Shown: in pieces, positions 1-64,000 of the stretch
How positions within the stretch are numbered: the stretch's first letter is position 1
How the letters are laid out: each line of letters opens with the position of its first letter
Source: Arcobacter suis CECT 7833
GTDB taxonomy: Bacteria; Campylobacterota; Campylobacteria; Campylobacterales; Arcobacteraceae
Assembly: GCF_003544815.1 (NCBI RefSeq)
Contig: NZ_CP032100.1
Span: forward strand, 1,054,001 to 1,118,000
Direction: 5' to 3'
DNA length: 64,000 bases
The notes under the pieces: generated by a model
What the model was told of the DNA's origin: nothing
The model's database searches: none
The model's input: the letters and a program-made list of their open reading frames with translations, nothing else
Translations under genes and position numbers: made by a program

Positions 1-353
1 TTAATTAAAATTAGGTCTCTGATTCTTTTATAATTCTCTTGACTTAATTTTATTTCAGTAGGAAGAGACAAAAGAATACTTTTACCATAACTTGATTTTC
101 TTCCACAAGATTTTTTACCTTGTAAAAAACTTTTTTCTAAATCTATTTTCATTTGTAGATTTACAAAGTTTTTAGATATTAAAGTATCTCTATCTTCAAA
201 ACCTATTACCTTGTGATTATCTTTCAAATTATGGTTAGGGTGTTGATTTTTAATATCATAAATGTAGTGATACAAGTTCAAAAAACCTTTTAGGTTGTCT
301 TTTTTCCCTTGTATTGACTTCATTATGACAGTCCAGTTTTTCAATTTTCTCAT
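1..353 (-). CDS. Possible plasmid/mobilisation-type protein, N-terminal part only
   Basis: An open frame begins with ATG at 353 and runs off the left edge without a stop, giving at least 117 residues. It was too truncated to appear as a finished gene but is well supported: an AAAGG ribosome site lies about 7 bases before the start and a TATAAT-like box lies further upstream at about 382-387. The protein is basic and rich in Lys and Asn. Around residues 83-105 it has Gly-Arg-Lys-Ser-Ser followed by a hydrophobic strand and Leu-Pro-Thr-Glu. That layout reminds me of the N-terminal part of relaxase or mobilisation proteins of epsilon-type plasmids, but this is recollection and not a motif match. 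The function is therefore unproven. Its location at the edge of an accessory block fits a mobile element. Confidence 0.5.
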   Translation of the reverse strand, partial: MRKLKNWTVIMKSIQGKKDNLKGFLNLYHYIYDIKNQHPNHNLKDNHKVIGFEDRDTLISKNFVNLQMKIDLEKSFLQGKKSCGRKSSYGKSILLSLPTEIKLSQENYKRIRDLILI

Positions 354-361
354 ATATAACC

Positions 362-377
362 TTTGTAAATTTACAAA
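362..377. promoter_or_regulatory. Perfect 16-bp palindrome, likely operator of the left-edge gene
   Basis: TTTGTAAATTTACAAA is a perfect palindrome just upstream of the minus-strand start at 353, between its -10-like box and its ribosome site. A protein bound here would block transcription. A near-identical sequence with one mismatch (TTTGTAGATTTACAAA) lies inside the gene at 152-167. Autoregulation is inferred. Confidence 0.5.
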
Positions 378-387
378 AATTATATAG

Positions 388-407
388 AACCAAAAATACT
401 TTTGGTT
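388..407. repeat. Inverted repeat AACCAAAA-N4-TTTTGGTT
   Basis: Two perfect 8-base arms are separated by four bases, in the gap between the left-edge gene and the divergent gene at 546. If the left-edge gene is a relaxase, an inverted repeat here could be part of an oriT. It could equally be a second operator. No nic-site consensus was recognised. Confidence 0.4.
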
Positions 408-545
408 AAATGGAAAAAAGGACTTAAAACCCTCACCCTTTTTAAAATAGGAAATAAAAACTTAAAAGTTTTTTTCCTTATTTTATGAAGAGATTAAAAT
501 CCCTTTCAAAACCCTAATAAAGTATTTTTTTTGTAAAATATTTCT

Positions 546-1115
546 ATGAATGAAATATCAAAATATAACTACATAAAAATTGAAGAACTAACATTAAATG
601 AGGATATAAAATATATCACATTTAATACTAATTCAAAAGAAATCAAACCATATAAAAATAAACCTGATATAACAAATAATGAAGTAATTTTTATTATATT
701 TGATAGAGAACAATTTTTACAAAATTCTAAAAGTAAAGGTTCAATATTATTATCAATTAAAAATAGTAGTTTTATTTGTAGTCAAAAGATTAAAACAGAA
801 CTTAAATCACATATAAGTAATTCATTTATGATAGACTTTTTGGAAAAAGATAAAATATTAAAAAATATAAATCTTTATATGAATAATGAAACTCAATCAA
901 AAAAATTTTATAACAATATTTTAAAAAGATTAAAATATCAAAATTTAGAATTATTTGAAAAAACAAATGAAGAACGAGAAATAAATTTAAAAAATGGTAT
1001 TAAACAAAGAGATAAAGATATTCTAAATAAGAAAATAAAGAATAAAGAAGATAAAGAAAAAGAAGGAATAGTTCCTAATATTAAAAAATCAAGTAAAATT
1101 GACCTTAATTTTTAA
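546..1115 (+). CDS. Hypothetical protein, Lys-rich C-terminus
   Basis: A 189-residue protein that I do not recognise. Residues 1-110 are mixed alpha/beta in appearance. From about residue 125 onward it is almost entirely Lys, Glu, Asn and Ile and probably forms a charged helix that could bind nucleic acid or be unstructured. No signal peptide, membrane segment or catalytic motif is visible. There is no Shine-Dalgarno sequence before the ATG, only a TAAAAT box about 10 bases upstream, so translation may be leaderless or the true start may lie further in. It is divergent from the left-edge gene, sharing a short control region, which suggests the same mobile element. Confidence 0.55.
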   Translation: MNEISKYNYIKIEELTLNEDIKYITFNTNSKEIKPYKNKPDITNNEVIFIIFDREQFLQNSKSKGSILLSIKNSSFICSQKIKTELKSHISNSFMIDFLEKDKILKNINLYMNNETQSKKFYNNILKRLKYQNLELFEKTNEEREINLKNGIKQRDKDILNKKIKNKEDKEKEGIVPNIKKSSKIDLNF

Positions 1116-1450
1116 TTTTTTAATTTATTTTAATATAATTCTTTACCCCATAGATAATTAACAATAAATTTACAAAATAGTAAATACTCCATAATCTTTT
1201 ATATAAAAAATCATTATATCACTACAAAAAAACAGATAAAAACAGATAAAAATTAAATCAAAATAATTACCTCATAACTATTTAATAATTAACTTAAATC
1301 AAAATAATAACCCCATAACTAAAACTCTATAAAAAATCATTAACCCCATAACTATATCCATCAAATTGGACTTGTAGTCATTTTTAATTTTGATATGATT
1401 AGAACATGAAACATCAAGTTTCTAAAGTTTAGAAAATGAAAAGGATTAAA
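1116..1450. other. 335-bp non-coding gap with iteron-like repeats
   Basis: No gene is visible. The sequence is extremely AT-rich and contains direct repeats with the core ACCCCATAACTA, described in the next entry, plus two tandem copies of ACAGATAAAA near 1230-1250. The right end has a probable promoter for the gene at 1451: TATGAT at 1394-1399 with TTGTAG about 16 bases before it. Confidence 0.6.
1145..1354 (+). repeat. Direct repeats, iteron-like or operator array
   Basis: Copies of a common core end at 1280 (ACCTCATAACTA), 1321 (ACCCCATAACTA) and 1354 (ACCCCATAACTA), with a weaker fourth copy starting at 1145 (ACCCCATAGATA). The first two are each preceded by the same TTAAATCAAAATAAT block. 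The spacing is about 41 and 33 bases. Direct repeats of this kind occur in plasmid replication origins (iterons) and in repressor-binding arrays. No recognisable replication initiator lies next to them, so the role is open. Confidence 0.55.
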
Positions 1451-1879
1451 ATGTATCTACATACAGACAACAAAATTAAATCTTCTTTTGTAATAAGAAG
1501 AGAGGAATTATCAAGATTAGGTTTTGAGAAATTATCAAATAATGTATATCAAAAAGACAATTTAACAATCATACTTAAAAGTATGGTTCATACTACTAAT
1601 ATTTATGAAATCAATAGTGTTAGTATCAAAGAAAACATATATCAGAAAATTAAAAATACAAATATTGTATTAGAAGTTTTTGAAAGAAACTGTTATAGAA
1701 GTAAAGATTTTCTTGAAATATATGAAATTCCAGTTTTTCAACTAATACCTACAAATACTTATAGAAATAAAAAAACAAAAACTATGAGATATAAAGTTCA
1801 AAATCTTTTAGAAGTAGGTTTAGTTCTTGAGTGTATGGTTAGTGTAAATAATATCATTTTAAATGAATTGGTATCTTAA
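1451..1879 (+). CDS. Hypothetical protein of accessory region
   Basis: The frame can start at ATG 1436, but ATG 1451 is preferred because AAAGGA sits five bases before it, giving 142 residues. I do not recognise the family. The protein is soluble, basic and lacks a signal peptide. Its predicted strands around residues 10-60 are followed by a Tyr/Arg-rich stretch around residues 78-115. It lies between the repeat array and the AcrVA2-like gene and is read in the same direction, separated from it by a hairpin at 1892-1913. Small genes next to anti-defence genes are often anti-defence genes or their regulators, but nothing in this sequence shows that directly. Confidence 0.55.
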   Translation: MYLHTDNKIKSSFVIRREELSRLGFEKLSNNVYQKDNLTIILKSMVHTTNIYEINSVSIKENIYQKIKNTNIVLEVFERNCYRSKDFLEIYEIPVFQLIPTNTYRNKKTKTMRYKVQNLLEVGLVLECMVSVNNIILNELVS

Positions 1880-1891
1880 TCTAAACAAAAA

Positions 1892-1913
1892 TAGAGACTT
1901 CTTTAAGTCTCTA
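1892..1913 (+). terminator. Hairpin with 9-bp stem, possible terminator
   Basis: TAGAGACTT and AAGTCTCTA pair perfectly around a CTTT loop, 12 bases after the stop at 1879. There is no clean U-tract afterwards, so it may be a weak terminator or an mRNA-stabilising hairpin. Confidence 0.45.
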
Positions 1914-1936
1914 AATTATAAATAAAGGAAAATAAA

Positions 1937-2761
1937 ATGGAATATACATTAATTCAAAAAATTGAAATATTAAGAGATATTTATAATAATATTAAACAAA
2001 AAGTGAAAAGTATTAAAAAAACAGATAAGAAAACATATATAAAAGTTAGTAAGAATTTAGAAGATAAACTAGAAAAAAGAAATGAGAGTTTTATAGAAAT
2101 AAGTGAAATAAACTATGATTATTATTCATTAAGTTATGACTTTTTATACAATTTGTTGGAACAAAATCAATTTGTAGTTAAAGACAGTAAGATTATTGAT
2201 ATTGAGTGTTTGAAAAAAGACAAAAATTTTATGTTATTTTTAAAAAATATTCTAGTATTTACTGATTATTTAGAAAAAAACTCTTTTTTTTATTCAAAAA
2301 TAGAGTTGTTTGTATATGATACTTTTTTTAGGGATATAAGTAGTTTAGTTTTATCATACTTTATAATCAATGAAAAAAATATCACTTACACAAAAATTAT
2401 GAATGTATTATCTTTTTTTCTAAAAGGTTCAAATATCATAACAAAACCTTTTTATATTTCAGAAAATATTGATAAAAAAATAAAACAAATTACAACTGGT
2501 ATTAAATATGAAAAAGAAAAGAAAACAGTAAATAATGATGATTATGAGGGTACGATAGATTATGAGAAATCAAATAAATTTAATCTTTTACAGTATTTAT
2601 CTACAAGAATTACGATTAAATATTTAACAAACAAAGAAAATATACATTTATTTCATAAAAGACCTATTGAACATATAAGAAGAGGACATTGGAGAAGACT
2701 AAAAGATGGTAGTTTTATTTGGATAGAAGACTCCATTATTAATGAAGGTTTAGTAAGTTGA
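1937..2761 (+). CDS. Protein with AcrVA2-like C-terminus
   Basis: A 274-residue protein with a good AAGGA ribosome site. The first ~60 residues are Lys-rich and helical; the middle is rich in aromatic and aliphatic residues without being a membrane protein. The recognisable part is the C-terminus (residues about 241-270), where HKRP is followed by HIRRGHW, then a basic stretch, a Gly and a Trp-Ile strand. The same arrangement ends the Cas12a inhibitor AcrVA2 of Moraxella and a larger group of AcrVA2-like proteins on plasmids and phages. That family contains members never shown to inhibit CRISPR, so the label describes resemblance, not activity. It is followed 61 bases later by the methyltransferase of a restriction-modification pair. 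Confidence 0.6.
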   Translation: MEYTLIQKIEILRDIYNNIKQKVKSIKKTDKKTYIKVSKNLEDKLEKRNESFIEISEINYDYYSLSYDFLYNLLEQNQFVVKDSKIIDIECLKKDKNFMLFLKNILVFTDYLEKNSFFYSKIELFVYDTFFRDISSLVLSYFIINEKNITYTKIMNVLSFFLKGSNIITKPFYISENIDKKIKQITTGIKYEKEKKTVNNDDYEGTIDYEKSNKFNLLQYLSTRITIKYLTNKENIHLFHKRPIEHIRRGHWRRLKDGSFIWIEDSIINEGLVS

Positions 2762-2822
2762 CTTTAACAAAAAATTTACCTTTGAAAGGATACAATAGTT
2801 GAAAAATTAGGTATAAAATATA

Positions 2823-3809
2823 GTGAAAAAAGAAATAAAATATATCGATTTATTCTCTGGAATTGGTGGTTTCAGATTAGGATTAGATAAATTAAATTTA
2901 AAATGTGTTATGTCATCAGATATAGATAAAAATTGTAGAAAAGTTTACAAAGAGAACTTTAATGATAAACCATATGGAGATATTCATGAAGTTTCTGAAT
3001 TTATTGTTCCAGACCATAATATTTTAACTGGTGGTTTTCCTTGTCAACCTTTTTCTATATGTGGAAAACAAAAAGGTTTTAAAGATGATAGAGGAAATTT
3101 ATTTTATGAAATCATTAGAATAGTTAATTTTAAAAGACCAAAAGTAGTTTTTTTGGAAAATGTAAAACATCTAAAAAATCATGATGGAGGTAATACTTTA
3201 TCTGTTATTATTGATACATTAGAAGGACTTGGATATAAAACAAGTTGGAAAGTATTGAACGGTAAAGATTTTGGTGTTCCTCAAAACAGAGAAAGAATTA
3301 TTATTGTTTCTTCAATGGAAAAATATTTTGATTTTTCCAAAGTAAAAAATTTAGATACTCTAAAAATAAAAGATATATTAGAAGAAAAAGGTGATTTTGA
3401 ATATTTAAATAATGAAGAGTATACAATTTTAGATAATGAAATAGTAAAAACACAAAAATCTGGTTTAAGATTTATTGGTTATAGGAATAAAAAAATTAGA
3501 GATAAGGGGACAAGACCTAATACTGAACATCTATCAAGAGTTCATAAACAACCCAATAGAATTTATTGTTCTGAAGGAACACATCCCACAATCCCTTCTC
3601 AAGAAACTTCTGGTAGATTTTGGATATATCATCAAGAAAAAGTTAGAAAATTAACATTAAAAGAATGTTACAGATTAAATGGTTTTCCTAGTGATTTCAA
3701 AAATAGTTCTACAAAAGGAGAACAGTATAAACAAATTGGTAATTCTGTTGTAATTCCAATGATAACTGAAATAGGAAGAGAAATAGTAAATCAGTTTTTT
3801 AAAGAATAA
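2823..3809 (+). CDS. DNA (cytosine-5)-methyltransferase
   Basis: A complete 328-residue C5-cytosine methyltransferase. The ordered motifs are visible: motif I DLFSGIGGFRLGL (residues about 9-21), the catalytic loop GFPCQPFS (about 71-78, Cys nucleophile), ENVKH (motif VI), QNRERIIIV (motif VIII), the KECYRLNGFP region (motif IX) and QIGNSVVIPM (motif X). The target-recognition part between motifs VIII and IX is about 100 residues, so it should recognise one short site. It starts with GTG at 2823, with only a weak AGG 12 bases upstream. It presumably protects host DNA from the nuclease encoded next. The recognition sequence cannot be deduced from the protein alone. Confidence 0.95.
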   Translation: MKKEIKYIDLFSGIGGFRLGLDKLNLKCVMSSDIDKNCRKVYKENFNDKPYGDIHEVSEFIVPDHNILTGGFPCQPFSICGKQKGFKDDRGNLFYEIIRIVNFKRPKVVFLENVKHLKNHDGGNTLSVIIDTLEGLGYKTSWKVLNGKDFGVPQNRERIIIVSSMEKYFDFSKVKNLDTLKIKDILEEKGDFEYLNNEEYTILDNEIVKTQKSGLRFIGYRNKKIRDKGTRPNTEHLSRVHKQPNRIYCSEGTHPTIPSQETSGRFWIYHQEKVRKLTLKECYRLNGFPSDFKNSSTKGEQYKQIGNSVVIPMITEIGREIVNQFFKE

Positions 3810-3897
3810 AATTTTATGTATTATAAAGTTATAATTAACTAGACAAAGATTAATTAATTGTATATAATCTCTTATTATTTAAATTAGGGATGTGTTA

Positions 3898-5004
3898 ATG
3901 AACCATAAAGAAAAATTGTTAGATATTTATAATAGTGTTGACATAACTTTTACACCAACTTTTGAGAAAAGTTTAATTGATGATATAGATATTGTTGGAG
4001 AACAGATAAAACATAATCAAAGTAAAGGTGTTTACACTGTTTTAATCACCTTAGTTACTCATAAAATACTATATCCTTCTCAAGATATAAGAAATCATCA
4101 GGATAATATGACAAATGGTTTTTCTGGAAGAACTATTGATACTAAATATATTACTCCAACATTAAAAGAATTAGAATTACCATCAATGTCAGAAAGTGGT
4201 TGGTTAACTAGGTCTCTTGAACAACCCTATCCTTATAATTCTAATTATGAAGGTAAAATTACTCCTAAATCAACAAAAACTAGTTTTTTAAATATTATTA
4301 ATTTTATTGAGACAAATACTAGTTTTAATATTCAAGTTTTAAAATACTTATTAAGAAAAGGTATTGAATCCAAAGAACATAATAAGATTGAAGTTACACC
4401 TTTAAAAAATAAAGAGAAAATAACTATAAATAATTTGGTTAAAATCTTTAAAGAACATTTTGGTGAAAAATATCATATTAGTGGTGGTTCAAAGTTACCT
4501 GTTTTATCTTTTTATTCAATTTATCAAGTGTTAGTTAAAGAAATGGGGAGATTTAATGGTTGTTATGTAGATAAGTTAGGTAATCATACTACTTGTGATA
4601 CCACTTCTAACTCATCAGGTGATATAGAAATATATAAAGGTGACGAACTATTAGAGACTTTGGAAATTAAATTAGATAAGGAAATTGATAAATTAATTCT
4701 TTTAGTTTGTAAAGAAAAGATTATTAAACACAATCCTAAAAGATATTATATATTATCTTGTGTGGGAACAAAAAGGGAAGATTTAGAAGACATTAATAAT
4801 ATTATTGATGATGTAAGAGAAAAACATGGTTGTCAAATTATTGTAAATGGTGTTAATGATAGTTTAAAGTATTATATGAGACTTTTGTCTTCTGTTGAAG
4901 ATTTTTTTGAAATATATTGTCATTTAGTTTCTATTGATAAAGAACTTAAACCTATTCATAAAGAAAAGTTAAATGAATTAATTGAAAAATATATTAATAG
5001 TTAA
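3898..5004 (+). CDS. Type II restriction endonuclease, PD-(D/E)xK-like
   Basis: Directly downstream of the methyltransferase on the same strand. The frame also has GTG at 3892, but ATG 3898 is preferred because AGGGA is seven bases upstream, giving 368 residues. Numbered from this ATG, a probable catalytic core is Asp242 (in SSGDIEIYK) followed by Glu256-Ile-Lys258 (in LEIKLDKE). This is the acidic residue plus ExK pattern of PD-(D/E)xK nucleases. A distinctive block near residues 72-118, with GFSGRTIDTKY and SGWLTRSLEQPYPYN, looks like a conserved family signature of C5-MTase-linked restriction enzymes. I cannot assign the subfamily; the length would suit HaeII- or SacI-like enzymes. It has its own promoter-like region at 3810-3890, consistent with delayed nuclease expression. 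Confidence 0.8.
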   Translation: MNHKEKLLDIYNSVDITFTPTFEKSLIDDIDIVGEQIKHNQSKGVYTVLITLVTHKILYPSQDIRNHQDNMTNGFSGRTIDTKYITPTLKELELPSMSESGWLTRSLEQPYPYNSNYEGKITPKSTKTSFLNIINFIETNTSFNIQVLKYLLRKGIESKEHNKIEVTPLKNKEKITINNLVKIFKEHFGEKYHISGGSKLPVLSFYSIYQVLVKEMGRFNGCYVDKLGNHTTCDTTSNSSGDIEIYKGDELLETLEIKLDKEIDKLILLVCKEKIIKHNPKRYYILSCVGTKREDLEDINNIIDDVREKHGCQIIVNGVNDSLKYYMRLLSSVEDFFEIYCHLVSIDKELKPIHKEKLNELIEKYINS

Positions 5005-5126
5005 TTGAGATATATATAGAAGATTAAATTTACTTCATTATTAGATTATGTAATTATGATTTTACTTTTTAATTTAAATCCTCTATCATTTAAAATATTT
5101 ATTATTTCTAGAGGTGAAGAACAAGT

Positions 5127-5648
5127 TTAATAATTTAAACTTATATCTTTACCTTTTTTTATTTTATCAATTATAGAGATTTTTTCTTCATTTGTTGTTT
5201 TTGGATTTTTTTTAATAATTTCTTCAACAATTTCTTTTTCTTCTATTGAAAAATCTTCTTCAATAATTTCACCAAGTTTAATTTTTTCTCTATAATTTTC
5301 CAACATATCAGGAACTATAAAAGAATTAAACCATAAATCCCAATCTCTTTTTTTTATTAAAATTTTTCCACCATTCTTTTTTTGTGAATATTTTTGAGAA
5401 AATTCATTACTTTTAATATCTTGATAGATTTTTTCTTTACTGATTTTATATATTTCCATAATTTCTTTAACTGTTAGGTATTCATTACTTGAAGAACTTA
5501 GAGAGGTTTTATTATTGATATCATTTTCTAAGTCATTTATTCTATCAATGACATTATCAATTTTATTGTTTAATGATTTGTTATCACTACCTATAATATC
5601 AATTTTATTGTTTATAATTTGTAATAATTCTAATATTTGACTTTCCAA
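5127..5648 (-). CDS. Coiled-coil plus excisionase-like HTH protein
   Basis: A 173-residue protein. It probably starts with TTG at 5648, preceded by AAAGG at a normal distance; no ATG exists before the DNA-binding part. Residues 1-50 form a predicted coiled coil with Ile/Leu heptads. Residues about 56-110 (EYLTVKEIMEIYKISKEKIYQDI, then a KNGGKILIKK wing) match the layout of excisionase/MerR-like winged helix-turn-helix domains. The C-terminus is acidic. It converges on the restriction gene and faces away from it. A palindrome sits 23 bases upstream of its start, which suggests autoregulation. The role could be excisionase, plasmid partition or control of the restriction system; the sequence does not decide. 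Confidence 0.65.
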   Translation of the reverse strand: MESQILELLQIINNKIDIIGSDNKSLNNKIDNVIDRINDLENDINNKTSLSSSSNEYLTVKEIMEIYKISKEKIYQDIKSNEFSQKYSQKKNGGKILIKKRDWDLWFNSFIVPDMLENYREKIKLGEIIEEDFSIEEKEIVEEIIKKNPKTTNEEKISIIDKIKKGKDISLNY

Positions 5649-5955
5649 CAGATACCTTTTTTAAAAATATAAAATGATTATATCATTTTAAACTTTGTAT
5701 TTTGTCGTATTGTTTCGTAGTTTATTGTATATAACTTTGTATGACACTTTATAAACTTAAAGTCTTGTATTGAAAATTATTTTTTACATTTTTATTTTAT
5801 TTTGAGATAAATTTTAGTAGTTATTGAGAGGTATAAACTCTCAATATATAGGTTTATTTTGTTTAAAAGAATGATATCTATCATTTTATTACAAAACTAT
5901 AAAAAATTATTTTTGAATAATTTGAGGATATTTATTTTAACTTAAAAAAAGATTT
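5649..5955. promoter_or_regulatory. 307-bp gap with operator-like palindromes
   Basis: No gene is seen. Three inverted repeats stand out. A 19-bp palindrome AAAATGATTATATCATTTT lies at 5671-5689, close to the start of the HTH gene. A 9-bp-stem hairpin (TATTGAGAG/CTCTCAATA) lies at 5822-5846. AATGATATCTATCATT lies at 5870-5885, sharing the ATGAT/ATCAT arms of the first. The direct repeat ACTTTGTAT occurs near 5692 and 5733. This gap is also the likely boundary between the accessory block and core-like genes. Confidence 0.55.
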
Positions 5956-6243
5956 TTAATCTTCTTGTTCAATATTGTGTCCATGTTCATGTTCATCAAG
6001 ATTTTGTTTGATATAATCATAAATTCTTTGATACTCTGAATCAGGAGTTTTATCCTCTTCAATAACTGCTAAAACATTTTGAAGTTCAACCAAAAATGAT
6101 TCCATTTCATCTATTGCTTCTTTGTCATCTTGAGTTTGAGAATTTGTTTCTAAAAGTTTATATAAATCTTCTAAATAATCTTCAACTTCTGGAATCATTA
6201 CAGTTTCAACTAAATCTTTTAGTTTTTCTTTTATATCTGGCAT
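5956..6243 (-). CDS. Small acidic helical protein
   Basis: A 95-residue, strongly acidic, predicted all-helical protein with a His/Glu-rich tail (EHEHGHN). The start is supported by AAGGAAAC just before ATG. No known domain is recognised. It resembles the protein at 30944-31201: both begin with a short Ile/Glu/Lys helix followed by a conserved Ile-Pro-Glu and then a Leu/Glu-rich helix. They are therefore likely paralogs of a lineage-specific family. No function is assigned. Confidence 0.7.
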   Translation of the reverse strand: MPDIKEKLKDLVETVMIPEVEDYLEDLYKLLETNSQTQDDKEAIDEMESFLVELQNVLAVIEEDKTPDSEYQRIYDYIKQNLDEHEHGHNIEQED

Positions 6244-6332
6244 TTGTTTCCTTTTTATTGATGTTTTATTATATTACTTTCTTTGTTTAAATTACAAATG
6301 GAATTTCTAAAGATAATTTGTTACAATATAAA

Positions 6333-6965
6333 ATGAAAACATTAATTACAATCCTCATTTTTTCTTTTTATTCTTATGCAATAGAAATAAAATCAATGCC
6401 AATAGAATTCACTCAAAATAGGATAGAACTAACTAAACAATATATAAAAAATTCCTATGGCTTAGAAGTTGAAAATATAAATATCATTCCAAAAATAATA
6501 GTAATTCACCACACCGCAGTTGATGATTTAAAAGAATCATTTAATAGATTAAATCCAGAAATTTTACTAACAGATAGAAAAGATATAACTAATGCTGGAA
6601 ATTTAAATGTTTCAACTCAATTTTTAGTGGATTTAGATGGAACTATTTATTCATTAATGCCAGAAACTTATATGGCAAGACACGTAATTGGTTTAAATTT
6701 TTCAAGTATAGGCGTTGAAAATGTTGGTGGAAATAAAAAATCTTTAACTACTGAACAGTTAAAAGCAAATATAGAATTGGTTAAATATTTAAAAGAAAAA
6801 TATAGAACAATTGAGTATTTAATTGGTCATTATGAATATCAAAGTTTTGAAAAACATCCTTTATTTTTAGAAAAAGACTCAAAATATAGAACTATTAAAA
6901 ATGACCCAAGTAAAGATTTTATGGAAAATCTAAGAGTAAATTTTCCTGATTTAAAATCTAATTAA
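6333..6965 (+). CDS. N-acetylmuramoyl-L-alanine amidase (Amidase_2/PGRP fold)
   Basis: Cleaves the bond between N-acetylmuramic acid and the peptide in peptidoglycan. ATG 6333 is preferred over the in-frame TTG at 6318 because it begins a proper signal peptide (MKTLITILIFSFYSYA), so the protein is periplasmic. After the signal, the zinc-ligand strand IVIHHTAVDD (about residues 55-64) carries the first His. HVIGLNFSSIGVENVGG is typical of the family, and GHYEYQSFEKHPLF near the C-terminus supplies the later ligand region. Total length is 210 residues, one catalytic domain without a wall-binding repeat. It probably acts in wall turnover or muropeptide recycling. Its last bases overlap the convergent DUF155 gene. 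Confidence 0.88.
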   Translation: MKTLITILIFSFYSYAIEIKSMPIEFTQNRIELTKQYIKNSYGLEVENINIIPKIIVIHHTAVDDLKESFNRLNPEILLTDRKDITNAGNLNVSTQFLVDLDGTIYSLMPETYMARHVIGLNFSSIGVENVGGNKKSLTTEQLKANIELVKYLKEKYRTIEYLIGHYEYQSFEKHPLFLEKDSKYRTIKNDPSKDFMENLRVNFPDLKSN

Positions 6966-7737
6966 TATGATCTTTTAGATTTATTATTATTTCAAAAGCA
7001 ATAAGAATGATAATAATCCACTCTAAAAATGATGAATATTTATGTTTTTGTTCATCTCCCAAAACATGTAAAAGTTCTTGAATAATCTCTACTTTTTTAT
7101 TTAAAACTTCTACTCTTGATTTTATATCTAAATATTTTACAGTTTTTTCATATTGATTTTCGTACTGAGGATATTCCCAAAAAAACTCAGGAGTATCAAG
7201 CAAATCATAGTGTAGATTTATTTTAGTTTTTACCAAAAACAGTTCACCAATTTTTTTTGAAATCTCTTTTTTTGTAAGTTTTATTTTTCCTGTTGTTGAA
7301 AGTTGTAAAGGAATATGTGAGTTGTTTTCAATAGTTGTTTGTACTTCTTCTTCAAATTGTTGTAATTTTACATTTTGAGCTAAGGCTTGAGAAATGGCTA
7401 TTTTAGATGCAGTTGAAGAATCACTTAGATAAATAGTATCAAGGTTTATTTTAAACTCATCATCCAAAGTGTAGTTGAACTCTTCAATTATAGGTTTTTT
7501 AAAACTATTTATTTGTAAATCTTTTATGAAATCAAGGAAAAATTTTATATTTTCAAACTCAATATCCCAACAAATTAAAACACCATATTTAAATAAAATT
7601 ATTTGTTGTTCTTCTTTTATATTTATAATTATTGCATCTTTTATGATATTGCATTTATATCGCTCTTCTATAATTTCAAATATATCGTTATTAAATTTTT
7701 CACAAGTAAGATAAGATATTAGTTTTTTTGTTTGCAT
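6958..7737 (-). CDS. RMD1/DUF155 family membrane-anchored protein
   Basis: A 259-residue protein of the DUF155 (RMD1/YagE-like) family, known from yeast and mitochondrial Rmd1/RMND1 and from many bacteria. The N-terminal half is a beta-rich domain with IILFKYGVLICWD. The middle has the conserved ...SDSSTASKIAISQALAQNVKLQQFE helix typical of the family. It ends in one transmembrane helix (about residues 238-256) and a short tail, so it is a tail-anchored protein. Eukaryotic relatives act in mitochondrial translation and membrane contact; the bacterial role is unknown. It converges on and overlaps the amidase gene by eight bases. Confidence 0.85.
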   Translation of the reverse strand: MQTKKLISYLTCEKFNNDIFEIIEERYKCNIIKDAIIINIKEEQQIILFKYGVLICWDIEFENIKFFLDFIKDLQINSFKKPIIEEFNYTLDDEFKINLDTIYLSDSSTASKIAISQALAQNVKLQQFEEEVQTTIENNSHIPLQLSTTGKIKLTKKEISKKIGELFLVKTKINLHYDLLDTPEFFWEYPQYENQYEKTVKYLDIKSRVEVLNKKVEIIQELLHVLGDEQKHKYSSFLEWIIIILIAFEIIINLKDHIN

Positions 7738-7841
7738 GATTTATCCAGTAGTTTTAAATTAATGAATTATTCTAGCTAAAAATGATTACTTTTTGGTGAT
7801 AGATTTTGATTGGTTATTTTGAGTAAAACCAAAAGCCTAAA

Positions 7842-10370
7842 TTAAGGCTTTTGATTTTTGATAGAAGATAATTCTAAATATCTCATTATTATTGCAGATA
7901 AATAAGGAATACTTTGAATAAATATAGTTGCAGCGAATACATAAATTTCTACAATACCAGTAAAGTTTGTAAAAATTAAAGCAAAGAATGCAATTAATAA
8001 TAATATTCCTAAAATAGTTTCATATTTTATAGGATTTTCACTTTTTTTAGCTTTTCCACCTTTTTGAGTTCTTTTAAATGGTAAACCATCTTTTACAAAC
8101 CCATCATAAACAGCTTTGAAAATAATAAGCTGTAAACTCATAGATGCAATAGAACTTAAAATAGTATTTTTAAAACCTGTTCTTACTTTCATTCTATATA
8201 AAATGAAAGTATGTAAGATATTTACTAAAAATGCTGTAATAATTGGAATTGTTAAAGGAATTGTAGGAATTGTAACTCCTACAAAAATAATAACAGGAAC
8301 CCAAATAATATTCATAACAGCCATAACTGGACCCATTGCATCACTTAACCAGAAGAACCATCCTGCGACAAATTTACTTTTTTGTCTAGGGCTTAAAGAT
8401 TTAGCTGATGGTTTAAACTCTTTCCAGTGTTTTTTAAGAATTTGAATAGCTCCATAAGCCCATCTATGTCTTTGAGTTTTGAATGCTTCAAATGTATCAG
8501 GAAGTAATCCATATCCATATCTTCTATTTGTATAGTGAGCAATATATCCAGCTTCAAACAGTCTAAGACCTAATTCACTATCTTCAACAATAGTATCAGT
8601 TCCCCAACCACCAACTTCCATCATAGAACTTAATCTTACCATAACCATTGTTCCGTGAACAACGATAGCATTTTCTTCATTTCTATCAATCATACCAATA
8701 TCAAAGAAACCTGCATATTCTGCATTCATTGCAGCTTTCATTATTGATTCATCACCATCTCTATGATCTTGTGGAGCTTGTACGATTGCTACTTTTGGAT
8801 CATCAAATAATGGAACTAAATCAACTAACCAAGGTGATTCAACAACATAATCTGCATCAATTACAGCAATAATTTCTGCTTCTTTATTTGTTTTCTCTAG
8901 TGCTGCATTTAAAGCTCCTGCTTTAAATCCAGTACAAGTGATATTCATAAATACAAATTTATCTCCAAGCTCTTCACATAACTTTTCAATTGGTTTCCAA
9001 TAAAATTCTTCAGGTGTATTATTAATAATAACAAGAACTTCATAATTTGGATACCTAAGTTTTGCTAATGCTCTTAATGTTTCTTCTAAAACATGTGGTT
9101 GCTCTTTATAAGCCGGAACATGAATAGAAACAAAAGGAATATTATCAGATTTTAAATCAAGTGGAACCAATCTTTCAGGAGGAATTCCAATAGAACATTT
9201 AAATAATTCATTTGCTTTTGCAAGGGTAATAACAATAAGTGGAATCATCAAAAATGTTCCCATTCCCCACATAACCCACATACCAAAATTCATATAGTTT
9301 ATAAAAGGATATGTAATAGCCATTACTATACCAAAAGCCATACCTTGTGCTGCAATACCATAAGCTAAGGCATGATTTAAATTTAATCTTTGATTTTTTA
9401 AACCAAATAGGGTAATAATTGCTCCAATAATAATAGCAGCAATCATTTGATATAACCAATATTGATTTAGCTCAATATCTCCATTTAAATAGAATTTTAA
9501 AGCTCTATCTGTAGTAAATATTCCCCAATATTGCCCAACGTTACCTTCATCATAACCTTTCCATGGTTGATCAAAAGCTTCAACTATATTGTAAGACCAA
9601 TTTTTTTCTTTTGCAAGATTTAAAAATCCTCTTATAGCAATAGCTTGATTTTTTAAACCAGGAACTGCACCATTGAAATTATAACCATGACTTGGCCAAC
9701 CAGTCTCCCCAATAACTATCTTTTTATTTGGATACTGATTTTCAACTAAAGTGTATTTTTCAATTACAAATTCATTAAATCTATCAATTGGAATTTTTTC
9801 CCAATAAGGTAAAATATGAACCATAATAAAATCAACATGATTACCTATTTCAGGATATTTAACTAAACTATGCCAAACTTCCGCAGTTGTAATTGGTTTG
9901 TTAGTAAATTCTCTCATATAATCTAAGTAAGCACTTAATTCAACTTCATTTAAATCTGTTCTTAGTAAAGTTTCATTTCCAACAATAACATTATTAATAT
10001 TATTAGGATATTTTTCTAAAAGTTTTGCTGCTCTTTGAATTTCTAAAAAATTCTCTTCATAATCACCACTTAACCAAAGACCTAAGTCAACCATCATATT
10101 AGTTTTAGAAGTTACTTCCAAAATTACTTTAGCATCTGCTGTAGAATAAGTTCTAACTCTATCTGTAAAATTTAACAAAATACCAACATCTACCGCTATT
10201 TGTTCAGGTGATAATACTTTTTTACCATATCCCTCATATGGAGAATATGAAAGCGATTCAATTCTTTCCGATGCATCTTGCTTTAGTGATACTCTATTGT
10301 CTTGTGTAATCCAAAAAAACACTTGAAATAGTCCAGCAAGTATAAGCCCTAAGATAATATATCTCAACAC
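7842..10370 (-). CDS. Membrane GH17-GT2 fusion, beta-glucan synthase-like
   Basis: An 842-residue membrane protein starting with GTG at 10370, with AGGAAA before it. After one N-terminal helix comes a glycoside hydrolase family 17-like domain (about 40-295) with VGNE (Glu133) and GETGWPSHG (Glu222), the expected acid/base and nucleophile. Helices near 305-325, 335-355 and 362-385 lead to a family 2 glycosyltransferase domain (about 412-645) with DAD (505-507), ED (596-597) and QRHRW (633-637), the processive synthase signature. More helices follow to the end. Similar fusions (NdvB/NdvC-type) build or remodel beta-1,3-glucans, so synthesis of a cell-surface or periplasmic glucan is likely; the linkage is inferred. 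It appears to be a single-gene unit. Confidence 0.85.
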   Translation of the reverse strand: MLRYIILGLILAGLFQVFFWITQDNRVSLKQDASERIESLSYSPYEGYGKKVLSPEQIAVDVGILLNFTDRVRTYSTADAKVILEVTSKTNMMVDLGLWLSGDYEENFLEIQRAAKLLEKYPNNINNVIVGNETLLRTDLNEVELSAYLDYMREFTNKPITTAEVWHSLVKYPEIGNHVDFIMVHILPYWEKIPIDRFNEFVIEKYTLVENQYPNKKIVIGETGWPSHGYNFNGAVPGLKNQAIAIRGFLNLAKEKNWSYNIVEAFDQPWKGYDEGNVGQYWGIFTTDRALKFYLNGDIELNQYWLYQMIAAIIIGAIITLFGLKNQRLNLNHALAYGIAAQGMAFGIVMAITYPFINYMNFGMWVMWGMGTFLMIPLIVITLAKANELFKCSIGIPPERLVPLDLKSDNIPFVSIHVPAYKEQPHVLEETLRALAKLRYPNYEVLVIINNTPEEFYWKPIEKLCEELGDKFVFMNITCTGFKAGALNAALEKTNKEAEIIAVIDADYVVESPWLVDLVPLFDDPKVAIVQAPQDHRDGDESIMKAAMNAEYAGFFDIGMIDRNEENAIVVHGTMVMVRLSSMMEVGGWGTDTIVEDSELGLRLFEAGYIAHYTNRRYGYGLLPDTFEAFKTQRHRWAYGAIQILKKHWKEFKPSAKSLSPRQKSKFVAGWFFWLSDAMGPVMAVMNIIWVPVIIFVGVTIPTIPLTIPIITAFLVNILHTFILYRMKVRTGFKNTILSSIASMSLQLIIFKAVYDGFVKDGLPFKRTQKGGKAKKSENPIKYETILGILLLIAFFALIFTNFTGIVEIYVFAATIFIQSIPYLSAIIMRYLELSSIKNQKP

Positions 10371-10589
10371 AGTTTCCTTTTTTTATAATTAGTGCGTAAT
10401 ATTACCATTTTTTGCTAATTTTGTTTATAAAATTTATGAAATTAAGGGAGTTATTTTTTACAAGTGTTATAAAATGTTTATTTTTGCTTTGAATTGGTTT
10501 GCTTTTGTAACAAAAAAGTATCTTTTTTATAAAAAATATTAATTTTATAAAACTATAATATAATCCAAAAAAATATAATGAGAGAGTAA

Positions 10590-11531
10590 ATGAAAAGAAT
10601 TACAAATGAAAGTATGTTTGAAATAATTTCATATTTAAAAAATGAATTTAAAAATCAAAATGAAATTTTTATTGAAGTATTAAATCCAGATGTTGATATT
10701 GATATTGATATTGATATTTATGCGGGAGAAAAACTAAATATAGAAAATCAAGAGTTTATTTATAGATCTTATAAATCTTGGTGTGATTTAGCTGAATTAT
10801 TATTTTGTAAGATGATAATAAGTTCCATAAATCCAAATACAGTTGTAATCAAATTTCAAAAACTAAATCAAACAAACTCTTTTCACAAAGATTTAAATGA
10901 TGAAAAAAAAGAAAAGTATGGTGAAAACTCAACTTTTTTCAGAATTAACAAAAATGAAGAACCAGCTTTTTTATATGCTTATAGTGAAGCTTTAAAAAAT
11001 GTAAAAATAGAAGAAAAAACAAATGTTTTAAATTTAGGTATAAACAAAGCAGATGAATTTGAAATAATAAAAAAATTAGTAAATGAAGATTGTTTAAAAC
11101 AGATGAATTTTGTAGGAATTGATTACTCTTTTAGCGCTATTGAATTTGCTAAAAAAAGATTTCCTTTAGAAAATTTTACTTTTTACAATCACGATATAAA
11201 TAAATTAAATGAACTAAATCTAAAAAGATCTGATTTAATTATCTCTATTGGAACGCTACAAAGTTCAAGTTTAAATTTTAAACTTTTATTTATGGATTTA
11301 ATTCAAAATTATTTAGAAGATAAAGGTTCTATAATTTTAGGTTTTCCAAATTGTAGATGGATAAATGGTGAGATGATTTATGGAGCGAAAGCGGCGAATT
11401 ATTCATATAGTGAACAATCAGTTTTATATAAAGATGTTTATTTTTGTAAAAAATATCTTCAACAAAAAAAATATAGAGTTACATTAACTGGAAAAAATTA
11501 TCTTTTTCTAACAGCAACTTCAATTAAATAA
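10590..11531 (+). CDS. Class I SAM-dependent methyltransferase-like protein
   Basis: A 313-residue protein with GAGAG before the ATG. The C-terminal two thirds have a Rossmann methyltransferase pattern: VLNLGINKAD at about 145-154 (a degenerate motif I lacking the usual GxGxG), FVGIDYSFSAIEFAKKRF with the acidic residue that binds SAM ribose, and DLIISIGTLQSS as motif IV. The C-terminus has the usual final strands. The first ~110 residues are not recognised. It contains a DIDIDID run encoded by a GATATT tandem repeat. The substrate is unknown. It is monocistronic in appearance, divergent from the glucan synthase-like gene. Confidence 0.7.
   Translation: MKRITNESMFEIISYLKNEFKNQNEIFIEVLNPDVDIDIDIDIYAGEKLNIENQEFIYRSYKSWCDLAELLFCKMIISSINPNTVVIKFQKLNQTNSFHKDLNDEKKEKYGENSTFFRINKNEEPAFLYAYSEALKNVKIEEKTNVLNLGINKADEFEIIKKLVNEDCLKQMNFVGIDYSFSAIEFAKKRFPLENFTFYNHDINKLNELNLKRSDLIISIGTLQSSSLNFKLLFMDLIQNYLEDKGSIILGFPNCRWINGEMIYGAKAANYSYSEQSVLYKDVYFCKKYLQQKKYRVTLTGKNYLFLTATSIK
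10689..10718 (+). repeat. Short tandem hexamer repeat within a gene
   Basis: GATGTT followed by four exact GATATT units encodes Asp-Val-Asp-Ile-Asp-Ile... inside the methyltransferase-like gene. Copy-number change would add or remove Asp-Ile pairs without shifting the frame, so it is not an on/off phase switch. Confidence 0.85.
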
Positions 11532-11596
11532 AAATATTTCGTTAAAACTACTATTTTTTTGTTACAATTAACTTATCAAAATAAAAGGAGTATATT

Positions 11597-11881
11597 ATGC
11601 CATCAAAACATATTGAAGTAAAAACTTTTAAGTTAGCCCATTCAACAGATGATACTGTAAGAATAGAACATGTTGAAAAACCTTATGGTGAATATAGTAG
11701 TCCAGTTGTTAGTATTGCTATTTTTTCTCATGGAAAAACTAAAACTTCTGAGATAGAGATTCCTTATGAAAATATAGAAGAGTTTTTAAAAGCATTAAAT
11801 GAATCAATTGCTTTATGTGATTCAATACCAAGAAATCCAATTCATGCTGAATTAAATTCAGAAGTTGGCGGAGGAGCTTAA
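11597..11881 (+). CDS. Small conserved-looking hypothetical protein
   Basis: A 94-residue soluble protein with a strong AAAGGAG ribosome site. It appears to be one alpha/beta domain: strands near the start, a Gly/Lys turn, IEIPYENIEEFLKALNESI as a helix, and a short tail ending in three Gly and Ala. I do not recognise it. It lies only five bases before dsbB and its 3' end carries that gene's ribosome site, so the two are co-transcribed. A role linked to the thiol-redox genes is possible but unproven. Confidence 0.75.
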   Translation: MPSKHIEVKTFKLAHSTDDTVRIEHVEKPYGEYSSPVVSIAIFSHGKTKTSEIEIPYENIEEFLKALNESIALCDSIPRNPIHAELNSEVGGGA

Positions 11882-11886
11882 TTCTT

Positions 11887-12324
11887 ATGTCTGTTGATTT
11901 ATCTTCAAGGTCAAACTCTAGAAGTTTGACCTTTGTTTTTTTAGCTTTTTTAGTCTCAGTAATAGCAACTCTTGGAAGTCTTTTTTTCTCAGAAATCATG
12001 AATTTTATTCCATGTTCATTATGTTGGTATCAAAGAATATTTATGTATCCATTAGTTTTTATTTTTTTAATAAATCTATTGTTTCCTGATGATGAAGTAT
12101 TTAAATATGCCTTTACTTTAGGATTCTTTGGCTGGTTGATTTCTGTTTATCATAATTTATTAATGTTTAAAATAATTCCTGAAGATTTATCTCCTTGTGT
12201 TCAAGGAGTTCCATGTTCTGTTGATTACCTTAATTGGTTGGGGTTTATTACAATCCCTTTGTTATCTTTTTTTGCTTATACTATCATCCTTATTTTATTA
12301 ATAATTTTAAAAAAAGGAAAATAA
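11887..12324 (+). CDS. dsbB: DsbB/BdbC-family disulfide oxidoreductase
   Basis: An integral membrane protein of 145 residues that reoxidises a periplasmic DsbA-type thiol oxidase and passes electrons to quinone. Four membrane helices are visible. The first periplasmic loop has Cys43-Ser-Leu-Cys46 (in PCSLCWYQR, the DsbB signature) and the second has Cys104...Cys110 (LSPCVQGVPCSVDY). Its short length and second pair spacing resemble the BdbC-type compact form. The DsbA-like partner starts four bases after its stop, so this is an oxidant-partner pair. The assignment is firm; DsbB versus BdbC is naming only. Confidence 0.92.
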   Translation: MSVDLSSRSNSRSLTFVFLAFLVSVIATLGSLFFSEIMNFIPCSLCWYQRIFMYPLVFIFLINLLFPDDEVFKYAFTLGFFGWLISVYHNLLMFKIIPEDLSPCVQGVPCSVDYLNWLGFITIPLLSFFAYTIILILLIILKKGK

Positions 12325-12327
12325 AAA

Positions 12328-12975
12328 ATGCAAAATAAAAAGTTAGTAGGAATATCTTTATTCATTTTAGTTGCCTTATTTGTAGGTTTAGCTTATTTTT
12401 ATAAAAATAATGAGAATACTAAAGAAGCTTCATTAGTTTCTTCAAGTGCGGCTTCTTTAATACGAGATCATGCAATGTCATTTGGCGATAACAAAAAAAA
12501 TATTTCGGTAGTTGAATTTTTAGACCCTGAATGTGAATCTTGTGCAATTTTTCATCCAATAATTAGAAAAGTTTATAAAGAACATTATTCTGATATAAAA
12601 TTGGTTGTTAGATATTTAGCAAATCATAAAAATTCTAAATTTGCTATAAAAATTCTTGAAGCATCAAGAGAACAAAACAAATATGAAGAAGTTTTAAGTG
12701 TAATTTTTGAAAAACAGCCTATTTGGGCGGAACATAATAACGAAAAACCCGAATTATTATGGACATTTTTAGAGCAAATTGAAGGTTTAGATATCGATAA
12801 ATTAAAAGAAGATATGAAAAATCCAAAAATTGATGAAATTATAGAAATAGATAAACAAGATGCAAATGCTTTAAATGTAAAAGGTACACCAACTATTTTT
12901 GTAAATGAAAAAAAATTAGAAAGATTATCTCAACAAGATTTGTTTGATTTAATTGAAGCTGAAATTTATAAATAA
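12328..12975 (+). CDS. DsbA/BdbD-like thiol:disulfide oxidoreductase
   Basis: A 215-residue periplasmic thioredoxin-fold protein with an N-terminal membrane anchor or uncleaved signal (residues about 5-25). The redox site is Cys69-Glu-Ser-Cys72 in DPECESCAIFHP; the cis-proline motif is GTPTIF near residue 190. The inserted helical part between them is typical of DsbA/BdbD proteins. With the upstream DsbB it should introduce disulfides into exported proteins. The acidic residue in the CxxC is unusual compared with CPHC of E. coli DsbA and may change the redox potential. It is followed 12 bases later by an unknown membrane protein in the same operon. Confidence 0.88.
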   Translation: MQNKKLVGISLFILVALFVGLAYFYKNNENTKEASLVSSSAASLIRDHAMSFGDNKKNISVVEFLDPECESCAIFHPIIRKVYKEHYSDIKLVVRYLANHKNSKFAIKILEASREQNKYEEVLSVIFEKQPIWAEHNNEKPELLWTFLEQIEGLDIDKLKEDMKNPKIDEIIEIDKQDANALNVKGTPTIFVNEKKLERLSQQDLFDLIEAEIYK

Positions 12976-12987
12976 AAGGAAAAATAG

Positions 12988-14169
12988 ATGGATATTTTTG
13001 GAAAAGTAACTGATTTTATAACTTTAGTGCAAAAATCAGATTACGATTTATCTTTGATTTATTCCCAAGATCCAAATACTATTTATGTTATTTTATTGAT
13101 AGTTTTAGCTTTGTTGTTTGGAATAGTTTTTACTATGAATAATTGGTTTAAAACAACAGAACTTTTAAAGCTTATATCAGAAATAAAAGATACAAAAAAT
13201 CTTGAAGAGTATGATAGTAAGCTTGATAAAGTAATTTTAGAGTTACCAAAAAGAGGTTCAAAAGCAGCTAATAGTTTAAATTTTGTGAAAGAAGATATTT
13301 TTAAAAATCATCTAAAATTACTAAAAGAAAAGAATATAAAAGAAAAAATTGAAAGTTTCAAAAAAATATCAATTTCTTATTCTTTGATTTGCGAAATTTT
13401 GAAAAAATATAACCTTGAAGAATTGAGCAAATTTTATAACTTTAAGTCAAAAACTATTTTAGAAAATGATTTATTTACTGAAATAGAATTTTTTTATAAA
13501 AATTCTTTTTTCAAAAAAGAAGATGCAATTTTTGTAGATGAAATAATTTCTTATGCAAATACAACAATAAATCCAAACGATATAACTAATCCTTTGTTTA
13601 TTCAAATAAATAGGTTTAATTTTGGATTTAATCTTGATTTGTATAAATTTATAAAAGCTTTAGATAAAAATAAATCTGAAAAAATCTACTCAGAATGTAA
13701 TAAAAAAATGAATAATTTATTACATGATGAAAATGCAAAAGTATCGGAAGTTATTTTATCTTATATGTTAGAAAACAATGAAAAAGAAAAGGTTTATAGT
13801 TATATTTCTAAGTTGAAAGATTCTTTGCATTTACAAAGTTTATATTATAATTTGTTTGCAAAAAAAGATGATATTAATTTGGATTTAGCTTTTGTGAAAA
13901 ATGAAACAAAAATTAATGCTAAATATAAAGAGCATTTTGAAAACCAAATTACATTTAATTGGAAAGATTTATCTTACATAAATCATATAATTAAATCACC
14001 AAAAGTAATAGATATTCTAGGACATACTGATTGTAGAGTTGTTTTAGAAAGAGTGGAAAAACTAGAAAAAGAAGCTTTAGATAACCAAACAATTGCTCAA
14101 GTTTTAGAAGTTGCAAAAAGAGCTGAAGCAATCGCTAAAGAAGCTAAAGCAATAGCAAGAAGTAAATAA
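12988..14169 (+). CDS. Hypothetical membrane-anchored protein
   Basis: A 393-residue protein with a ribosome site AAAGGAAAA. One transmembrane helix is seen near residues 33-50 (YVILLIVLALLFGIVFTM); the rest is soluble, Lys/Glu/Asn-rich and mainly helical. The last ~25 residues form an Ala/Lys/Glu helix (RAEAIAKEAKAIARSK). I do not recognise a domain. It sits between the DsbA-like gene and a small membrane protein with two-base spacing, so it is made with the thiol-redox proteins. It could be a scaffold or a substrate of them, but only Cys in the later part (about residues 134, 229 and 348) are available, which does not prove this. Confidence 0.75.
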   Translation: MDIFGKVTDFITLVQKSDYDLSLIYSQDPNTIYVILLIVLALLFGIVFTMNNWFKTTELLKLISEIKDTKNLEEYDSKLDKVILELPKRGSKAANSLNFVKEDIFKNHLKLLKEKNIKEKIESFKKISISYSLICEILKKYNLEELSKFYNFKSKTILENDLFTEIEFFYKNSFFKKEDAIFVDEIISYANTTINPNDITNPLFIQINRFNFGFNLDLYKFIKALDKNKSEKIYSECNKKMNNLLHDENAKVSEVILSYMLENNEKEKVYSYISKLKDSLHLQSLYYNLFAKKDDINLDLAFVKNETKINAKYKEHFENQITFNWKDLSYINHIIKSPKVIDILGHTDCRVVLERVEKLEKEALDNQTIAQVLEVAKRAEAIAKEAKAIARSK

Positions 14170-14170
14170 A

Positions 14171-14467
14171 ATGGAATATTTATTTGCTCTTGTTTTAAGT
14201 GCTTTTTTTACGTTTATTTATATGTATCTTAAAAAAAGTAAAACAGCTTTTATAAAACCAGAAGCTGTAAAAAAAGATGAATTAATCCAAAGTTATAGAG
14301 TTGAGCTTTTAGAAATTTTGGAAAAATATGAAGATAATAAAGAGTTACAATTTCAAGAAAAATTAAAATTTCTTAAACGAGTAAATTACGAGTTATCAAT
14401 GAATATTTTTTTTGAAAAAGAAGAAGCTAGAAATTTAATACAAGAATTATCGAATTTAGGGAAATAA
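14171..14467 (+). CDS. Small single-helix membrane protein, unknown
   Basis: A 98-residue protein with an N-terminal membrane helix (YLFALVLSAFFTFIYMYL) and a soluble charged helical tail. It is one base after the preceding gene, and its stop overlaps the start of the TlpA-like gene, so translation is likely coupled. I recognise no family. The anchor-plus-helix design suggests it interacts with another component of this operon. Confidence 0.7.
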   Translation: MEYLFALVLSAFFTFIYMYLKKSKTAFIKPEAVKKDELIQSYRVELLEILEKYEDNKELQFQEKLKFLKRVNYELSMNIFFEKEEARNLIQELSNLGK

Positions 14468-15036
14468 TGAAAAAGAGTTTAGTAAGTTTATTAGTTTTAG
14501 GTTTTTTGTTTATTGGTTGTGATTCAAAATCACCTATTGATGATAGTGTTATTGCAAAAAAATCGTTACAAGAGAATAAATATGAATTTGTTTCTCAAAC
14601 ATTTAATTTAATTACAACAGATGAAAAGTTTATAAGTTTTAAAAGTACAACTAATGGTTTGGATTTTGATGAATTTAAAGGAAAAAAAGCTGTTTTAATT
14701 GATGTTTTTGCAACTTGGTGTCCTCCTTGTATTGAAGAAATTCCAGTACTAAAAGAAGTAAGAGAAAAATATAAAGATAATTTTGAAATAGTTTCTGTTT
14801 TATTTGAACAGGATAAAACAAAAGAAGAAATAGTTGAGTTTATATCTAAACATGGAATTACTTATCCAATTACAATGGGTGAAGAGAATTTTAAATTAGC
14901 AAAAGAGTTAGGTGATGTTAAAAAAGTTCCTGAAATGTTTTTATTTTCAAAAGATGGAAAATTTGTGAAAAAATTTGTGGGGAAAATTCCTAAAGAAGAG
15001 TTGGAACAATATATTAAAATAGCAATTGAAAACTAA
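14467..15036 (+). CDS. TlpA-like thioredoxin lipoprotein
   Basis: A 189-residue membrane-tethered thioredoxin. The signal peptide ends in a lipobox with Cys18 (FLFIGCDSKS), so it is a lipoprotein on the periplasmic side. The active site is WCPPC with Cys85 and Cys88 (ATWCPPCIEEIP), and a cis-Pro follows later at VPEMF. TlpA/ResA-like proteins usually reduce apocytochrome c or copper-chaperone cysteines. This locus therefore combines an oxidising pair (DsbB/DsbA) with a probable reductase. It converges with the next gene and their coding ends overlap by four bases. Confidence 0.88.
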   Translation: MKKSLVSLLVLGFLFIGCDSKSPIDDSVIAKKSLQENKYEFVSQTFNLITTDEKFISFKSTTNGLDFDEFKGKKAVLIDVFATWCPPCIEEIPVLKEVREKYKDNFEIVSVLFEQDKTKEEIVEFISKHGITYPITMGEENFKLAKELGDVKKVPEMFLFSKDGKFVKKFVGKIPKEELEQYIKIAIEN

Positions 15037-15668
15037 GATAATATAGTTTCCAATTCTTTTAAAGTATCTATAAAATAACTTGCTTTTGAAAAATCTTGTG
15101 TTATTGTAAATTCATTTTTAACAATAACACACTCAATTCCTGCTTTGTAAGCTGCTGTTAAACCTCTTGTAGAGTCTTCAATTACAATTGCTTCATCTTT
15201 GTTTGCACCAAAGATTTCTAAACCTTTTAGATATGGTTGTGGATGTGGTTTTGCAAATTCATAATCTTCTTCACAAAGAACAAAATCCATAAAATCAACT
15301 ATTCCTAAATCTTTATGGATTATTTCAAAATCAACTCTTCTTGAAGTTGTAACTATTCCCATTTTATATTCTTTTGATAGTTCTTTAAGCACTTCTTTTA
15401 CACCTTGGATTAAAATATTTTCAGTTTTTAAGAACTCTTGATAATATTCATTTCTTTTATTTCTGGCAATTTCAATTTCATTTTGAGTAAAACCCTTATC
15501 TAATGCTTTTTGCCAAACAGTTGTTCCTTCACTCATAATTTTCATATATTCTTCAAATTCTAAAGAGAGATTAAAATATTCTTGTAAGGCTTTAATATTA
15601 GCTTTAAAATATAAAGGTTCAGTATGAACTAAAACGCCATCATTATCAAATAAAATATATTTTTTCAT
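15033..15668 (-). CDS. HAD-superfamily phosphatase, beta-phosphoglucomutase-like
   Basis: A 211-residue HAD hydrolase. Motif I is DNDGVLVHTEP (Asp8 nucleophile, Asp10), motif II is the Thr-Thr-Ser in MGIVTTSRR, and the motif III/IV region is KPHPQPYLKGLEIFG with VIEDSTRGLTAA. A helical cap lies between residues 15 and 85. It belongs to the subgroup with phosphoglycolate phosphatase, YniC and beta-phosphoglucomutase. The substrate is most likely a sugar phosphate or small phosphomonoester, but cannot be named. It is separated from the upstream operon by a terminator hairpin at 15710-15733. Confidence 0.88.
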   Translation of the reverse strand: MKKYILFDNDGVLVHTEPLYFKANIKALQEYFNLSLEFEEYMKIMSEGTTVWQKALDKGFTQNEIEIARNKRNEYYQEFLKTENILIQGVKEVLKELSKEYKMGIVTTSRRVDFEIIHKDLGIVDFMDFVLCEEDYEFAKPHPQPYLKGLEIFGANKDEAIVIEDSTRGLTAAYKAGIECVIVKNEFTITQDFSKASYFIDTLKELETILS

Positions 15669-15709
15669 TAAAAAATTCCTAAAATTAAATTTTGTAGATT
15701 GTATAAAAA

Positions 15710-15733
15710 AAGGGAAGCGTTATTAGCTTCCCT
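15710..15733 (-). terminator. Rho-independent terminator for the minus-strand operon
   Basis: AAGGGAAGC and GCTTCCCTT pair around GTTATTA. On the minus strand the stem is followed by a run of T. It lies after the LOG gene at 15894 and so ends the operon that begins at 20283. The 160 bases between the LOG stop and this hairpin hold no recognisable gene. Confidence 0.85.
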
Positions 15734-15893
15734 TATTATTTGTATATTATTAGGAGGAGAAATACAGTTAAATAAATCTTAACATCGCAATTAAGTTATA
15801 ATCAATCTGTAAAGTAATTATAATCAATGAGCATTAACCCTTATTAAATAAAAAGTTAACAAAATGTAAATACGATAAAAAAACTCCTAAAAT

Positions 15894-16451
15894 TTACCAT
15901 TTATCTTTTGGGGCTTTATAAGTTGATATTTTTTCTAATATTTCATCAATATCATCCGAAACAATTAACATATCAATATAATCTTTTTTGATAAATCCCT
16001 CTTTTTCACAATTTCTTAAAAATTCTATTAATTTATCATAATAACCATTTACATTAAAAAAAGCACATGGTTTTTTATGATAACCAATTTGTGCAGAAGT
16101 TATAACATCAAAAATTTCTTCTAATGTTCCATAACCTCCAGGAATTGCTATAAAAGCATCAGCTAATTGGGCCATTTTCTCTTTTCGTTGATTCATTGTA
16201 TCAACTTTATAGATTTTTGTTATGTTTTTATTTTCTATCTCTTTTGAAACTAAATCATGTGTGATTACACCTGTTACACTATTATTTAGGTTTAATGATT
16301 CATTTGAAATAATTCCCATTAATCCTTGTAATGAACCACCATAAACTATTTTAAAATCTTTTTTAGCTAATTTTACTGCTAAAAGTTTTGTTGCTTCTTC
16401 GTAGATTTTATTATTTCCAAAAGAAGAACCACAATATATTGCTACATTCAT
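15894..16451 (-). CDS. LOG-family nucleotide 5'-monophosphate phosphoribohydrolase
   Basis: A 185-residue Rossmann-fold protein of the Lonely Guy (TIGR00730) family, known to release free bases (cytokinins in plants and actinobacteria) from nucleoside monophosphates. The signature PGGYGTLEEIFD (about residues 103-114) is present, with the preceding Arg/Glu helix MNQRKEKM. The N-terminal CGSSFGNN loop binds phosphate. In bacteria the physiological substrate is usually unknown. Its start overlaps the transporter gene by four bases, placing it in the mlaA-mlaC-RND operon although no functional link is evident. Confidence 0.9.
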   Translation of the reverse strand: MNVAIYCGSSFGNNKIYEEATKLLAVKLAKKDFKIVYGGSLQGLMGIISNESLNLNNSVTGVITHDLVSKEIENKNITKIYKVDTMNQRKEKMAQLADAFIAIPGGYGTLEEIFDVITSAQIGYHKKPCAFFNVNGYYDKLIEFLRNCEKEGFIKKDYIDMLIVSDDIDEILEKISTYKAPKDKW

Positions 16452-18937
16452 TTCGTAATTTCCTTTAATTTTTCATATGGTTTTAACATTAATAATAATT
16501 TTGGTAAAAGTAATAAATCAGCTGCTAATACATTTATCATAATAACACCTGTTAATAATCCAAAATAAATAGTTGGAACTAAATTTGATAACATCAAAAT
16601 AGAAAAACCAATAACTATTATTATTGTTGTGTAATACATAGCATGACCAATTCCATTATGTGCTCTTCTCATAGCATTTATATAATTTCTATCAAATTTA
16701 AATTCATCTTCAAATCTATGAATGAAGTGAATGGTATCATCAACAGCAATACCTATAGCAATAGCTGCAATGGTAATAGTCATAATATCTAAAGGGATAT
16801 TTAGCCAACCCATAATTCCAAAAAGAAGAAAGATAGGAACTATATTTGAAACTAATGCAATAAAAACAATCTTAGATGATTTAAATAATATAAAAAACAT
16901 AATAGATAAAATCACAACAGATGTTCCCAATGTCGATATTTGAGAATTAAATAAAGATTGCAACATATTGTTATATAAAACCATAAGATTTGATAGTTGA
17001 TAAGTTGTTTCTTTATTTTTTATAATTTCTCTTAAATCTGTATTTATTTTTGTTAATAAATCATTTCTTCTTAAATCTGGATTTGAATCTATAATTCTCA
17101 TAGTAATTCTAGCTTCATTTTTTTCAATATTAATATAAGGAGATAAAATCATATCTTTATATTTAGGTGGTAATTGGTTGTATAATAGGGCTAAAGTTAT
17201 ACCATCTAATTTTTCATTTTTATTTAGAATCTCTCCCACTTTTAATAAAGTAGCTAATGATTGAACTTTACCTATTTCTGGAATAGTTTCTAAATAATCA
17301 TGAATAGCCATAATTGTATCCATTTTATCTTGACTAAACCAATATTGTTTATCGTTATTTTTTTCATCAAATTCATTTTCAAAATCGTCATATTCATCTT
17401 GATTTTTACTTTTTAAAGGAACTGCTTTTTCATCATCTTTGAATTTAACAATAATATCAAGAGGACTCGTTCCTCCAAGATTTTCATCTATTACTTTCAT
17501 TCCTTTATAGATTTCTGTTGATGGTTTAAAGTAGTTTATAAAACTATTTTCAACAAAAAGTCTTGAACTTCCAGTTATTGAAAATATAACACAAAGAATA
17601 CTTACTACAATTATAGTTTTTCCATAGTTTTCAACTATATATGAACATCTTTCTACAAAAGAAACCTTTAGCTTTTTTTTCTCAAGTTCATCTTTTTTCC
17701 CCATTATCATTAATATAATTGGAAAAATAATAAATGATAAAATTAATGAAATACTAATACCAATACTCATCATAAGACCTAAGTTTATTACAGGTTCTAT
17801 ATTTGATAAAATTAAAGAAGCAAATCCCACAACGGTAGTAATAATAGCAAAAAAACAAGGTACTAATTTTGATAAAACAGTATTAACAACCAATTTATAT
17901 TGACTTGCATTTTTATATCTAATATTTAATTCTCGGTATCTTTCTATTAAATGAATAACAATTGACATGGTAATTATAAGTTGTAAAGCAATAAAATTTG
18001 AAGATATAACTGTAACTTCCCAACCAAATAATCCTAAAATACCACCAGTTGAAATAATAGAAATAAAACAAATTACAAGAGGAATTAATATCCATCTAAT
18101 ATGTCTAAATATATACCATAAAATAAATATGAAAATTAAAACTAAACTAATACCATAAATAAGAAGATCATTTTTTACAAAGCTAATAGCATCACTTGCT
18201 ATCATATTTACTCCACCTAGGAATATTTTCCCTTCTGGTTTATGATTTTTTATGATACTTCTTATATTTTCTATATTTTTAGCATCTTTTTCTCTTATTA
18301 AATCTCGATAATTCTTAAATTCAATAATTACTTTTTCTAATTCACTTTTTTCTTCTTTAGTGATAGTTTTTTCTTTTTCTTTTATTGATAAAGAGTTTCT
18401 TTTTTCTAAAAGTTCAAAATATTTTGTATCATTTTTAATATTTAAAATTAATGCAGTTGTTTTAAAATCATCACTTGCTAAAGCATTTTTGTACAAAGGT
18501 GATGTTAAAAACTCATTTTTAACAAGTTCTTTGTCAAATTCTTTAGTTTCCATAGAATCAACACCAGCAACTAAATCAGAAATAGGTCTTACAGGAGATT
18601 GAAGTAGGGGAACTGTTAAAATAGAATCTACACTTTCAATATTTTCAATAGTTAAAAATTCTTTTGAAAGATTTCTTATAGTATCAAGACTTTGATTTGA
18701 AAGTAAGTCTTCATGTGGTGCAAAAGTTACAATTAAAAAATTTAGATTATTGTATCTTTTATTAACTTCCCTAAAAAACTTTAAATCTTTATCATCATCT
18801 AAAAGTAAAGTTTCAGCAGAAGCATCAACTTCTACTTTTGTAGAGTAATATCCAAGTATTGAAACAAATATTGATAAAGTCAATAAAACTAGGATTGGAT
18901 ACTTTAAAATAAAAGTATCATATATTTTTTTAATCAT
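16448..18937 (-). CDS. RND/MMPL-family transporter
   Basis: An 829-residue RND-superfamily protein. It has an N-terminal helix (about 13-33), a large periplasmic loop, a bundle of about five helices (about 255-410), a second helix and periplasmic loop, and a final five-helix bundle (about 675-820). The second bundle holds the conserved AIGIAVDDTIHF, the typical Gly/Asp-rich proton-relay segment. It resembles HpnN- and MMPL-type exporters for lipids rather than multidrug AcrB. It lies with mlaC and mlaA, overlapping mlaC by one base, which suggests that it moves phospholipid or another lipid between membranes. Confidence 0.88.
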   Translation of the reverse strand: MIKKIYDTFILKYPILVLLTLSIFVSILGYYSTKVEVDASAETLLLDDDKDLKFFREVNKRYNNLNFLIVTFAPHEDLLSNQSLDTIRNLSKEFLTIENIESVDSILTVPLLQSPVRPISDLVAGVDSMETKEFDKELVKNEFLTSPLYKNALASDDFKTTALILNIKNDTKYFELLEKRNSLSIKEKEKTITKEEKSELEKVIIEFKNYRDLIREKDAKNIENIRSIIKNHKPEGKIFLGGVNMIASDAISFVKNDLLIYGISLVLIFIFILWYIFRHIRWILIPLVICFISIISTGGILGLFGWEVTVISSNFIALQLIITMSIVIHLIERYRELNIRYKNASQYKLVVNTVLSKLVPCFFAIITTVVGFASLILSNIEPVINLGLMMSIGISISLILSFIIFPIILMIMGKKDELEKKKLKVSFVERCSYIVENYGKTIIVVSILCVIFSITGSSRLFVENSFINYFKPSTEIYKGMKVIDENLGGTSPLDIIVKFKDDEKAVPLKSKNQDEYDDFENEFDEKNNDKQYWFSQDKMDTIMAIHDYLETIPEIGKVQSLATLLKVGEILNKNEKLDGITLALLYNQLPPKYKDMILSPYINIEKNEARITMRIIDSNPDLRRNDLLTKINTDLREIIKNKETTYQLSNLMVLYNNMLQSLFNSQISTLGTSVVILSIMFFILFKSSKIVFIALVSNIVPIFLLFGIMGWLNIPLDIMTITIAAIAIGIAVDDTIHFIHRFEDEFKFDRNYINAMRRAHNGIGHAMYYTTIIIVIGFSILMLSNLVPTIYFGLLTGVIMINVLAADLLLLPKLLLMLKPYEKLKEITK

Positions 18938-19536
18938 TATTTTGTATTTGGGTTTTCAAGTAAAACTAACATTTCATCAAAAGTTTTCTCTTTTAATAAA
19001 CCTGCAAATTGTTGTCTATATGTTTGAATAATACTTACTCCAACTAAATCAACATCATAAATTAGCCATTGTTCACTATCTTTTGATTTATTGTAAAAAT
19101 TATAATTTATTTTATAAATACCTTCTTTTCCTAAAAGTTCAGTTTCAAGTTGCAATCTTGCATTTTTATAAGGATTCAAACCTATGATTTTTACTTTTTG
19201 GTCGTTATATAATTCTAATTTCTCAATATATGAATTTTTTAACTTTGTTTCAAATATTTTTGTAAACTCTTTTTGTTTTTGTTCACTTAATGTATCCCAA
19301 GTCTCTTTCCCAAGGGCAATTCTTGCCATTAATTCGTAATCAAAAACTTCATCAATAATTTTTATTATTTGTTCACCTTTTTTGTTTATAGGTAAATTTT
19401 TTTGTTCTAAAATACTTAAAACATTATCAATTTTTTTAGTCATTATAGTTTGAATTTCATCTTGTTTCATTGCATTTGCAGTTGTTACTGCAAATGTAAT
19501 TAGAAATAAGATTTTAAATAAACTTTTTAATTTCAT
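18937..19536 (-). CDS. mlaC: MlaC/Ttg2D-family phospholipid-binding protein
   Basis: A 199-residue periplasmic protein with a signal peptide (residues 1-22, ending in Asn-Ala). It fits the MlaC (Ttg2D) family, soluble carriers that shuttle phospholipids between outer-membrane MlaA and an inner-membrane transporter. The family pattern FDYELMARIALG, a later KEF(T)-type helix and the DVDLVGVSIIQTYRQQF C-terminal strand and helix are visible. The length is normal. It is encoded three bases after mlaA and directly before an RND transporter in place of the MlaFEDB ABC system, which is the notable point. Confidence 0.9.
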   Translation of the reverse strand: MKLKSLFKILFLITFAVTTANAMKQDEIQTIMTKKIDNVLSILEQKNLPINKKGEQIIKIIDEVFDYELMARIALGKETWDTLSEQKQKEFTKIFETKLKNSYIEKLELYNDQKVKIIGLNPYKNARLQLETELLGKEGIYKINYNFYNKSKDSEQWLIYDVDLVGVSIIQTYRQQFAGLLKEKTFDEMLVLLENPNTK

Positions 19537-19539
19537 TAA

Positions 19540-20283
19540 TTATTCCTCAATCTGTTTTTTTCTTGCTTGTGTGTAAATATCTCTTAAAAATGGATATAAA
19601 TCTAAAGCATCTTTTCTTAATGATTCATATTGTCCTAATGTTAATGAAGTTGAATTTATTACATCAAATGTTTGAATTCCAACTTGTTCTAGCAATGTAT
19701 TAGGTATTTTGTATTTTAAATCATTATCTCCTGTCACTGTTAAAGGATTTACATAAGAATCAGCTGCAAGTCCAGCAATATCTCTTAAATTTGATGGTCC
19801 TAAAAATGGTAAAACAACATGGAATCCTTCACCAACTCCATAAAAACCTAAAGTTTGACCAAAATCTTCTTTATGGGCTTTCATATTAAGCTCTTTTGTG
19901 GCTGGATCCATAAATCCTCCAAGTCCCCAAAGAGTATTAACTAAAAATCTTCCTAGTTCTTCACTTGAATTTTTAAATTTTAATTGTAATAAATTATTTG
20001 AAAATCTTACTGGAAACATTATATTTTGAAAAAAGTTGTTAATACCTATTCTAACTGTTTCAGGAGTAACATAAGCATAACTTTCTGCAATAGGATTTAA
20101 AACATTAATAAAAACTTTATCATTAAAAGTAGTCATTAATCTATTATATCCACTTAATGGGTCAAATATTTCTTCTTTTTTTGTTGAAAATTCTGAATTA
20201 AATTCTTCATCAAAATTATCATTATTATTTTCATTTGCTAAACTAAAATTTACTAATAAAAGTATAAGAATAAGATTTTTCAA
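19540..20283 (-). CDS. mlaA: MlaA/VacJ-family outer-membrane lipid-asymmetry protein
   Basis: A 247-residue protein that removes misplaced phospholipid from the outer leaflet of the outer membrane. The signal peptide is clear (residues 1-16) but ends in SLANENN with no Cys, so there is no lipobox; classical MlaA is a lipoprotein. Family blocks DPLSGYNRLMTTFNDKVF, NFFQNIMFPVRFSNNLLQ and EDFGQTLGFYGVGEGFHVVLPFLGPSN are all present. It is first in the operon mlaA-mlaC-RND-LOG, and its promoter must lie in the 173 bases shared with divergent yebC. Confidence 0.92.
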   Translation of the reverse strand: MKNLILILLLVNFSLANENNNDNFDEEFNSEFSTKKEEIFDPLSGYNRLMTTFNDKVFINVLNPIAESYAYVTPETVRIGINNFFQNIMFPVRFSNNLLQLKFKNSSEELGRFLVNTLWGLGGFMDPATKELNMKAHKEDFGQTLGFYGVGEGFHVVLPFLGPSNLRDIAGLAADSYVNPLTVTGDNDLKYKIPNTLLEQVGIQTFDVINSTSLTLGQYESLRKDALDLYPFLRDIYTQARKKQIEE

Positions 20284-20456
20284 ATTAAGCCTTTTTTTTA
20301 ATAGCGGATATTATATTAAAAATATATAGAAACATTGTTTAAGTGTTATTTTTTAAGTATTTATTATTTTAATAGTTTGAAAATAAATTTCTCATTAACT
20401 ATTTATTACAAACCTGATATAATGGCGAAAATTTTGAAAAACAAATTGGAGTTATT

Positions 20457-21167
20457 ATGGGTAGAGCCTTTGAATATAGAAAAGCTGCTAAGATGAAAAG
20501 ATGGGGAAATATGTCAAGAGTTTTCCCAAAATTAGCAAAAGCAATTGAAATGGCAGCAAAATCAGGAGTTCCAGATCCTGAAATGAATTCAGCATTAAGA
20601 ACTGCTATTTTAAATGCTAAAGCCGAAAATATGCCAAAAACAAATATTGATGCGGCAATTAAAAGAGCAAGTGGAAAAGATTCAGCAAGTTTTGCTGAAG
20701 TAAACTTTGAAGGAAAAGGTCCTCATGGAGTTTTAATTTTTGTAGAAACTGCAACTGATAATAATACAAGAACTGTTGCAAATGTAAAAATGTATTTTAA
20801 TAAAACAAATGGACAAGTTGTTCCTACTGGTTCTTTGGAATTTTTCTTCGATAGAAAAGCGATTTTTGAGTTTACAAAACCTGCTAATATGGAACTTGAA
20901 GAGTTAGAATTAGAACTTATTGATGCTGGTCTTGAAGAGATTGATGAAGAAGAAGGTTTAGTTTTAGCTTATGCAAATTATACAGATTTTGGAAATATGA
21001 ATCAAAAATTTGAAGAGTTGGGAATCGAACTTACAAAAGCTGAGTTAAAAAGAATTCCAAATAATCCTCAAGAATTTACAGAAGCTCAACAAGAAGATAT
21101 TGGTAAATTAATAGAAAAACTTGAAGATGACGATGATGTTCAAGCTGTTTATACAAATATCGCTTAA
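20457..21167 (+). CDS. yebC: YebC/PmpR (TACO1) family protein
   Basis: A 236-residue cytosolic protein beginning [21 protein letters not shown], the family's near-invariant start. It has all three domains: the N-terminal three-helix domain, [20 protein letters not shown], and the C-terminal acidic segment. Members were described as transcription regulators and more recently as helping ribosomes through proline runs; which applies here cannot be seen. Spacing and the GGAG site support the start. It is monocistronic, ending in a bidirectional hairpin. Confidence 0.95.
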
Positions 21168-21174
21168 CATTTTT

Positions 21175-21200
21175 AAAATATAGGAAAATTCCTATATTTT
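21175..21200. terminator. Bidirectional terminator between yebC and the beta-oxidation operon
   Basis: AAAATATAGGAA and TTCCTATATTTT form a perfect 12-bp stem with a two-base loop. The A-run on one side and T-run on the other allow it to act on both strands. It overlaps the last codons of the minus-strand gene ending at 21192. Confidence 0.8.
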
Positions 21201-23330
21201 ATTTTCAAATTCTTTTATATCTAATTTATCTATAAAATCATAAATAAAATCAAATAATTCTTTTGTATCTTTTTGAGTAACAATTACATGATCTGCTGAA
21301 TCAATAATTTTTAAACTTTTATTGTTTGATTTTATTTTATTAAATATTTCATAAGCAGAAGTTGGATTTACAACAGGATCATCTTTTGCTTGTATTATTA
21401 ATATTGGTTTTTGAATTTTTGGTAAGCTTTTTCTTATTTTTTTCATCAATAAATTTAGCTGTTCAATAGATTCAATATAATGTTTATCATAGTTAATATC
21501 TGCATTTTGAGGGGCATTATCAATGTATTCTTTTTGATATTTTTCTTCATTAAAAGCTTTTACCAAATCATTCCAAAATGAAATTGCAGGCAATAAAGTT
21601 TTTATTCTTACATCATTTAAATGCAAAGCTGCATTTATACAAACCAAACCACAAAACTCTTTGTAAGATTTTTTTGTACTTAAAAGTGCTAACAATCCAC
21701 CAGTTGAAAATCCAATAATAAAAACTTTTTCGTATTTTAAAGTAGCTATTGTGATTGACCTTGAAACACTATTGTACCAATCTTGCCAACTTTTATTTTT
21801 TAAATCCTCTGGAATTGTTCCGTGTCCATCAAGTCTTGGAGTAAATACATTTAAATTTTTAGAGTTTAAAAAAAGTGCTAATTTTTCCATCTCTTTTGGA
21901 GCTGCTGAAAATCCATGAATTGCTATTATGCAAGTATTTGAATCTGAAGCTTCAAAATATTTAGGAACACCAACATTTTTGGGTTTTATATTTGGATTAT
22001 TTTCATATCTTTCATAATCTTTTTCAAATTCTTCATTTTCTTGATTTTGAAGTAATAAAAGCAACTCTTCATTGTTTTTTTCTTCTTTTTTTGAAATCAA
22101 TTTTTTTACTATACTTACACTTTCTTGGCTTATTAAAATTTCATTTAAAATCACTCTTAAAATGTTTTTTAATCTGATTGTATGGTGGCTATATGTGTAT
22201 AATAAAATTTCTTTGTTTATTAAATAACTATCTCCATCAGGAGTTATAATATGATTATTTATAGCAACACTTAAAGCATTATCAAATTTTTCAAATTTTT
22301 CATAAGAAATTAGTTGAATTAGATTTTTATTTATATCTTCATCCAAAGATAAATTTTTATTTTTTATTTCTTGAATACTTAGATAAATCAATCTTTTAAA
22401 ATAGTTGATTTCTATACTTTTTTTAGGATATAAAAACAGAATCAAAATAAAAATATGATCAAAATTTATAGTCAAAGATTCATAAATCTTATCCATAAAA
22501 TCATGGGTAATTTCATATCTTAGTTGGTTGATTATTTTTTCTTGGGGAAGATTTTTTTCATATAAATCTTTTAAAATTTCTTTTGTTGAAATTGGTTTTA
22601 GGATATTTATTGTTATTTTTGAATTTAAAATAATATTACTCTCAATTTTAAGTTCTTCTTTGAAATTTCCACCCATATCTTCTAAAAGTTTTTTTGCCAT
22701 ATCAACCAAAAAATTATCTTCATTTCTAAGTCGTGAATAGCTTATGTTTATAGGAACAATCATGGTTTCATTTTTATTTATATCTTTACAATCATTTACA
22801 AAATATTTTTTGCTAAACTCTTCATAATTTTCAAGTTTTTTATCAAAATATTTTTGTCTAAAAAATTGAGAAGATAGCGCAAATACGGAAGCTCCTGTAT
22901 AAACTCTTTGACAAGTTCCATCTATTTTTACACAAAAATTTTTATCTATTTTCGAAATATCTTTTGCTTTTACCATAATACCTTCTGGAAAAATCATCCA
23001 ATCTTTACATGAAGTTATTAAATCTCCAATTATGTGTTCATTTCTATTTATTTCACTTTTTTTCATAGCTCCTAAATTGCTTAAAAAAGTTCCAAAAAAA
23101 CCTTTAAAAAGTGAATCATCAGCTATTACACCAACTTTTTTATTTGTGATATTGTATAAAGTATATGGAACAAGCATTGCTTCTATTCTTGTAAAATGAT
23201 TTGCAACAAACATTTTTGGATTTGAAAAAGGGATATTTTCAATCCCTTTTACTTCTATATTTGCATCTAAAATTTTTTCTAAAAGACTTAAAACATAACC
23301 ATTTATGTTTATTAACAAATCTTTGTGCAT
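21192..23330 (-). CDS. Fusion of PlsC-like acyltransferase and alpha/beta hydrolase
   Basis: A 712-residue protein with two enzymatic parts. Residues about 20-280 look like a glycerolipid acyltransferase, with NHFTRIE (H45 and then Glu50 where HX4D usually has Asp) and FPEG (motif III). The middle (about 280-430) is helical and unrecognised. Residues about 465-705 are a serine hydrolase of monoglyceride-lipase type: IAIHGFSAAP (oxyanion loop), GFSTGG nucleophile elbow, AKDDPVV for the Asp, and SADHVIV for the His. It is the last gene of the beta-oxidation operon, adjacent to the acyl-CoA dehydrogenase with a one-base overlap. It may release or recycle fatty acids; whether both halves are active is unknown. 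Confidence 0.82.
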   Translation of the reverse strand: MHKDLLININGYVLSLLEKILDANIEVKGIENIPFSNPKMFVANHFTRIEAMLVPYTLYNITNKKVGVIADDSLFKGFFGTFLSNLGAMKKSEINRNEHIIGDLITSCKDWMIFPEGIMVKAKDISKIDKNFCVKIDGTCQRVYTGASVFALSSQFFRQKYFDKKLENYEEFSKKYFVNDCKDINKNETMIVPINISYSRLRNEDNFLVDMAKKLLEDMGGNFKEELKIESNIILNSKITINILKPISTKEILKDLYEKNLPQEKIINQLRYEITHDFMDKIYESLTINFDHIFILILFLYPKKSIEINYFKRLIYLSIQEIKNKNLSLDEDINKNLIQLISYEKFEKFDNALSVAINNHIITPDGDSYLINKEILLYTYSHHTIRLKNILRVILNEILISQESVSIVKKLISKKEEKNNEELLLLLQNQENEEFEKDYERYENNPNIKPKNVGVPKYFEASDSNTCIIAIHGFSAAPKEMEKLALFLNSKNLNVFTPRLDGHGTIPEDLKNKSWQDWYNSVSRSITIATLKYEKVFIIGFSTGGLLALLSTKKSYKEFCGLVCINAALHLNDVRIKTLLPAISFWNDLVKAFNEEKYQKEYIDNAPQNADINYDKHYIESIEQLNLLMKKIRKSLPKIQKPILIIQAKDDPVVNPTSAYEIFNKIKSNNKSLKIIDSADHVIVTQKDTKELFDFIYDFIDKLDIKEFENKI

Positions 23331-25690
23331 TATTTTTGAGCCTTATAAATAGTTGCTTCAAATGAATCTACACTTATTACTTCTTGTTTTAAAGCGTGAG
23401 CTTTTTTCATTTTTTCTATTTCATTTGATGATAAAATATTTTTTTCTAAAAGTTGAGTTAGCATATTTTCAAAACTATCTTTTTTAATTGTTTCATTTTT
23501 GATTGATTCTTTTAGTTTTTTGAAACTTGCTTCACACTCTTTATTTTGTTTTACAGCTTCTTGAATAACATTTAATCTATCATTTTCATTTGAGCTTATA
23601 AATAAAGATGAAGTTAGTTTTTGTAAATAATCTTGATTATTTAAGTTTTTAACTATTTTTGCATTTAATTTATCTTTTGCTTTTATTGAAAATGGATTGA
23701 TTTTAACTAATGGAAGTAAAAATCCTAAATATCCAATATTTGAAATAATCTCTTCTCGTGCTATTTGAATTTCATTAAAACAATAGTTACAAACATAATC
23801 AACCAAAGCTCTATCTTCTTCATTTGGATTATTCTCAAATTCCCTTAAAGTTGCAGTTATCAAATAACAATTTGATAAAATATCTCCAAATCTAGCACTT
23901 ATATTCTCTCTTTTTTTAAGACTTGGTCCTAAAATTCCTAAGGCTACATTTGTTAAAAAAGTAAATTCGCTACTAACCCAAAGAAGTTTTTGTTTATATC
24001 TTTTAAATTCACCTTTTTGGTAACTAAACTTAGCTCTTGTAAAATAGAAAGCCAATGATTTTGCAAATGAGTTAAAACCTAAAGCAATATGAGCAAAAAA
24101 AGCTTTATCAAATTTTTCAATATTATTGTTTTTTAATGCAGTTATTTCTGTATAAATATATGGATGAGATTTGATTAATCCTTGTCCAAATTGCATTAAA
24201 TTTCTTGTTAAGATATTTGCACCCTCAACAGTAATTGAAATAGGAATTGCAAAATAAGCATGGGCTAAAAGGTTGTTTTCACCTCTTATAATCGCACTTC
24301 CACCTAAAACATCCATTGCGTCATTTATTACTGTTCTGAATTTTTCAGTTGTATGATATTTCATAATAGAGTTTATAACTCCTGGTTTTACCCCATCATC
24401 AATAGCATCTAACGTGTAGTTTCTAGCACTATTTAACATATATGAAAAGGCTGCAATTTTTGCAATTTTTTCTTCAACACCTTCAAAATAGTTGATACTT
24501 AATCCAAATTGCTCTCTTAGTTGGCAATATGAAGCTGTAACATTTAAAGCTAGTTTTGTTCCTCCAAGACTAACACTTGGCAACGAAATTCCTCGTCCAA
24601 TTGATAAAGATTCAACAAGCATTTGCCAACCTTTTCCAATACCATCTTTTTCACCTATGATATTTTCCATATCAATAATTACATCTTTTCCATAAAGTGG
24701 AGAGTTTACAAAAGGAATTCCAAGAGGATCGTGTCTTTTTGAATTATCAAGTCCAGGAGTTTTTGCATCAATTACTGCAAAAGTGATTCCTAAGTCTTCA
24801 TTTTCGCCAAGTAGATGTTCAGGGTCTTTTAAAACAAATGCAAGTCCAACTAAAGTTGCAATATTCCCTAAAGTGATATATCTTTTTTCAAAGTTTAATT
24901 TGATTTTTAATTTACCATTTTCATCTTTAAAAACCACACCATTTGAAGTAATAGAAGTTGCATCACTTCCAGCATTTGGCTCAGTTAAACCAAAACAAGG
25001 AACTTGAATACCATGTGCTAAATCACTTAAATATCTATCTTTTTGTTTTAAAGTTCCATGTTTTAAAATAAGTTCAGCAGGTCCAAGTGAGTTTGGAACC
25101 ATTATTGTAATTGCTAAAACTTGTGACCTTGAAACAAGTTTTTCAATAACCCTTGAGTGAGCAGTTGCAGAAAATCCAAGACCTCCATACTCCTTTGGAA
25201 TAATCATTCCAAAGAATTTTTTATCTTTGATAAATTGCCAAACTTGTGGGCTTAAATCTCTATTTTGGAAAATCTCCCAATCAGTAGTCATCTCACAAAG
25301 TTCATTTACTTCATTGTCTAAAAAATCTTGTTCTTCTTTTGTTAATAAGGTAACTTTTTGAGCATTTATCTCTTTGAAATTAACTTGAGCTTTAAAAAAG
25401 TCTGCTTCAACCCAGTTTGTTCCAGCTTGTAAAGCAGCTTCTTCTGTTGTTGAGATTTTTGGCAATAAGCCTTTTTTATTTATAAAGTTTACAAGTTTTT
25501 TTGTGATTAAATTCATTCTTAAACTTGGAACTAAAAAAACAGCTCCCAAAAGAGTAAATATTGACCAAAAAATAATTCCTGTATCACATAATACAAAAGA
25601 GTAAGCACCAACTAGTGCAAAATAACTATAAAGTGGAAATGAATAAAATCCAAATACTAAAATAATAAAGAGTAAAATCAACGCTTCCAT
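23330..25690 (-). CDS. fadE: Acyl-CoA dehydrogenase, FadE-type
   Basis: A 786-residue flavoprotein for the first step of fatty-acid beta-oxidation (acyl-CoA to trans-2-enoyl-CoA). Two N-terminal membrane helices (about 1-65) match the long FadE type rather than the ~390-residue soluble type. The central FAD/substrate domain has CFGLTEPNAGSDATS, KRYITLGNIATLVG and QMLVESLSIGRGISLPS, with the C-terminal helical domain following. The extra C-terminal part (about 600-786) is also normal for FadE. It overlaps both neighbours by one or a few bases, so translation in the operon is tightly coupled. Confidence 0.92.
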   Translation of the reverse strand: MEALILLFIILVFGFYSFPLYSYFALVGAYSFVLCDTGIIFWSIFTLLGAVFLVPSLRMNLITKKLVNFINKKGLLPKISTTEEAALQAGTNWVEADFFKAQVNFKEINAQKVTLLTKEEQDFLDNEVNELCEMTTDWEIFQNRDLSPQVWQFIKDKKFFGMIIPKEYGGLGFSATAHSRVIEKLVSRSQVLAITIMVPNSLGPAELILKHGTLKQKDRYLSDLAHGIQVPCFGLTEPNAGSDATSITSNGVVFKDENGKLKIKLNFEKRYITLGNIATLVGLAFVLKDPEHLLGENEDLGITFAVIDAKTPGLDNSKRHDPLGIPFVNSPLYGKDVIIDMENIIGEKDGIGKGWQMLVESLSIGRGISLPSVSLGGTKLALNVTASYCQLREQFGLSINYFEGVEEKIAKIAAFSYMLNSARNYTLDAIDDGVKPGVINSIMKYHTTEKFRTVINDAMDVLGGSAIIRGENNLLAHAYFAIPISITVEGANILTRNLMQFGQGLIKSHPYIYTEITALKNNNIEKFDKAFFAHIALGFNSFAKSLAFYFTRAKFSYQKGEFKRYKQKLLWVSSEFTFLTNVALGILGPSLKKRENISARFGDILSNCYLITATLREFENNPNEEDRALVDYVCNYCFNEIQIAREEIISNIGYLGFLLPLVKINPFSIKAKDKLNAKIVKNLNNQDYLQKLTSSLFISSNENDRLNVIQEAVKQNKECEASFKKLKESIKNETIKKDSFENMLTQLLEKNILSSNEIEKMKKAHALKQEVISVDSFEATIYKAQK

Positions 25691-27786
25691 AAAACTTCTC
25701 CTGTTTCAAAATCTTCATGTTCTTCAACTAATTTGATTAAAAGATTAGATGGTGCAAATCTGCTTCCATAATCTCTTTCAAATTTTCTTAAAGATTCTAA
25801 GATATTTTTTAAACCAACTTCATTTGCATAAGTTAATAATCCACCTTTATAAGCTGGAAAACCAGTTCCCGTAATCATCGCAAAATCTATGATAGCTGCG
25901 TCACTTACAATATTTTCTTCAAGGCATCTAGCAGCTTCATTTATCATGATATAAAGGCATCTTTGAATTATTTCACTATCATCAATAATCTTACCATTGT
26001 TTGATAGCATTGAAATAACATGTTCATTTACATAATCATCTTTTCCATCATATTGATAAAAACCACCCATTTCACCTTTTTTACCAAAATATTTTGCTTC
26101 ATACATTTTTTCAATTAGTGGAGCAACTGGCATTCTGTATCCATACTCTTCATGTAAAATAGAAGCTACTTTATATCCCACATCAATTCCAACTGTATCA
26201 GCAAGATTAAATGGACCCATAGGCATTCCAAAACCTTTTATTAGGTGGTCAATATGCTCTATTTTTGAACCTTCACTTACAATAAAAGCTGCTTCATTTA
26301 AATATGGAAGTAAAATTCTATTTACAATAAATCCTGCACAATTGCCTACAACTATTGGAGTTTTACCACAAGAGATTAAAAGCTCAAGAACTCTATTTAT
26401 AGTCTCTTTTGAAGTATGTTTTGATGGTATTACTTCAACCAATGGCATTAAATTTACAGGGTTAAAAAAGTGAACACCAATAAAATTTTCTTTGTTTTTT
26501 AAATCTTTTCCTAATTTATTAATTGAAATAGAAGATGTGTTTGTAGCAATTATTGCATTGTCATTTAACACAGTTTCTAGTTGTTTGTAGGTCTGTTTTT
26601 TTATCTCTTCATCTTCAACTATTGCTTCAATTACAAATTCCATATTTTTAAAACCACTAAGTTTATCTGTGTATGAAATGGTATTTAATTTAAAATCCAT
26701 TTGATTTTTAGTCATTTTTCTTGATTTTACTAAATAGTCATAAATCTTTGAAACATCTTTGATTATTCCATGAGCTTGTGTAATATCTCTTAGTTTAATT
26801 CTTACATCTTTTAAATATTTTGAAAATAACCAGATGATTCCTTTTCCCATTACTCCATTTCCAAAAATTGCAACATTTGAAATAGGATTAGCAGTTTTTT
26901 CATAATTTTTATTTAATTTTTCAAAAAGGAAAAATAGTTTTATTAGATTTTTTGACTCTTTTGTAACAGCTAGTCGTGAGAACTCTTCAGCTTCTTTTTT
27001 TATAGCAACTTCTAATTCTTTATTCATATTTGCTTTGATTACTTCAAGTGCTTTAAAAGGAGCTTGAAAATCAGGATTTATTTTATCTTCAAGATTTTTT
27101 AGAGCTCTTTTAAAAATAATCTCATTAAATGGAGGATAATTTAAAAGATAAAAACTTTTTCTACTTCCAAGATTTCCAGTAATTGCATTTTGTACAAAAT
27201 CACCTAACATAAACTCTTTTTGAGCATCATCAAAAATAGCATCGGCAAGATTTATCTTATAAGCTTTTTTTGCGTCAACTGTTTTTCCAGTTAATATTAA
27301 ATCAAGGGCTTCTAAAAGTCCTATTAATTTTGGAGTTCTAATTGTTCCTGCAAAGCCTGGGAAAATTCCTAGTTTTATCTCTGGAAATGCTAGTTTTGTT
27401 TTTTCATTTGTACTTAAAACTCTATATTTACAAGCAAGGGCAAGTTCAAGTCCACCACCCATACAAGCACCATTTATATAAGCAATTGTTGGAATTGGTA
27501 AATTTTCAAGTTTATTAAATATTTTGTGAATATTCATCAAAGCTTCATAAACTTCTTCTGAATCTTTTAGTTGCTCAATCTCTTTTATATCAGCACCAGC
27601 AATAAAAATATCTTTTTTTGCACTATCAATTACAAGTGCTTTTATTGTGTGGTCTTCTTGTACCAAAGTTAGTTTTTCATCAAACTCTTTTAATACTTCA
27701 AAAGATAATTTATTTATTTTTTCATTTTCTAAATCAAACGTAATCGTTGCTATATTTTGGTTAATTTCAAATTTTATATTGCTCAT
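25678..27786 (-). CDS. fadJ: Enoyl-CoA hydratase / 3-hydroxyacyl-CoA dehydrogenase
   Basis: A bifunctional protein of 702 residues carrying out hydration and NAD-dependent oxidation in beta-oxidation. A longer frame exists, but ATG 27786 is used since GGAG lies eight bases before it. The N-terminal crotonase domain (about 1-190) has IAGADIKE and NGACMGGGLELALACKYR (oxyanion-hole Gly). The dehydrogenase domain (about 310-600) has the NAD-binding GNGVMGKGI and ATNTSSIS with the catalytic His in GVHFFNPV. The final domain has GFPAYKGGLL. FadB and FadJ share this arrangement; placement without a FadA neighbour but with a FadI-type thiolase supports FadJ. Confidence 0.92.
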   Translation of the reverse strand: MSNIKFEINQNIATITFDLENEKINKLSFEVLKEFDEKLTLVQEDHTIKALVIDSAKKDIFIAGADIKEIEQLKDSEEVYEALMNIHKIFNKLENLPIPTIAYINGACMGGGLELALACKYRVLSTNEKTKLAFPEIKLGIFPGFAGTIRTPKLIGLLEALDLILTGKTVDAKKAYKINLADAIFDDAQKEFMLGDFVQNAITGNLGSRKSFYLLNYPPFNEIIFKRALKNLEDKINPDFQAPFKALEVIKANMNKELEVAIKKEAEEFSRLAVTKESKNLIKLFFLFEKLNKNYEKTANPISNVAIFGNGVMGKGIIWLFSKYLKDVRIKLRDITQAHGIIKDVSKIYDYLVKSRKMTKNQMDFKLNTISYTDKLSGFKNMEFVIEAIVEDEEIKKQTYKQLETVLNDNAIIATNTSSISINKLGKDLKNKENFIGVHFFNPVNLMPLVEVIPSKHTSKETINRVLELLISCGKTPIVVGNCAGFIVNRILLPYLNEAAFIVSEGSKIEHIDHLIKGFGMPMGPFNLADTVGIDVGYKVASILHEEYGYRMPVAPLIEKMYEAKYFGKKGEMGGFYQYDGKDDYVNEHVISMLSNNGKIIDDSEIIQRCLYIMINEAARCLEENIVSDAAIIDFAMITGTGFPAYKGGLLTYANEVGLKNILESLRKFERDYGSRFAPSNLLIKLVEEHEDFETGEVLWKR

Positions 27787-27788
27787 AT

Positions 27789-29063
27789 TTATATCTCCAA
27801 TAAGAAAGCAGCACCTTGTCCGCCACCTATACATAATGTTGCTAATGCTCTGTTTTTATCTCTTCTTTTTAACTCTTTTAATGCTGTTAAAACAATTCTT
27901 GCTCCACTCATTCCAACTGGATGACCAAGGGCAATTGCTCCACCATTTACATTTAAAATAGATTCATCAATCTCTCCAAGGGCAGGAGAATTAAAAGTTT
28001 TTTGGCAAAATTCTTCTGAAGCAAAAGCTTTTAAATTTGCGATAACTTGAGCTGCAAAGGCTTCATTTATCTCTATTAAATCAATATCTTTTAAAGTAAT
28101 TCCAGTTTTATCAAATAGTTTTTTTGTAGCATAAACAGGACCTAATCCCATTCTATGTGCATCAAGTCCAGCATAAGAATAATCACTTATAAATCCAATA
28201 GGTTCAAGATTTAATTCTTTAGCTTTTGATTCAGTACAAACAATCAAACTACAAGCACCATCTGAAACTTGTGATGAATTTCCAGCAGTTACAGTTCCAC
28301 CATCTTTTATGAAAATTGGATTTAGTTTACTTAAACTCTCGATTGTTTGGTTAAATCTTACTCCATCATCGTCTATCATTGAAGCATTTTTTGTCATAAT
28401 TGGATGAATTTCATCTTTAAAAACTCCAGTTTCTATCGCTTTTTGAGCTTTTTTGTGAGAATTTAAAGCATATTCATCTTGAGCTGCTCGGCTGATTTTA
28501 AACTCATTTGCTAAATTTTCAGCTGTTATTCCCATGATTTTCCCAGAAATCGGGTCAGTTAAACCAGAAATCAAACCAATAGTTGGTTTTAAAAAGTTTA
28601 ATCGAAAAGTTGTTAGAAGTTTAAATCTTTCACTAATAGATTTTGAATAGGTAAATTTTGTAATAAGATTTCTAAAATTATCACTATAAAGTAATGGAAT
28701 ATTACTCATAGATTCCATTCCACCAACTAGGTATAAATCACCTTGATTTGAGTTTATTTTTTCAATTGCACTTGAAATTGACTGCATTCCAGATGCGCAG
28801 TTTCTATGAACCGTATAAGCTGGTGTTGATTGTGGAAATCCAGCTCTTATTGCCATAACTCTTGCGATATTTGCTGCATTTGCAGGTTGGGCAACATTTC
28901 CCATAATCACTTCATCAAATTGTTTATAATCTAAATCATTTCGTAAAACTAACTCTTTTGTAATAATTGCACCTAAAGTATCAGCACTTATATCATTTAG
29001 TTTTCCATTTGCTTTTGCTATTGGACTTCTTAGTCCGTCTATTATGGCTATTCTTTCTTTCAA
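27789..29063 (-). CDS. fadI: Acetyl-CoA C-acyltransferase (thiolase)
   Basis: A 424-residue thiolase that cleaves 3-ketoacyl-CoA. The nucleophilic Cys lies in HRNCASGMQSIS (about residues 86-97), the His in NVNGGAIALGHPVGMSGAR and the final acid/base Cys in LATLCIGGGQGAAFLLE. It is somewhat longer than FadA-type thiolases (about 390), which favours the FadI type. It lies two bases upstream of fadJ and ten bases downstream of the ligase gene in one operon. Confidence 0.92.
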   Translation of the reverse strand: MKERIAIIDGLRSPIAKANGKLNDISADTLGAIITKELVLRNDLDYKQFDEVIMGNVAQPANAANIARVMAIRAGFPQSTPAYTVHRNCASGMQSISSAIEKINSNQGDLYLVGGMESMSNIPLLYSDNFRNLITKFTYSKSISERFKLLTTFRLNFLKPTIGLISGLTDPISGKIMGITAENLANEFKISRAAQDEYALNSHKKAQKAIETGVFKDEIHPIMTKNASMIDDDGVRFNQTIESLSKLNPIFIKDGGTVTAGNSSQVSDGACSLIVCTESKAKELNLEPIGFISDYSYAGLDAHRMGLGPVYATKKLFDKTGITLKDIDLIEINEAFAAQVIANLKAFASEEFCQKTFNSPALGEIDESILNVNGGAIALGHPVGMSGARIVLTALKELKRRDKNRALATLCIGGGQGAAFLLEI

Positions 29064-29072
29064 TTTAAACTC

Positions 29073-30806
29073 CTAATACATACTATTTATAATATTTGCG
29101 TATTTTTCTTCAATTTTACTTCTACTAATTTTCATAGATGGTGTTAATTCACCAGTTTCTATGGAAATATCATTTGTTAAGATTTTGAATTTTACTATTT
29201 TTTCCCATTTATTTAAACCAGAATTCACACTATTTATATGGTTTGAAATATTCTTTAGAATATCATCTTTATTATAATATTCTTCTATTGTTAAATTCTT
29301 ATTTAGTTTTTTAGCATTTTCATATTTTTCTTTATCCACAAAAAGTAGGGCAGTTGTATATTTCCTATTTTGAGAGATTACAACTGCAAACTCAATATAT
29401 CTATTTTTAGAGAGTTTTTGCTCAATTTCAACTGCATTTACATACTCTCCCGTTGAAGTTTTAAATATATCTTTTAGTCTACTTTTTATAAATAAATATC
29501 CATCTTCATCCAAAAAAGCAACATCTCCCGTATGAAGCCAACCTTCACTATCAATAGTATTTTTTGTAAGTTCTTCTTGATTTAAATATCCAAGCATTAA
29601 AGAATCACCACGAACGAGAAGTTCATTGTTTTGGGTAATTTTTATTTGCGCACTTGGAATCACTTTTCCACAAGAACCAACTTTATTTGCATTTGGATAA
29701 TTCGTTGAAACAACTGGCGAAAACTCTGTCATTCCATATCCTTGATAAACGGGAACTCCAATATTTACAAAGAATATTGCTATATCTTTTGATAAAGGCG
29801 CTCCACCACTTACGAGTTTATCAACCCTTGAACCAAATATTTCTCTAAATTTTGAATAAACTAATTTGTCATAAATTTTAAATAAAATAGAACTTTTATC
29901 CAAATTTTCTTTTAAAGCATAAGAAAAAGCCAAAGAAGCAATGACTCTGCTAAAAAATGGTTTTTCTAAAATTTGAGCTTTTATTTTATTAAATATTTTT
30001 TCAAGAAGCCTTGGAACTACTGTCATAATCGTAGGTTTTACAACTTTCATAAGATTTGCAACATTTAAAACATCATCTACAAAATAGATACTAATTCCAC
30101 GACTCAAATAATAACTCATAACAGTTCTCTCAAAAATATGAGCCAAAGGAAGAAGTGAAAGTGAAACTTCACCTTTTGGTAAATCAATAAGTTTATTTAT
30201 ATCGTGAAGTTGTGAAACTATGTTTTTATGGCTTAACATTACACCTTTGGGGGTTCCTGTGTTTCCACTTGTGTAAATAATAGAAAAAATATCATCGGGA
30301 TTTGCCTCAAAAGAAGTAAATCCAGTAGAATCACAAATCTGTTTTCCAATAACTAGAATTTCATCAAAGTTATAAAAATTTGGCTCTTTTATACAAAAAT
30401 TGTGAGTTATAAAAGTAAGATGCGAATTATCTTTTTCTATATCTTTGAGTCTTTCTTGTGAATCTATAAACATATATTTCATAGCTGAATCTTTTATTTC
30501 AAAGTTAAGATTAGTTGTTGAGATATTTGCAAAAATAGGAACACTAATAGCTCCAACTTGTAAAATAGCAAAATCAAAAATAAGCCAAAATGGTGAAGAA
30601 TTAGCAAAAATCCCAACCGTATCACCCTTTTGAATCCCCATATCTTTTAGGGCAAGACTTAAGCAAATAACTTTGTTTTTAAAATCACTTGTTGAGATAT
30701 TTGTATATTTTCCATTTGATAAATAGTTTAAAAAATATTCATTATCATAGTTGTTTGATATATGTAAAAAAAGTTCACTATAGGTTTTGAAGTTGTAAGT
30801 ATTCAT
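29073..30806 (-). CDS. fadD: Long-chain acyl-CoA ligase (AMP-forming)
   Basis: Activates fatty acids to acyl-CoA, feeding the enzymes encoded after it. ATG 30806 is chosen over an upstream in-frame codon since AGGAGAG sits just before it; the protein is then 577 residues. It has the adenylate-forming signatures: P-loop YTSGNTGTPKGVMLSH (about 177-192), GYGMTEFSPV, GWLHTGDVAFLDEDGYLFIKSRLKD and the C-terminal small domain. The motif order and length match long-chain FadD-like ligases. It is first in the operon, behind a control region with a 17-bp palindrome. Confidence 0.92.
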   Translation of the reverse strand: MNTYNFKTYSELFLHISNNYDNEYFLNYLSNGKYTNISTSDFKNKVICLSLALKDMGIQKGDTVGIFANSSPFWLIFDFAILQVGAISVPIFANISTTNLNFEIKDSAMKYMFIDSQERLKDIEKDNSHLTFITHNFCIKEPNFYNFDEILVIGKQICDSTGFTSFEANPDDIFSIIYTSGNTGTPKGVMLSHKNIVSQLHDINKLIDLPKGEVSLSLLPLAHIFERTVMSYYLSRGISIYFVDDVLNVANLMKVVKPTIMTVVPRLLEKIFNKIKAQILEKPFFSRVIASLAFSYALKENLDKSSILFKIYDKLVYSKFREIFGSRVDKLVSGGAPLSKDIAIFFVNIGVPVYQGYGMTEFSPVVSTNYPNANKVGSCGKVIPSAQIKITQNNELLVRGDSLMLGYLNQEELTKNTIDSEGWLHTGDVAFLDEDGYLFIKSRLKDIFKTSTGEYVNAVEIEQKLSKNRYIEFAVVISQNRKYTTALLFVDKEKYENAKKLNKNLTIEEYYNKDDILKNISNHINSVNSGLNKWEKIVKFKILTNDISIETGELTPSMKISRSKIEEKYANIINSMY

Positions 30807-30889
30807 TTTAGCTCTCCTATCATAATTCAATTATAATAATTATAACTATAAATAATTTTTTATCAAGAGAAGGGCTGAAAAATAGATAT

Positions 30890-30906
30890 TGTTTATATTA
30901 TAAACA
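30890..30906. promoter_or_regulatory. 17-bp palindrome upstream of fadD
   Basis: TGTTTATATTATAAACA is a perfect inverted repeat with a single central base, about 85 bases upstream of the fadD start on the minus strand. The stretch between holds TATAAT-like boxes. It is a plausible operator for a fatty-acid-responsive repressor, although no regulator gene for it is in the window. Confidence 0.5.
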
Positions 30907-30943
30907 GTAGAAATTACACATATTATATATTTGGATAAAAAAT

Positions 30944-31201
30944 TTACTCTTTATCCAATCTCATATCTTCAAGAACTTCTAAAATATCTAAAGCATCTTC
31001 TTCACTTAGATTATTGTTTGTTATATCAAGTTCAACTTCATCAAAATATGCTTTCATCTCTTCAAGATATTTTAGTTCATCTTTATCATCTTTTGAACAA
31101 TCACCACTATCGATTATGTCCATAATCTCTTCTAAATTTTCATCAAGTTCTGGAATTAATTCCTCTTTTAGAATTTTTGCAAGTTTTTCTATATTTGACA
31201 T
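30944..31201 (-). CDS. Small acidic helical protein, paralog of the one at 5956
   Basis: An 85-residue acidic protein beginning at ATG 31201, which has AGGAAAAC before it; a longer frame to 31234 lacks such a site. It begins MSNIEKLAKILKEELIPEL, which aligns with MPDIKEKLKDLVETVMIPEV of the gene at 5956-6243. In both, the helix is followed by another Glu/Asp-rich helix. Its function is not known. It is a separate unit between fadD and peptide deformylase. Confidence 0.75.
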   Translation of the reverse strand: MSNIEKLAKILKEELIPELDENLEEIMDIIDSGDCSKDDKDELKYLEEMKAYFDEVELDITNNNLSEEDALDILEVLEDMRLDKE

Positions 31202-31240
31202 TTGTTTTCCTAAATTTTTTTTAAATGATACCAAAAATTA

Positions 31241-31768
31241 TTAGATTGTTTTGAAATAAACTTCTTCACTTATAATATCTTTTGTTGTTTTAACTCTATC
31301 AATAAAAGCAAGTCCAATTAAATGGTCATATTCATGTTGGAAAATTCTAGCTACAAAATCTTTGAAAATTATAGTTTTTTTCTCATCATTTATGGTTTTA
31401 TATTTTACTTTTATTTTGTTATATCTTGGAACTTTTGCTCTGATTCCAGGAATGCTTAAACATCCTTCCCAATCTTTATTTTTTCCCTTTGAAGTTTTGA
31501 TTATTTTGGGATTTATTAAAATTAAATCTTGCATATATGGAGCATTTGGGTATCTATCATTTGGTTTTGATGAAATTATCATAATCTGTTTTGAAATAGA
31601 AATCTGAGGAGCTGCTAATCCTACTCCATTTGATTTTTTTAAAGTTGCTAGCATATATGATACAATTTTTTGTGTTTCTTCACTTTTTATATTTTTTACT
31701 TTTTTAGCTTTTAGTCTTAAAACTTTTTCTCCAAGTTTTGCTATTTTTATATCATTTGCATTAAACAT
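31241..31768 (-). CDS. def: Peptide deformylase
   Basis: Removes the N-formyl group from new proteins; metal-dependent. ATG 31768 is chosen since AAAGG precedes it and the fold begins soon after; upstream codons in the same frame give an odd N-terminus. The protein is 175 residues. All three motifs are intact: GVGLAAPQ (48-55), EGCLS with metal ligand Cys103 (101-105) and QHEYDH with His145 and His149 (144-149). The tail is normal. Confidence 0.93.
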   Translation of the reverse strand: MFNANDIKIAKLGEKVLRLKAKKVKNIKSEETQKIVSYMLATLKKSNGVGLAAPQISISKQIMIISSKPNDRYPNAPYMQDLILINPKIIKTSKGKNKDWEGCLSIPGIRAKVPRYNKIKVKYKTINDEKKTIIFKDFVARIFQHEYDHLIGLAFIDRVKTTKDIISEEVYFKTI

Positions 31769-31893
31769 TTTAAACCTTTTAACATATACAGTTATTAATT
31801 GCAAAGATTGTACATGAATTTCTATTATGAAAGCATAATCCATTTATTCAGATACAATGTGCTTATATTCGTACAAATTATAAAGGAGCTAAA

Positions 31894-32004
31894 ATGGCAA
31901 AAGGTAAAGACTCTCAAAAAGAAGTTAAGAAAAAATCAGAAAAATCTTTAAAAGAAAAAAGAAGTGAGAAAAAAGAAAAAAAATCTACTTTTTTAAGTAA
32001 ATAG
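31894..32004 (+). CDS. Very small Lys-rich protein (36 aa)
   Basis: A 36-residue frame begins with ATG 31894 and ends with TAG at 32002-32004, preceded by a strong AAAGGAG ribosome site. It encodes MAKGKDSQKE..., Lys/Glu-rich with a short hydrophobic end (STFLSK). Similar tiny basic proteins starting MAKGxDS/K occur in many bacteria, but I know of no function. The strong ribosome site and following hairpin support a real gene. It is divergent from peptide deformylase. Confidence 0.7.
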   Translation: MAKGKDSQKEVKKKSEKSLKEKRSEKKEKKSTFLSK

Positions 32005-32022
32005 AAGTTTAATAGCTTCTAT
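32001..32022. terminator. Hairpin between the convergent small gene and thioesterase-like gene
   Basis: ATAGAAG and CTTCTAT pair around an eight-base loop, overlapping the stop of the 36-residue gene and ending four bases before the convergent gene. Flanking T-rich sequence makes it a weak terminator. Confidence 0.55.
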
Positions 32023-32026
32023 TTAT

Positions 32027-32467
32027 TTATAATTTTATTACATAATATCCTAAAAAATCTACGCAAGTTTGACCATCTTCAATTATTTTAGATTCTATTT
32101 TTATAGAAGCACTTTTTTTAGTTTCTAGTTTTTGTTTTAATAGCTTAATCTCTTCAAATGATGGTTTTTTTGTATAACAAATTATATCTTTTGTTACAGG
32201 TTTTCTAAAGCTAGTTTCATTTTTTATGATTACAATATTATTTGAATCAAAGCCTAACTCTTTTGAAATAAGCCAACATAAACTCCATGCAGAAATAATT
32301 GTTATTGTAGATAAACTTCCACCAAAAGCTGTACCTTTATCATTTATATTTATTTTAAGAGGAGCTGTTATTATTAGTTCATTTTCATTATAATCTTGAA
32401 TCTTTATTTTCATCATTTTTGTTAATGGAATCTCATTATAAAGTTTGTTTTGAAGTTCTTTTGTCAT
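32027..32467 (-). CDS. YiiD C-terminal-like thioesterase (hot-dog fold)
   Basis: A 146-residue protein resembling the C-terminal domain of YiiD (PF09500-type putative thioesterase). The central block ININDKGTAFGGSLSTITIISAWSL is the typical Asn/Asp-x-x-Gly-Thr-x-Phe-Gly-Gly-Ser hot-dog segment. Strands KPVTKDI and SASIKIESKI complete the fold. It presumably hydrolyses an acyl thioester; the substrate is unknown. Its position near the fatty-acid genes may be coincidence. Confidence 0.85.
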   Translation of the reverse strand: MTKELQNKLYNEIPLTKMMKIKIQDYNENELIITAPLKININDKGTAFGGSLSTITIISAWSLCWLISKELGFDSNNIVIIKNETSFRKPVTKDIICYTKKPSFEEIKLLKQKLETKKSASIKIESKIIEDGQTCVDFLGYYVIKL

Positions 32468-32559
32468 TATTTACTCTTAGTTTTTAAATAAAATTAGAAG
32501 AATTTTTTTCTTACTATACTTTAGTAATACTACTAAAAAAAAATTGAACAAATAATAAA

Positions 32560-32586
32560 ATATATGTACAATAATTGTACATATAT
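32560..32586. promoter_or_regulatory. Perfect 27-bp palindrome upstream of acnB
   Basis: The arms ATATATGTACAAT and ATTGTACATATAT are exact reverse complements around one central A. The core TGTACAAT/ATTGTACA is repeated as AATTGTACATA at 32697-32707, close to the -35 position of the acnB promoter. A dimeric regulator that binds TTGTACA-type sites is likely. Which regulator this is cannot be told from the window. Confidence 0.65.
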
Positions 32587-32726
32587 GAGCTAATAAGAAG
32601 TAATCTTTTACTTAGAATAAAATTAAATTTACTCTATTATCTACCTTAGTGTAACTTTTATTTACATAAATAAAAACTTGTACTATTCTTTGCAAAAATT
32701 GTACATACTAATTTTTTTCTTTGTGA

Positions 32727-32732
32727 TATAAT
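32727..32732 (+). promoter_or_regulatory. Probable -10 box of acnB with extended TG
   Basis: TGATATAAT provides TATAAT with an upstream TG, like the sigma-70 extended -10 boxes used in Campylobacterota, which often lack a clear -35. It lies 35 bases before the acnB ATG and 20 bases after the half-site at 32697-32707. Confidence 0.6.
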
Positions 32733-32767
32733 AAATCAAACTTTCTAAAATAAAGAGGAGATAATAT

Positions 32768-35341
32768 ATGAGTTTATTAGCAAATTATAAAGCACATTCG
32801 CAAGAAAGACTTAATGAAGGTGGTTTACCTGCATTACCTTTAACTGCTGAACAAACTGCTGAATTAGTAGAATTATTAAAAGCTAATCCAGTTGTTGAAG
32901 CTGAATACTGTTTAGATTTATTTACAAACAAAATTAACCCAGGTGTTGATGATGCTGCTTATGTAAAAGCTGCATTTTTAAATGATATTGTACAAGGAAA
33001 AGTAACTTGTTCTGTAATTTCTAAAGTTCAAGCTATTGAAATTTTAGGAACAATGATGGGTGGATTTAATGTTACTCCATTAGTTGAAGCATTAAAAATT
33101 GCTGAAGTTGCTGATGCTGCTGCAAAAGAATTAAAAAATACTATCCTAGTTTATAACTCATTTAATGAAGTTAAAGATTTAATGGATGCTGGAAATGCTA
33201 AAGCTAAAGAAGTTATCGAATCATGGGCAAATGCTGAGTGGTTTACAAATAAACCAGCTTTAGAAGAAGAAATGACTTTAACTGTATATAAAATTCCTGG
33301 TGAAACAAATACAGATGATTTATCTCCTGCAACTGTTGCATTTACAAGATCTGATATTCCATTACACGCAACTGCAATGTTACAATCAAGAATGGAAAAA
33401 CCATTAGAAAAAATGGCTGAATTAAAACAAAAAGGTTATCCTTTAGCTTATGTTGGTGATGTTGTTGGAACTGGATCTTCAAGAAAATCAGGAATCAACT
33501 CAGTTCAATGGCACATGGGTAGAGATATTCCAGGTGTTCCAAATAAAAGAACTGGTGGGGTTGTATTAGGTTCTATTATTGCTCCAATTTTCTTTAATAC
33601 TGCAGAAGATTCAGGATGTTTACCAATTGAAGCTAGCGTTGATGCTTTAGAAACTGGTGATGTTATTACAATTAAGCCATACGCTGGTGTAATTGAAAAA
33701 GATGGTGCTGTTGTTTCTAAATTTACTTTAGCTCCAAATACTTTAACAGACGAAATGAGAGCTGGTGGAAGAATTCCTTTAATTATTGGAAAAGGTTTAA
33801 CTGCAAAAGCTAGAGCTGCATTAGGTTTAGGTGCTTCAACTGCATTTATTGCTGCTTCTCAACCAGCTGATAATGGAAAAGGGTTTACTCAAGCTCAAAA
33901 AATGGTTGGAAAAGCTTGTGGTGTTGCAGGTGTTAAACCAGGTATGTATGTTGAGCCAATCGCTACAACTGTAGGATCTCAAGATACAACTGGACCAATG
34001 ACTAGAGATGAAATTAAAGAACTTGCTGCACTTTCTTTTGGTGCTGATATGGTTATGCAATCATTCTGTCACACTGCTGCTTACCCAAAACCAGCTGACA
34101 TTAAATTAAGACATACTTTACCAGAATTTATTTCTTCAAGAGGTGGAGTTACATTAAGACCAGGTGATGGTGTTATTCACTCATGGTTAAATAGATTATG
34201 TTTACCAGATACTGTTGGTACTGGTGGAGATTCTCATACAAGATTCCCAATTGGTATTTCATTCCCAGCAGGATCAGGATTAATCGCATTCGCAGGTGTT
34301 ACAGGTATGATGCCTTTAACTATGCCAGAATCTGTATTAGTAAGATTCAAAGGTGAAATGCAACCAGGAATTACTTTAAGAGATTTAGTTAATGCTATTC
34401 CTTACCAAGCTATTCAAGATGGTTTATTAACTGTTGAGAAAAAAGGTAAGAAAAATGTATTTGCTGGAACAATCGTTGAAATTCAAGGTTTACCAGACTT
34501 AAAAGTTGAGCAAGCATTTGAATTATCAGATTCAGCTGCAGAAAGATCAGCAGCTGCTTGTTCTGTTCAATTAAATAAAGAACCAATTATTGAATATCTA
34601 TCTTCAAACATTGCTTTAATTGAAAAAATGATTGAAGAAGGTTATGAAGATGCTAAAACTCTTCAAAGAAGAGCGGATAAAATGAGAGAATGGATTAAAA
34701 ACCCAGTATTATTAACTCCTGACGCTGATGCTGAATATAAAGCAATCATTGAAATTGATTTAAATACAATTACTGAGCCAATCTTAGCTTGTCCAAACGA
34801 TCCAGATGATGTTGATACATTAACAAACATCAACAATGATCCAAAAAGAATTAAAAAAATCGACGAAGTATTCGTAGGTTCTTGTATGACTAATATTGGA
34901 TTATTCAGAGCTTTAGGTGAAGTGCTTAAAGGTGAGGGTGAAGTTCCTGCTAAACTATGGGTTGCACCACCAACAAAAATGGATAAAGAACAATTAACTG
35001 AAGAGGGTTATTATTCAATCTTTGCAGCAGCTGGTGCAAGATTAGAAATTCCTGGATGTTCTTTATGTATGGGTAACCAAGCTCAAGTTTCTGAAGGTTC
35101 TGCTGTATTCTCTACGTCTACAAGAAACTTCGATAACAGACTTGGTAAAAACTCTCAAGTTTATTTAGGTTCTGCTGAAGTTGCCGCTGTTGCTGCACTT
35201 TTAGGAAGATTACCATCTGTTAAAGAGTATATGGAAATCGTACCTAAGAAAATTACAGAGAAAAACAAAGAGGGTGTTTATAAATACTTAAACTTCCACC
35301 AAGTTACTTCTGAGCAATTAACTAACTTAGTTCACTCTTAA
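32768..35341 (+). CDS. acnB: Aconitate hydratase B
   Basis: An 857-residue bifunctional aconitase/2-methylisocitrate dehydratase of the AcnB type, acting in the TCA cycle. It has the N-terminal HEAT-like domain (about 1-160, typical only of AcnB), the swivel domain with [19 protein letters not shown], and the catalytic part with [11 protein letters not shown]. The iron-sulfur Cys are in GSCMTNIG and the CSLCMG pair near the end. The length matches E. coli AcnB (865). AcnB is the usual aconitase of Campylobacterota. Expression is probably controlled through the palindrome upstream; a clear terminator follows. Confidence 0.97.
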
Positions 35342-35360
35342 TAGTTATTTATGAGATTTA

Positions 35361-35390
35361 AAAACCGAGGTCTTGCACCTCGGTTTTTTT
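35361..35390 (+). terminator. Strong rho-independent terminator of acnB
   Basis: AAAACCGAGGT and ACCTCGGTTTT pair around CTTGC, followed by a T-run. It sits 20 bases after the acnB stop and is among the most GC-rich hairpins in the window. Confidence 0.95.
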
Positions 35391-35440
35391 ATATATGTAC
35401 TTTTGGTAATAAAATAAATTTATAGTTAAAAGAAGAAATT

Positions 35441-36148
35441 ATGTTCAAAAAAAATATATGTGTGATTGCCGTTTTAGCTCTATTTACAGGTTGTGTTCAA
35501 AAAGATTTTAGTATGAACAGTTATGATTTATCTAATCATTGGTTTAATGTTAAAAGTTTAAATGACAATAAAGTTGTTTTGAATAAAAATTTTACAGAAC
35601 AATATAATGATGGTTCAAGAACAAGTACTTATACAGATTTTAATCTATATAAAAAAAGCAACATAGATTTGAATCAAGTAGAACAGTATACTTTTTTTGA
35701 GGATATAAATAAACAAAATTACAAAACAATGCTTTCTAATAAAAGTGTTGATTTAAAATATAATATTTTTCAAAATGAAATAAAAGAGAAGTTTTATGTA
35801 GATGAACAACAAATTTCTTCTTACAAAAGAAATATAAGAATTAAAGATAAAGTTATTGAAGAAAATGATATCGATGGGAATATGTTAATTTGTACATTTT
35901 CTAACTATTATGAAAATATGAGTATAAAAGACAAAATTAACGAATTCTTTAAATCAAAATATTCTGTAAAAAATAAAGATTATAAGAATGTTATTGAATT
36001 ATCATGTCAAGATAGTTATGTAGATGGTGAATATCATATTTATATGGCAAAAGATATAGGAATCGTATTATTTATGAGAAAAGATAAAGATGATGGTAGT
36101 TTAGAAGAATCTTTTTCTATACTTGATACACAAACTATTTTAGATTAA
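35441..36148 (+). CDS. Hypothetical lipoprotein
   Basis: A 235-residue protein with signal peptide and lipobox: VLALFTGC, Cys18, then hydrophilic sequence. The remainder is beta-strand rich with alternating Lys/Asp/Asn and has Cys at about 146 and 200 that could pair. I do not recognise a domain. It would be anchored in the inner or outer membrane facing the periplasm. It is a single gene between the acnB terminator and a palindrome at 36163-36194. Confidence 0.75.
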   Translation: MFKKNICVIAVLALFTGCVQKDFSMNSYDLSNHWFNVKSLNDNKVVLNKNFTEQYNDGSRTSTYTDFNLYKKSNIDLNQVEQYTFFEDINKQNYKTMLSNKSVDLKYNIFQNEIKEKFYVDEQQISSYKRNIRIKDKVIEENDIDGNMLICTFSNYYENMSIKDKINEFFKSKYSVKNKDYKNVIELSCQDSYVDGEYHIYMAKDIGIVLFMRKDKDDGSLEESFSILDTQTILD

Positions 36149-36162
36149 AATCTATATGTATT

Positions 36163-36194
36163 ATATATTCTCAAGTACTAACTTGAGAATATAT
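36163..36194. repeat. Perfect inverted repeat, 14-bp arms
   Basis: ATATATTCTCAAGT and its exact complement are separated by ACTA, 14 bases after the lipoprotein stop. There is no T-run immediately after, so it is either a terminator with a weak tract, an mRNA-stabilising stem or an operator for the next gene. Confidence 0.65.
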
Positions 36195-36282
36195 TCAAAA
36201 CTAAATAAATTCTTTTTAATAATGTTGACAATTATTCTTATTTGTTATACAATTCTTAATATTAGTTTAAAAAGGATTTATT

Positions 36283-37326
36283 ATGATAATAGAAAATTCA
36301 CAAGTTAGTCTTTACTCTAAAACTCAATTTAGTTTTGTACACTCGCAAAGTACATCTGTAGAATCTCATTATGAAGAAAATAATGTAAATGAAAATAATA
36401 TTACAGCTATTAGCTTACAAGAATCTTATTCATTCATGACTCAAAATAGTCGTGCTGTTTATGATTATGAAGATAATCTAAGTTTTGAAGATCGTATAAA
36501 AAAATTATTGATTGAAATATTACTTGGGCGACTTAATGGAGAAAAAGCAGATACTTCCATATATCCAAATAAGAAGTATAATGTAATCAAAAATGATTTT
36601 TCAAACTCAACAAATCCTTATAAAATACAACAATCAAATGAAAAAGAACTTAAAGCAATAGTATTTAATACACAAGAACAATATTACCAAAAACAGGCTA
36701 TAGAGTTTTCTTCTTCTGTAAAAATCCAAACACCAACTCAATCATTTGAGATGAATATTGACCTTTCTTTTTCTCAGGAATTTTATGAATCACAAAGCAC
36801 TCAAATAATTGTTGGAGATAAAAGTTTTATTGATCCCTTGGTGATTAATTATGATGAAGATGTTAATCCTTTTGCAAATATAAGTAATTTACATTTCGCA
36901 TTTGATTTAGATAATGATGGAATTACTGAAATGATTCCTCAACTCAAACTTGGTGCTGGTTTTTTAGCTTTAGATAAAAATGAGAATGAAAAAATTGATA
37001 ATGGTAGTGAACTTTTTGGACCAACTACAAATAATGGTTTTGCTGAACTTGCTTTATATGATGAGGATAAAAATAATTGGATAGATGAAAAAGATGCTGT
37101 TTTTGATAAACTCAAAGTTTACAGTATAGATGAAAATGGAAATCATTCTTTAGTCTCACTTATTGATAGAAATGTAGGTGCAATTTATTTAGGAGATGTA
37201 CAAAGTGGATTTAAATATCAAAGCGCTATGAACCAAACTGATGCGTTACAAAAAAGCAATGGAATCTTTGTGAAAGAAGATGGTTCAGGACTAGGAGTTG
37301 TAAACTCAATTGATGTAGTTGCTTAA
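36283..37326 (+). CDS. EF-hand-like Asp-rich protein, no visible signal peptide
   Basis: A 347-residue protein. Residues 1-180 are Ser/Gln/Asn-rich and poorly conserved in appearance. Residues about 205-330 form a domain with FDLDNDGITEM, FLALDKNENEKIDNGSELFG, then FAELALYDEDKNNWIDEKDAVFDKLKVY. These are Ca2+-binding-like loops and a block found at the ends of many large RTX/VCBS-type proteins and in stand-alone proteins of this size. No Sec signal is visible, so type I or another route would be needed if it is secreted. The promoter lies in the preceding gap. Function unknown. Confidence 0.72.
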   Translation: MIIENSQVSLYSKTQFSFVHSQSTSVESHYEENNVNENNITAISLQESYSFMTQNSRAVYDYEDNLSFEDRIKKLLIEILLGRLNGEKADTSIYPNKKYNVIKNDFSNSTNPYKIQQSNEKELKAIVFNTQEQYYQKQAIEFSSSVKIQTPTQSFEMNIDLSFSQEFYESQSTQIIVGDKSFIDPLVINYDEDVNPFANISNLHFAFDLDNDGITEMIPQLKLGAGFLALDKNENEKIDNGSELFGPTTNNGFAELALYDEDKNNWIDEKDAVFDKLKVYSIDENGNHSLVSLIDRNVGAIYLGDVQSGFKYQSAMNQTDALQKSNGIFVKEDGSGLGVVNSIDVVA

Positions 37327-37335
37327 CTACATCAA
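37310..37335 (+). terminator. Terminator hairpin overlapping the stop codon
   Basis: TTGATGTAGTT and AACTACATCAA pair around GCTT. The TAA stop codon of the preceding gene lies at the loop/right-arm border, so the final codons form the left arm. T/A-rich sequence follows. Confidence 0.65.
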
Positions 37336-37411
37336 TATTATTACAATTAGTTTAATTTTTAACTTTTAATAGTTATAATGCAAATAAATTTAACATATTA
37401 AGAGGTATTTA

Positions 37412-38848
37412 ATGAATTCCAAATATAAAATTGTTATTCTAATTAGTTTATTACTTATAACACTTTCTATATCAATAACTTTTATTAATTATTTTGTTTC
37501 ATTAAATAGTACAGAAAAACATTTAAAAACACAGTCATTACCACTTTCTTTAGATAATATTTATACAGAAATTCAAAAACATATTATTGAACCTTATTTA
37601 GTATCTTCAATGATGGCAAATGATACTTTTGTACAAGATTGGATATTAAATGATGAAGTTAATAATCATAAAATAAAAGAATATTTAGATGCAGTAAAAA
37701 ATAAATATGCTATGTTTGCAACATTTTTGGTATCTGAAAAATCAGGTAATTATTATACTCAAGATGGCTTACTTGAAAAAATTGAAAAAGAAAATCCTAA
37801 TAATTCTTGGTATTTTAAATTTAAACATATTCAAGAAAGCCATGAAATAAATTTAGATTTTAATAAAAATTTATCAAATTCTTTAATTATGTTTATAAAT
37901 TATAAAATATTTGATAAAAAATATTCTTATATTGGAGCAACAGGTGTTGCTTTAAAAATTTCATATATTAATGATATGTTAAAAACATTTAGACAGAAAT
38001 ATCATTTTAGAGTATATTTCTTGGATGAAAAAGGTGATATTGTTTTATCTGAAAGAGATATTATTCATGAAAAAAATATTGATGAATTACCTAATTTAAG
38101 AAAATATAAAAATGAGATTATTTCAAAAGAACCTCTAAATTTAGAGTATGAGAACAATAATAAAAAAATTCTTTTAAATACTAAATATATACCTGAACTA
38201 AATTTATATTTATTAGTTGAAGCTAATCTTGATGATTTTATTACTGATGTAAAAGATATATTTTATATCAATCTTTTTGTTTCCTTATTCTTTACATTTT
38301 TTGTTACGGTTATTATAATTTATGTGATTAGAAAATATAATAAAAAATTAGAGCACTTAGCTGATAATGATTTATTAACAAATGTAAATAATCGTAGAGT
38401 TTTTAATTCAAAATTAGAACACTCTATTTTAATTCATCAACGACATAATCAATCTATGAATTTACTTTTTCTTGATATAGATAATTTTAAAGATATTAAT
38501 GATAAGTTTGGACATGCAACAGGAGATAAAGCTCTTATTAGAATTGCAAGCATATTGAAAAATAATATACGAAAAAGTGATTTGTTAGCAAGATGGGGAG
38601 GAGAAGAATTTGTTATTGCTTATGTAAATAGTTCATTTGAAGATTCTTTAATTGCTACAGAAAAATTGAAAAATTTAATAGAAAATGATTATATATTAAA
38701 AGAATTAAATCAATCAATTATAACAGCTAGTTTTGGATTAACAGCATTAAAAAATGACGATAATATGGATGATTTGATAAATAGAGCTGATATGGCGATG
38801 TATGAATCTAAAAATAATGGTAAAAATAAAATATCAATAATAAATTAA
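37412..38848 (+). CDS. Membrane diguanylate cyclase with periplasmic sensor
   Basis: A 478-residue enzyme making cyclic di-GMP. Transmembrane helices at about 7-29 and 284-306 flank a periplasmic region of ~250 residues with dCache-like features (a sensor for small ligands). The GGDEF domain (about 315-478) has DNDLLTNVNNRR, the catalytic loop WGGEEF (GGEEF at 396-400) and an intact RxxD inhibitory site (Arg387-Lys-Ser-Asp390) five residues before it. The protein should therefore be active and feedback-inhibited. It is followed by a gap and the regulator gene of the hydrogenase region. Confidence 0.93.
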   Translation: MNSKYKIVILISLLLITLSISITFINYFVSLNSTEKHLKTQSLPLSLDNIYTEIQKHIIEPYLVSSMMANDTFVQDWILNDEVNNHKIKEYLDAVKNKYAMFATFLVSEKSGNYYTQDGLLEKIEKENPNNSWYFKFKHIQESHEINLDFNKNLSNSLIMFINYKIFDKKYSYIGATGVALKISYINDMLKTFRQKYHFRVYFLDEKGDIVLSERDIIHEKNIDELPNLRKYKNEIISKEPLNLEYENNNKKILLNTKYIPELNLYLLVEANLDDFITDVKDIFYINLFVSLFFTFFVTVIIIYVIRKYNKKLEHLADNDLLTNVNNRRVFNSKLEHSILIHQRHNQSMNLLFLDIDNFKDINDKFGHATGDKALIRIASILKNNIRKSDLLARWGGEEFVIAYVNSSFEDSLIATEKLKNLIENDYILKELNQSIITASFGLTALKNDDNMDDLINRADMAMYESKNNGKNKISIIN

Positions 38849-38907
38849 ATTCATAACCAATTAATAATAAATGTATTATCATAAAAAAAATTTTTAAAGG
38901 ATAAAAG

Positions 38908-39501
38908 ATTTCTACTACTAAAGAAAATAAAAAAAATAATATTATACAAAATGCTTTAAAACTTTTTTCACAAAAAGGTTTCTATAATACTACAATTCCA
39001 GATATTGCAAAAGCTATGAGTATGAGTGTTGGAAATATGTACAACTATTTCTCTTCAAAAGAAGAACTTGCAAAATTTGCTATAAAATACTCAACAAATA
39101 TTTTAGCTGATGAACTAAAACAGATTAATAACATGGATATAACTTCAAAAGAAAAAATATATTTATTTGTATTAAAATATTTAGAAAATGTTCAAAAATC
39201 ACCAGAAGTTATTGAATATTTTTTAAGAGTTTATTTATCAAATAGAGAGGTTTTCAAACAAGGTTGTGAAGGATTCTTATGTGTGGGAGAGTTTGTAACT
39301 GAAGTTATGATTTTATTAGAAGAAGGTGCTAGTAAAAAAGAGTTTAGAGAACAAGAATTCTTTCCTGCTTTTAGTATGATTATGGGATGTTTAGGTGGTT
39401 TTGCCTTTTTAAGTGGAGAGAATGTCTTAGACAAAGAGTTACTTTCATATTCAGATGCAGTGGCAGAGAATATATATCGTGCTTTGAAGTATGACAACTA
39501 A
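38908..39501 (+). CDS. TetR-family regulator with apparent ATT start
   Basis: A 197-residue TetR-type repressor. The first in-frame ATG (39016) would delete most of the DNA-binding domain. The intact helix-turn-helix (NIIQNALKLFSQKGFYNTTIPDIAKAM, SMSVGNMYNYFSSKEEL) begins only upstream. The nearest in-frame stop is at 38902-38904, leaving ATT at 38908 as the only plausible start, six bases after AAAGGA. ATT starts are rare, known best in infC. Its end overlaps the start of the hydrogenase-type small subunit gene, so it is part of the hydrogenase island. It probably binds the inverted repeats upstream of the hydrogenase operons; this is inferred. Confidence 0.82.
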   Translation: MSTTKENKKNNIIQNALKLFSQKGFYNTTIPDIAKAMSMSVGNMYNYFSSKEELAKFAIKYSTNILADELKQINNMDITSKEKIYLFVLKYLENVQKSPEVIEYFLRVYLSNREVFKQGCEGFLCVGEFVTEVMILLEEGASKKEFREQEFFPAFSMIMGCLGGFAFLSGENVLDKELLSYSDAVAENIYRALKYDN

Positions 39502-40384
39502 AAAAAAACCAACTATTGTCTGGTTTTGCGCAATTACATGTAATGGAAATACCCATTCCTTATTAAGTGCCAACTCAAGTAGATTTGAACTTCTTTTAAA
39601 TAGTTTTGATTTTATATATCATCCAAGTTTGACTATTGATAAATCGCTTGAAGATATATTAAATCAAGAAGAGAAAATAGACTTTTTATTAGTAGAAGGT
39701 TCTATTTCTTCAAATAAAGATTTTTTTACAATTAATGAAGATTCAACTTTTAATCACTTAAATAAATTAGCATCAAAAGCAAATTATATAATTTCTGTTG
39801 GTTCTTGCGCTTCTTTTGGTGGAGTTCATGCTAAATTTATTCAAAATGATGATATTTGTAGTATTAATAAAGCTATCAACAAAGATATTATCAAAAATCT
39901 AAAACACAATATTATAAATCTTACTGGTTGTCCAGTTCATCCAGAATGGATTTTACAAACTTTATTTACATTAAAAACTTATGGAAAAATAGCAATTGAT
40001 GAAATTGGACGACCAAAAGAATTATATGGAACTTTAGCCCATCATGGATGTACAAGAAATGAATATTTTGAATGGAAAGTTGAAGGAAATTTTGGACAAA
40101 AAGAGGGATGTTTATTTTATAGTCAAGGTTGTCGTGGTCCTATGACTCATAGTTCATGTAATAAAATTTTATGGAATGAAGTAAGTTCAAAAACAAGAAT
40201 TGGAATGCCTTGTATTGGATGTACCGAAGCTGATTTCCCAAGAAATGATATGTTAGAAACTAAAAAAAATATAGGAATTCCCCATGAAGTTCCTCTTGGA
40301 ATCTCAAAAAGAGCATATTTAAGTATGAGTGGAGTAGCTAAAACTTTTAAAATAGATAGACTTCATAAAAAATTAATGGAGTAA
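39491..40384 (+). CDS. [NiFe]-hydrogenase small subunit, cytosolic/sensor-like
   Basis: A 297-residue iron-sulfur subunit with no Tat signal and no C-terminal membrane anchor, so it is cytosolic. The N-terminal block WFCAITCNGNTHS has Cys13 and Cys17 but Asn20 where periplasmic enzymes have a second CxxC ligand of the proximal cluster. Later ligand regions are present: VGSCASFGG, NLTGCPVHPEW, the HHGCTRNEYFEWK region, GCLFYSQGCRGP and MPCIGCTEADFP. This fits group 2-type hydrogenases, which include the H2-sensing HupU/HoxB proteins. It overlaps the TetR gene by 11 bases and is followed by its large subunit. Sensor versus energy-conserving enzyme is not decided. Confidence 0.85.
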   Translation: MTTKKKPTIVWFCAITCNGNTHSLLSANSSRFELLLNSFDFIYHPSLTIDKSLEDILNQEEKIDFLLVEGSISSNKDFFTINEDSTFNHLNKLASKANYIISVGSCASFGGVHAKFIQNDDICSINKAINKDIIKNLKHNIINLTGCPVHPEWILQTLFTLKTYGKIAIDEIGRPKELYGTLAHHGCTRNEYFEWKVEGNFGQKEGCLFYSQGCRGPMTHSSCNKILWNEVSSKTRIGMPCIGCTEADFPRNDMLETKKNIGIPHEVPLGISKRAYLSMSGVAKTFKIDRLHKKLME

Positions 40385-40386
40385 TA

Positions 40387-41742
40387 GTGAAAACAATAGA
40401 TTTAGTGGAAAGAATCGAAGGTGAAGCAAAACTTCATTGTACTTGGGTAGATGAAAAAGTAAAAGATGCAAGAATTGATTTTTTAAATTTTAGAGGATTT
40501 GAATATATATTAGAAGGAAAAACACCTTTAGATGCTTTAATTTATACTCCAAGAATCTGTGGAATTTGCGGACAAGCTCACTTAAAAGCAACAGTTGAAG
40601 CTTTAGAAAATGTTTATGAAAATATAAATGAAAAATTACAAATCACACCAAAAGCAAAACTTTTAAGGGAAATAGGATTAAATATCGAGATAATTGATTC
40701 CCATTTAAAATGGTTTTATATGTTCATAATGCCTGATATTATAAAACTAGATACTAATGATTTGGGAATTTATGCACCTTTAAAAGGTTCAAGATGGTTA
40801 GAAGCTCAAAAAAGTGCTAGTGAAACTATAAAAGCTTTAGCCATAATTGGGGGACAATGGCCACATACTTCATATATGCTTCCTGGTGGAGTCATGAGTG
40901 ATCCTACAAAACTTGATTTAGTTATGATGCAAAATTATCTTCAAAATACAATTAGTTTTTTTGAAAAATCTATAAGTGGAACAGCTTTAGAAAATTATTT
41001 AGCCTTTGATGGCATTGATAATTTAGAAAATTTAGGTGCAGATTTAAAATATTTTAAAGATTTATCATTTAAATATTCCCTTGAAAATTATGGAAAATCT
41101 TATAATAGATTTATCACATTAGGAGAATCAAGTTTATTTAAAAGTGGAAAAATAAAACAAAGATTAGTGTATAAATTAGACTTTTCAAAAATAGTTGAAG
41201 ATACTAGTTACTCTTTTTCTATAAACAAAGAAGAAAATAATTCTTTAAAACATACTTGGTCAAAATCAGTAGCTTATGATGAAAACTTTTTTGAAACAGG
41301 TCCTTTATCAAGAGCTATTATTTCAAATAGAAAATTTATAAAAGAGATACACAAAACTTTTGAAGATTCGGTATTTACAAGAGTAATGGCAAGAATGGAC
41401 GAATTAGCATTTTTACTTTTTGAAACTAATAATCTAATTTCACAAGTTGATATTTCACAGCTTTCTTACATAAAACCAAAAATTTCATTAAAAGATATTG
41501 ATGAAGCTAAGGGAATAGCAGTTATTGAAGCTTGTAGAGGCTCATTGTTTCATAATATAAGTATAGAAAAAGGTTTGATTAAATCTTATGATGTAATAAC
41601 TCCTACAGTTTGGAACTTAGGTCCAAAAAGTAAAACTCAAAAAGGAATAGCACAAAAAGCAATTATTGGTTCTCCAAGTATAGAAATTGCAAAAATTGTA
41701 TTAAGAAGTTTTGATGTTTGTTCAGTTTGTACTACCCATTAA
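40387..41742 (+). CDS. [NiFe]-hydrogenase large subunit without C-terminal extension
   Basis: A 451-residue partner of the preceding small subunit, starting with GTG at 40387 (GGAG just upstream). The Ni-Fe ligands are RICGICGQAH (Cys58, Cys61) and the C-terminal DVCSVCTTH (Cys445, Cys448). The protein stops directly at His451, the residue after which maturation proteases normally cut, so it should need no protease. That feature and the short length are typical of sensory HupV/HoxC proteins. Val replaces the usual Pro in DPC. The pair lies between a TetR gene and the first uptake hydrogenase, which would suit an H2 sensor, although no HoxJ-like kinase is nearby. Confidence 0.85.
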   Translation: MKTIDLVERIEGEAKLHCTWVDEKVKDARIDFLNFRGFEYILEGKTPLDALIYTPRICGICGQAHLKATVEALENVYENINEKLQITPKAKLLREIGLNIEIIDSHLKWFYMFIMPDIIKLDTNDLGIYAPLKGSRWLEAQKSASETIKALAIIGGQWPHTSYMLPGGVMSDPTKLDLVMMQNYLQNTISFFEKSISGTALENYLAFDGIDNLENLGADLKYFKDLSFKYSLENYGKSYNRFITLGESSLFKSGKIKQRLVYKLDFSKIVEDTSYSFSINKEENNSLKHTWSKSVAYDENFFETGPLSRAIISNRKFIKEIHKTFEDSVFTRVMARMDELAFLLFETNNLISQVDISQLSYIKPKISLKDIDEAKGIAVIEACRGSLFHNISIEKGLIKSYDVITPTVWNLGPKSKTQKGIAQKAIIGSPSIEIAKIVLRSFDVCSVCTTH

Positions 41743-41991
41743 TTTATAAAAAAAGTGTATATTTGTAACAATATAAAAAAATATTTAACTTCTTCTATTC
41801 TTATGTACTTTTAGAACTAAAATTATAATAAACACCATAAAATCAAACAATAACTCATCCTATTTAATACAAATAGTTATAAAGCTATATTAATGCTATT
41901 CTTTAGAATATTTAGTTAAGAAAAGAATAAGTTTTATGCAGATATTTTACAATTAAGTAAATGAATGTTCATTTTAATAAGGGAGTAATGT
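41743..41991 (+). promoter_or_regulatory. 249-bp control region of the first uptake hydrogenase operon
   Basis: No gene is seen. It is AT-rich with several TATAAT-like boxes, and near its right end it carries the inverted repeat at 41959-41974 and a GGGAG ribosome site. Ni-, Fe- or H2-dependent regulation is plausible but no other named site was recognised. Confidence 0.6.
41959..41974. promoter_or_regulatory. TetR-type operator candidate 1
   Basis: AAATGAA-TG-TTCATTT is a perfect inverted repeat 17 bases before the hydA ATG. Its arms equal those of the site at 48939-48958 before the second hydrogenase operon, but the gap is two bases instead of six. Location and shared arms make it a candidate target of the TetR regulator at 38908. 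Confidence 0.55.
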
Positions 41992-43227
41992 ATGATTGAT
42001 TCGCAAGATATGGTAAAAAAAGTTTTTACCCAAAAATCAGGAAGAGTTGAAACAAATAAGGGTGAAGAATATTATAACTCTTTATTTGAAAAGGTTAAAA
42101 ATCGTTTATCAGTATTAAAAGCGCAACCTGCACTTAAAGATATTGATATGATGGATGTAATAGAAAGTGAAGGTGTAAATAGAAGAGATTTCATGAAGTG
42201 GGTTAGTGCTACAACTGCAACACTTATGTTACCTCCTATGTTTGCACCACTTGTTGCAGAAGCTACTGAACTTATGAATAGAGTTCCTGTTATTTGGATT
42301 GAATTACAAGACTGTGCTGGAAATTCAGAAGCGCTTTTAAGAAGTTCAGCTCCAACTGTTGATGATTTGTTATTTGATGTTTTAAGTTTAGAATATCATG
42401 AAACACTTCAAGCATGTGCTGGACATGATGCTGATAAACAACTTGAAGAAGCTGTTGAGCATTTCAAAGGTAAATATTTACTTTTTGTTGAAGGTGCAAT
42501 TCCAATGGCTATGAATGGTCAATATGGAACTGTTGGTGCAAGTGGAGAGACTTTCCATGATCATCTTGTAAGAATGGCAAAAGATTCAGCAGCAGTTGTA
42601 GCTGTGGGAACTTGTGCAACATTCGGAGGAATTCCTGCTGCTGCTCCAAATCCAACAGGTGCTGTTGGAGTTATGGATATAGTAAAAGGTAAACCAATTA
42701 TCAATATTCCAGCATGTCCTGCAAATCCTGCAAATATGGTTGGTGTTGTATTACATTATGTTTTAACTGGGCAAGTTCCTGAACTTGATTCTTTATTAAG
42801 ACCAAAATTCGCATTTGGATATAGAATTCACGATAACTGTGAAAGAAGAGCTCACTTTGATGCTGGTGAATTTGTAGAAGAGTGGGGAGATGAAGGTGCT
42901 AAAAATAACTTCTGTTTATATAAAGTTGGATGTAAAGGTCCAATGACTTTTAATAACTGTTCAATAATTAGATATAACGAAGGTACAAACTGGCCTATTG
43001 GTGTTGGTCGAGGATGTATTGGATGTTCTGAGCCAGATTTCTGGGATAAATATGCTTATGAAAGACCAATGGCAGATGCAAAAATCAAAGCACCAACTGG
43101 TGGAGTTGAAAAAACTGTTGATGAGTTTGGTTTAGGATTATTAACAGCGACAGCTATTGGTATTGGAGTTCATGCAGTTGCAAGTGTAGTTGCTGGTAAA
43201 AAATCAAATGAAGGGGAAGAAAAATAA
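41992..43227 (+). CDS. hydA: Uptake [NiFe]-hydrogenase small subunit
   Basis: A 411-residue subunit of a periplasm-facing H2-oxidising enzyme. A long (about 60-residue) leader precedes the Tat motif NRRDFMKW (Arg64, Arg65), then a hydrophobic stretch. The iron-sulfur part follows; the C-terminal helix TATAIGIGVHAVASVVAG anchors it near cytochrome b. Ligand segments GTCATFGG, IPACPANPAN, HDNCERRAHFDAGEF, CLYKVGCKGPMTFNNC and GCIGCSEPDFW are present. One oddity is CAGN (Cys108 to Asn111) in place of the usual CTGC for the proximal cluster; its paralog at 49040 retains CTGC. The stop overlaps the ATG of hydB. Confidence 0.93.
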   Translation: MIDSQDMVKKVFTQKSGRVETNKGEEYYNSLFEKVKNRLSVLKAQPALKDIDMMDVIESEGVNRRDFMKWVSATTATLMLPPMFAPLVAEATELMNRVPVIWIELQDCAGNSEALLRSSAPTVDDLLFDVLSLEYHETLQACAGHDADKQLEEAVEHFKGKYLLFVEGAIPMAMNGQYGTVGASGETFHDHLVRMAKDSAAVVAVGTCATFGGIPAAAPNPTGAVGVMDIVKGKPIINIPACPANPANMVGVVLHYVLTGQVPELDSLLRPKFAFGYRIHDNCERRAHFDAGEFVEEWGDEGAKNNFCLYKVGCKGPMTFNNCSIIRYNEGTNWPIGVGRGCIGCSEPDFWDKYAYERPMADAKIKAPTGGVEKTVDEFGLGLLTATAIGIGVHAVASVVAGKKSNEGEEK

Positions 43228-44969
43228 TGGCAAAAAAACATTTAGTAATAGATCCAATTACAAGAATAGAAGGACATCTTAGAATTGAAGCAATTATAGA
43301 TGAAAATAATGTTGTAGTAGACGCATACTCTTCTTCAACAATGTTCAGAGGAATTGAAGAAATTTTAAAAGGAAGAGACCCAAGAGATTGTGGTTTATTA
43401 GCAATGAGAATTTGTGGAGTTTGTACAGGAACTCATTACCAAAGAAGTATTGAAGCGGTTGAGCATGCATTTAAAATTACAATTCCAAAAAATGCAAGAT
43501 TAGTAAGAAACCTAATTCAAGGTGCATTATATTTACATGATCATATTGTGCATTTTTATCATTTACATGCGCTTGACTGGGTTGATATTACAGAAGCTTT
43601 AAAAGCTGACCCTAAAAAAACAGTAGCTGAGGCTCAAAAATGGGCAAAAGTTTCAGGTCAAAGACCATGGAATGCTAGCGAAGATGTATATTCAGCTGTT
43701 CAAGAAAGAGTTACAAGATATGTAAAACAAGGAAGACTTGGAATCTTTGGAAACGCATATTGGGGTTCAAAAGGATTTAAACTAACTCCTGAGCAAAACT
43801 TAATCGGACTTTCTCATTATTTAGATGCTTTAGAATTACAAAGAGATTTAGCAAAAATGATGGCTATTTTTGGTGGTAAAAATCCACATCCACAATCTTT
43901 TGTTGTAGGTGGAGTAACTTGTGTTCAAGATATTAAGAACCCAGCAAGAATCGCAGAATTTAAACAAATTCTAAAAAGAGGTCAAAAGTTTACTAAAGAA
44001 GCATATTTACCAGATGTTTATATGGCAGGAACTATGTATGCTGGAGAAGCTTTAGAAGGAATTGGTGGTGGTTTAGGAAACTATATGTGTTATGGAGACT
44101 TTAGACTTGATGATACACCATTCTATGAAGCAGCAAAACTATTCCCATCAGGAATTGTAAAAAATAAAGATTTAACAAAAGTTTTTGAAATAGACCAAAC
44201 AAAAATTACAGAAGATGTAACTCATGCTTGGTATGAAGGAACTACAAATCTTCATCCATTTGAAGGTGTTACAAAACCAAACTATACAGGATTTGGTAAA
44301 AAAGAAGATAATATCGCTTATCTTGACACAACTAAAAAATACTCTTGGATTAAATCTCCATTATACGATGATGAAAGAATGGAAGTTGGACCACTTGCAA
44401 GGATGATTATAGGTGTTGCTAAAGGTGATGCTAGAATTACAAAATATGTAACAACATTCTTAAAAAATGGAAATTTACCAACAACTGTATTATTTTCAAC
44501 AGTTGGTAGAACTGCAGCTCGTGCAATTGAGACTGAACTTATGGCTGATGTTATGTTAGAATGGGTTGATGAATTAGCTTTAAATGTAGCTCATGGAGAT
44601 TTATCAACATGGACTGAATTTAACTTTGATAATGTTTCAAAAGATGCTCAAGGTTATGGAATGGCTGAAGCTCCAAGAGGTGGTTTAGGTCATTGGATTA
44701 AAATCAAAGATGGAAAAGTTGCAAACTATCAAGCGGTAGTTCCATCAACTTGGAATGCAGCTCCAAGAGATTACAAAGGAAGAATGGGTGCTTATGAATC
44801 AGCATTAATTGGTACAAAAGTAGCAAATGTAGATCAACCACTAGAGATTTTAAGAACAATTCATAGTTTTGACCCTTGTATTGCTTGTGCTGTACATATT
44901 GTTGATACAAAAGGAAAAGAATTAGGTGTTTATAAAGTAGATCCAATTGGAGGAACAAGCCGTGCCTAA
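43227..44969 (+). CDS. hydB: Uptake [NiFe]-hydrogenase large subunit
   Basis: The 580-residue catalytic subunit. The Ni-Fe centre is held by RICGVCTGTH (Cys63, Cys66) and DPCIACAVH (Cys551, Cys554). After His557 there is a 23-residue extension that the specific protease removes during maturation, consistent with the hydD gene downstream. Other typical segments are DPITRIEGHLRI at the start and VPSTWNAAPRD. With hydA it forms the membrane-bound H2-oxidising heterodimer, exported through the Tat route as a complex. The start is coupled to the hydA stop. Confidence 0.95.
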   Translation: MAKKHLVIDPITRIEGHLRIEAIIDENNVVVDAYSSSTMFRGIEEILKGRDPRDCGLLAMRICGVCTGTHYQRSIEAVEHAFKITIPKNARLVRNLIQGALYLHDHIVHFYHLHALDWVDITEALKADPKKTVAEAQKWAKVSGQRPWNASEDVYSAVQERVTRYVKQGRLGIFGNAYWGSKGFKLTPEQNLIGLSHYLDALELQRDLAKMMAIFGGKNPHPQSFVVGGVTCVQDIKNPARIAEFKQILKRGQKFTKEAYLPDVYMAGTMYAGEALEGIGGGLGNYMCYGDFRLDDTPFYEAAKLFPSGIVKNKDLTKVFEIDQTKITEDVTHAWYEGTTNLHPFEGVTKPNYTGFGKKEDNIAYLDTTKKYSWIKSPLYDDERMEVGPLARMIIGVAKGDARITKYVTTFLKNGNLPTTVLFSTVGRTAARAIETELMADVMLEWVDELALNVAHGDLSTWTEFNFDNVSKDAQGYGMAEAPRGGLGHWIKIKDGKVANYQAVVPSTWNAAPRDYKGRMGAYESALIGTKVANVDQPLEILRTIHSFDPCIACAVHIVDTKGKELGVYKVDPIGGTSRA

Positions 44970-45663
44970 CATTAAAGAGGTTAAAAGAATGACTGGAACT
45001 ATGCGAATCATTCACTGGTTGAATGCAATTTGCATGGTGGTAGCAGTTATAACCGGTTTATATATAGGTCACCCTTATTATCAATCATTTATTGCAGATC
45101 CAGCAGTGGATAAGTATGTAATGGCTTGGAATAGATGGGGGCATTTTATTGTTGCAATTATCTTTGATGTAACTGCTGTATTAATAGGTTATTTATATTT
45201 CTTTTCAAGATTTGAAAAACCTTATAAAAAACTAATACCAACTGTAAAAAATATAGTTGAATTTTGTGAAGTATTTTTAAATCTAATTACTTTTAATAGA
45301 AGAAAGAAATTTGATTCATCACATAGTGATAGTTATAATATTGTATTTTTTACAATTTTTCATATACTATTAGTATTTATGTTATTTAGCGGACTTCAAC
45401 TTTATGTTCATGGATTAGCATCAGGTGAGAGTTCAATTGGAGCTTGGTGGCCTTGGATGCTTCACTTTACAACTGATTGGACTTTAAGTGTATTTGGTGG
45501 AAATATGGGAGTTAGAATTGCTCATCATACATCAATGTATTTAATTTTAGTTTGGGTAATGTGTCATATTTATTACCAAATCTGGAGAACAATATTCTGG
45601 AAAGAGGGTGACATTGCAATTGTCATTGGCGGAAGTAAATTTGTAAGAGAAGAAGAAAAATAG
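44962..45663 (+). CDS. hydC: Ni,Fe-hydrogenase b-type cytochrome subunit
   Basis: A membrane di-haem cytochrome b that takes electrons from hydA and gives them to menaquinone. GTG at 44962 is chosen: GGAGGA lies seven bases upstream inside the end of hydB, which it overlaps by eight bases. The protein is then 233 residues. Four membrane helices carry His residues expected as haem ligands: MRIIHWLNAI in helix 1, RWGHFIVAI in helix 2, FTIFHILLVF in helix 3, and RIAHHTSMYLIL with VMCHIYYQIW in helix 4. It is followed by a GC-rich hairpin and then the protease gene. Confidence 0.92.
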   Translation: MPNIKEVKRMTGTMRIIHWLNAICMVVAVITGLYIGHPYYQSFIADPAVDKYVMAWNRWGHFIVAIIFDVTAVLIGYLYFFSRFEKPYKKLIPTVKNIVEFCEVFLNLITFNRRKKFDSSHSDSYNIVFFTIFHILLVFMLFSGLQLYVHGLASGESSIGAWWPWMLHFTTDWTLSVFGGNMGVRIAHHTSMYLILVWVMCHIYYQIWRTIFWKEGDIAIVIGGSKFVREEEK

Positions 45664-45672
45664 GTAAAAGAA

Positions 45673-45686
45673 GGGGCGAAAGCCCC
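45673..45686 (+). terminator. GNRA-loop hairpin within the hyd operon
   Basis: GGGGC-GAAA-GCCCC lies nine bases after the hydC stop and is followed by GTTTTAATTT. GC content is high for this genome. It could partly terminate transcription, or stabilise the upstream message, so that structural subunits are made in excess over HydD and HydE. Confidence 0.65.
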
Positions 45687-45708
45687 GTTTTAATTTAAGG
45701 GTGTAATT

Positions 45709-46302
45709 ATGAAAAAGAAAAATATTGTAATTGGTGTTGGAAATATGCTTTTTAAGGATGAAGGTATTGGTATTTATGCTTCTGAGTATATTAAACAAAA
45801 TTATGAATTTGATGATAAAGAGTTAGAAATTATTGATGGTGGGACATTAGGATTTAAACTAATGGCATATTTTCAAGAGTATGACAATGTTATTATTTTA
45901 GATACTGTGTCTATAGAAGATATAGTTGGAGGAATTTATAGACTTCCATCTGATGTTCTTTTGGGACTGGGAACATATAGAAAAACAGCACATGAGGTTG
46001 AAATTGTAGAGATGCTAGAAATAGTTTCAGTTTTAGATTCTCACGCAAATGTTACAATTATTGGAATAATTCCAAAAGATATTGAAAGTGTTCAAATTGG
46101 ACTTACAATTGAGATGGAAGATAAATTTGAAGAGTTTATTTTAAATGGAATTAAAGAGATAGAAAGCCTTGGAATAAAAGCTACAAAAGTAAATGATGTA
46201 AAAGTAAGTGATGTTGTAAAAAGTATGATAGGAAGTTACAACGGCGAACATTTAACAAGAATTCCAAATGAAGAAGATTTTACACATGCAATTAATCTAT
46301 AA
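45709..46302 (+). CDS. hydD: Hydrogenase maturation protease
   Basis: A 197-residue endopeptidase that removes the C-terminal extension from HydB once Ni is inserted. The family motifs are GVGNMLFKDEGIGIYA (metal-binding Glu), IIDGGTLGFKL, VIILDTV (Asp ligand) and KTAHEVEIVEML (His ligand). The last ~40 residues, beyond the core, are charged and have no obvious match. The end overlaps hydE. The second operon has its own copy at 52612, which suggests that each protease serves its own large subunit. Confidence 0.92.
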   Translation: MKKKNIVIGVGNMLFKDEGIGIYASEYIKQNYEFDDKELEIIDGGTLGFKLMAYFQEYDNVIILDTVSIEDIVGGIYRLPSDVLLGLGTYRKTAHEVEIVEMLEIVSVLDSHANVTIIGIIPKDIESVQIGLTIEMEDKFEEFILNGIKEIESLGIKATKVNDVKVSDVVKSMIGSYNGEHLTRIPNEEDFTHAINL

Positions 46303-47818
46303 AATAGAATTTAATACAACAAATTTATATTTCAAACATATAATAGAAAATTTAATACAAGAAGCTAAAATAAATGGTATTTGTAAACAATATAATGGTT
46401 TTATACTTATTCTTTTAGAAGCAAAAGGAAATGAAATTGAAGATTTTTTTGCTTTATTAGAAAAGAAATTACCACTTAGTATATTTATAGGAAAATCATA
46501 TGTTGTCGAAACTTATGATGAAACTTTAAAAGAAATAGAAGATTTTGATATAAAACAAAATTTAACACTTCTTACAAATGATGCAATAAAAAAAATAATT
46601 GAAGAAAATAATATAGACTTTTTAAACGATATTGTAAAAATTACAAAAGGTGGAATTTCAAGATTTGAAACACACAATGGATTAAAAGACTATTTTTTAC
46701 CAAATAAAAGAATTAGAGAAGATTTCGAAAACAAAGGTTTCGAAGTTAAACTTTTGATTACTGATATTACAAAAGTAGAGGATATTTTTGATATAAATAT
46801 GAAAGATTATCAACTTTTATGTTCAATTGAAAGACCATTAGTAAAACTAAAATTTAAAATATTAAAAAATGCAAATAAAGAGTTTTCTTCTTCAAACTTT
46901 ATATATGCAAAAATTCCCGATGATAAAGAAGTGATTTTATTTGCAAAAGCTTTAAAAGAAAATGGAATAAATCATGTTTTATATGTAAATGATGAAGTTT
47001 ATCAAGATGGATTAAAAATCACATATTTTAAAGAACAAAGCCTAATTATTCATGGAGATAAAGGTCTTTTTCCAAAGTATGATTTTACTGCAAATAAAAA
47101 ATTTAACTCTTCAAAAGATTATTTTGATGAAAATGGTGGAGTTTATAAAGCAATTCTTGCTCAAAATGCAAAAAGATTGGTACCAAGTATTGGAGTATAT
47201 TTTTCTCAAAATAGTCACAAAAGCTCAATTTCAGTAAATGTTCCAACAAAAGGAATAAAAGATATTATATTTATTCCAAATATTCATAATAGTATAAAAA
47301 ACTGTTTTGAAGAAATTTCAGATATTGATGAACATTGTGCAAGACTTATTATTAATTATTCAAAAAAATTTCCAAATGTTTTAGAGGGTGAAGTTCCATT
47401 AAATACAAATGGTTTTGAATCAATTATAAATATGTGTGCAAAAGTTTTAGGAATAAATAGTGCTAAAGATTTTGAAGATATAGCTTTAAACACAAATTTA
47501 TCAAGTGGAATTCAAATAGATATGAAACTTGTAAGTTTAGATGGAATAAATTATTTAGACTATAGAAGAACAGTTCAATCAATTATGGCTTATAAAATGG
47601 CTGACGTTGATAATATTACTCTGATTTATTCTTTTTATGAGAGTTTAAGTGAATTTATCTGTAATTATGTAAATGAAATTGCAAAAGATGTAGAAACAAA
47701 AGATGTAGTTTTATGTGGAAATATGTTTTCAAACTCAATACTTCTTTCAAAAACAAATAAAACTCTTAGTAAAAGTTATAATATTATCTTGCCAAAAGAG
47801 TATCCACTAGATTATTAA
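46286..47818 (+). CDS. hydE: HydE-like hydrogenase accessory protein (HypF-like C-terminal part)
   Basis: A 510-residue protein like H. pylori HydE, encoded at the end of a hydABCD operon and needed for hydrogenase activity. ATG 46286 is preferred to 46268 as its first residues (MQLIYKIEF) align with the start of the paralog at 53159. The C-terminal ~150 residues (YLDYRRTVQSIMAYKMA, ESLSEFICNYV, VVLCGNMFSNSIL) resemble the end of HypF/Kae1-type domains, but the zinc fingers and acylphosphatase are absent. The gene overlaps hydD by 17 bases. The mechanism is unknown; a Kae1-like fold suggests handling of a nucleotide or carbamoyl intermediate. Confidence 0.8.
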   Translation: MQLIYKIEFNTTNLYFKHIIENLIQEAKINGICKQYNGFILILLEAKGNEIEDFFALLEKKLPLSIFIGKSYVVETYDETLKEIEDFDIKQNLTLLTNDAIKKIIEENNIDFLNDIVKITKGGISRFETHNGLKDYFLPNKRIREDFENKGFEVKLLITDITKVEDIFDINMKDYQLLCSIERPLVKLKFKILKNANKEFSSSNFIYAKIPDDKEVILFAKALKENGINHVLYVNDEVYQDGLKITYFKEQSLIIHGDKGLFPKYDFTANKKFNSSKDYFDENGGVYKAILAQNAKRLVPSIGVYFSQNSHKSSISVNVPTKGIKDIIFIPNIHNSIKNCFEEISDIDEHCARLIINYSKKFPNVLEGEVPLNTNGFESIINMCAKVLGINSAKDFEDIALNTNLSSGIQIDMKLVSLDGINYLDYRRTVQSIMAYKMADVDNITLIYSFYESLSEFICNYVNEIAKDVETKDVVLCGNMFSNSILLSKTNKTLSKSYNIILPKEYPLDY

Positions 47819-47823
47819 ATTTT

Positions 47824-47850
47824 ATTCCCTAATAAATTTTATTAGGGAAT
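47824..47850. terminator. Perfect 27-bp palindromic terminator after hydE
   Basis: ATTCCCTAATAAA and TTTATTAGGGAAT surround one T, six bases after the hydE stop. The trailing tract is T-rich. It ends the first hydrogenase operon. Confidence 0.75.
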
Positions 47851-47917
47851 TATTCTATTTTCAAACTATTTGTAGTAATATCTATCATAAGGTCAAATTA
47901 TACAAAAGGAAACTCTT

Positions 47918-48799
47918 ATGAATACTCCATTCGATAAAGAAAATCTAAAAAAAGCTTTAAAACAACAACAAAATGAGATAAATGACTATACGATTTACAA
48001 AGCTTTATCACTTTCTCAAACTGATGAAAATAACAAAAAAATCTTTGAAAAAATCTCAAAAGAAGAAAAATACCATTATGATTTTTGGGTAAAAATAACA
48101 AATACACAAATAGAACCACAAAAGTTGGTAGTTTGGTGGTTTGTTCTTCTTGTAAAAATTTTTGGAACTTCTTTTGCTTTAAAATCTTTAGAAAAAAGAG
48201 AAGCAGGAGCAGAAGAGTTTTATAAAGAACTTTTTGAAATATATCCAGAATCAAAAAAGATTTATGAACAAGAAACACAACATGAATTAGAACTTATTGA
48301 TATGTTAAATGATAAAAAACTTTTATATGCAGGTGCAATTGTACTTGGTATGAATGATGCTTTAGTTGAATTAACAGGAACTTTAAGTGGTTTGGCTTTT
48401 GCCTTTGATAAGAGTTTGACAGTTGGTTTAACTGGTCTTATTATGGGAATAGCTGCTTCCTTATCAATGGCTGGTTCTGCATATTTTGAAGCAAAAGAAA
48501 ATCCGAGTGAAGAGATAAATCCTTTGGTATATTCTTTATATACAGGAGTTTCATATATTTTAACAACTGCAATTTTAGTTGTTCCATTTTTTATATTTGA
48601 TTTGATTATTGAATCATTAATTATGATGTTTATCTGTGCCTTTTTAGCCATCATCTCATATAACTTTTATATAAGTGTTGCAAAAGATTTGAGTTTCTCA
48701 AAAAGAGTTATTCAAATGTCTGCAATTACTTTTGGAGTTGCTCTTATTTCTTTTGCAATTGGTTATGTTGTGAAGTTTTATTTTGGAATAGAAATTTAA
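47918..48799 (+). CDS. MbfA-like iron exporter (ferritin-like plus VIT1)
   Basis: A 293-residue membrane protein. Residues 1-130 are a rubrerythrin/ferritin-like helical domain with the metal-binding Glu/His pairs EKISKEEKYHYDF and EQETQHELELI. Residues about 140-293 are the VIT1/CCC1 membrane domain with AIVLGMNDALVELTGTLSGLAFAF and MGIAASLSMAGSAYFEAKE. Bacterial MbfA proteins of this plan export Fe2+ (or Mn2+) and protect from peroxide. The gene sits between two hydrogenase operons with its own promoter gap and terminator, so it is not obviously part of either. A link to iron demand or metal stress in hydrogenase assembly is possible. Confidence 0.88.
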   Translation: MNTPFDKENLKKALKQQQNEINDYTIYKALSLSQTDENNKKIFEKISKEEKYHYDFWVKITNTQIEPQKLVVWWFVLLVKIFGTSFALKSLEKREAGAEEFYKELFEIYPESKKIYEQETQHELELIDMLNDKKLLYAGAIVLGMNDALVELTGTLSGLAFAFDKSLTVGLTGLIMGIAASLSMAGSAYFEAKENPSEEINPLVYSLYTGVSYILTTAILVVPFFIFDLIIESLIMMFICAFLAIISYNFYISVAKDLSFSKRVIQMSAITFGVALISFAIGYVVKFYFGIEI

Positions 48800-48822
48800 A
48801 ATACAATTTTAATTCTTTTAAA

Positions 48823-48858
48823 TCAAAAGATATGTAAAGTTTGTTACATATCTTTTGA
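48823..48858. terminator. Hairpin with 15-bp stem after the MbfA-like gene
   Basis: TCAAAAGATATGTAA pairs perfectly with its complement around AGTTTG. T/A-rich flanks on both sides make it a plausible terminator 23 bases after the stop. Confidence 0.75.
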
Positions 48859-48938
48859 AATATTTATTTAAATTATTTTTCTAACTTTATCTTAGTTTTT
48901 AAGCCTATAAAATTATTACTTTCATTATTTATAATAAA

Positions 48939-48958
48939 AAATGAATAATCATTCATTT
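48939..48958. promoter_or_regulatory. TetR-type operator candidate 2
   Basis: AAATGAAT-AATC-ATTCATTT is a perfect inverted repeat about 80 bases upstream of the second hydrogenase operon. Its core AATGAATAATCATTCATT resembles operators of TetR-family repressors such as the TGAATGA..TCATTCA site of Bacillus FadR. Confidence 0.65.
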
Positions 48959-49007
48959 AATCAAGAAATATTAACCTTAAAAACTATAGAATGGCACGAA
49001 ATAAAAA

Positions 49008-49025
49008 TATGAATAATCATTCATA
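49008..49025. promoter_or_regulatory. TetR-type operator candidate 3
   Basis: TATGAAT-AATC-ATTCATA repeats the core of the site at 48939-48958, including the AATC centre, 69 bases downstream. It lies directly before the AAAAAAGGA ribosome site of the next gene, so bound protein would block elongation or initiation. Two copies with an identical centre favour real regulator binding. Confidence 0.65.
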
Positions 49026-49039
49026 AAAAAGGATAAATT

Positions 49040-50200
49040 TTGCAAAGCCAAAAACTCTATGAAAAGTTATCTAATAGATTAATAGATTTAGAAAAATTAC
49101 CAAAATTAAAACAAAATAAATCAATCTCATCTCATTTAGAAGAAAAAGGTATTTCAAGAAGAGATTTTATGAAATGGGCAGGAACAATAACAGCAATGTT
49201 AGCATTACCTGCATCTTTTACTCCATTAGTTGCAAAAGCTGCAAAATTATCGGATAGATTACCAATTATCTGGCTTCATATGGCTGAATGTACAGGTTGT
49301 AGTGAAGCATTATTAAGAACAGATTCTCCAACTATTGATTCTTTGATTTTTGATTATATTTCACTTGAATACCATGAAACTTTAATGGCAGCTGCTGGTT
49401 GGCAAGCTGAACATAATCTGGAACATGCAATTCAAACTTACAAAGGTCAATATATTTTGATGGTTGAAGGTGGAATTCCAAAAGGTGAAAATGCTTCTTA
49501 TTTAACTGTTGGTGGTCATGGAAAAACAGGTGAACAAATTGCCCTTGAAGCTTCAAATAATGCAATGGCAATTTTTGCTATTGGAACTTGTTCTTCTTAT
49601 GGTGGAGTTCAAGCAGCAATTCCAAATCCAACAGGAGCAGTTGCTTTATCAAAAATCACAGATAAACCAGTTATTAATGTTCCTGGTTGTCCTCCAAGTG
49701 AAAAAAATATTGTTGGAACTTTACTTCATTATATTCTTTATGGAACATTGCCAGCACTTGATGCTTATAATAGACCAAAATGGGCTTATGGACAAAGAAT
49801 TCATGATTTATGTGAAAGAAGAGGTCATTTTGATGCTGGCGAATTTGTAGAAGAATTCGGAGATGAAGGAGCTAAAAAAGGATATTGTTTATATAAAGTA
49901 GGGTGTAAAGGTCCATATACTTTTAATAACTGTTCTAAAAATAAATTTAATTCTCATACTTCATGGCCTATTCAAGCTGGGCATGGTTGTATTGGATGTA
50001 GTGAACCTGATTTTTGGGATACGATGGGACCATTTGAAGAACCAGTTGCCAATAGATTATATAACACTGTTTTTAAAGGTTTAGGTGCTGATGCAACAGC
50101 TGATAAAATAGGTGTTGGATTATTAACAGTAACAGGTATTGGGATTGCAGTTCATGCAGCTATTTCAAAATTCAAAAACCCAAAAGATACGCAGGAGTAG
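49040..50200 (+). CDS. hyaA: Second uptake [NiFe]-hydrogenase small subunit
   Basis: A 386-residue paralog of the subunit at 41992. It starts with TTG at 49040 (GGA six bases upstream); no in-frame ATG occurs before the Tat motif. The Tat signal is SRRDFMKW (Arg40, Arg41) after a leader about 24 residues shorter than in the first copy. The proximal-cluster motif is the normal CTGC (Cys84, Cys87 in MAECTGCSEA). Others are GTCSSYGG, VPGCPPSEKN, HDLCERRGHFDAGEF, KVGCKGPYTFNNC and GCIGCSEPDFW. A C-terminal anchor helix (LTVTGIGIAVHAAI) is present. Regulation probably acts through the two inverted repeats immediately upstream. Confidence 0.93.
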   Translation: MQSQKLYEKLSNRLIDLEKLPKLKQNKSISSHLEEKGISRRDFMKWAGTITAMLALPASFTPLVAKAAKLSDRLPIIWLHMAECTGCSEALLRTDSPTIDSLIFDYISLEYHETLMAAAGWQAEHNLEHAIQTYKGQYILMVEGGIPKGENASYLTVGGHGKTGEQIALEASNNAMAIFAIGTCSSYGGVQAAIPNPTGAVALSKITDKPVINVPGCPPSEKNIVGTLLHYILYGTLPALDAYNRPKWAYGQRIHDLCERRGHFDAGEFVEEFGDEGAKKGYCLYKVGCKGPYTFNNCSKNKFNSHTSWPIQAGHGCIGCSEPDFWDTMGPFEEPVANRLYNTVFKGLGADATADKIGVGLLTVTGIGIAVHAAISKFKNPKDTQE

Positions 50201-50202
50201 AA

Positions 50203-51936
50203 ATGTCAAATCAAAGAGTAATAGTAGATCCAATAACAAGAATTGAAGGACATTTAAGAATTGAAGTTGAAATTGATGAAAATAATGTAATTCAAAAAGC
50301 ATATTCAAGTTCAACTTTATGGAGAGGTTTAGAAACAATAGTAAAAAATAGAGACCCAAGAGATGCTGGTTTTTTAATGCAAAGAATTTGTGGAGTTTGT
50401 ACTTTTTCACATTATAGAGCTGGAATTGAAGCGGTGGAAAATGCTTTGGGAATAGTTCCACCTTTAAATGCAAAATTAACAAGAAGTTTAATGAATATTT
50501 CTTTATTTATGCATGACCATGTTGTTCATTTTTATCATTTACATGGATTAGATTGGGTTGATGTAGTTTCTGCTTTAGATGCAGATGAAGCAAAAGCTTC
50601 AAAAGAAGCATTTAAATACTCAGAATTTCCAATAGCAACGGGAGAAAATGATTTAAAAAAAGTAAAAACAAGAGTTAAAGAGTTTGTTGATAGGGGACAA
50701 CTTGGACCCTTTGCAAATGCTTATTGGGGACATAAAACATATAGATTAAGTCCTGAACAAAATTTGATACTTTTAAGTCATTATTTAAAAGCTTTAGAAG
50801 TTCAAAGGGATTTAGCAAAACTTATGGCTATGTTTGGTGGAAAACAGCCTCATCCTCAAAGTCTTACTGTTGGTGGAGTTACTTGTGTTATGGATTTAAT
50901 GGATCCTTCAAGAATGGGAGAATATTTAACTTTATTTGAAAAAGGTGCAGAATTTATAGAACAAGCTTACCAAGCTGATGTTATTATGGTTGCAGCTACT
51001 TATAAAGATGAACCTTCTGTAATGGCACCAGCTGGAGTTATGAATTTTATGGCTCATCAAGAAATGCAATTAAATAGAAGTGAATTTTTATTTGATACAG
51101 GAATCATTATGAATCAAGATTTATCAAAAGTTTATGAGATAAATGAAGATTTAATAACAGAAGAAGCAACACACTCTTGGTATGAAAATAATGAACCTTT
51201 ACATCCATACGAAGGAAAAACAAATCCTAAATATACAGGATTTAAAGATATGGAAACAATAGGTGCTAATAAAGAAAAAGTTCATTCAAAAGTAATAGAT
51301 GAAAAAGGAAAATATTCTTGGATTAAATCTCCAAGATATGACGGTAAAGCTATGGAAGTTGGACCATTAGCTTGTATTTTAATCTCTTATGCAAAAGGAA
51401 ATAAAAAAATAGTTCCTTTAGTAGATGATTTCTTAACAAAAACAAAATTAGACAAATCAGCTTTATTTACAACACTTGGAAGAACAGCTGCTAGAATGAT
51501 TCAAGCAAGAGCAATTGCAAAACATGGATTAGAAGCTTTTTATGCGTTAATAGAGAATCTAAAAGTAGATCAAGATACTTATACTTCTTATAAAATTGAT
51601 AAAAACAAAGAGTATAAAGGAAGATTCATAGGTGATGTTCCAAGGGGAATGTTATCTCATTGGATTAGAATTAAAAATGGAGTAGTTGAAAATTATCAAG
51701 CTGTTGTTCCATCAACTTGGAATGCAGGACCAATTGATGCAAAAGGTCAAGTTGGACCTTATGAAGCAAGTTTGATTGGTTTAAAAGTAGCAGATATTTC
51801 TCAACCTTTGGAAATTATTAGAGTAATTCACAGTTTTGATCCTTGTATTGCTTGTGCTGTACATGTTATGGATAAAAAAGGTAATGATTTAGGAACATAC
51901 AAAGTTGATCCTATATATGGTTTATCTTGTCGTTAA
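50203..51936 (+). CDS. hyaB: Second uptake [NiFe]-hydrogenase large subunit
   Basis: A 577-residue catalytic subunit closely parallel to HydB. Ni-Fe ligands lie in RICGVCTFSH (Cys63, Cys66) and DPCIACAVH (ending at His554), followed by a 23-residue C-terminal extension for proteolytic maturation. It lies two bases after the small subunit stop, with AGGAG at the junction. Differences from HydB concentrate in the middle (residues about 95-160 and 265-300). This indicates an older duplication or separate acquisition rather than a very recent copy. Confidence 0.95.
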   Translation: MSNQRVIVDPITRIEGHLRIEVEIDENNVIQKAYSSSTLWRGLETIVKNRDPRDAGFLMQRICGVCTFSHYRAGIEAVENALGIVPPLNAKLTRSLMNISLFMHDHVVHFYHLHGLDWVDVVSALDADEAKASKEAFKYSEFPIATGENDLKKVKTRVKEFVDRGQLGPFANAYWGHKTYRLSPEQNLILLSHYLKALEVQRDLAKLMAMFGGKQPHPQSLTVGGVTCVMDLMDPSRMGEYLTLFEKGAEFIEQAYQADVIMVAATYKDEPSVMAPAGVMNFMAHQEMQLNRSEFLFDTGIIMNQDLSKVYEINEDLITEEATHSWYENNEPLHPYEGKTNPKYTGFKDMETIGANKEKVHSKVIDEKGKYSWIKSPRYDGKAMEVGPLACILISYAKGNKKIVPLVDDFLTKTKLDKSALFTTLGRTAARMIQARAIAKHGLEAFYALIENLKVDQDTYTSYKIDKNKEYKGRFIGDVPRGMLSHWIRIKNGVVENYQAVVPSTWNAGPIDAKGQVGPYEASLIGLKVADISQPLEIIRVIHSFDPCIACAVHVMDKKGNDLGTYKVDPIYGLSCR

Positions 51937-51946
51937 AGGAAAAATT

Positions 51947-52615
51947 ATGATAAAAAAACAATATGAATTTTCTTTATGGCTTAGACTCACCCATTGGGTT
52001 AGAGTTATTGCTATTATAATTTTAACTTTCACAGGATTTTATATTGCATTTCCTTTTATATCTCCTGCTTTAAATCAAGCAGAACCAAATAATTATTTAT
52101 ATGCTTTGATGAGAAGTTGGCATATTATTTTTGGATTTGTTTTAATTTGTGTAACGATTGGAAAATTTTATTTATTTATTTTTGATAAACAAAGTAAAGT
52201 TGAAAGGGATTCTTTTTGGGATTTTATAAGTGTAAAGATGTGGTTTAAACAAATAAAATATTATATGTTAATTGGTTCTCATGGTCATTTAAAAGGTGCT
52301 TATAATCCTTTACAATTTATGGCATATACGGGAGTTTATGGAGCTTTGATTTTTATTTGTATAACTGGATTGATTTTACATATTCATGTTTATCATGAAG
52401 GCTTAGGTGGAGTTTTATACGATATTTTAAGACCTTTAGAAATTATGATGGGTGGTTTAGCGTTTGTTCGAGAACTTCATCATATTTGTATGTGGATTTT
52501 TATTATATTTTTACCTATTCATATTTATTTGGCTATTTTTAATTCTGTATATGGAAAAAGCGGAGCTATGGATTCTATTATTTCAGGATATAAATGGGAA
52601 GACGATAAAAAATGA
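51947..52615 (+). CDS. hyaC: Second hydrogenase b-type cytochrome subunit
   Basis: A 222-residue membrane cytochrome b, with ATG 51947 chosen because AAAGGAAAA precedes it; an upstream TTG in frame is less likely. Four membrane segments have candidate haem-ligand His: LRLTHWVRV, RSWHIIFGFV, LILHIHVYHEG and ELHHICMWIFIIFLPIHIY. It is clearly diverged from the other copy, which suggests that each hydrogenase has its own quinone-linked anchor. Its stop overlaps the start of the protease gene by four bases. Confidence 0.9.
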   Translation: MIKKQYEFSLWLRLTHWVRVIAIIILTFTGFYIAFPFISPALNQAEPNNYLYALMRSWHIIFGFVLICVTIGKFYLFIFDKQSKVERDSFWDFISVKMWFKQIKYYMLIGSHGHLKGAYNPLQFMAYTGVYGALIFICITGLILHIHVYHEGLGGVLYDILRPLEIMMGGLAFVRELHHICMWIFIIFLPIHIYLAIFNSVYGKSGAMDSIISGYKWEDDKK

Positions 52616-53175
52616 ATATTTTAATTTTAGGAATAGGAAATATCCTATTCCAAGACGAAGGAATTGGTGCTCATTTTATCCATTATTTAGATGAAAAGTA
52701 TGATTTTATATCACAAAAAAATAGTGTAAGTTTAGTAGATGGTGGAACTTTAGCTCAAAGATTGATACCTGAAATAGTAAAATATGATGAGGTTGTTGTC
52801 GTTGATTGTATAGATGCAAATAATTCAAAAGCTGGAGATGTTTATTTTTTTGATTATAAAAAAACTCCTTCACATATAAACTGGCAAGGAAGCGCCCACG
52901 AAGTTGAGATGCTTCAAACACTAAATATGATTGATATGAATAAAGATTTACCAAATACAAATGTTTTAGGAGTTATTCCAAAACGAATTGGTGATGATAC
53001 GACTTTTGAATTAAGTAATGAAATAATAACAGCTGTAAAAACCATGGAAGAAGTTATTATTAAATATCTTTTAAATTTAGATATAAAAATGGAAATAAAA
53101 AATGAGGATGCAACAATAGAAAATATCTCTTTGATTTCATTTAAAAGGGATATTATAAATGGTCCTAAAATTTAG
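52612..53175 (+). CDS. hyaD: Second hydrogenase maturation protease
   Basis: A 187-residue endopeptidase. The motifs GIGNILFQDEGIGAHF (metal-binding Glu), LVDGGTLAQRL, VVVDCIDAN and SAHEVEMLQTL match the HydD/HyaD family. It should process the HyaB extension. Its start overlaps hyaC by four bases and its end overlaps the HydE-like gene by 17 bases, exactly as in the first operon. That shared overlap suggests that the two operons arose from one ancestral arrangement. Confidence 0.9.
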   Translation: MNILILGIGNILFQDEGIGAHFIHYLDEKYDFISQKNSVSLVDGGTLAQRLIPEIVKYDEVVVVDCIDANNSKAGDVYFFDYKKTPSHINWQGSAHEVEMLQTLNMIDMNKDLPNTNVLGVIPKRIGDDTTFELSNEIITAVKTMEEVIIKYLLNLDIKMEIKNEDATIENISLISFKRDIINGPKI

Positions 53176-54784
53176 ATTTACCTATAAATCAAACGACAAA
53201 ACTTTAGCAAAGTTTTTAGATTATGCTTCAAAACAGTTTGAATGTAGTTATAAAATATTACAAGAAAATGATTTTGTAGATTTATATATAAACTCAAGTG
53301 AAGAGGTTTTAAATCAATTTTCACAAGCTTTATCTTTGTATATTCCAATGTCTATATATTATTATGATGTTCAAATTGAAGTAGTAAATGAACTCCCATT
53401 GGCTAACACTATTTCTTTAACTCAAGATAAACTAATATCTTTTTGTCCTTCTTGTTTGGCTAAAGTTGAAAACAAAGAAGATGAAGATTATTACAATGGT
53501 TTTAAATCTTGTGATATTTGTAATAATTGGGAAGAAGCTGTTTTTATTTTTGAAAATGAAGAATTAAAATCTAATGTAGAACTATTTGAAAAATTAGCTT
53601 TTTTGATAAATGATAATAAAAAAATAAAAATAAAAACTCTAAGTGGAACATTTGTTTTTTCAAAATTTGAGAATATAGAAAATAGTTTTAGATTATTAGT
53701 TACAAATTTAAAAAATATTTCTTCTTTAGTTGTAGAAAATAAAACAGAAATAGTTGCCCTTGCAAGTATAGAAAAACCTTCAATTGATTTTAAAATAAAT
53801 GAAGTTTATAAACAAAAATATGGTCTAAAAAAAGAGAAAATAAACATCAGATTTGCAAATGACTTAACTCTTTTATTATTGAGTAATCAACTACAAAAAT
53901 ATGAAATTGATTTTTTAAATATTGAAGAAAATGTTCCTTTTGACTACTTTTTAGATGTAAAAAGTAAAAATGATATTTTTTTAGATATTCCTAAAATCAA
54001 ATGTTTTGAAAATAAAAAGTTGATTTTAGAATCAACTTCATATCCTAAAAAATTAGATTCAATAATGACAAAATTCAAAGAATTAGATAAAGGTCAGTTT
54101 ATGACTGTTTTATGGGAAAACAATCTTTTTAAAGAGTCAATTCTAAATTTTTATTTAAGTAGTAAAAATGATGATGGAATATCTTATTATTCTGAAAAAA
54201 TCGATGGTTTAGTAAATCTAATAGAACCTTTACATATGCCTTTTTCAAGTAAAGAAGTATTTGATGAAATACAAAAGGACAATAAAGGAAAACAGCTTAT
54301 TTTAAACTATAAAGGTAAGTTTGCACAAGACTATAAAAAAGCTTTAAATAGTCAAATTTTCTCTTTTGAAACAAAATCTTTTTGTAGTTATTGGGAGATT
54401 GTAAAAGTCATATTAAACTTTGAAAATAGTGTTTTAGAAAATGCGAATAACTGTTTTTTAGAAAAAGGTCCTAGAATTGACTATAAATTATTTGATTCAA
54501 AAAAGATTTTTCATCGAAAATTTGATTACATAGGTATGATTAAAACAGCAATAAGTTTCAAATTAGCAGGAGTTGATGAACAAACTATTTCTTTAGGATT
54601 AGTAGAAAGTCTAGCAAATTTTATAGGAAATGAGATAGATAATATAAATAGTTCTTATGAAGTAACGGGAGTTAGTTTATGTGGAGATTTATTTGCTAAT
54701 GAAAGATTTAATTTATTAGTTGAGAAAAATATACTTAAGAATTTTAAAATATATTACAATAAAGAGTTTGTCATTCAAAAATAG
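53159..54784 (+). CDS. Second HydE-like accessory protein with a zinc-ribbon insertion
   Basis: A 541-residue paralog of the protein at 46286. The beginning (MVLKFRFTYKSND) and the end (IDYKLFDSKKIFHRKF, AISFKLAGVDEQ, VSLCGDLFANERF) align with it in pattern. One difference is a pair of CxxC motifs at Cys96/Cys99 and Cys118/Cys121 (FCPSCL and CDICNNW), a probable zinc ribbon like those of HypF; the first copy has no such cysteines. This copy may be closer to the ancestral form. It overlaps the protease gene and is followed by hypF 33 bases later. Function is inferred from HydE. Confidence 0.78.
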   Translation: MVLKFRFTYKSNDKTLAKFLDYASKQFECSYKILQENDFVDLYINSSEEVLNQFSQALSLYIPMSIYYYDVQIEVVNELPLANTISLTQDKLISFCPSCLAKVENKEDEDYYNGFKSCDICNNWEEAVFIFENEELKSNVELFEKLAFLINDNKKIKIKTLSGTFVFSKFENIENSFRLLVTNLKNISSLVVENKTEIVALASIEKPSIDFKINEVYKQKYGLKKEKINIRFANDLTLLLLSNQLQKYEIDFLNIEENVPFDYFLDVKSKNDIFLDIPKIKCFENKKLILESTSYPKKLDSIMTKFKELDKGQFMTVLWENNLFKESILNFYLSSKNDDGISYYSEKIDGLVNLIEPLHMPFSSKEVFDEIQKDNKGKQLILNYKGKFAQDYKKALNSQIFSFETKSFCSYWEIVKVILNFENSVLENANNCFLEKGPRIDYKLFDSKKIFHRKFDYIGMIKTAISFKLAGVDEQTISLGLVESLANFIGNEIDNINSSYEVTGVSLCGDLFANERFNLLVEKNILKNFKIYYNKEFVIQK

Positions 54785-54817
54785 GTATAGTTCTAAAACT
54801 GCACAAAAAGAAGAGAG

Positions 54818-57061
54818 ATGATAAACAAAAAGATTAAAATTACAGGTATTGTTCAAGGGGTTGGATTTCGTCCTTTTGTTTATAATTTAGCTTTAAAATA
54901 TGATATAAAAGGTTGGGTTAACAACGATGAAAAAGGAGTAAATATTCTTCTTTCTTCAAGTGAAGAAAATATCCAAAATTTTATAAATGAACTAAAATCA
55001 AATCCTCCAATCTTAGCAAGAATTGATTCTATAAATATAGAAGAAATAACTGAAATAAAAGAGTATAAAACCTTTGAAATAATACAAAGTGAAAGCTCAA
55101 AAAACAAATCTACTATTATCTCTCCTGATATTGCTATTTGTGATGATTGTATTGAAGATATAAATGATATGTCTAACTTTAGATACAATTATAGTTTAAC
55201 AAATTGTACAAATTGTGGTCCAAGATATTCAATAATCAAAACAGTTCCTTATGATAGAATAAATACTTCAATGTTTTCTTTTGAATTATGTGAAAAATGC
55301 AAAAATGAATATGAAAATCCAATAAACAGAAGATACCATGCTCAACCAATTGCTTGTGAAAACTGTGGTCCAAATGTAGTTTTGTATAATAATAAAAATG
55401 AAGTTTTATCTTCAGACATTAATGCTATAAAAGAAATAGCTCAAAAGATTAATAAAGGTAGTATTGTAGCTATTAAAGGAATGGGAGGTTTTCATCTAAT
55501 TTGTGATGCAAACAATGATAAAGTTGTGGAAAAATTAAGAATAAGAAAAAGCCGATTAAATAAACCTTTTGCTATAATGTTTAAAGATATAAATAGTATT
55601 AAAAATTATACAGATTTAACACAAAAAGAAGAAGAACTTTTAAACTCAAAAGAAAAACCAATAGTTCTAGTAAAAAAGAAAAAAAAGTTTAATTTATCAC
55701 AACTATTAGCTCCAAATATTAATCATCTGGGATGCTTTATAGCTTATACAGCTTTGCATCATTTACTTTTTAGATATTTAGATAATCCAATTGTTGCTAC
55801 AAGTGCAAATTTAAAAGGTGAACCAATTATCACTTCAAAAGATGAAATTATAGAAAAATTATCAAATGTGGTAGATTTTGTCCTTGATTTTAATAGGGAT
55901 ATTTTAAATGCAAGTGATGATTCAGTTATACAAATTGTAGATAATAATATAACAAAAATTAGAAATGCTAGAGGTTATGCTCCAACAGCATTTAGTTTTG
56001 AAAATAAAAGCAAAAAGAAAATACTTTCACTTGGGGCAAATCAAAAATCAACAATTAGTCTATATTTTGAAAATAACTTAATTTTATCACCATATATTGG
56101 TGATTTAAACTCTTTAAAATCAATGGAATATTTTGAAAGAACAATAAAGACTTTTAAAAGATTTTATGACTTTGAACCAGAAGTTATAGTTTGCGATAAA
56201 CATCCAAATTATGAGTCTACAAAATTTGCTTTAAAACTAAAACAAACCAATCCAAATTTAGAGTTGGTTCAAATCCAACATCACTATGCTCACGTATTAT
56301 CTGTGATGGCTGAATATAAATTAAATAAAGATGTATTAGCATTTATTTTTGATGGAACTGGATATGGTGATGATGGAAATATTTGGGGTGGAGAAGTTTT
56401 CGTGGCTTCAAAAACTGAATATAAAAGGGTGAATCATTTTAAATATTTTAAACTTTTAGGTGGTGAAAAAGCTGTTCTTGAGCCCAAAAGACTGGCTCTA
56501 AGTCTACTTTTTGATAGTTTTTCTTTGGAAGAAGTGTTAAATCTTGAAATACCATGTGTAAAAGTCTTTAAAGAATCAGAAATAAAAATGTTTCATACAA
56601 TGTGGCAAAAAGGTTTAAATTCACCGCTTACAAGCTCTGTAGGGCGTTTATTTGATGCTGTTGCATCATTTGCCAATATTCTTCATATTCAAAGCTATGA
56701 GGGAGAAACGGGCTTGCAAATAGAACAATATTACGACAAAACAATCACACAAAGTTATGCTTACGAAATAATTGAAGATAAAATTGAACTATCTTTTATG
56801 ATTAAACAAATGATTTTAGAAAAAGATAAAAAACAAATTTGCTCAAAATTTATAAATACAATAGGGCAGATTATCCTAGATATTTCAAATCTTCATAAAG
56901 ATTTACCAATAGTTTTAGGTGGAGGAGTTTTTCAAAATAGAACGCTTTTAGAACTTTTGATAAATATGTTTAAAGATCAAAATAGAGAGTTTTATTACAA
57001 TAAAAATATTCCATTAAATGATGGTGGAATAAGCGTAGGGCAAATTTACCATATAATCTAA
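54818..57061 (+). CDS. hypF: HypF carbamoyltransferase
   Basis: A 747-residue enzyme that makes the cyanide ligand precursor of the Ni-Fe centre from carbamoyl phosphate and ATP, passing the carbamoyl group to HypE. Domains in order: acylphosphatase (about 1-90, GIVQGVGFRPFVYN), two zinc fingers (Cys108/Cys111, Cys130/Cys133, Cys158/Cys161, Cys180/Cys183), a YrdC-like domain (about 200-380, KGMGGFHLICDA) and a Kae1-like domain (about 395-747, HHYAHVLSVMAEY, DGTGYGDDGNIWGGE, LGGGVFQN). All parts are intact. HypA-E are not in this window, so hypF is set apart from them and would serve all hydrogenases in the island. Confidence 0.95.
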   Translation: MINKKIKITGIVQGVGFRPFVYNLALKYDIKGWVNNDEKGVNILLSSSEENIQNFINELKSNPPILARIDSINIEEITEIKEYKTFEIIQSESSKNKSTIISPDIAICDDCIEDINDMSNFRYNYSLTNCTNCGPRYSIIKTVPYDRINTSMFSFELCEKCKNEYENPINRRYHAQPIACENCGPNVVLYNNKNEVLSSDINAIKEIAQKINKGSIVAIKGMGGFHLICDANNDKVVEKLRIRKSRLNKPFAIMFKDINSIKNYTDLTQKEEELLNSKEKPIVLVKKKKKFNLSQLLAPNINHLGCFIAYTALHHLLFRYLDNPIVATSANLKGEPIITSKDEIIEKLSNVVDFVLDFNRDILNASDDSVIQIVDNNITKIRNARGYAPTAFSFENKSKKKILSLGANQKSTISLYFENNLILSPYIGDLNSLKSMEYFERTIKTFKRFYDFEPEVIVCDKHPNYESTKFALKLKQTNPNLELVQIQHHYAHVLSVMAEYKLNKDVLAFIFDGTGYGDDGNIWGGEVFVASKTEYKRVNHFKYFKLLGGEKAVLEPKRLALSLLFDSFSLEEVLNLEIPCVKVFKESEIKMFHTMWQKGLNSPLTSSVGRLFDAVASFANILHIQSYEGETGLQIEQYYDKTITQSYAYEIIEDKIELSFMIKQMILEKDKKQICSKFINTIGQIILDISNLHKDLPIVLGGGVFQNRTLLELLINMFKDQNREFYYNKNIPLNDGGISVGQIYHII

Positions 57062-57347
57062 GTTTCTAGAAATATTTATATTATATATTTTGTATCTATT
57101 AATATATAATTAAAATTATCCAAAATGTAATAAATATATTCTAAAAACCTTTTATATAGTATTATATAGAAAAAATAACTTTTTGAAAATATCCTATAAA
57201 AATATAGCTTTAAAAATAGGATATTTTGTTTATTAAATTATACATTATATAAATATTTAATAATATTTATATTTATACAAATAAAATTCAAATTAGCTGA
57301 TTATAAATAATAGTATGATAGAATCAAATAAAAATTAGGAACTTTTT
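57062..57347. other. 286-bp AT-rich gap after hypF
   Basis: No gene is seen. It contains the hairpin at 57186-57227 and, on its right side, TATGAT/TATAAT-like boxes and a GGAAC site before the next gene. Nothing else stands out. Confidence 0.6.
57186..57227. terminator. Hairpin likely ending the second hydrogenase operon
   Basis: AAAATATCCTAT and ATAGGATATTTT form a perfect 12-bp stem around an 18-base loop, followed by GTTTATT. It lies about 125 bases after the hypF stop. The large loop makes it a weaker terminator candidate. Confidence 0.55.
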
Positions 57348-57764
57348 ATGATAAGAACTACTGCTTTAATATCAGATGAAGATGGATATAAAAAATATAA
57401 TCTATTTGAAATACATGAAAATTTAGAACCAATAATAGCAGATGATTATCTTGATTTTTCTTCTAAGAATTTCAAAAAAGCTGCTTATTGTGAATTGATG
57501 TACAAGAAAAACTTTTACGATAAATATGATGAAACAACATACAAAGAAGTTTATGAAAGATATATCAATAATGAGAAGTTTAAAGAAAAAGCAAAATTTA
57601 TTTATAGTGTTATTGATTATGATAAATATGTAAAATTTGTAGAAGAAAATCAAATCATAGAAAATCCAAATGAACTTATAATTTCATATAGTGTTGTAGA
57701 TAGTGAAGGTGTAAAAGTACAGATTTATAATATTGGTATTAGTGATATTTCTTTTGTATTTTAG
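57348..57764 (+). CDS. Hypothetical protein
   Basis: A 138-residue soluble protein, Tyr/Lys/Glu-rich, starting ATG with a weak GGAAC site. It looks mostly helical through residues 40-110 and beta at both ends (IRTTALIS and IISYSVVDSEGVKVQIYNIG). No family is recognised. It is a single gene ending in a strong terminator. Confidence 0.65.
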   Translation: MIRTTALISDEDGYKKYNLFEIHENLEPIIADDYLDFSSKNFKKAAYCELMYKKNFYDKYDETTYKEVYERYINNEKFKEKAKFIYSVIDYDKYVKFVEENQIIENPNELIISYSVVDSEGVKVQIYNIGISDISFVF

Positions 57765-57772
57765 AAAAATAT

Positions 57773-57803
57773 AAAAGGAGATTTTTAATAAAAATCTCCT
57801 TTT
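57773..57803. terminator. Strong terminator hairpin
   Basis: AAAAGGAGATTTTT and its complement pair over 14 bp around AAT, then a T-run to about 57815. It ends the hypothetical gene and may also act for the convergent gene ending at 57836. Confidence 0.9.
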
Positions 57804-57835
57804 AGTTTTTTTATTTTTGTAAAGAAAAAAATATC

Positions 57836-58288
57836 TTATTTTTTATTCTCAATTTTTCCACTTTCTTCTTTTCCAAAAGTTTTTTCTAAGCCAATTATTA
57901 ATTCTTGAGTTTGTATTTCACTTAATTTAGCTTCTGGATGTGTTGGTAAATAAAACCATGGTGGCATATCACCATTTTTTAACTCTTTGGCTGATTCATC
58001 ACCTTTATTTTTTTTCTGTACACCCCAAGTAGATACATTAAAATGTTCTCTTCCTTCTTCAACATCAAAAGCTACAAGCCATGAAATAGGAGCTATTTTA
58101 CTATACCAAGGATAAATAGTTTGATTTGAATGACAATTTGCACAGGCATTGTTAAAAAGTTCTTTTGTTTGTGGTGAATCCCATGTTGGTTCACTTACAA
58201 TTGGTGGATTAGAGTAAGTTTTCCCATAAGGAATAAACTGGATTACTACGGCTGTGATAATACCACCAATAATTAATTTTCCTACCAT
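57836..58288 (-). CDS. Haem-binding domain (cytochrome c-like) protein
   Basis: A 150-residue protein with an N-terminal membrane/signal helix (GKLIIGGIITAVVIQFI) and one c-type haem site CANCH (Cys49, Cys52, His53). The conserved context NNACANCHSNQTIYPWYSKIAPISWLVAFDVEEGREHFN is cut here only in my description; its key residues are the PWY and WLV...REH segments, the mark of the haem-bd family (PF14376-type). MPPWFY near residue 109 provides the likely Met ligand. It is periplasmic; partner unknown. It is divergent from a cupin gene. Confidence 0.9.
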   Translation of the reverse strand: MVGKLIIGGIITAVVIQFIPYGKTYSNPPIVSEPTWDSPQTKELFNNACANCHSNQTIYPWYSKIAPISWLVAFDVEEGREHFNVSTWGVQKKNKGDESAKELKNGDMPPWFYLPTHPEAKLSEIQTQELIIGLEKTFGKEESGKIENKK

Positions 58289-58456
58289 TTTTATCTCCTA
58301 AATTTTTTATATATACATTATATATGATATATGTCAAGATTGTATTGACAATTAAAATTTTAATAGTCTCATAAAATATATTTTGTTTAAATTCTCATCT
58401 ATTATTAATAAAAAATCATAAAATAAATAGTTATAATTATTGAAAAAAGGACAAAT

Positions 58457-58810
58457 ATGGACAAATATTGTAACAACTCAGTAGCATTTGAATCAACATG
58501 TATTCCAAAAACTGTAAATGCATCAATTAGCGTTTTAACACCAAAAGAAGATAAAGATTTTATTGTAAGAAAAGTAACTTTAGCAAAAGATGGTTCTATG
58601 CCAAATCATATAAATGAAATTCAACACCAACAATATGTGTTAAAAGGTGAAGCAAAAGTTATGGTTGGAGATGAAGAGTATCATGCAAAAGCTGGAGATT
58701 TTATCTATATTCCTGCTGGTGTTGCCCACAAATATGAAGCATGTTATAACAGTGGTTATGAATTTTTATGTATGATAACTACTAAAGAAGACAAAATCAC
58801 TATGCTTTAG
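58457..58810 (+). CDS. Small cupin-fold protein
   Basis: A 117-residue single-domain cupin. The metal-binding motifs are HINEIQHQQYVLKGEAKV (first motif, GX5HXHX-like but with a variant spacing) and GDFIYIPAGVAHKYEA (second motif with Pro-Gly/Ala-x-x-His). It lies 35 bases before the formate dehydrogenase gene on the same strand and is probably co-transcribed. Upstream, TGTCAA-N7-TTGACA at 58332-58350 is an inverted repeat between this gene and the divergent haem protein. The ligand or reaction is unknown. Confidence 0.85.
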   Translation: MDKYCNNSVAFESTCIPKTVNASISVLTPKEDKDFIVRKVTLAKDGSMPNHINEIQHQQYVLKGEAKVMVGDEEYHAKAGDFIYIPAGVAHKYEACYNSGYEFLCMITTKEDKITML

Positions 58811-58845
58811 AAAAATATAAATTAAAATAGTGGAGAAGTCTAATT

Positions 58846-60933
58846 ATGCAGGAATCTAATATCAATTCTGTTTGTACTTATTGTGGTACTGGTTGTGATA
58901 TTACAGCACAAGTTGAAAATAATAAGATTGTTAAAATTTATGCTCAAAATGATGGTTATGTATCTCAAGGTAAGCTTTGTATAAAAGGCGCTCAAGGATA
59001 TGGATTTGTTGATTCAAATGAAAGAATACGAAATTCAAGGGTAAAAAAATCTTTTATAGAAAAAAATATAGAAGAACTTCCACAAGAGCTAAAAGCTAGA
59101 GCTAAAACTCTAAAAGAATTCAATGAACTTTATTTTGAAGCTCCTTATGAGTTTGCTACTTCATTAGCTGCTTGGAAACTAATGGACATAAAAGAAAAAT
59201 ATGGAAGACATGCGTTTTGTGGAATGGGCGGAGCTAGAACTTCATGTGAGAGTTCTTATATGTTCCAAAAATTTGTAAGAGAGGCTATGGATTCTCCACA
59301 TGTTGATAACTGTGCTAGGGTTTGTCACTCTCCGTCATTAAAGGGAATGAGAACAACTATTGGTGAGGGGGCAGCTACAAATCCTTTTGATGATATTTTT
59401 AAAACTGAAAATATAGTTGTAATGGGTTCAAACACAACAGAAGCTCATCCAATAGTTGCAAATAGAATGATAAAAGCAGCACGAGATAAAACAGCAACTT
59501 TGTCTGTAATTGATGTAAGACAAACTCAACTTTCAAAATTTGGTGAGCAATTAATCATTCCTTATGAAGCAAATCTTTTGGTTTTAAATATGATGGCTTA
59601 TGTAATTTTGAGTGAAAAACTTTATAATACAGAATTTATAGATTCAAGATGTACTGGATTTGAAGCATATAAAGAGTCTATTTTAAATGATCCTTATGCA
59701 AATCCTGAATTTATGGCACAAGTAAAAGGATATGAGTATTTAGTTGAACAAATTCCTCAGGTTGCAAGACTATATGCTACTAAAAAATCTATGTTTTTTT
59801 GGGGATTAGGAATTACTGAACATCTTGATGGAAGTTATGCTGTAATGGCAATTACACATTTAGCAATGATGACTGGAAATATTGGAAAAACTGGAACTGG
59901 ACTTATGCCACTTCGAGGTCAAAATAATGTTCAAGGTGCATGTGACACTGGATGTTTACCATATTATGGACCTGATTATACAGTTCCTGAAGAAATAGGT
60001 TTAATGACTCCTCAATTAATAGATGAAATGATTGCTGGACGTATAAAAGCTATGTATGTAATGGGTGAAGATATTGCTCATATTCATCCAAATCAAAATA
60101 AAGTTCATAAAGGTTTAGCTAATTTAGAGTTAATTATTTCAAATGAATTATTTATGAATGAAATTACTAAAATGGCAGATATTATTTTTGGTGTTAAATC
60201 AGCTTATGAAAAAACAGGTGTTTATGTAAATGCCATGAGAAGATTACATCTTTCTCAACCTTTAGTAAAAACAGATTTACCTGATGACTGGGAAGTTTTA
60301 AGGGATATTGAAAATAAAATCAATGGAGAATTTGAATTCAAAAATAGTGAAGATGTATGGAATGAAGCAAAAGAAGCTGTTGGAAGTAGATTTTCTGGGG
60401 CAACTTATCACAAACTTTCAAATAATAGAAATAGAGGAATGCTTTGGCCTATAAAAAAAGAGGATACACCAATTCTTCATGTTGAAGATTTTAGAACAGA
60501 AGATGGAAAAGGTACTTTTGCTTATCATCAATATCAATTAAGAGAACAAGTGAAAAAACTTGTAAATAAAGAAGAGTTCGCAAAAAATGAATTTTATTTA
60601 ACAACTGGAAGAACTATTGTTCAATACAATAATGCAGCTCAAACGCAAAGAAGTGAAGCTTTAAACTCAAAATATGACAAAGATGTAGTTTTAGCTTCAA
60701 TTGAAGATAAAGACAGAATCGGAAGTGATAATATTATCATGAGAACACAATATGGAGAAACAGCAGTTTTACCTGTTAAGTTTGTAAAAACAATCAAACA
60801 AGGAACACTTTTTACAACATTCCATCACGCTGCTTCAAAAGTAAATTATATTTTTGGTGATGAAGCTGATGAGTTAATTATGACAGCAAAGTTTAAGTCT
60901 ATAAGAGTTGAAGTTGAGTCAATTAAAGATTAA
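58846..60933 (+). CDS. Formate dehydrogenase alpha subunit, molybdopterin, Cys-type
   Basis: A 695-residue molybdopterin oxidoreductase with an N-terminal [4Fe-4S] site (Cys10, Cys13, Cys17, Cys45). The active-site block ARVCHSPSLKGM has Cys160-His161, where selenium-type enzymes have Sec; therefore this is a Cys enzyme. GMGGARTSCESSYMFQKF and NIGKTGTGLMPLRGQNNVQGACD match formate dehydrogenase FdhF-like proteins. No Tat signal is visible, so it appears to be cytosolic. It may pass electrons to another carrier, as no partner subunit other than the cupin is adjacent. A nitrate reductase-like or CO2-reducing role is less likely but not excluded. Confidence 0.88.
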   Translation: MQESNINSVCTYCGTGCDITAQVENNKIVKIYAQNDGYVSQGKLCIKGAQGYGFVDSNERIRNSRVKKSFIEKNIEELPQELKARAKTLKEFNELYFEAPYEFATSLAAWKLMDIKEKYGRHAFCGMGGARTSCESSYMFQKFVREAMDSPHVDNCARVCHSPSLKGMRTTIGEGAATNPFDDIFKTENIVVMGSNTTEAHPIVANRMIKAARDKTATLSVIDVRQTQLSKFGEQLIIPYEANLLVLNMMAYVILSEKLYNTEFIDSRCTGFEAYKESILNDPYANPEFMAQVKGYEYLVEQIPQVARLYATKKSMFFWGLGITEHLDGSYAVMAITHLAMMTGNIGKTGTGLMPLRGQNNVQGACDTGCLPYYGPDYTVPEEIGLMTPQLIDEMIAGRIKAMYVMGEDIAHIHPNQNKVHKGLANLELIISNELFMNEITKMADIIFGVKSAYEKTGVYVNAMRRLHLSQPLVKTDLPDDWEVLRDIENKINGEFEFKNSEDVWNEAKEAVGSRFSGATYHKLSNNRNRGMLWPIKKEDTPILHVEDFRTEDGKGTFAYHQYQLREQVKKLVNKEEFAKNEFYLTTGRTIVQYNNAAQTQRSEALNSKYDKDVVLASIEDKDRIGSDNIIMRTQYGETAVLPVKFVKTIKQGTLFTTFHHAASKVNYIFGDEADELIMTAKFKSIRVEVESIKD

Positions 60934-60943
60934 ATTTTAAATC

Positions 60944-60973
60944 AAAATAAACTCGTTAATACGAGTTTATTTT
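60944..60973. terminator. Bidirectional terminator between convergent genes
   Basis: AAAATAAACTCGT and ACGAGTTTATTTT pair over 13 bp around TAAT. It has an A-run on the left and a T-run on the right, so it serves both the dehydrogenase gene and the convergent thioredoxin gene. Confidence 0.9.
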
Positions 60974-60982
60974 CTTCTATAA

Positions 60983-61405
60983 CTAAATAAATTCATTTAC
61001 TAGATTTGATAATCTAAGTGGATCTAACGCTCCACTTACTCTTTTTACTTCAACACCATTTTTGAAAACAACCAAAGTCGGAATCGACATAATATGATAT
61101 TTACTACCTAAAGTTTGTTCAAGCTCCGTATCAACTTTTGCAAAAACTGCTTTTAATGGATATTTCTTTGATGTTTCATTAAATATTGGAGCAAACATTT
61201 TACAAGGTCCACACCAAGGCGCCCAAAAATCTACAATTACTGGAATTTCACTATTTACAACAACTTCATCAAAGTTTGCATTTGTTAGATTTATAGGTTT
61301 GTTGTCTAAAAGTGACTCTTTACATTTTCCACAATTTGCTTTTAAATAAGAATCTTTTTTTGGAACATTGTTTATGCTTAAACAACTAGGACAAATTACT
61401 CTCAT
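60983..61405 (-). CDS. trxC: Thioredoxin 2
   Basis: A 140-residue cytosolic disulfide reductase. The N-terminal zinc-binding part has Cys5/Cys8 and Cys25/Cys28 (ICPSC and NCGKC), the mark of Trx2. The thioredoxin fold follows with FWAPWCGPCKMFAP (Cys65, Cys68) and the cis-Pro in MSIPTLVVF. It has AAAGGAG upstream. Zinc-linked Trx2 proteins act in oxidative stress defence. Confidence 0.93.
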   Translation of the reverse strand: MRVICPSCLSINNVPKKDSYLKANCGKCKESLLDNKPINLTNANFDEVVVNSEIPVIVDFWAPWCGPCKMFAPIFNETSKKYPLKAVFAKVDTELEQTLGSKYHIMSIPTLVVFKNGVEVKRVSGALDPLRLSNLVNEFI

Positions 61406-61446
61406 ATAATTACTCCTTTAAATTTTTTCAATTATATCATTCTATT

Positions 61447-61842
61447 TTAAAGATTACAAAGTGCTGTAAGATATGCTTGTTCTTGATATTTTTTTAACTC
61501 TTTTGGAAATTCTATTTGATTTTTCTTTTCAAAAGTGCTGATACTTTGAGCTGAGATTAAATCAACACTACAAAAAGGATTTAGTTGAATTAATCCTTCA
61601 AGTTTAAATGTAACTGCTCCTCCAGAAAAAGTACCTTTTTTTGCTCGTTTTTTTATAAAGACTTTTTCGATTTCATTTTTTTGTAAAAAATCTAAAAATT
61701 CATTACAAAATTTTCTAATATCCTCTTGTTTTTCATCATCTTCAAGAACTATTTTTTTTATTTTAATATCTATATAGTCACTATTTTTTAATACAACTAA
61801 AATCACATTATTAGCTTTTAATTCAATTCCACAAATATTCAT
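61447..61842 (-). CDS. DUF3010-family protein
   Basis: A 131-residue protein of the DUF3010 family, with MNICGIELKANNVILVVL at the start and KKRAKKGTFSGGAVTFKLEGLIQL in the centre, both family hallmarks. The N-terminal strand pattern resembles an RNase H/actin-like fold. The function of the family is unknown. It is encoded 41 bases upstream of trxC in the same direction and may share its transcript. Confidence 0.82.
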   Translation of the reverse strand: MNICGIELKANNVILVVLKNSDYIDIKIKKIVLEDDEKQEDIRKFCNEFLDFLQKNEIEKVFIKKRAKKGTFSGGAVTFKLEGLIQLNPFCSVDLISAQSISTFEKKNQIEFPKELKKYQEQAYLTALCNL

Positions 61843-62053
61843 TTTATTCCTTATTTTTTGATAGATAAATGAATTATAGTAAAGAATTTTCTTTTGAATT
61901 AATTGTATTGCATTATGTAATAAAATGAAAAATTTAGTAAATTTTTTAGCTCTTTATAACTTTTGGTTAACCATTTTAGCTTAGAATCTAAGTAATAAAA
62001 TAATTAAATTTCAAGAAATAATAATTATTAAATTTAAAAAAAGGGAGTACATA

Positions 62054-62890
62054 ATGAGTAAAAATAAAATATTAGTTTTAAGTGACCTTAGAGAGTTTAC
62101 GGAAATCGTAGCTCAAAAAGCTATATATTTAGCAAATAAATATGAAAAAGAGATTGATGTACTTCATGTTGAAGATGAGTCATTTTTAAAATTTTTTAAA
62201 GAAAAAACAGAGTGTTCTTTGGATAAAAGCAAAGCTATTTTAAAATCGATTTATAAAGATAAAGCAAACATCTTTTGTAAATGTGGAAATTTTATTGAAA
62301 TAGTAAAAGAACATATAGAAAAAAATAATATATCAACTGTAATTGTAGGATTTAAAAGAGAAAGAACTTTTTTAGAGGATATTTTTAATGGTTCAAATTT
62401 AAGTAACATCATAAGAAAATTAGATATTCCTGTAATTGTAATTAAAACAGAAGATGAACCTAATTATAAAAATATTTTAGTTCCAACAGATTTATCAAAA
62501 GCTTCAAAAATAAATATAGAATATTTAGTATCAATATTTCCAGAAGCAAATTTTCATATTGAACATTATTATAAAGCATTTTTTGAAGATAGGGTAAAAC
62601 TATATGGATTTGATGATGATGAAGCTCATGATTTTGTTGATTTTTATGCAGATGAAGCTCAAAAAGATTTGGATAATTTTATTAAGAGTTTAGAAATCCC
62701 AAGTGAAATAAAGATATTTAAAAAAGCTAAAAAATATGTAAATATAAAATCAATGGTTGATGAATCAATTGAATATAAAACAATAGATTTATTAGGTCTT
62801 TCAGTGGGCTCAAGTCTTAGTATTTTTTCTTTTGATTTACTTGAAGATTCTAAAAAAGATGTAATTATTTATAAAGTAAAAGGAGATTGA
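62054..62890 (+). CDS. Universal stress protein, two-domain
   Basis: A 278-residue UspA-type protein with two tandem domains: 1-135 (ILVLSDLREFTEIVAQKAIYLA start, VIVGFKRERTF near its end) and 136-278 (NILVPTDLSKASKIN start, LLGLSVGSSL near its end). The usual ATP-binding GX2GX9G(S/T) pattern is incomplete, so nucleotide binding is uncertain. It precedes a Na+/H+ antiporter gene by three bases, so the two form an operon. Similar Usp-antiporter pairs suggest a regulatory or protective role in ion stress. Confidence 0.88.
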   Translation: MSKNKILVLSDLREFTEIVAQKAIYLANKYEKEIDVLHVEDESFLKFFKEKTECSLDKSKAILKSIYKDKANIFCKCGNFIEIVKEHIEKNNISTVIVGFKRERTFLEDIFNGSNLSNIIRKLDIPVIVIKTEDEPNYKNILVPTDLSKASKINIEYLVSIFPEANFHIEHYYKAFFEDRVKLYGFDDDEAHDFVDFYADEAQKDLDNFIKSLEIPSEIKIFKKAKKYVNIKSMVDESIEYKTIDLLGLSVGSSLSIFSFDLLEDSKKDVIIYKVKGD

Positions 62891-62893
62891 TTT

Positions 62894-64000
62894 ATGCCAC
62901 CTACAACTATACAAATTATTGCAGCAGTAATATTTGCTTTATCAATTATTCATATTTTTTCAACAAAATATTTTGAAAGACTTGCCCACAAAAGCACAAA
63001 ACATTCAGGACTTTTTCATTTATTAGGAGAAGTTGAAGTTGTATTTGGCGCTTGGGCATTAATTTTAGTTTTAATAATGTTTTCTTTATCTGGGAAAATA
63101 GAAACAATTAAATATATAAACGAAAGAAGTTACATTGAAACAATGTTTGTTTTCGTTATTATGGTTATTGCAGCTACTCGTCCAATTTTACAAACAGTTA
63201 TGCTTTTAGTTAAAAAACTATCTGATATTATTCCTTTCAAAGGTGCAGTTGGATTTTATATAGTTGTTATGGCTTTTGTTCCTATTTTGGGTTCATTTAT
63301 AACAGAACCAGCTGCTATGACTTTAGCTGCTTTGATTTTATCTGATAAATTATTTTCACAAGAAATATCTAAAAAATTAAAATATATGACATTGGGTGTT
63401 CTATTTGTAAATATTTCAATAGGTGGAACTTTAACAAGTTTTGCTGCACCTCCAATTTTGATGGTAGCTGCAACTTGGGATTGGGATAGTTATTTTATGT
63501 TTTCACAATTTGGATGGAAAGCAGTAATTGCAATTTTTATTAATACTAGTTTGATGATTACTTTTTTTTACAAAGAGTTAGCATCTTTAAAAATAAAAAC
63601 TACCGTTTCAGATAGGGAAGAAATACCTTTTGGTATTGTATTTACCCATTTTACTTTTTTGATATTAGTAGTTGTATTTGCACATTATCCTGCAATATTT
63701 ATGAGTATTTTTTTATTCTTTTTAGGAATAACACATGCTTATCAACAATATCAAGATAGATTAATGTTAAGAGAAGGACTATTAGTAGCTTTTTTCTTAG
63801 GTGGATTAGTTGTTTTAGGTGGACAACAACAATGGTGGCTTCAAGATTTAATTGTAAATATGAGTAGTGGTCAAGTCTTCTTTGGTGCGATTGGAGTAGG
63901 GGCTTTTACTGATAATGCTGCAATTACTTATTTGGTTTCTTTAGTTGAGGGCTTATCTGATGAATTTAAATATACCTTAGTTGCTGGTGCAGTTACGGGT
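62894..64000 (+). CDS. Putative Na+/H+ antiporter (PF07399-like), cut by right edge
   Basis: At least 369 residues of a polytopic membrane protein, starting ATG 62894 with AGGAG before it. About eleven hydrophobic segments can be seen. Conserved-looking blocks are VPILGSFITEPAAMTLAALIL, GGTLTSFAAPPILMVAATW and GVGAFTDNAAITYLVSLV, matching the putative Na+/H+ antiporter family 3. The end is outside the window. It lies three bases after the universal stress protein gene. Confidence 0.85.
   Translation, partial: MPPTTIQIIAAVIFALSIIHIFSTKYFERLAHKSTKHSGLFHLLGEVEVVFGAWALILVLIMFSLSGKIETIKYINERSYIETMFVFVIMVIAATRPILQTVMLLVKKLSDIIPFKGAVGFYIVVMAFVPILGSFITEPAAMTLAALILSDKLFSQEISKKLKYMTLGVLFVNISIGGTLTSFAAPPILMVAATWDWDSYFMFSQFGWKAVIAIFINTSLMITFFYKELASLKIKTTVSDREEIPFGIVFTHFTFLILVVVFAHYPAIFMSIFLFFLGITHAYQQYQDRLMLREGLLVAFFLGGLVVLGGQQQWWLQDLIVNMSSGQVFFGAIGVGAFTDNAAITYLVSLVEGLSDEFKYTLVAGAVTG

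Follow-up and report, generated by a model that had tools for sequence, protein, structure and literature searches.

The HupUV/HoxBC regulatory hydrogenases work with a kinase (HupT/HoxJ) and a regulator (HupR/HoxA). Like these, a hydrogenase encoded in Arcobacter suis CECT 7833 is a cytosolic group-2 enzyme without a C-terminal extension, located beside the hydrogenases that it possibly controls. Unlike in the HupUV/HoxBC systems, its partner is a one-component TetR-family regulator, encoded by an overlapping gene.

By lineage and position, the literature also places this enzyme close to the group 2d hydrogenases (HuaSL, HupSL, and Aquifex hydrogenase III), which include huaSL of A. butzleri according to the accessible part of PMC12286921. 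Their function is described as unresolved and possibly regulatory, and the enzyme as hard to detect, in the portion consulted of an Aquifex study (PMC10052474); another hypothesis is that they provide the rTCA cycle with reducing power (PMC5401914). In Sulfurospirillum multivorans, a TetR-like gene lies directly upstream of hupSL, and repression of hupSL itself was supposed (PMC5357620), whereas the operators predicted here lie at hydAB, hyp, and nrfHA. Hydrogenase operon control in Campylobacterota is further exemplified by the Fur/NikRS control of hydABC in Helicobacter, which is metal-dependent and does not involve a TetR (PMC6682613, in the part accessible).

The TetR regulator and its HupUV-like partner

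The window, by which we mean the whole analysed stretch of 64,000 nucleotides, contains the following genes of the regulator, its partner, and two hydrogenase operons:

38908..39501, + strand: tetR, TetR-family regulator, 197 aa (PF00440, 1.1e-14)
39491..40384, + strand: hupU-like small subunit of a cytosolic group-2 [NiFe] hydrogenase
40387..41742, + strand: hupV-like large subunit, ending exactly at the CxxCxxH histidine, without a C-terminal extension
41992..43227, + strand: hydA1, hydrogenase small subunit
43227..44969, + strand: hydB1, large subunit
44947..45663, + strand: hydC1-like cytochrome b subunit, named by sequence and position
45709..46302, + strand: hydD1-like maturation protease, named by sequence and position
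49040..50200, + strand: hydA2, small subunit, with a TTG start and a Tat signal
50203..51936, + strand: hydB2, large subunit
54818..57061, + strand: hypF-like maturation gene after the second operon, named by sequence

The tetR product matched PF00440 with 54.4 bits (cut-off 24) and combines the N-terminal TetR_N helix-turn-helix with the all-helical C-terminal domain characteristic of the family. Its AF2 model (pLDDT 89) folds like FadR and RutR, the nearest solved fold being that of Bacillus subtilis FadR (3whb, 20% identity). FadR belongs to the TetR family as well, but the targets here are hydrogenase genes, and the NCBIfam equivalog for B. subtilis FadR was matched with 42.8 bits, below its cut-off of 200. 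The FadR operator may resemble the predicted TetR sites described below; a literature check on this operator found nothing. Because no ATG, GTG, or TTG was found before codon 37, the start codon is probably the ATT at 38908 (AUU), which stands after AAGGA; codons 4-36 show coding-type constraint. A CX4C pair (C120 and C125), found in 124 of 125 TetRs, may serve as a redox switch; the contig of the one exception shows no hupUV.

hupU begins within tetR, the two genes sharing 11 nt, and across genomes the TetR is nearly inseparable from the cytosolic group-2 (HupUV-like) hydrogenase: when lists from 397 Campylobacterota genomes were compared by hand, 108 had both TetR and HupV, 7 had TetR only, and 1 had HupV only. 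As the two are absent together, their absence cannot separate their roles. The HupV C-terminus was tail-less in 99 of 102 hits (CTTH in 88, CTTQ in 11); the remaining 3 sequences were broken or masked. HydB had a C-terminal tail in 123 of 124 cases, with a length of 15-23 aa. A large subunit without this extension is typical of HupUV/HoxBC, as is a small subunit without a Tat signal. The latter also holds here: HupU lacks the signal region, its residue 2 corresponding in the alignment to position 46 of the HydA model. The Pfam Tat model matched HydA2 only; as it missed HydA1 too, the absence of a HupU match is hardly informative. Neither a kinase nor a response regulator gene was seen among the ORFs of the cluster, and the linked histidine kinase and NtrC-type regulator of the HupUV/HoxBC systems were not found when the ORFs of 30000-64000 were read by eye.

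Inverted repeats and their distribution across genomes

Inverted repeats lie before both hydrogenase operons, together with other promoter elements:

41884..41898, + strand: GCTA-N7-GCTA direct repeat, 11-bp period, a possible activator site
41917..41931, + strand: TAAG-N7-TAAG direct repeat, 11-bp period
41948..41953, + strand: putative -10-like TACAAT before hydA1, by sequence
41959..41974, no strand: predicted short operator before hydA1, AAATGAATGTTCATTT, by sequence and conservation
48939..48958, no strand: predicted distal long operator before hydA2, AAATGAATAATCATTCATTT, with the core ATGAATAATCATTCAT at 48941-48956
48987..48992, + strand: putative -10-like TAGAAT between the two hydA2 operators, by sequence
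49009..49024, no strand: predicted proximal long operator before hydA2, ATGAATAATCATTCAT

The sites take two forms, a short one, TGAAYRTTCA, at hydA1, and a long one, TGAAYN4RTTCA, at hydA2. An earlier note on this DNA had described AAATGAA..TTCATTT arms at 41959-41974 and 48939-48958, AATC centres in both copies before the second operon, and a gap of two versus six bases between the operons, all of which match the sequence. The same arms had been assigned to the copy at 49008-49025, where the repeat is present but its arms are TATGAAT/ATTCATA. No further AAATGAA/TTCATTT arms occur in the window, as had been claimed, although the bare core TGAATATTCA is also found at 27527, within a coding ORF.

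A genome-wide scan, which the earlier note had proposed as a check, gave a mixed outcome when compared with the reversed pattern as control. Strict patterns were not above this control (14 versus 16 for TGAAYN4RTTCA, 2 versus 4 for ATGAAYRTTCAT), while looser ones were: ATGAATN4ATTCAT with at most one mismatch occurred 40 times versus 12, most of the 40 being scattered, and AAATGAAN{0,10}TTCATTT 12 times versus 3, with 10 of the 12 outside the window. Sites inside ORFs were treated as chance (27527 in the window, 5 of the 14 TGAAYN4RTTCA matches, and 2142949). An exact long site also lies at 1134525, before a 612-aa ORF. A chemoreceptor was rejected as a regulon member, as the site at 1895712 (G000) is missing around the five best homologues (L294-L298).

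The count alone is thus insufficient for the case; rather, the excess over chance is in the position and conservation of the sites. In TetR-bearing loci of the host family, with the window excluded, there were 125 sites in 18,200 bp before hydA versus 36 in 965,437 bp elsewhere, and an exact site appeared in 0.2% of shuffled 150-bp promoters. Although the strict genome-wide counts would fit chance AT-rich palindromes, this promoter enrichment and the conservation rule that explanation out, and we give it practically no credence.

The sites follow the TetR across genomes. Within 150 bp of hydA1, an exact site was present in 57 of 61 promoters with TetR versus 0 of 11 without, and within 150 bp of hydA2 in 31 of 32 versus 0 of 7. 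Similarly, sites were found in 15 of 18 hypB promoters with TetR versus 0 of 12 without, and in 7 of 8 nrfH promoters versus 0 of 2. Counted as TetR-bearing were G095, whose contig begins in hupU and in which TetR itself was not found, and pieces on other contigs of G048, G052, G060, G065, and G077, the last with a stop within the tetR frame. One locus without a hydA start (L114) was left out of all promoter counts, and in one with two hydA copies (L108) the second was counted, the first also having no exact site. The three exact sites in loci lacking TetR (L106, L107, and L109) are all far from hydA. On the HydA1 tree, the TetR state changed at least 4 times; among independent pairs, the site followed TetR in an average of 3.7 out of 4, without a case of the opposite, and with only four pairs the sign test p is 0.125.

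These patterns, with sites present alongside TetR and gone where TetR is gone, strongly support the single TetR regulon over both operons that the earlier note had suggested. The predicted regulon is wider than proposed there, also taking in hyp and nrfHA and spreading over two phyla, and its regulator has the HupUV-like partner, which the note had not mentioned. Outside the host family, 29 of 34 hydA promoters carried an exact site (two duplicate rows removed), including 6 of 8 in Aquificota, where the gene order tetR-hupUV-site-hydAB was found again; Aquificota and numerous further Campylobacterota share the tetR-hupUV pair together with these repeats. The tetR promoter itself carries sites in 20 of 65 loci, but no exact site precedes tetR in the window's genus.

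A putative H2-responsive circuit and its alternatives

The best explanation, which we consider fairly probable, is an H2-relieved TetR repressor over hydrogenase, hyp, and nrfHA genes, with the partner HupUV as sensor. The TetR at 38908 would bind TGAAYRTTCA and TGAAYN4RTTCA at or near the hydA1, hydA2, hypB, and nrfHA promoters and, in the absence of H2, keep the hydrogenase operons repressed. H2 would be sensed by the cytosolic HupUV-like hydrogenase encoded next to it, which would relieve repression; H2-oxidising enzymes, maturation factors, and the nitrite reductase, which is able to use up the electrons, would then rise together. A bolder version, which we regard as rather doubtful, assigns to the group 2d hydrogenases of Campylobacterota and Aquificota the sensing of H2 for a one-component circuit: the redox state of HupUV might act on the CX4C pair of TetR, releasing the operators and thereby inducing nitrite ammonification as well as the oxidation of H2 and maturation. 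In Aliarcobacter and its near relatives, an AUU/AUA start codon would keep the amount of regulator down.

Alternatively, the regulon may be real while the signal read by TetR is nickel, a small metabolite, or the redox state, and the HupUV-like enzyme is a catalytic hydrogenase that reduces ferredoxin and is simply regulated along with the others. The role in the rTCA cycle hypothesised for group 2D (PMC5401914) fits this account, as does the nearest fold, FadR, having been solved with stearoyl-CoA, and the sites in some tetR promoters suggest autoregulation of the cluster there. However, TetR without HupUV is rare (7 of 115 genomes) although TetR would control hydAB, HupV has no C-terminal extension, and the possibly regulatory, hard-to-detect nature of group 2d noted in the Aquifex study (PMC10052474, as far as accessible) also argues against it; we see it as a serious possibility, if not the one we expect. 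That TetR activates rather than represses appears unlikely. The nrfH sites, 73-101 bp before the start, in most cases immediately precede an FNR-like palindrome, so that control there may be of either sign, and the direct repeats suggest a complex activated promoter (in hydA1 promoters, GCTA in 38 of 61 with TetR versus 0 of 11 without; TAAG in 47 of 61 versus 4 of 11). In the window, however, both the hydA1 site and the proximal site of hydA2 follow the putative -10-like boxes, and the proximal sites of relatives are mostly 25-50 bp before hydA or hypB starts, a repressor position.

The differing gap, which the earlier note thought could reflect different regulators, is real and widespread. 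TetR could in principle bind one spacing and another protein the other, given the 4-bp difference and the preference of close genera for mostly the short form at hydA1 and mostly the long form at hydA2. Yet neither form is found exact before hydA in genomes lacking TetR, tetR promoters in other genera contain both, hydA1 of distant TetR-bearing genera has the long form, and the two spacings coexist within single hybrid sites such as TGAATGAATATTCA and TGAATATTCATTCA. The hybrids in particular weaken the idea; a second regulator is not required, and we judge it very unlikely.

Returning to the H2-relieved repressor, Arcobacter butzleri transcriptomes support it: transcripts of nrfA and of the two hynAB sets increased with H2, according to the accessible part of PMC12286921. 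The group 2d genes huaSL of A. butzleri go down, not up, with H2; as the window's genus has no exact site before tetR, this drop falls outside what the model predicts or explains. Against the model, hydB of S. multivorans was transcribed under nearly all tested conditions (PMC5357620), and the rTCA hypothesis for the group 2d enzyme also speaks against it. Our literature search found no report of these operators or this regulon, the TetR-hupSL adjacency being already in print (PMC5357620).

The regulation of respiratory enzymes in Campylobacterota has been described as poorly understood (PMC6682613, in the part accessible). A regulator-operator-target set conserved in two phyla allows a direct test of this regulation and of the role of group 2d hydrogenases. 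The predicted regulon would also offer an explanation for the joint rise of hydrogenases and nrfA with H2, by which H2 oxidation may be tied to nitrate ammonification.

The two hydrogenase operons and their promoters

The source genome is a single contig of 2.64 Mb; among the named entries of the genome collection, Aliarcobacter MAGs and Arcobacter caeni are closest to it. It carries the following features in the window:

38908 (start): tetR, first gene of the cluster
39491 (start): hupU-like gene, overlapping the end of tetR by 11 nt
40387 (start): hupV-like gene, following hupU-like
After hupV-like: one site, then hydA1B1 and additional genes
47918-48799: VIT1/rubrerythrin-like gene, between the hydrogenase operons and present in only part of the fetched relatives
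After the VIT1/rubrerythrin-like gene: two sites, hydA2B2, additional genes and a hypF-like gene

Three inverted repeats of the form AAATGAA..TTCATTT, which an earlier note had proposed as one TetR regulon for both operons, lie at the positions it gave, the third differing slightly in its outer arms. A −10-like box stands between the two long sites (TGAAYN4RTTCA, as opposed to the short TGAAYRTTCA) of the window's hydA2 promoter. Upstream of the hydA1 promoter, 41884-41931 holds GCTA and TAAG direct repeats with an 11-bp period, of the kind bound by OmpR/PhoB regulators; the GCTA pair occurs in 38/61 hydA1 promoters of genomes with this TetR (TetR+) versus 0/11 of those without it (TetR−).

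When the whole genome was scanned, as the earlier note had suggested, strict patterns were no commoner than their reversed controls, and two looser patterns were commoner; the case must therefore rest on site position and conservation. Among the 14 long sites, two precede hydA2, one (1146564) precedes hypB-hypC-hypD and one (435261) nrfHA, both names being our own assignments from sequence. Five lie within ORFs, and four others either separate ORFs or stand where a gene ends. The last, an exact ATGAATN4ATTCAT at 1134525 (L124 2026), is intergenic, flanked by a FAD-dependent oxidoreductase-like ORF and a 612-aa ORF. A chemoreceptor-like ORF downstream of one of the four was rejected as a regulon member, as that site did not pass the conservation check.

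Conservation of the sites with TetR

Across the 104 family genomes searched (E <= 1e-15 for TetR), TetR was found in 67, always in single copy, HupV-like in 65 and a HydA in 84. By hand-matched lists, TetR and HupV occur together in 64. G048, G073 and G103 have TetR without HupV, and G095 HupV without TetR; the contigs of G048 and G103 stop inside hupU and that of G095 starts inside it. We fetched 66 other TetR loci, 18 loci from TetR− genomes with HydA, and nine more pieces from TetR+ genomes or G095.

With G095 counted as TetR+, an exact short or long site was present within 150 bp of the start in 57/61 hydA1 and 31/32 hydA2 promoters of TetR+ genomes, versus 0/11 and 0/7 at TetR− loci, which supports the proposal of one regulon for both operons. 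The five TetR+ exceptions are all one mismatch off, as near as a single TetR− promoter came; shuffled promoters gave an exact site in 0.2% and one within a mismatch in 7.8%. Site density before hydA was 6.87 per kb versus 0.037 elsewhere in the family TetR+ loci, and 5.16 versus 0.024 in loci outside the family. Shared ancestry has to be allowed for: on the HydA1 tree, TetR state changes at least four times, and independent pairs follow the expected direction in 3.7/4 on average and never the reverse, four pairs being too few to reach significance alone.

The other promoters were compared in 30 selected genomes (18 TetR+, 12 TetR−). Within 160 bp before hypB, an exact site occurs in 15/18 TetR+ genomes (14 long, one short) and 0/12 TetR−; it is missing in TetR+ G003, G013 and G033. 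On the HydA1 tree, the first two of these adjoin the TetR− clade. Ten of the 30 have nrfH, preceded by a site in 7/8 TetR+ and 0/2 TetR− genomes. FNR-like TTGA-N6-TCAA palindromes lie upstream of nrfH in 7/10 (L161-L170), six of them between an exact TetR-type site and the gene. Of 65 tetR promoters, 20 carry a site of their own, mostly near −65; the genus of the window lacks an exact copy there.

The differing gap had been taken as a possible sign of different regulators, and the operons do differ in spacing: within 200 bp, 72 hydA1 promoters include 45 purely short, 20 purely long and two hybrid (both spacings), and 39 hydA2 promoters two, 26 and nine, both totals including TetR− rows; 14 of the 39 have at least two long sites, 68-85 bp apart. 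However, hydA1 of distant genera carries the long form and both forms are absent where the TetR is, which favours one protein for both spacings, perhaps as a flexible-reach dimer or two overlapping dimers. In G029 (L115), the second operon lies ~1.6 Mb from tetR and retains a hybrid site, TGAATGAACATTCA, which suggests control at a distance.

A regulon uniting TetR with hydA1, hydA2, hyp and nrfHA is very probable, and TetR is likely its repressor.

Relatives beyond the family and published expression

In a phylum sample of 397 genomes, TetR (profile A1) was found in 115, HupV in 109 and both in 108 (lists matched by hand). A contig-level search retained 80 of 355 relatives, including Aquificota, with Persephonella and Hydrogenothermus among the record names; these were sorted by record title, and single placements may err because many are MAGs. 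Across L233-L292, a gene beginning no more than 120 nt from where tetR ends was found in 52/60: it is hupU in 49/60 and hypF in 3/60, and 8/60 showed none. At L096, L254, L257 and L260 the TetR relative lies directly upstream of hypF, not hupU. An exact site lies within 200 bp in 31/36 hydA promoters of L233-L292, or 29/34 (Aquificota 6/8) once L285 and L288, repeats of family genomes, are left out. Persephonella records share with several Campylobacterota the sequence TGAATGATTATTCA, ~30 bp upstream of hydA.

Passages of a study of A. butzleri hDNRA1 (PMC12286921), whose main text lacks the term "TetR", report hynAB sets up 3.7/2.3- and 6.2/4.2-fold and nrfA up 4.0-fold with H2 versus acetate, and huaSL down. 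Both hynAB sets and nrfA are predicted regulon targets. A passage of Kruse et al. places a TetR-like repressor immediately 5' of hupSL (PMC5357620), and one of the Nautilia genome paper describes the group 2 enzyme as H2-sensing (PMC2628731). Among the titles and abstract openings listed, mostly from outside subscription journals, no report of a TetR-hydrogenase regulon appeared.

The regulator, its partner and its start codon

HupV ends in CTTH in 88/102 matches and CTTQ in 11/102, the C-terminal tail being absent (the other three are broken or masked), unlike HydB, which retains it. Tail-less large subunits are a hallmark of sensory hydrogenases, and HupUV is somewhat more likely than not the H2 sensor. 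In the eleven ending CSVCTTQ rather than CSVCTTH (L073, L263, L265, L268, L274, L275, L278-L280, L284, L289), Gln replaces the last His of CxxCxxH. The closest solved relative of this partner is 7utd/7uus, listed as Hydrogenase-2, which we take to be Huc of Mycobacterium smegmatis.

The closest fold to TetR is B. subtilis FadR. C120 and C125 are present in 124/125 TetR sequences (four duplicates among them), the exception being L096, where hypF adjoins and the short contig shows no hupUV. The pair, in the lowest-confidence region of the AF2 model, is a tentative candidate for a redox switch.

In 25/67 family loci, including the window's (38908), no ATG, GTG or TTG precedes tetR codon 37; the codon following AAGGA is ATT in 18, ATA in six, and GTT then ATT in one. 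Differences across codons 4-36 are mainly third-position, as in the rest of the gene, so translation most likely starts 5' of codon 37, where there is no usual start. The window's tetR seems to start at the ATT at 38908. Automatic annotation may truncate such genes at codon 37, dropping part of the DNA-binding helices. An unusual start codon is known from infC, and if tetR resembles it, the start would hold the amount of regulator low.
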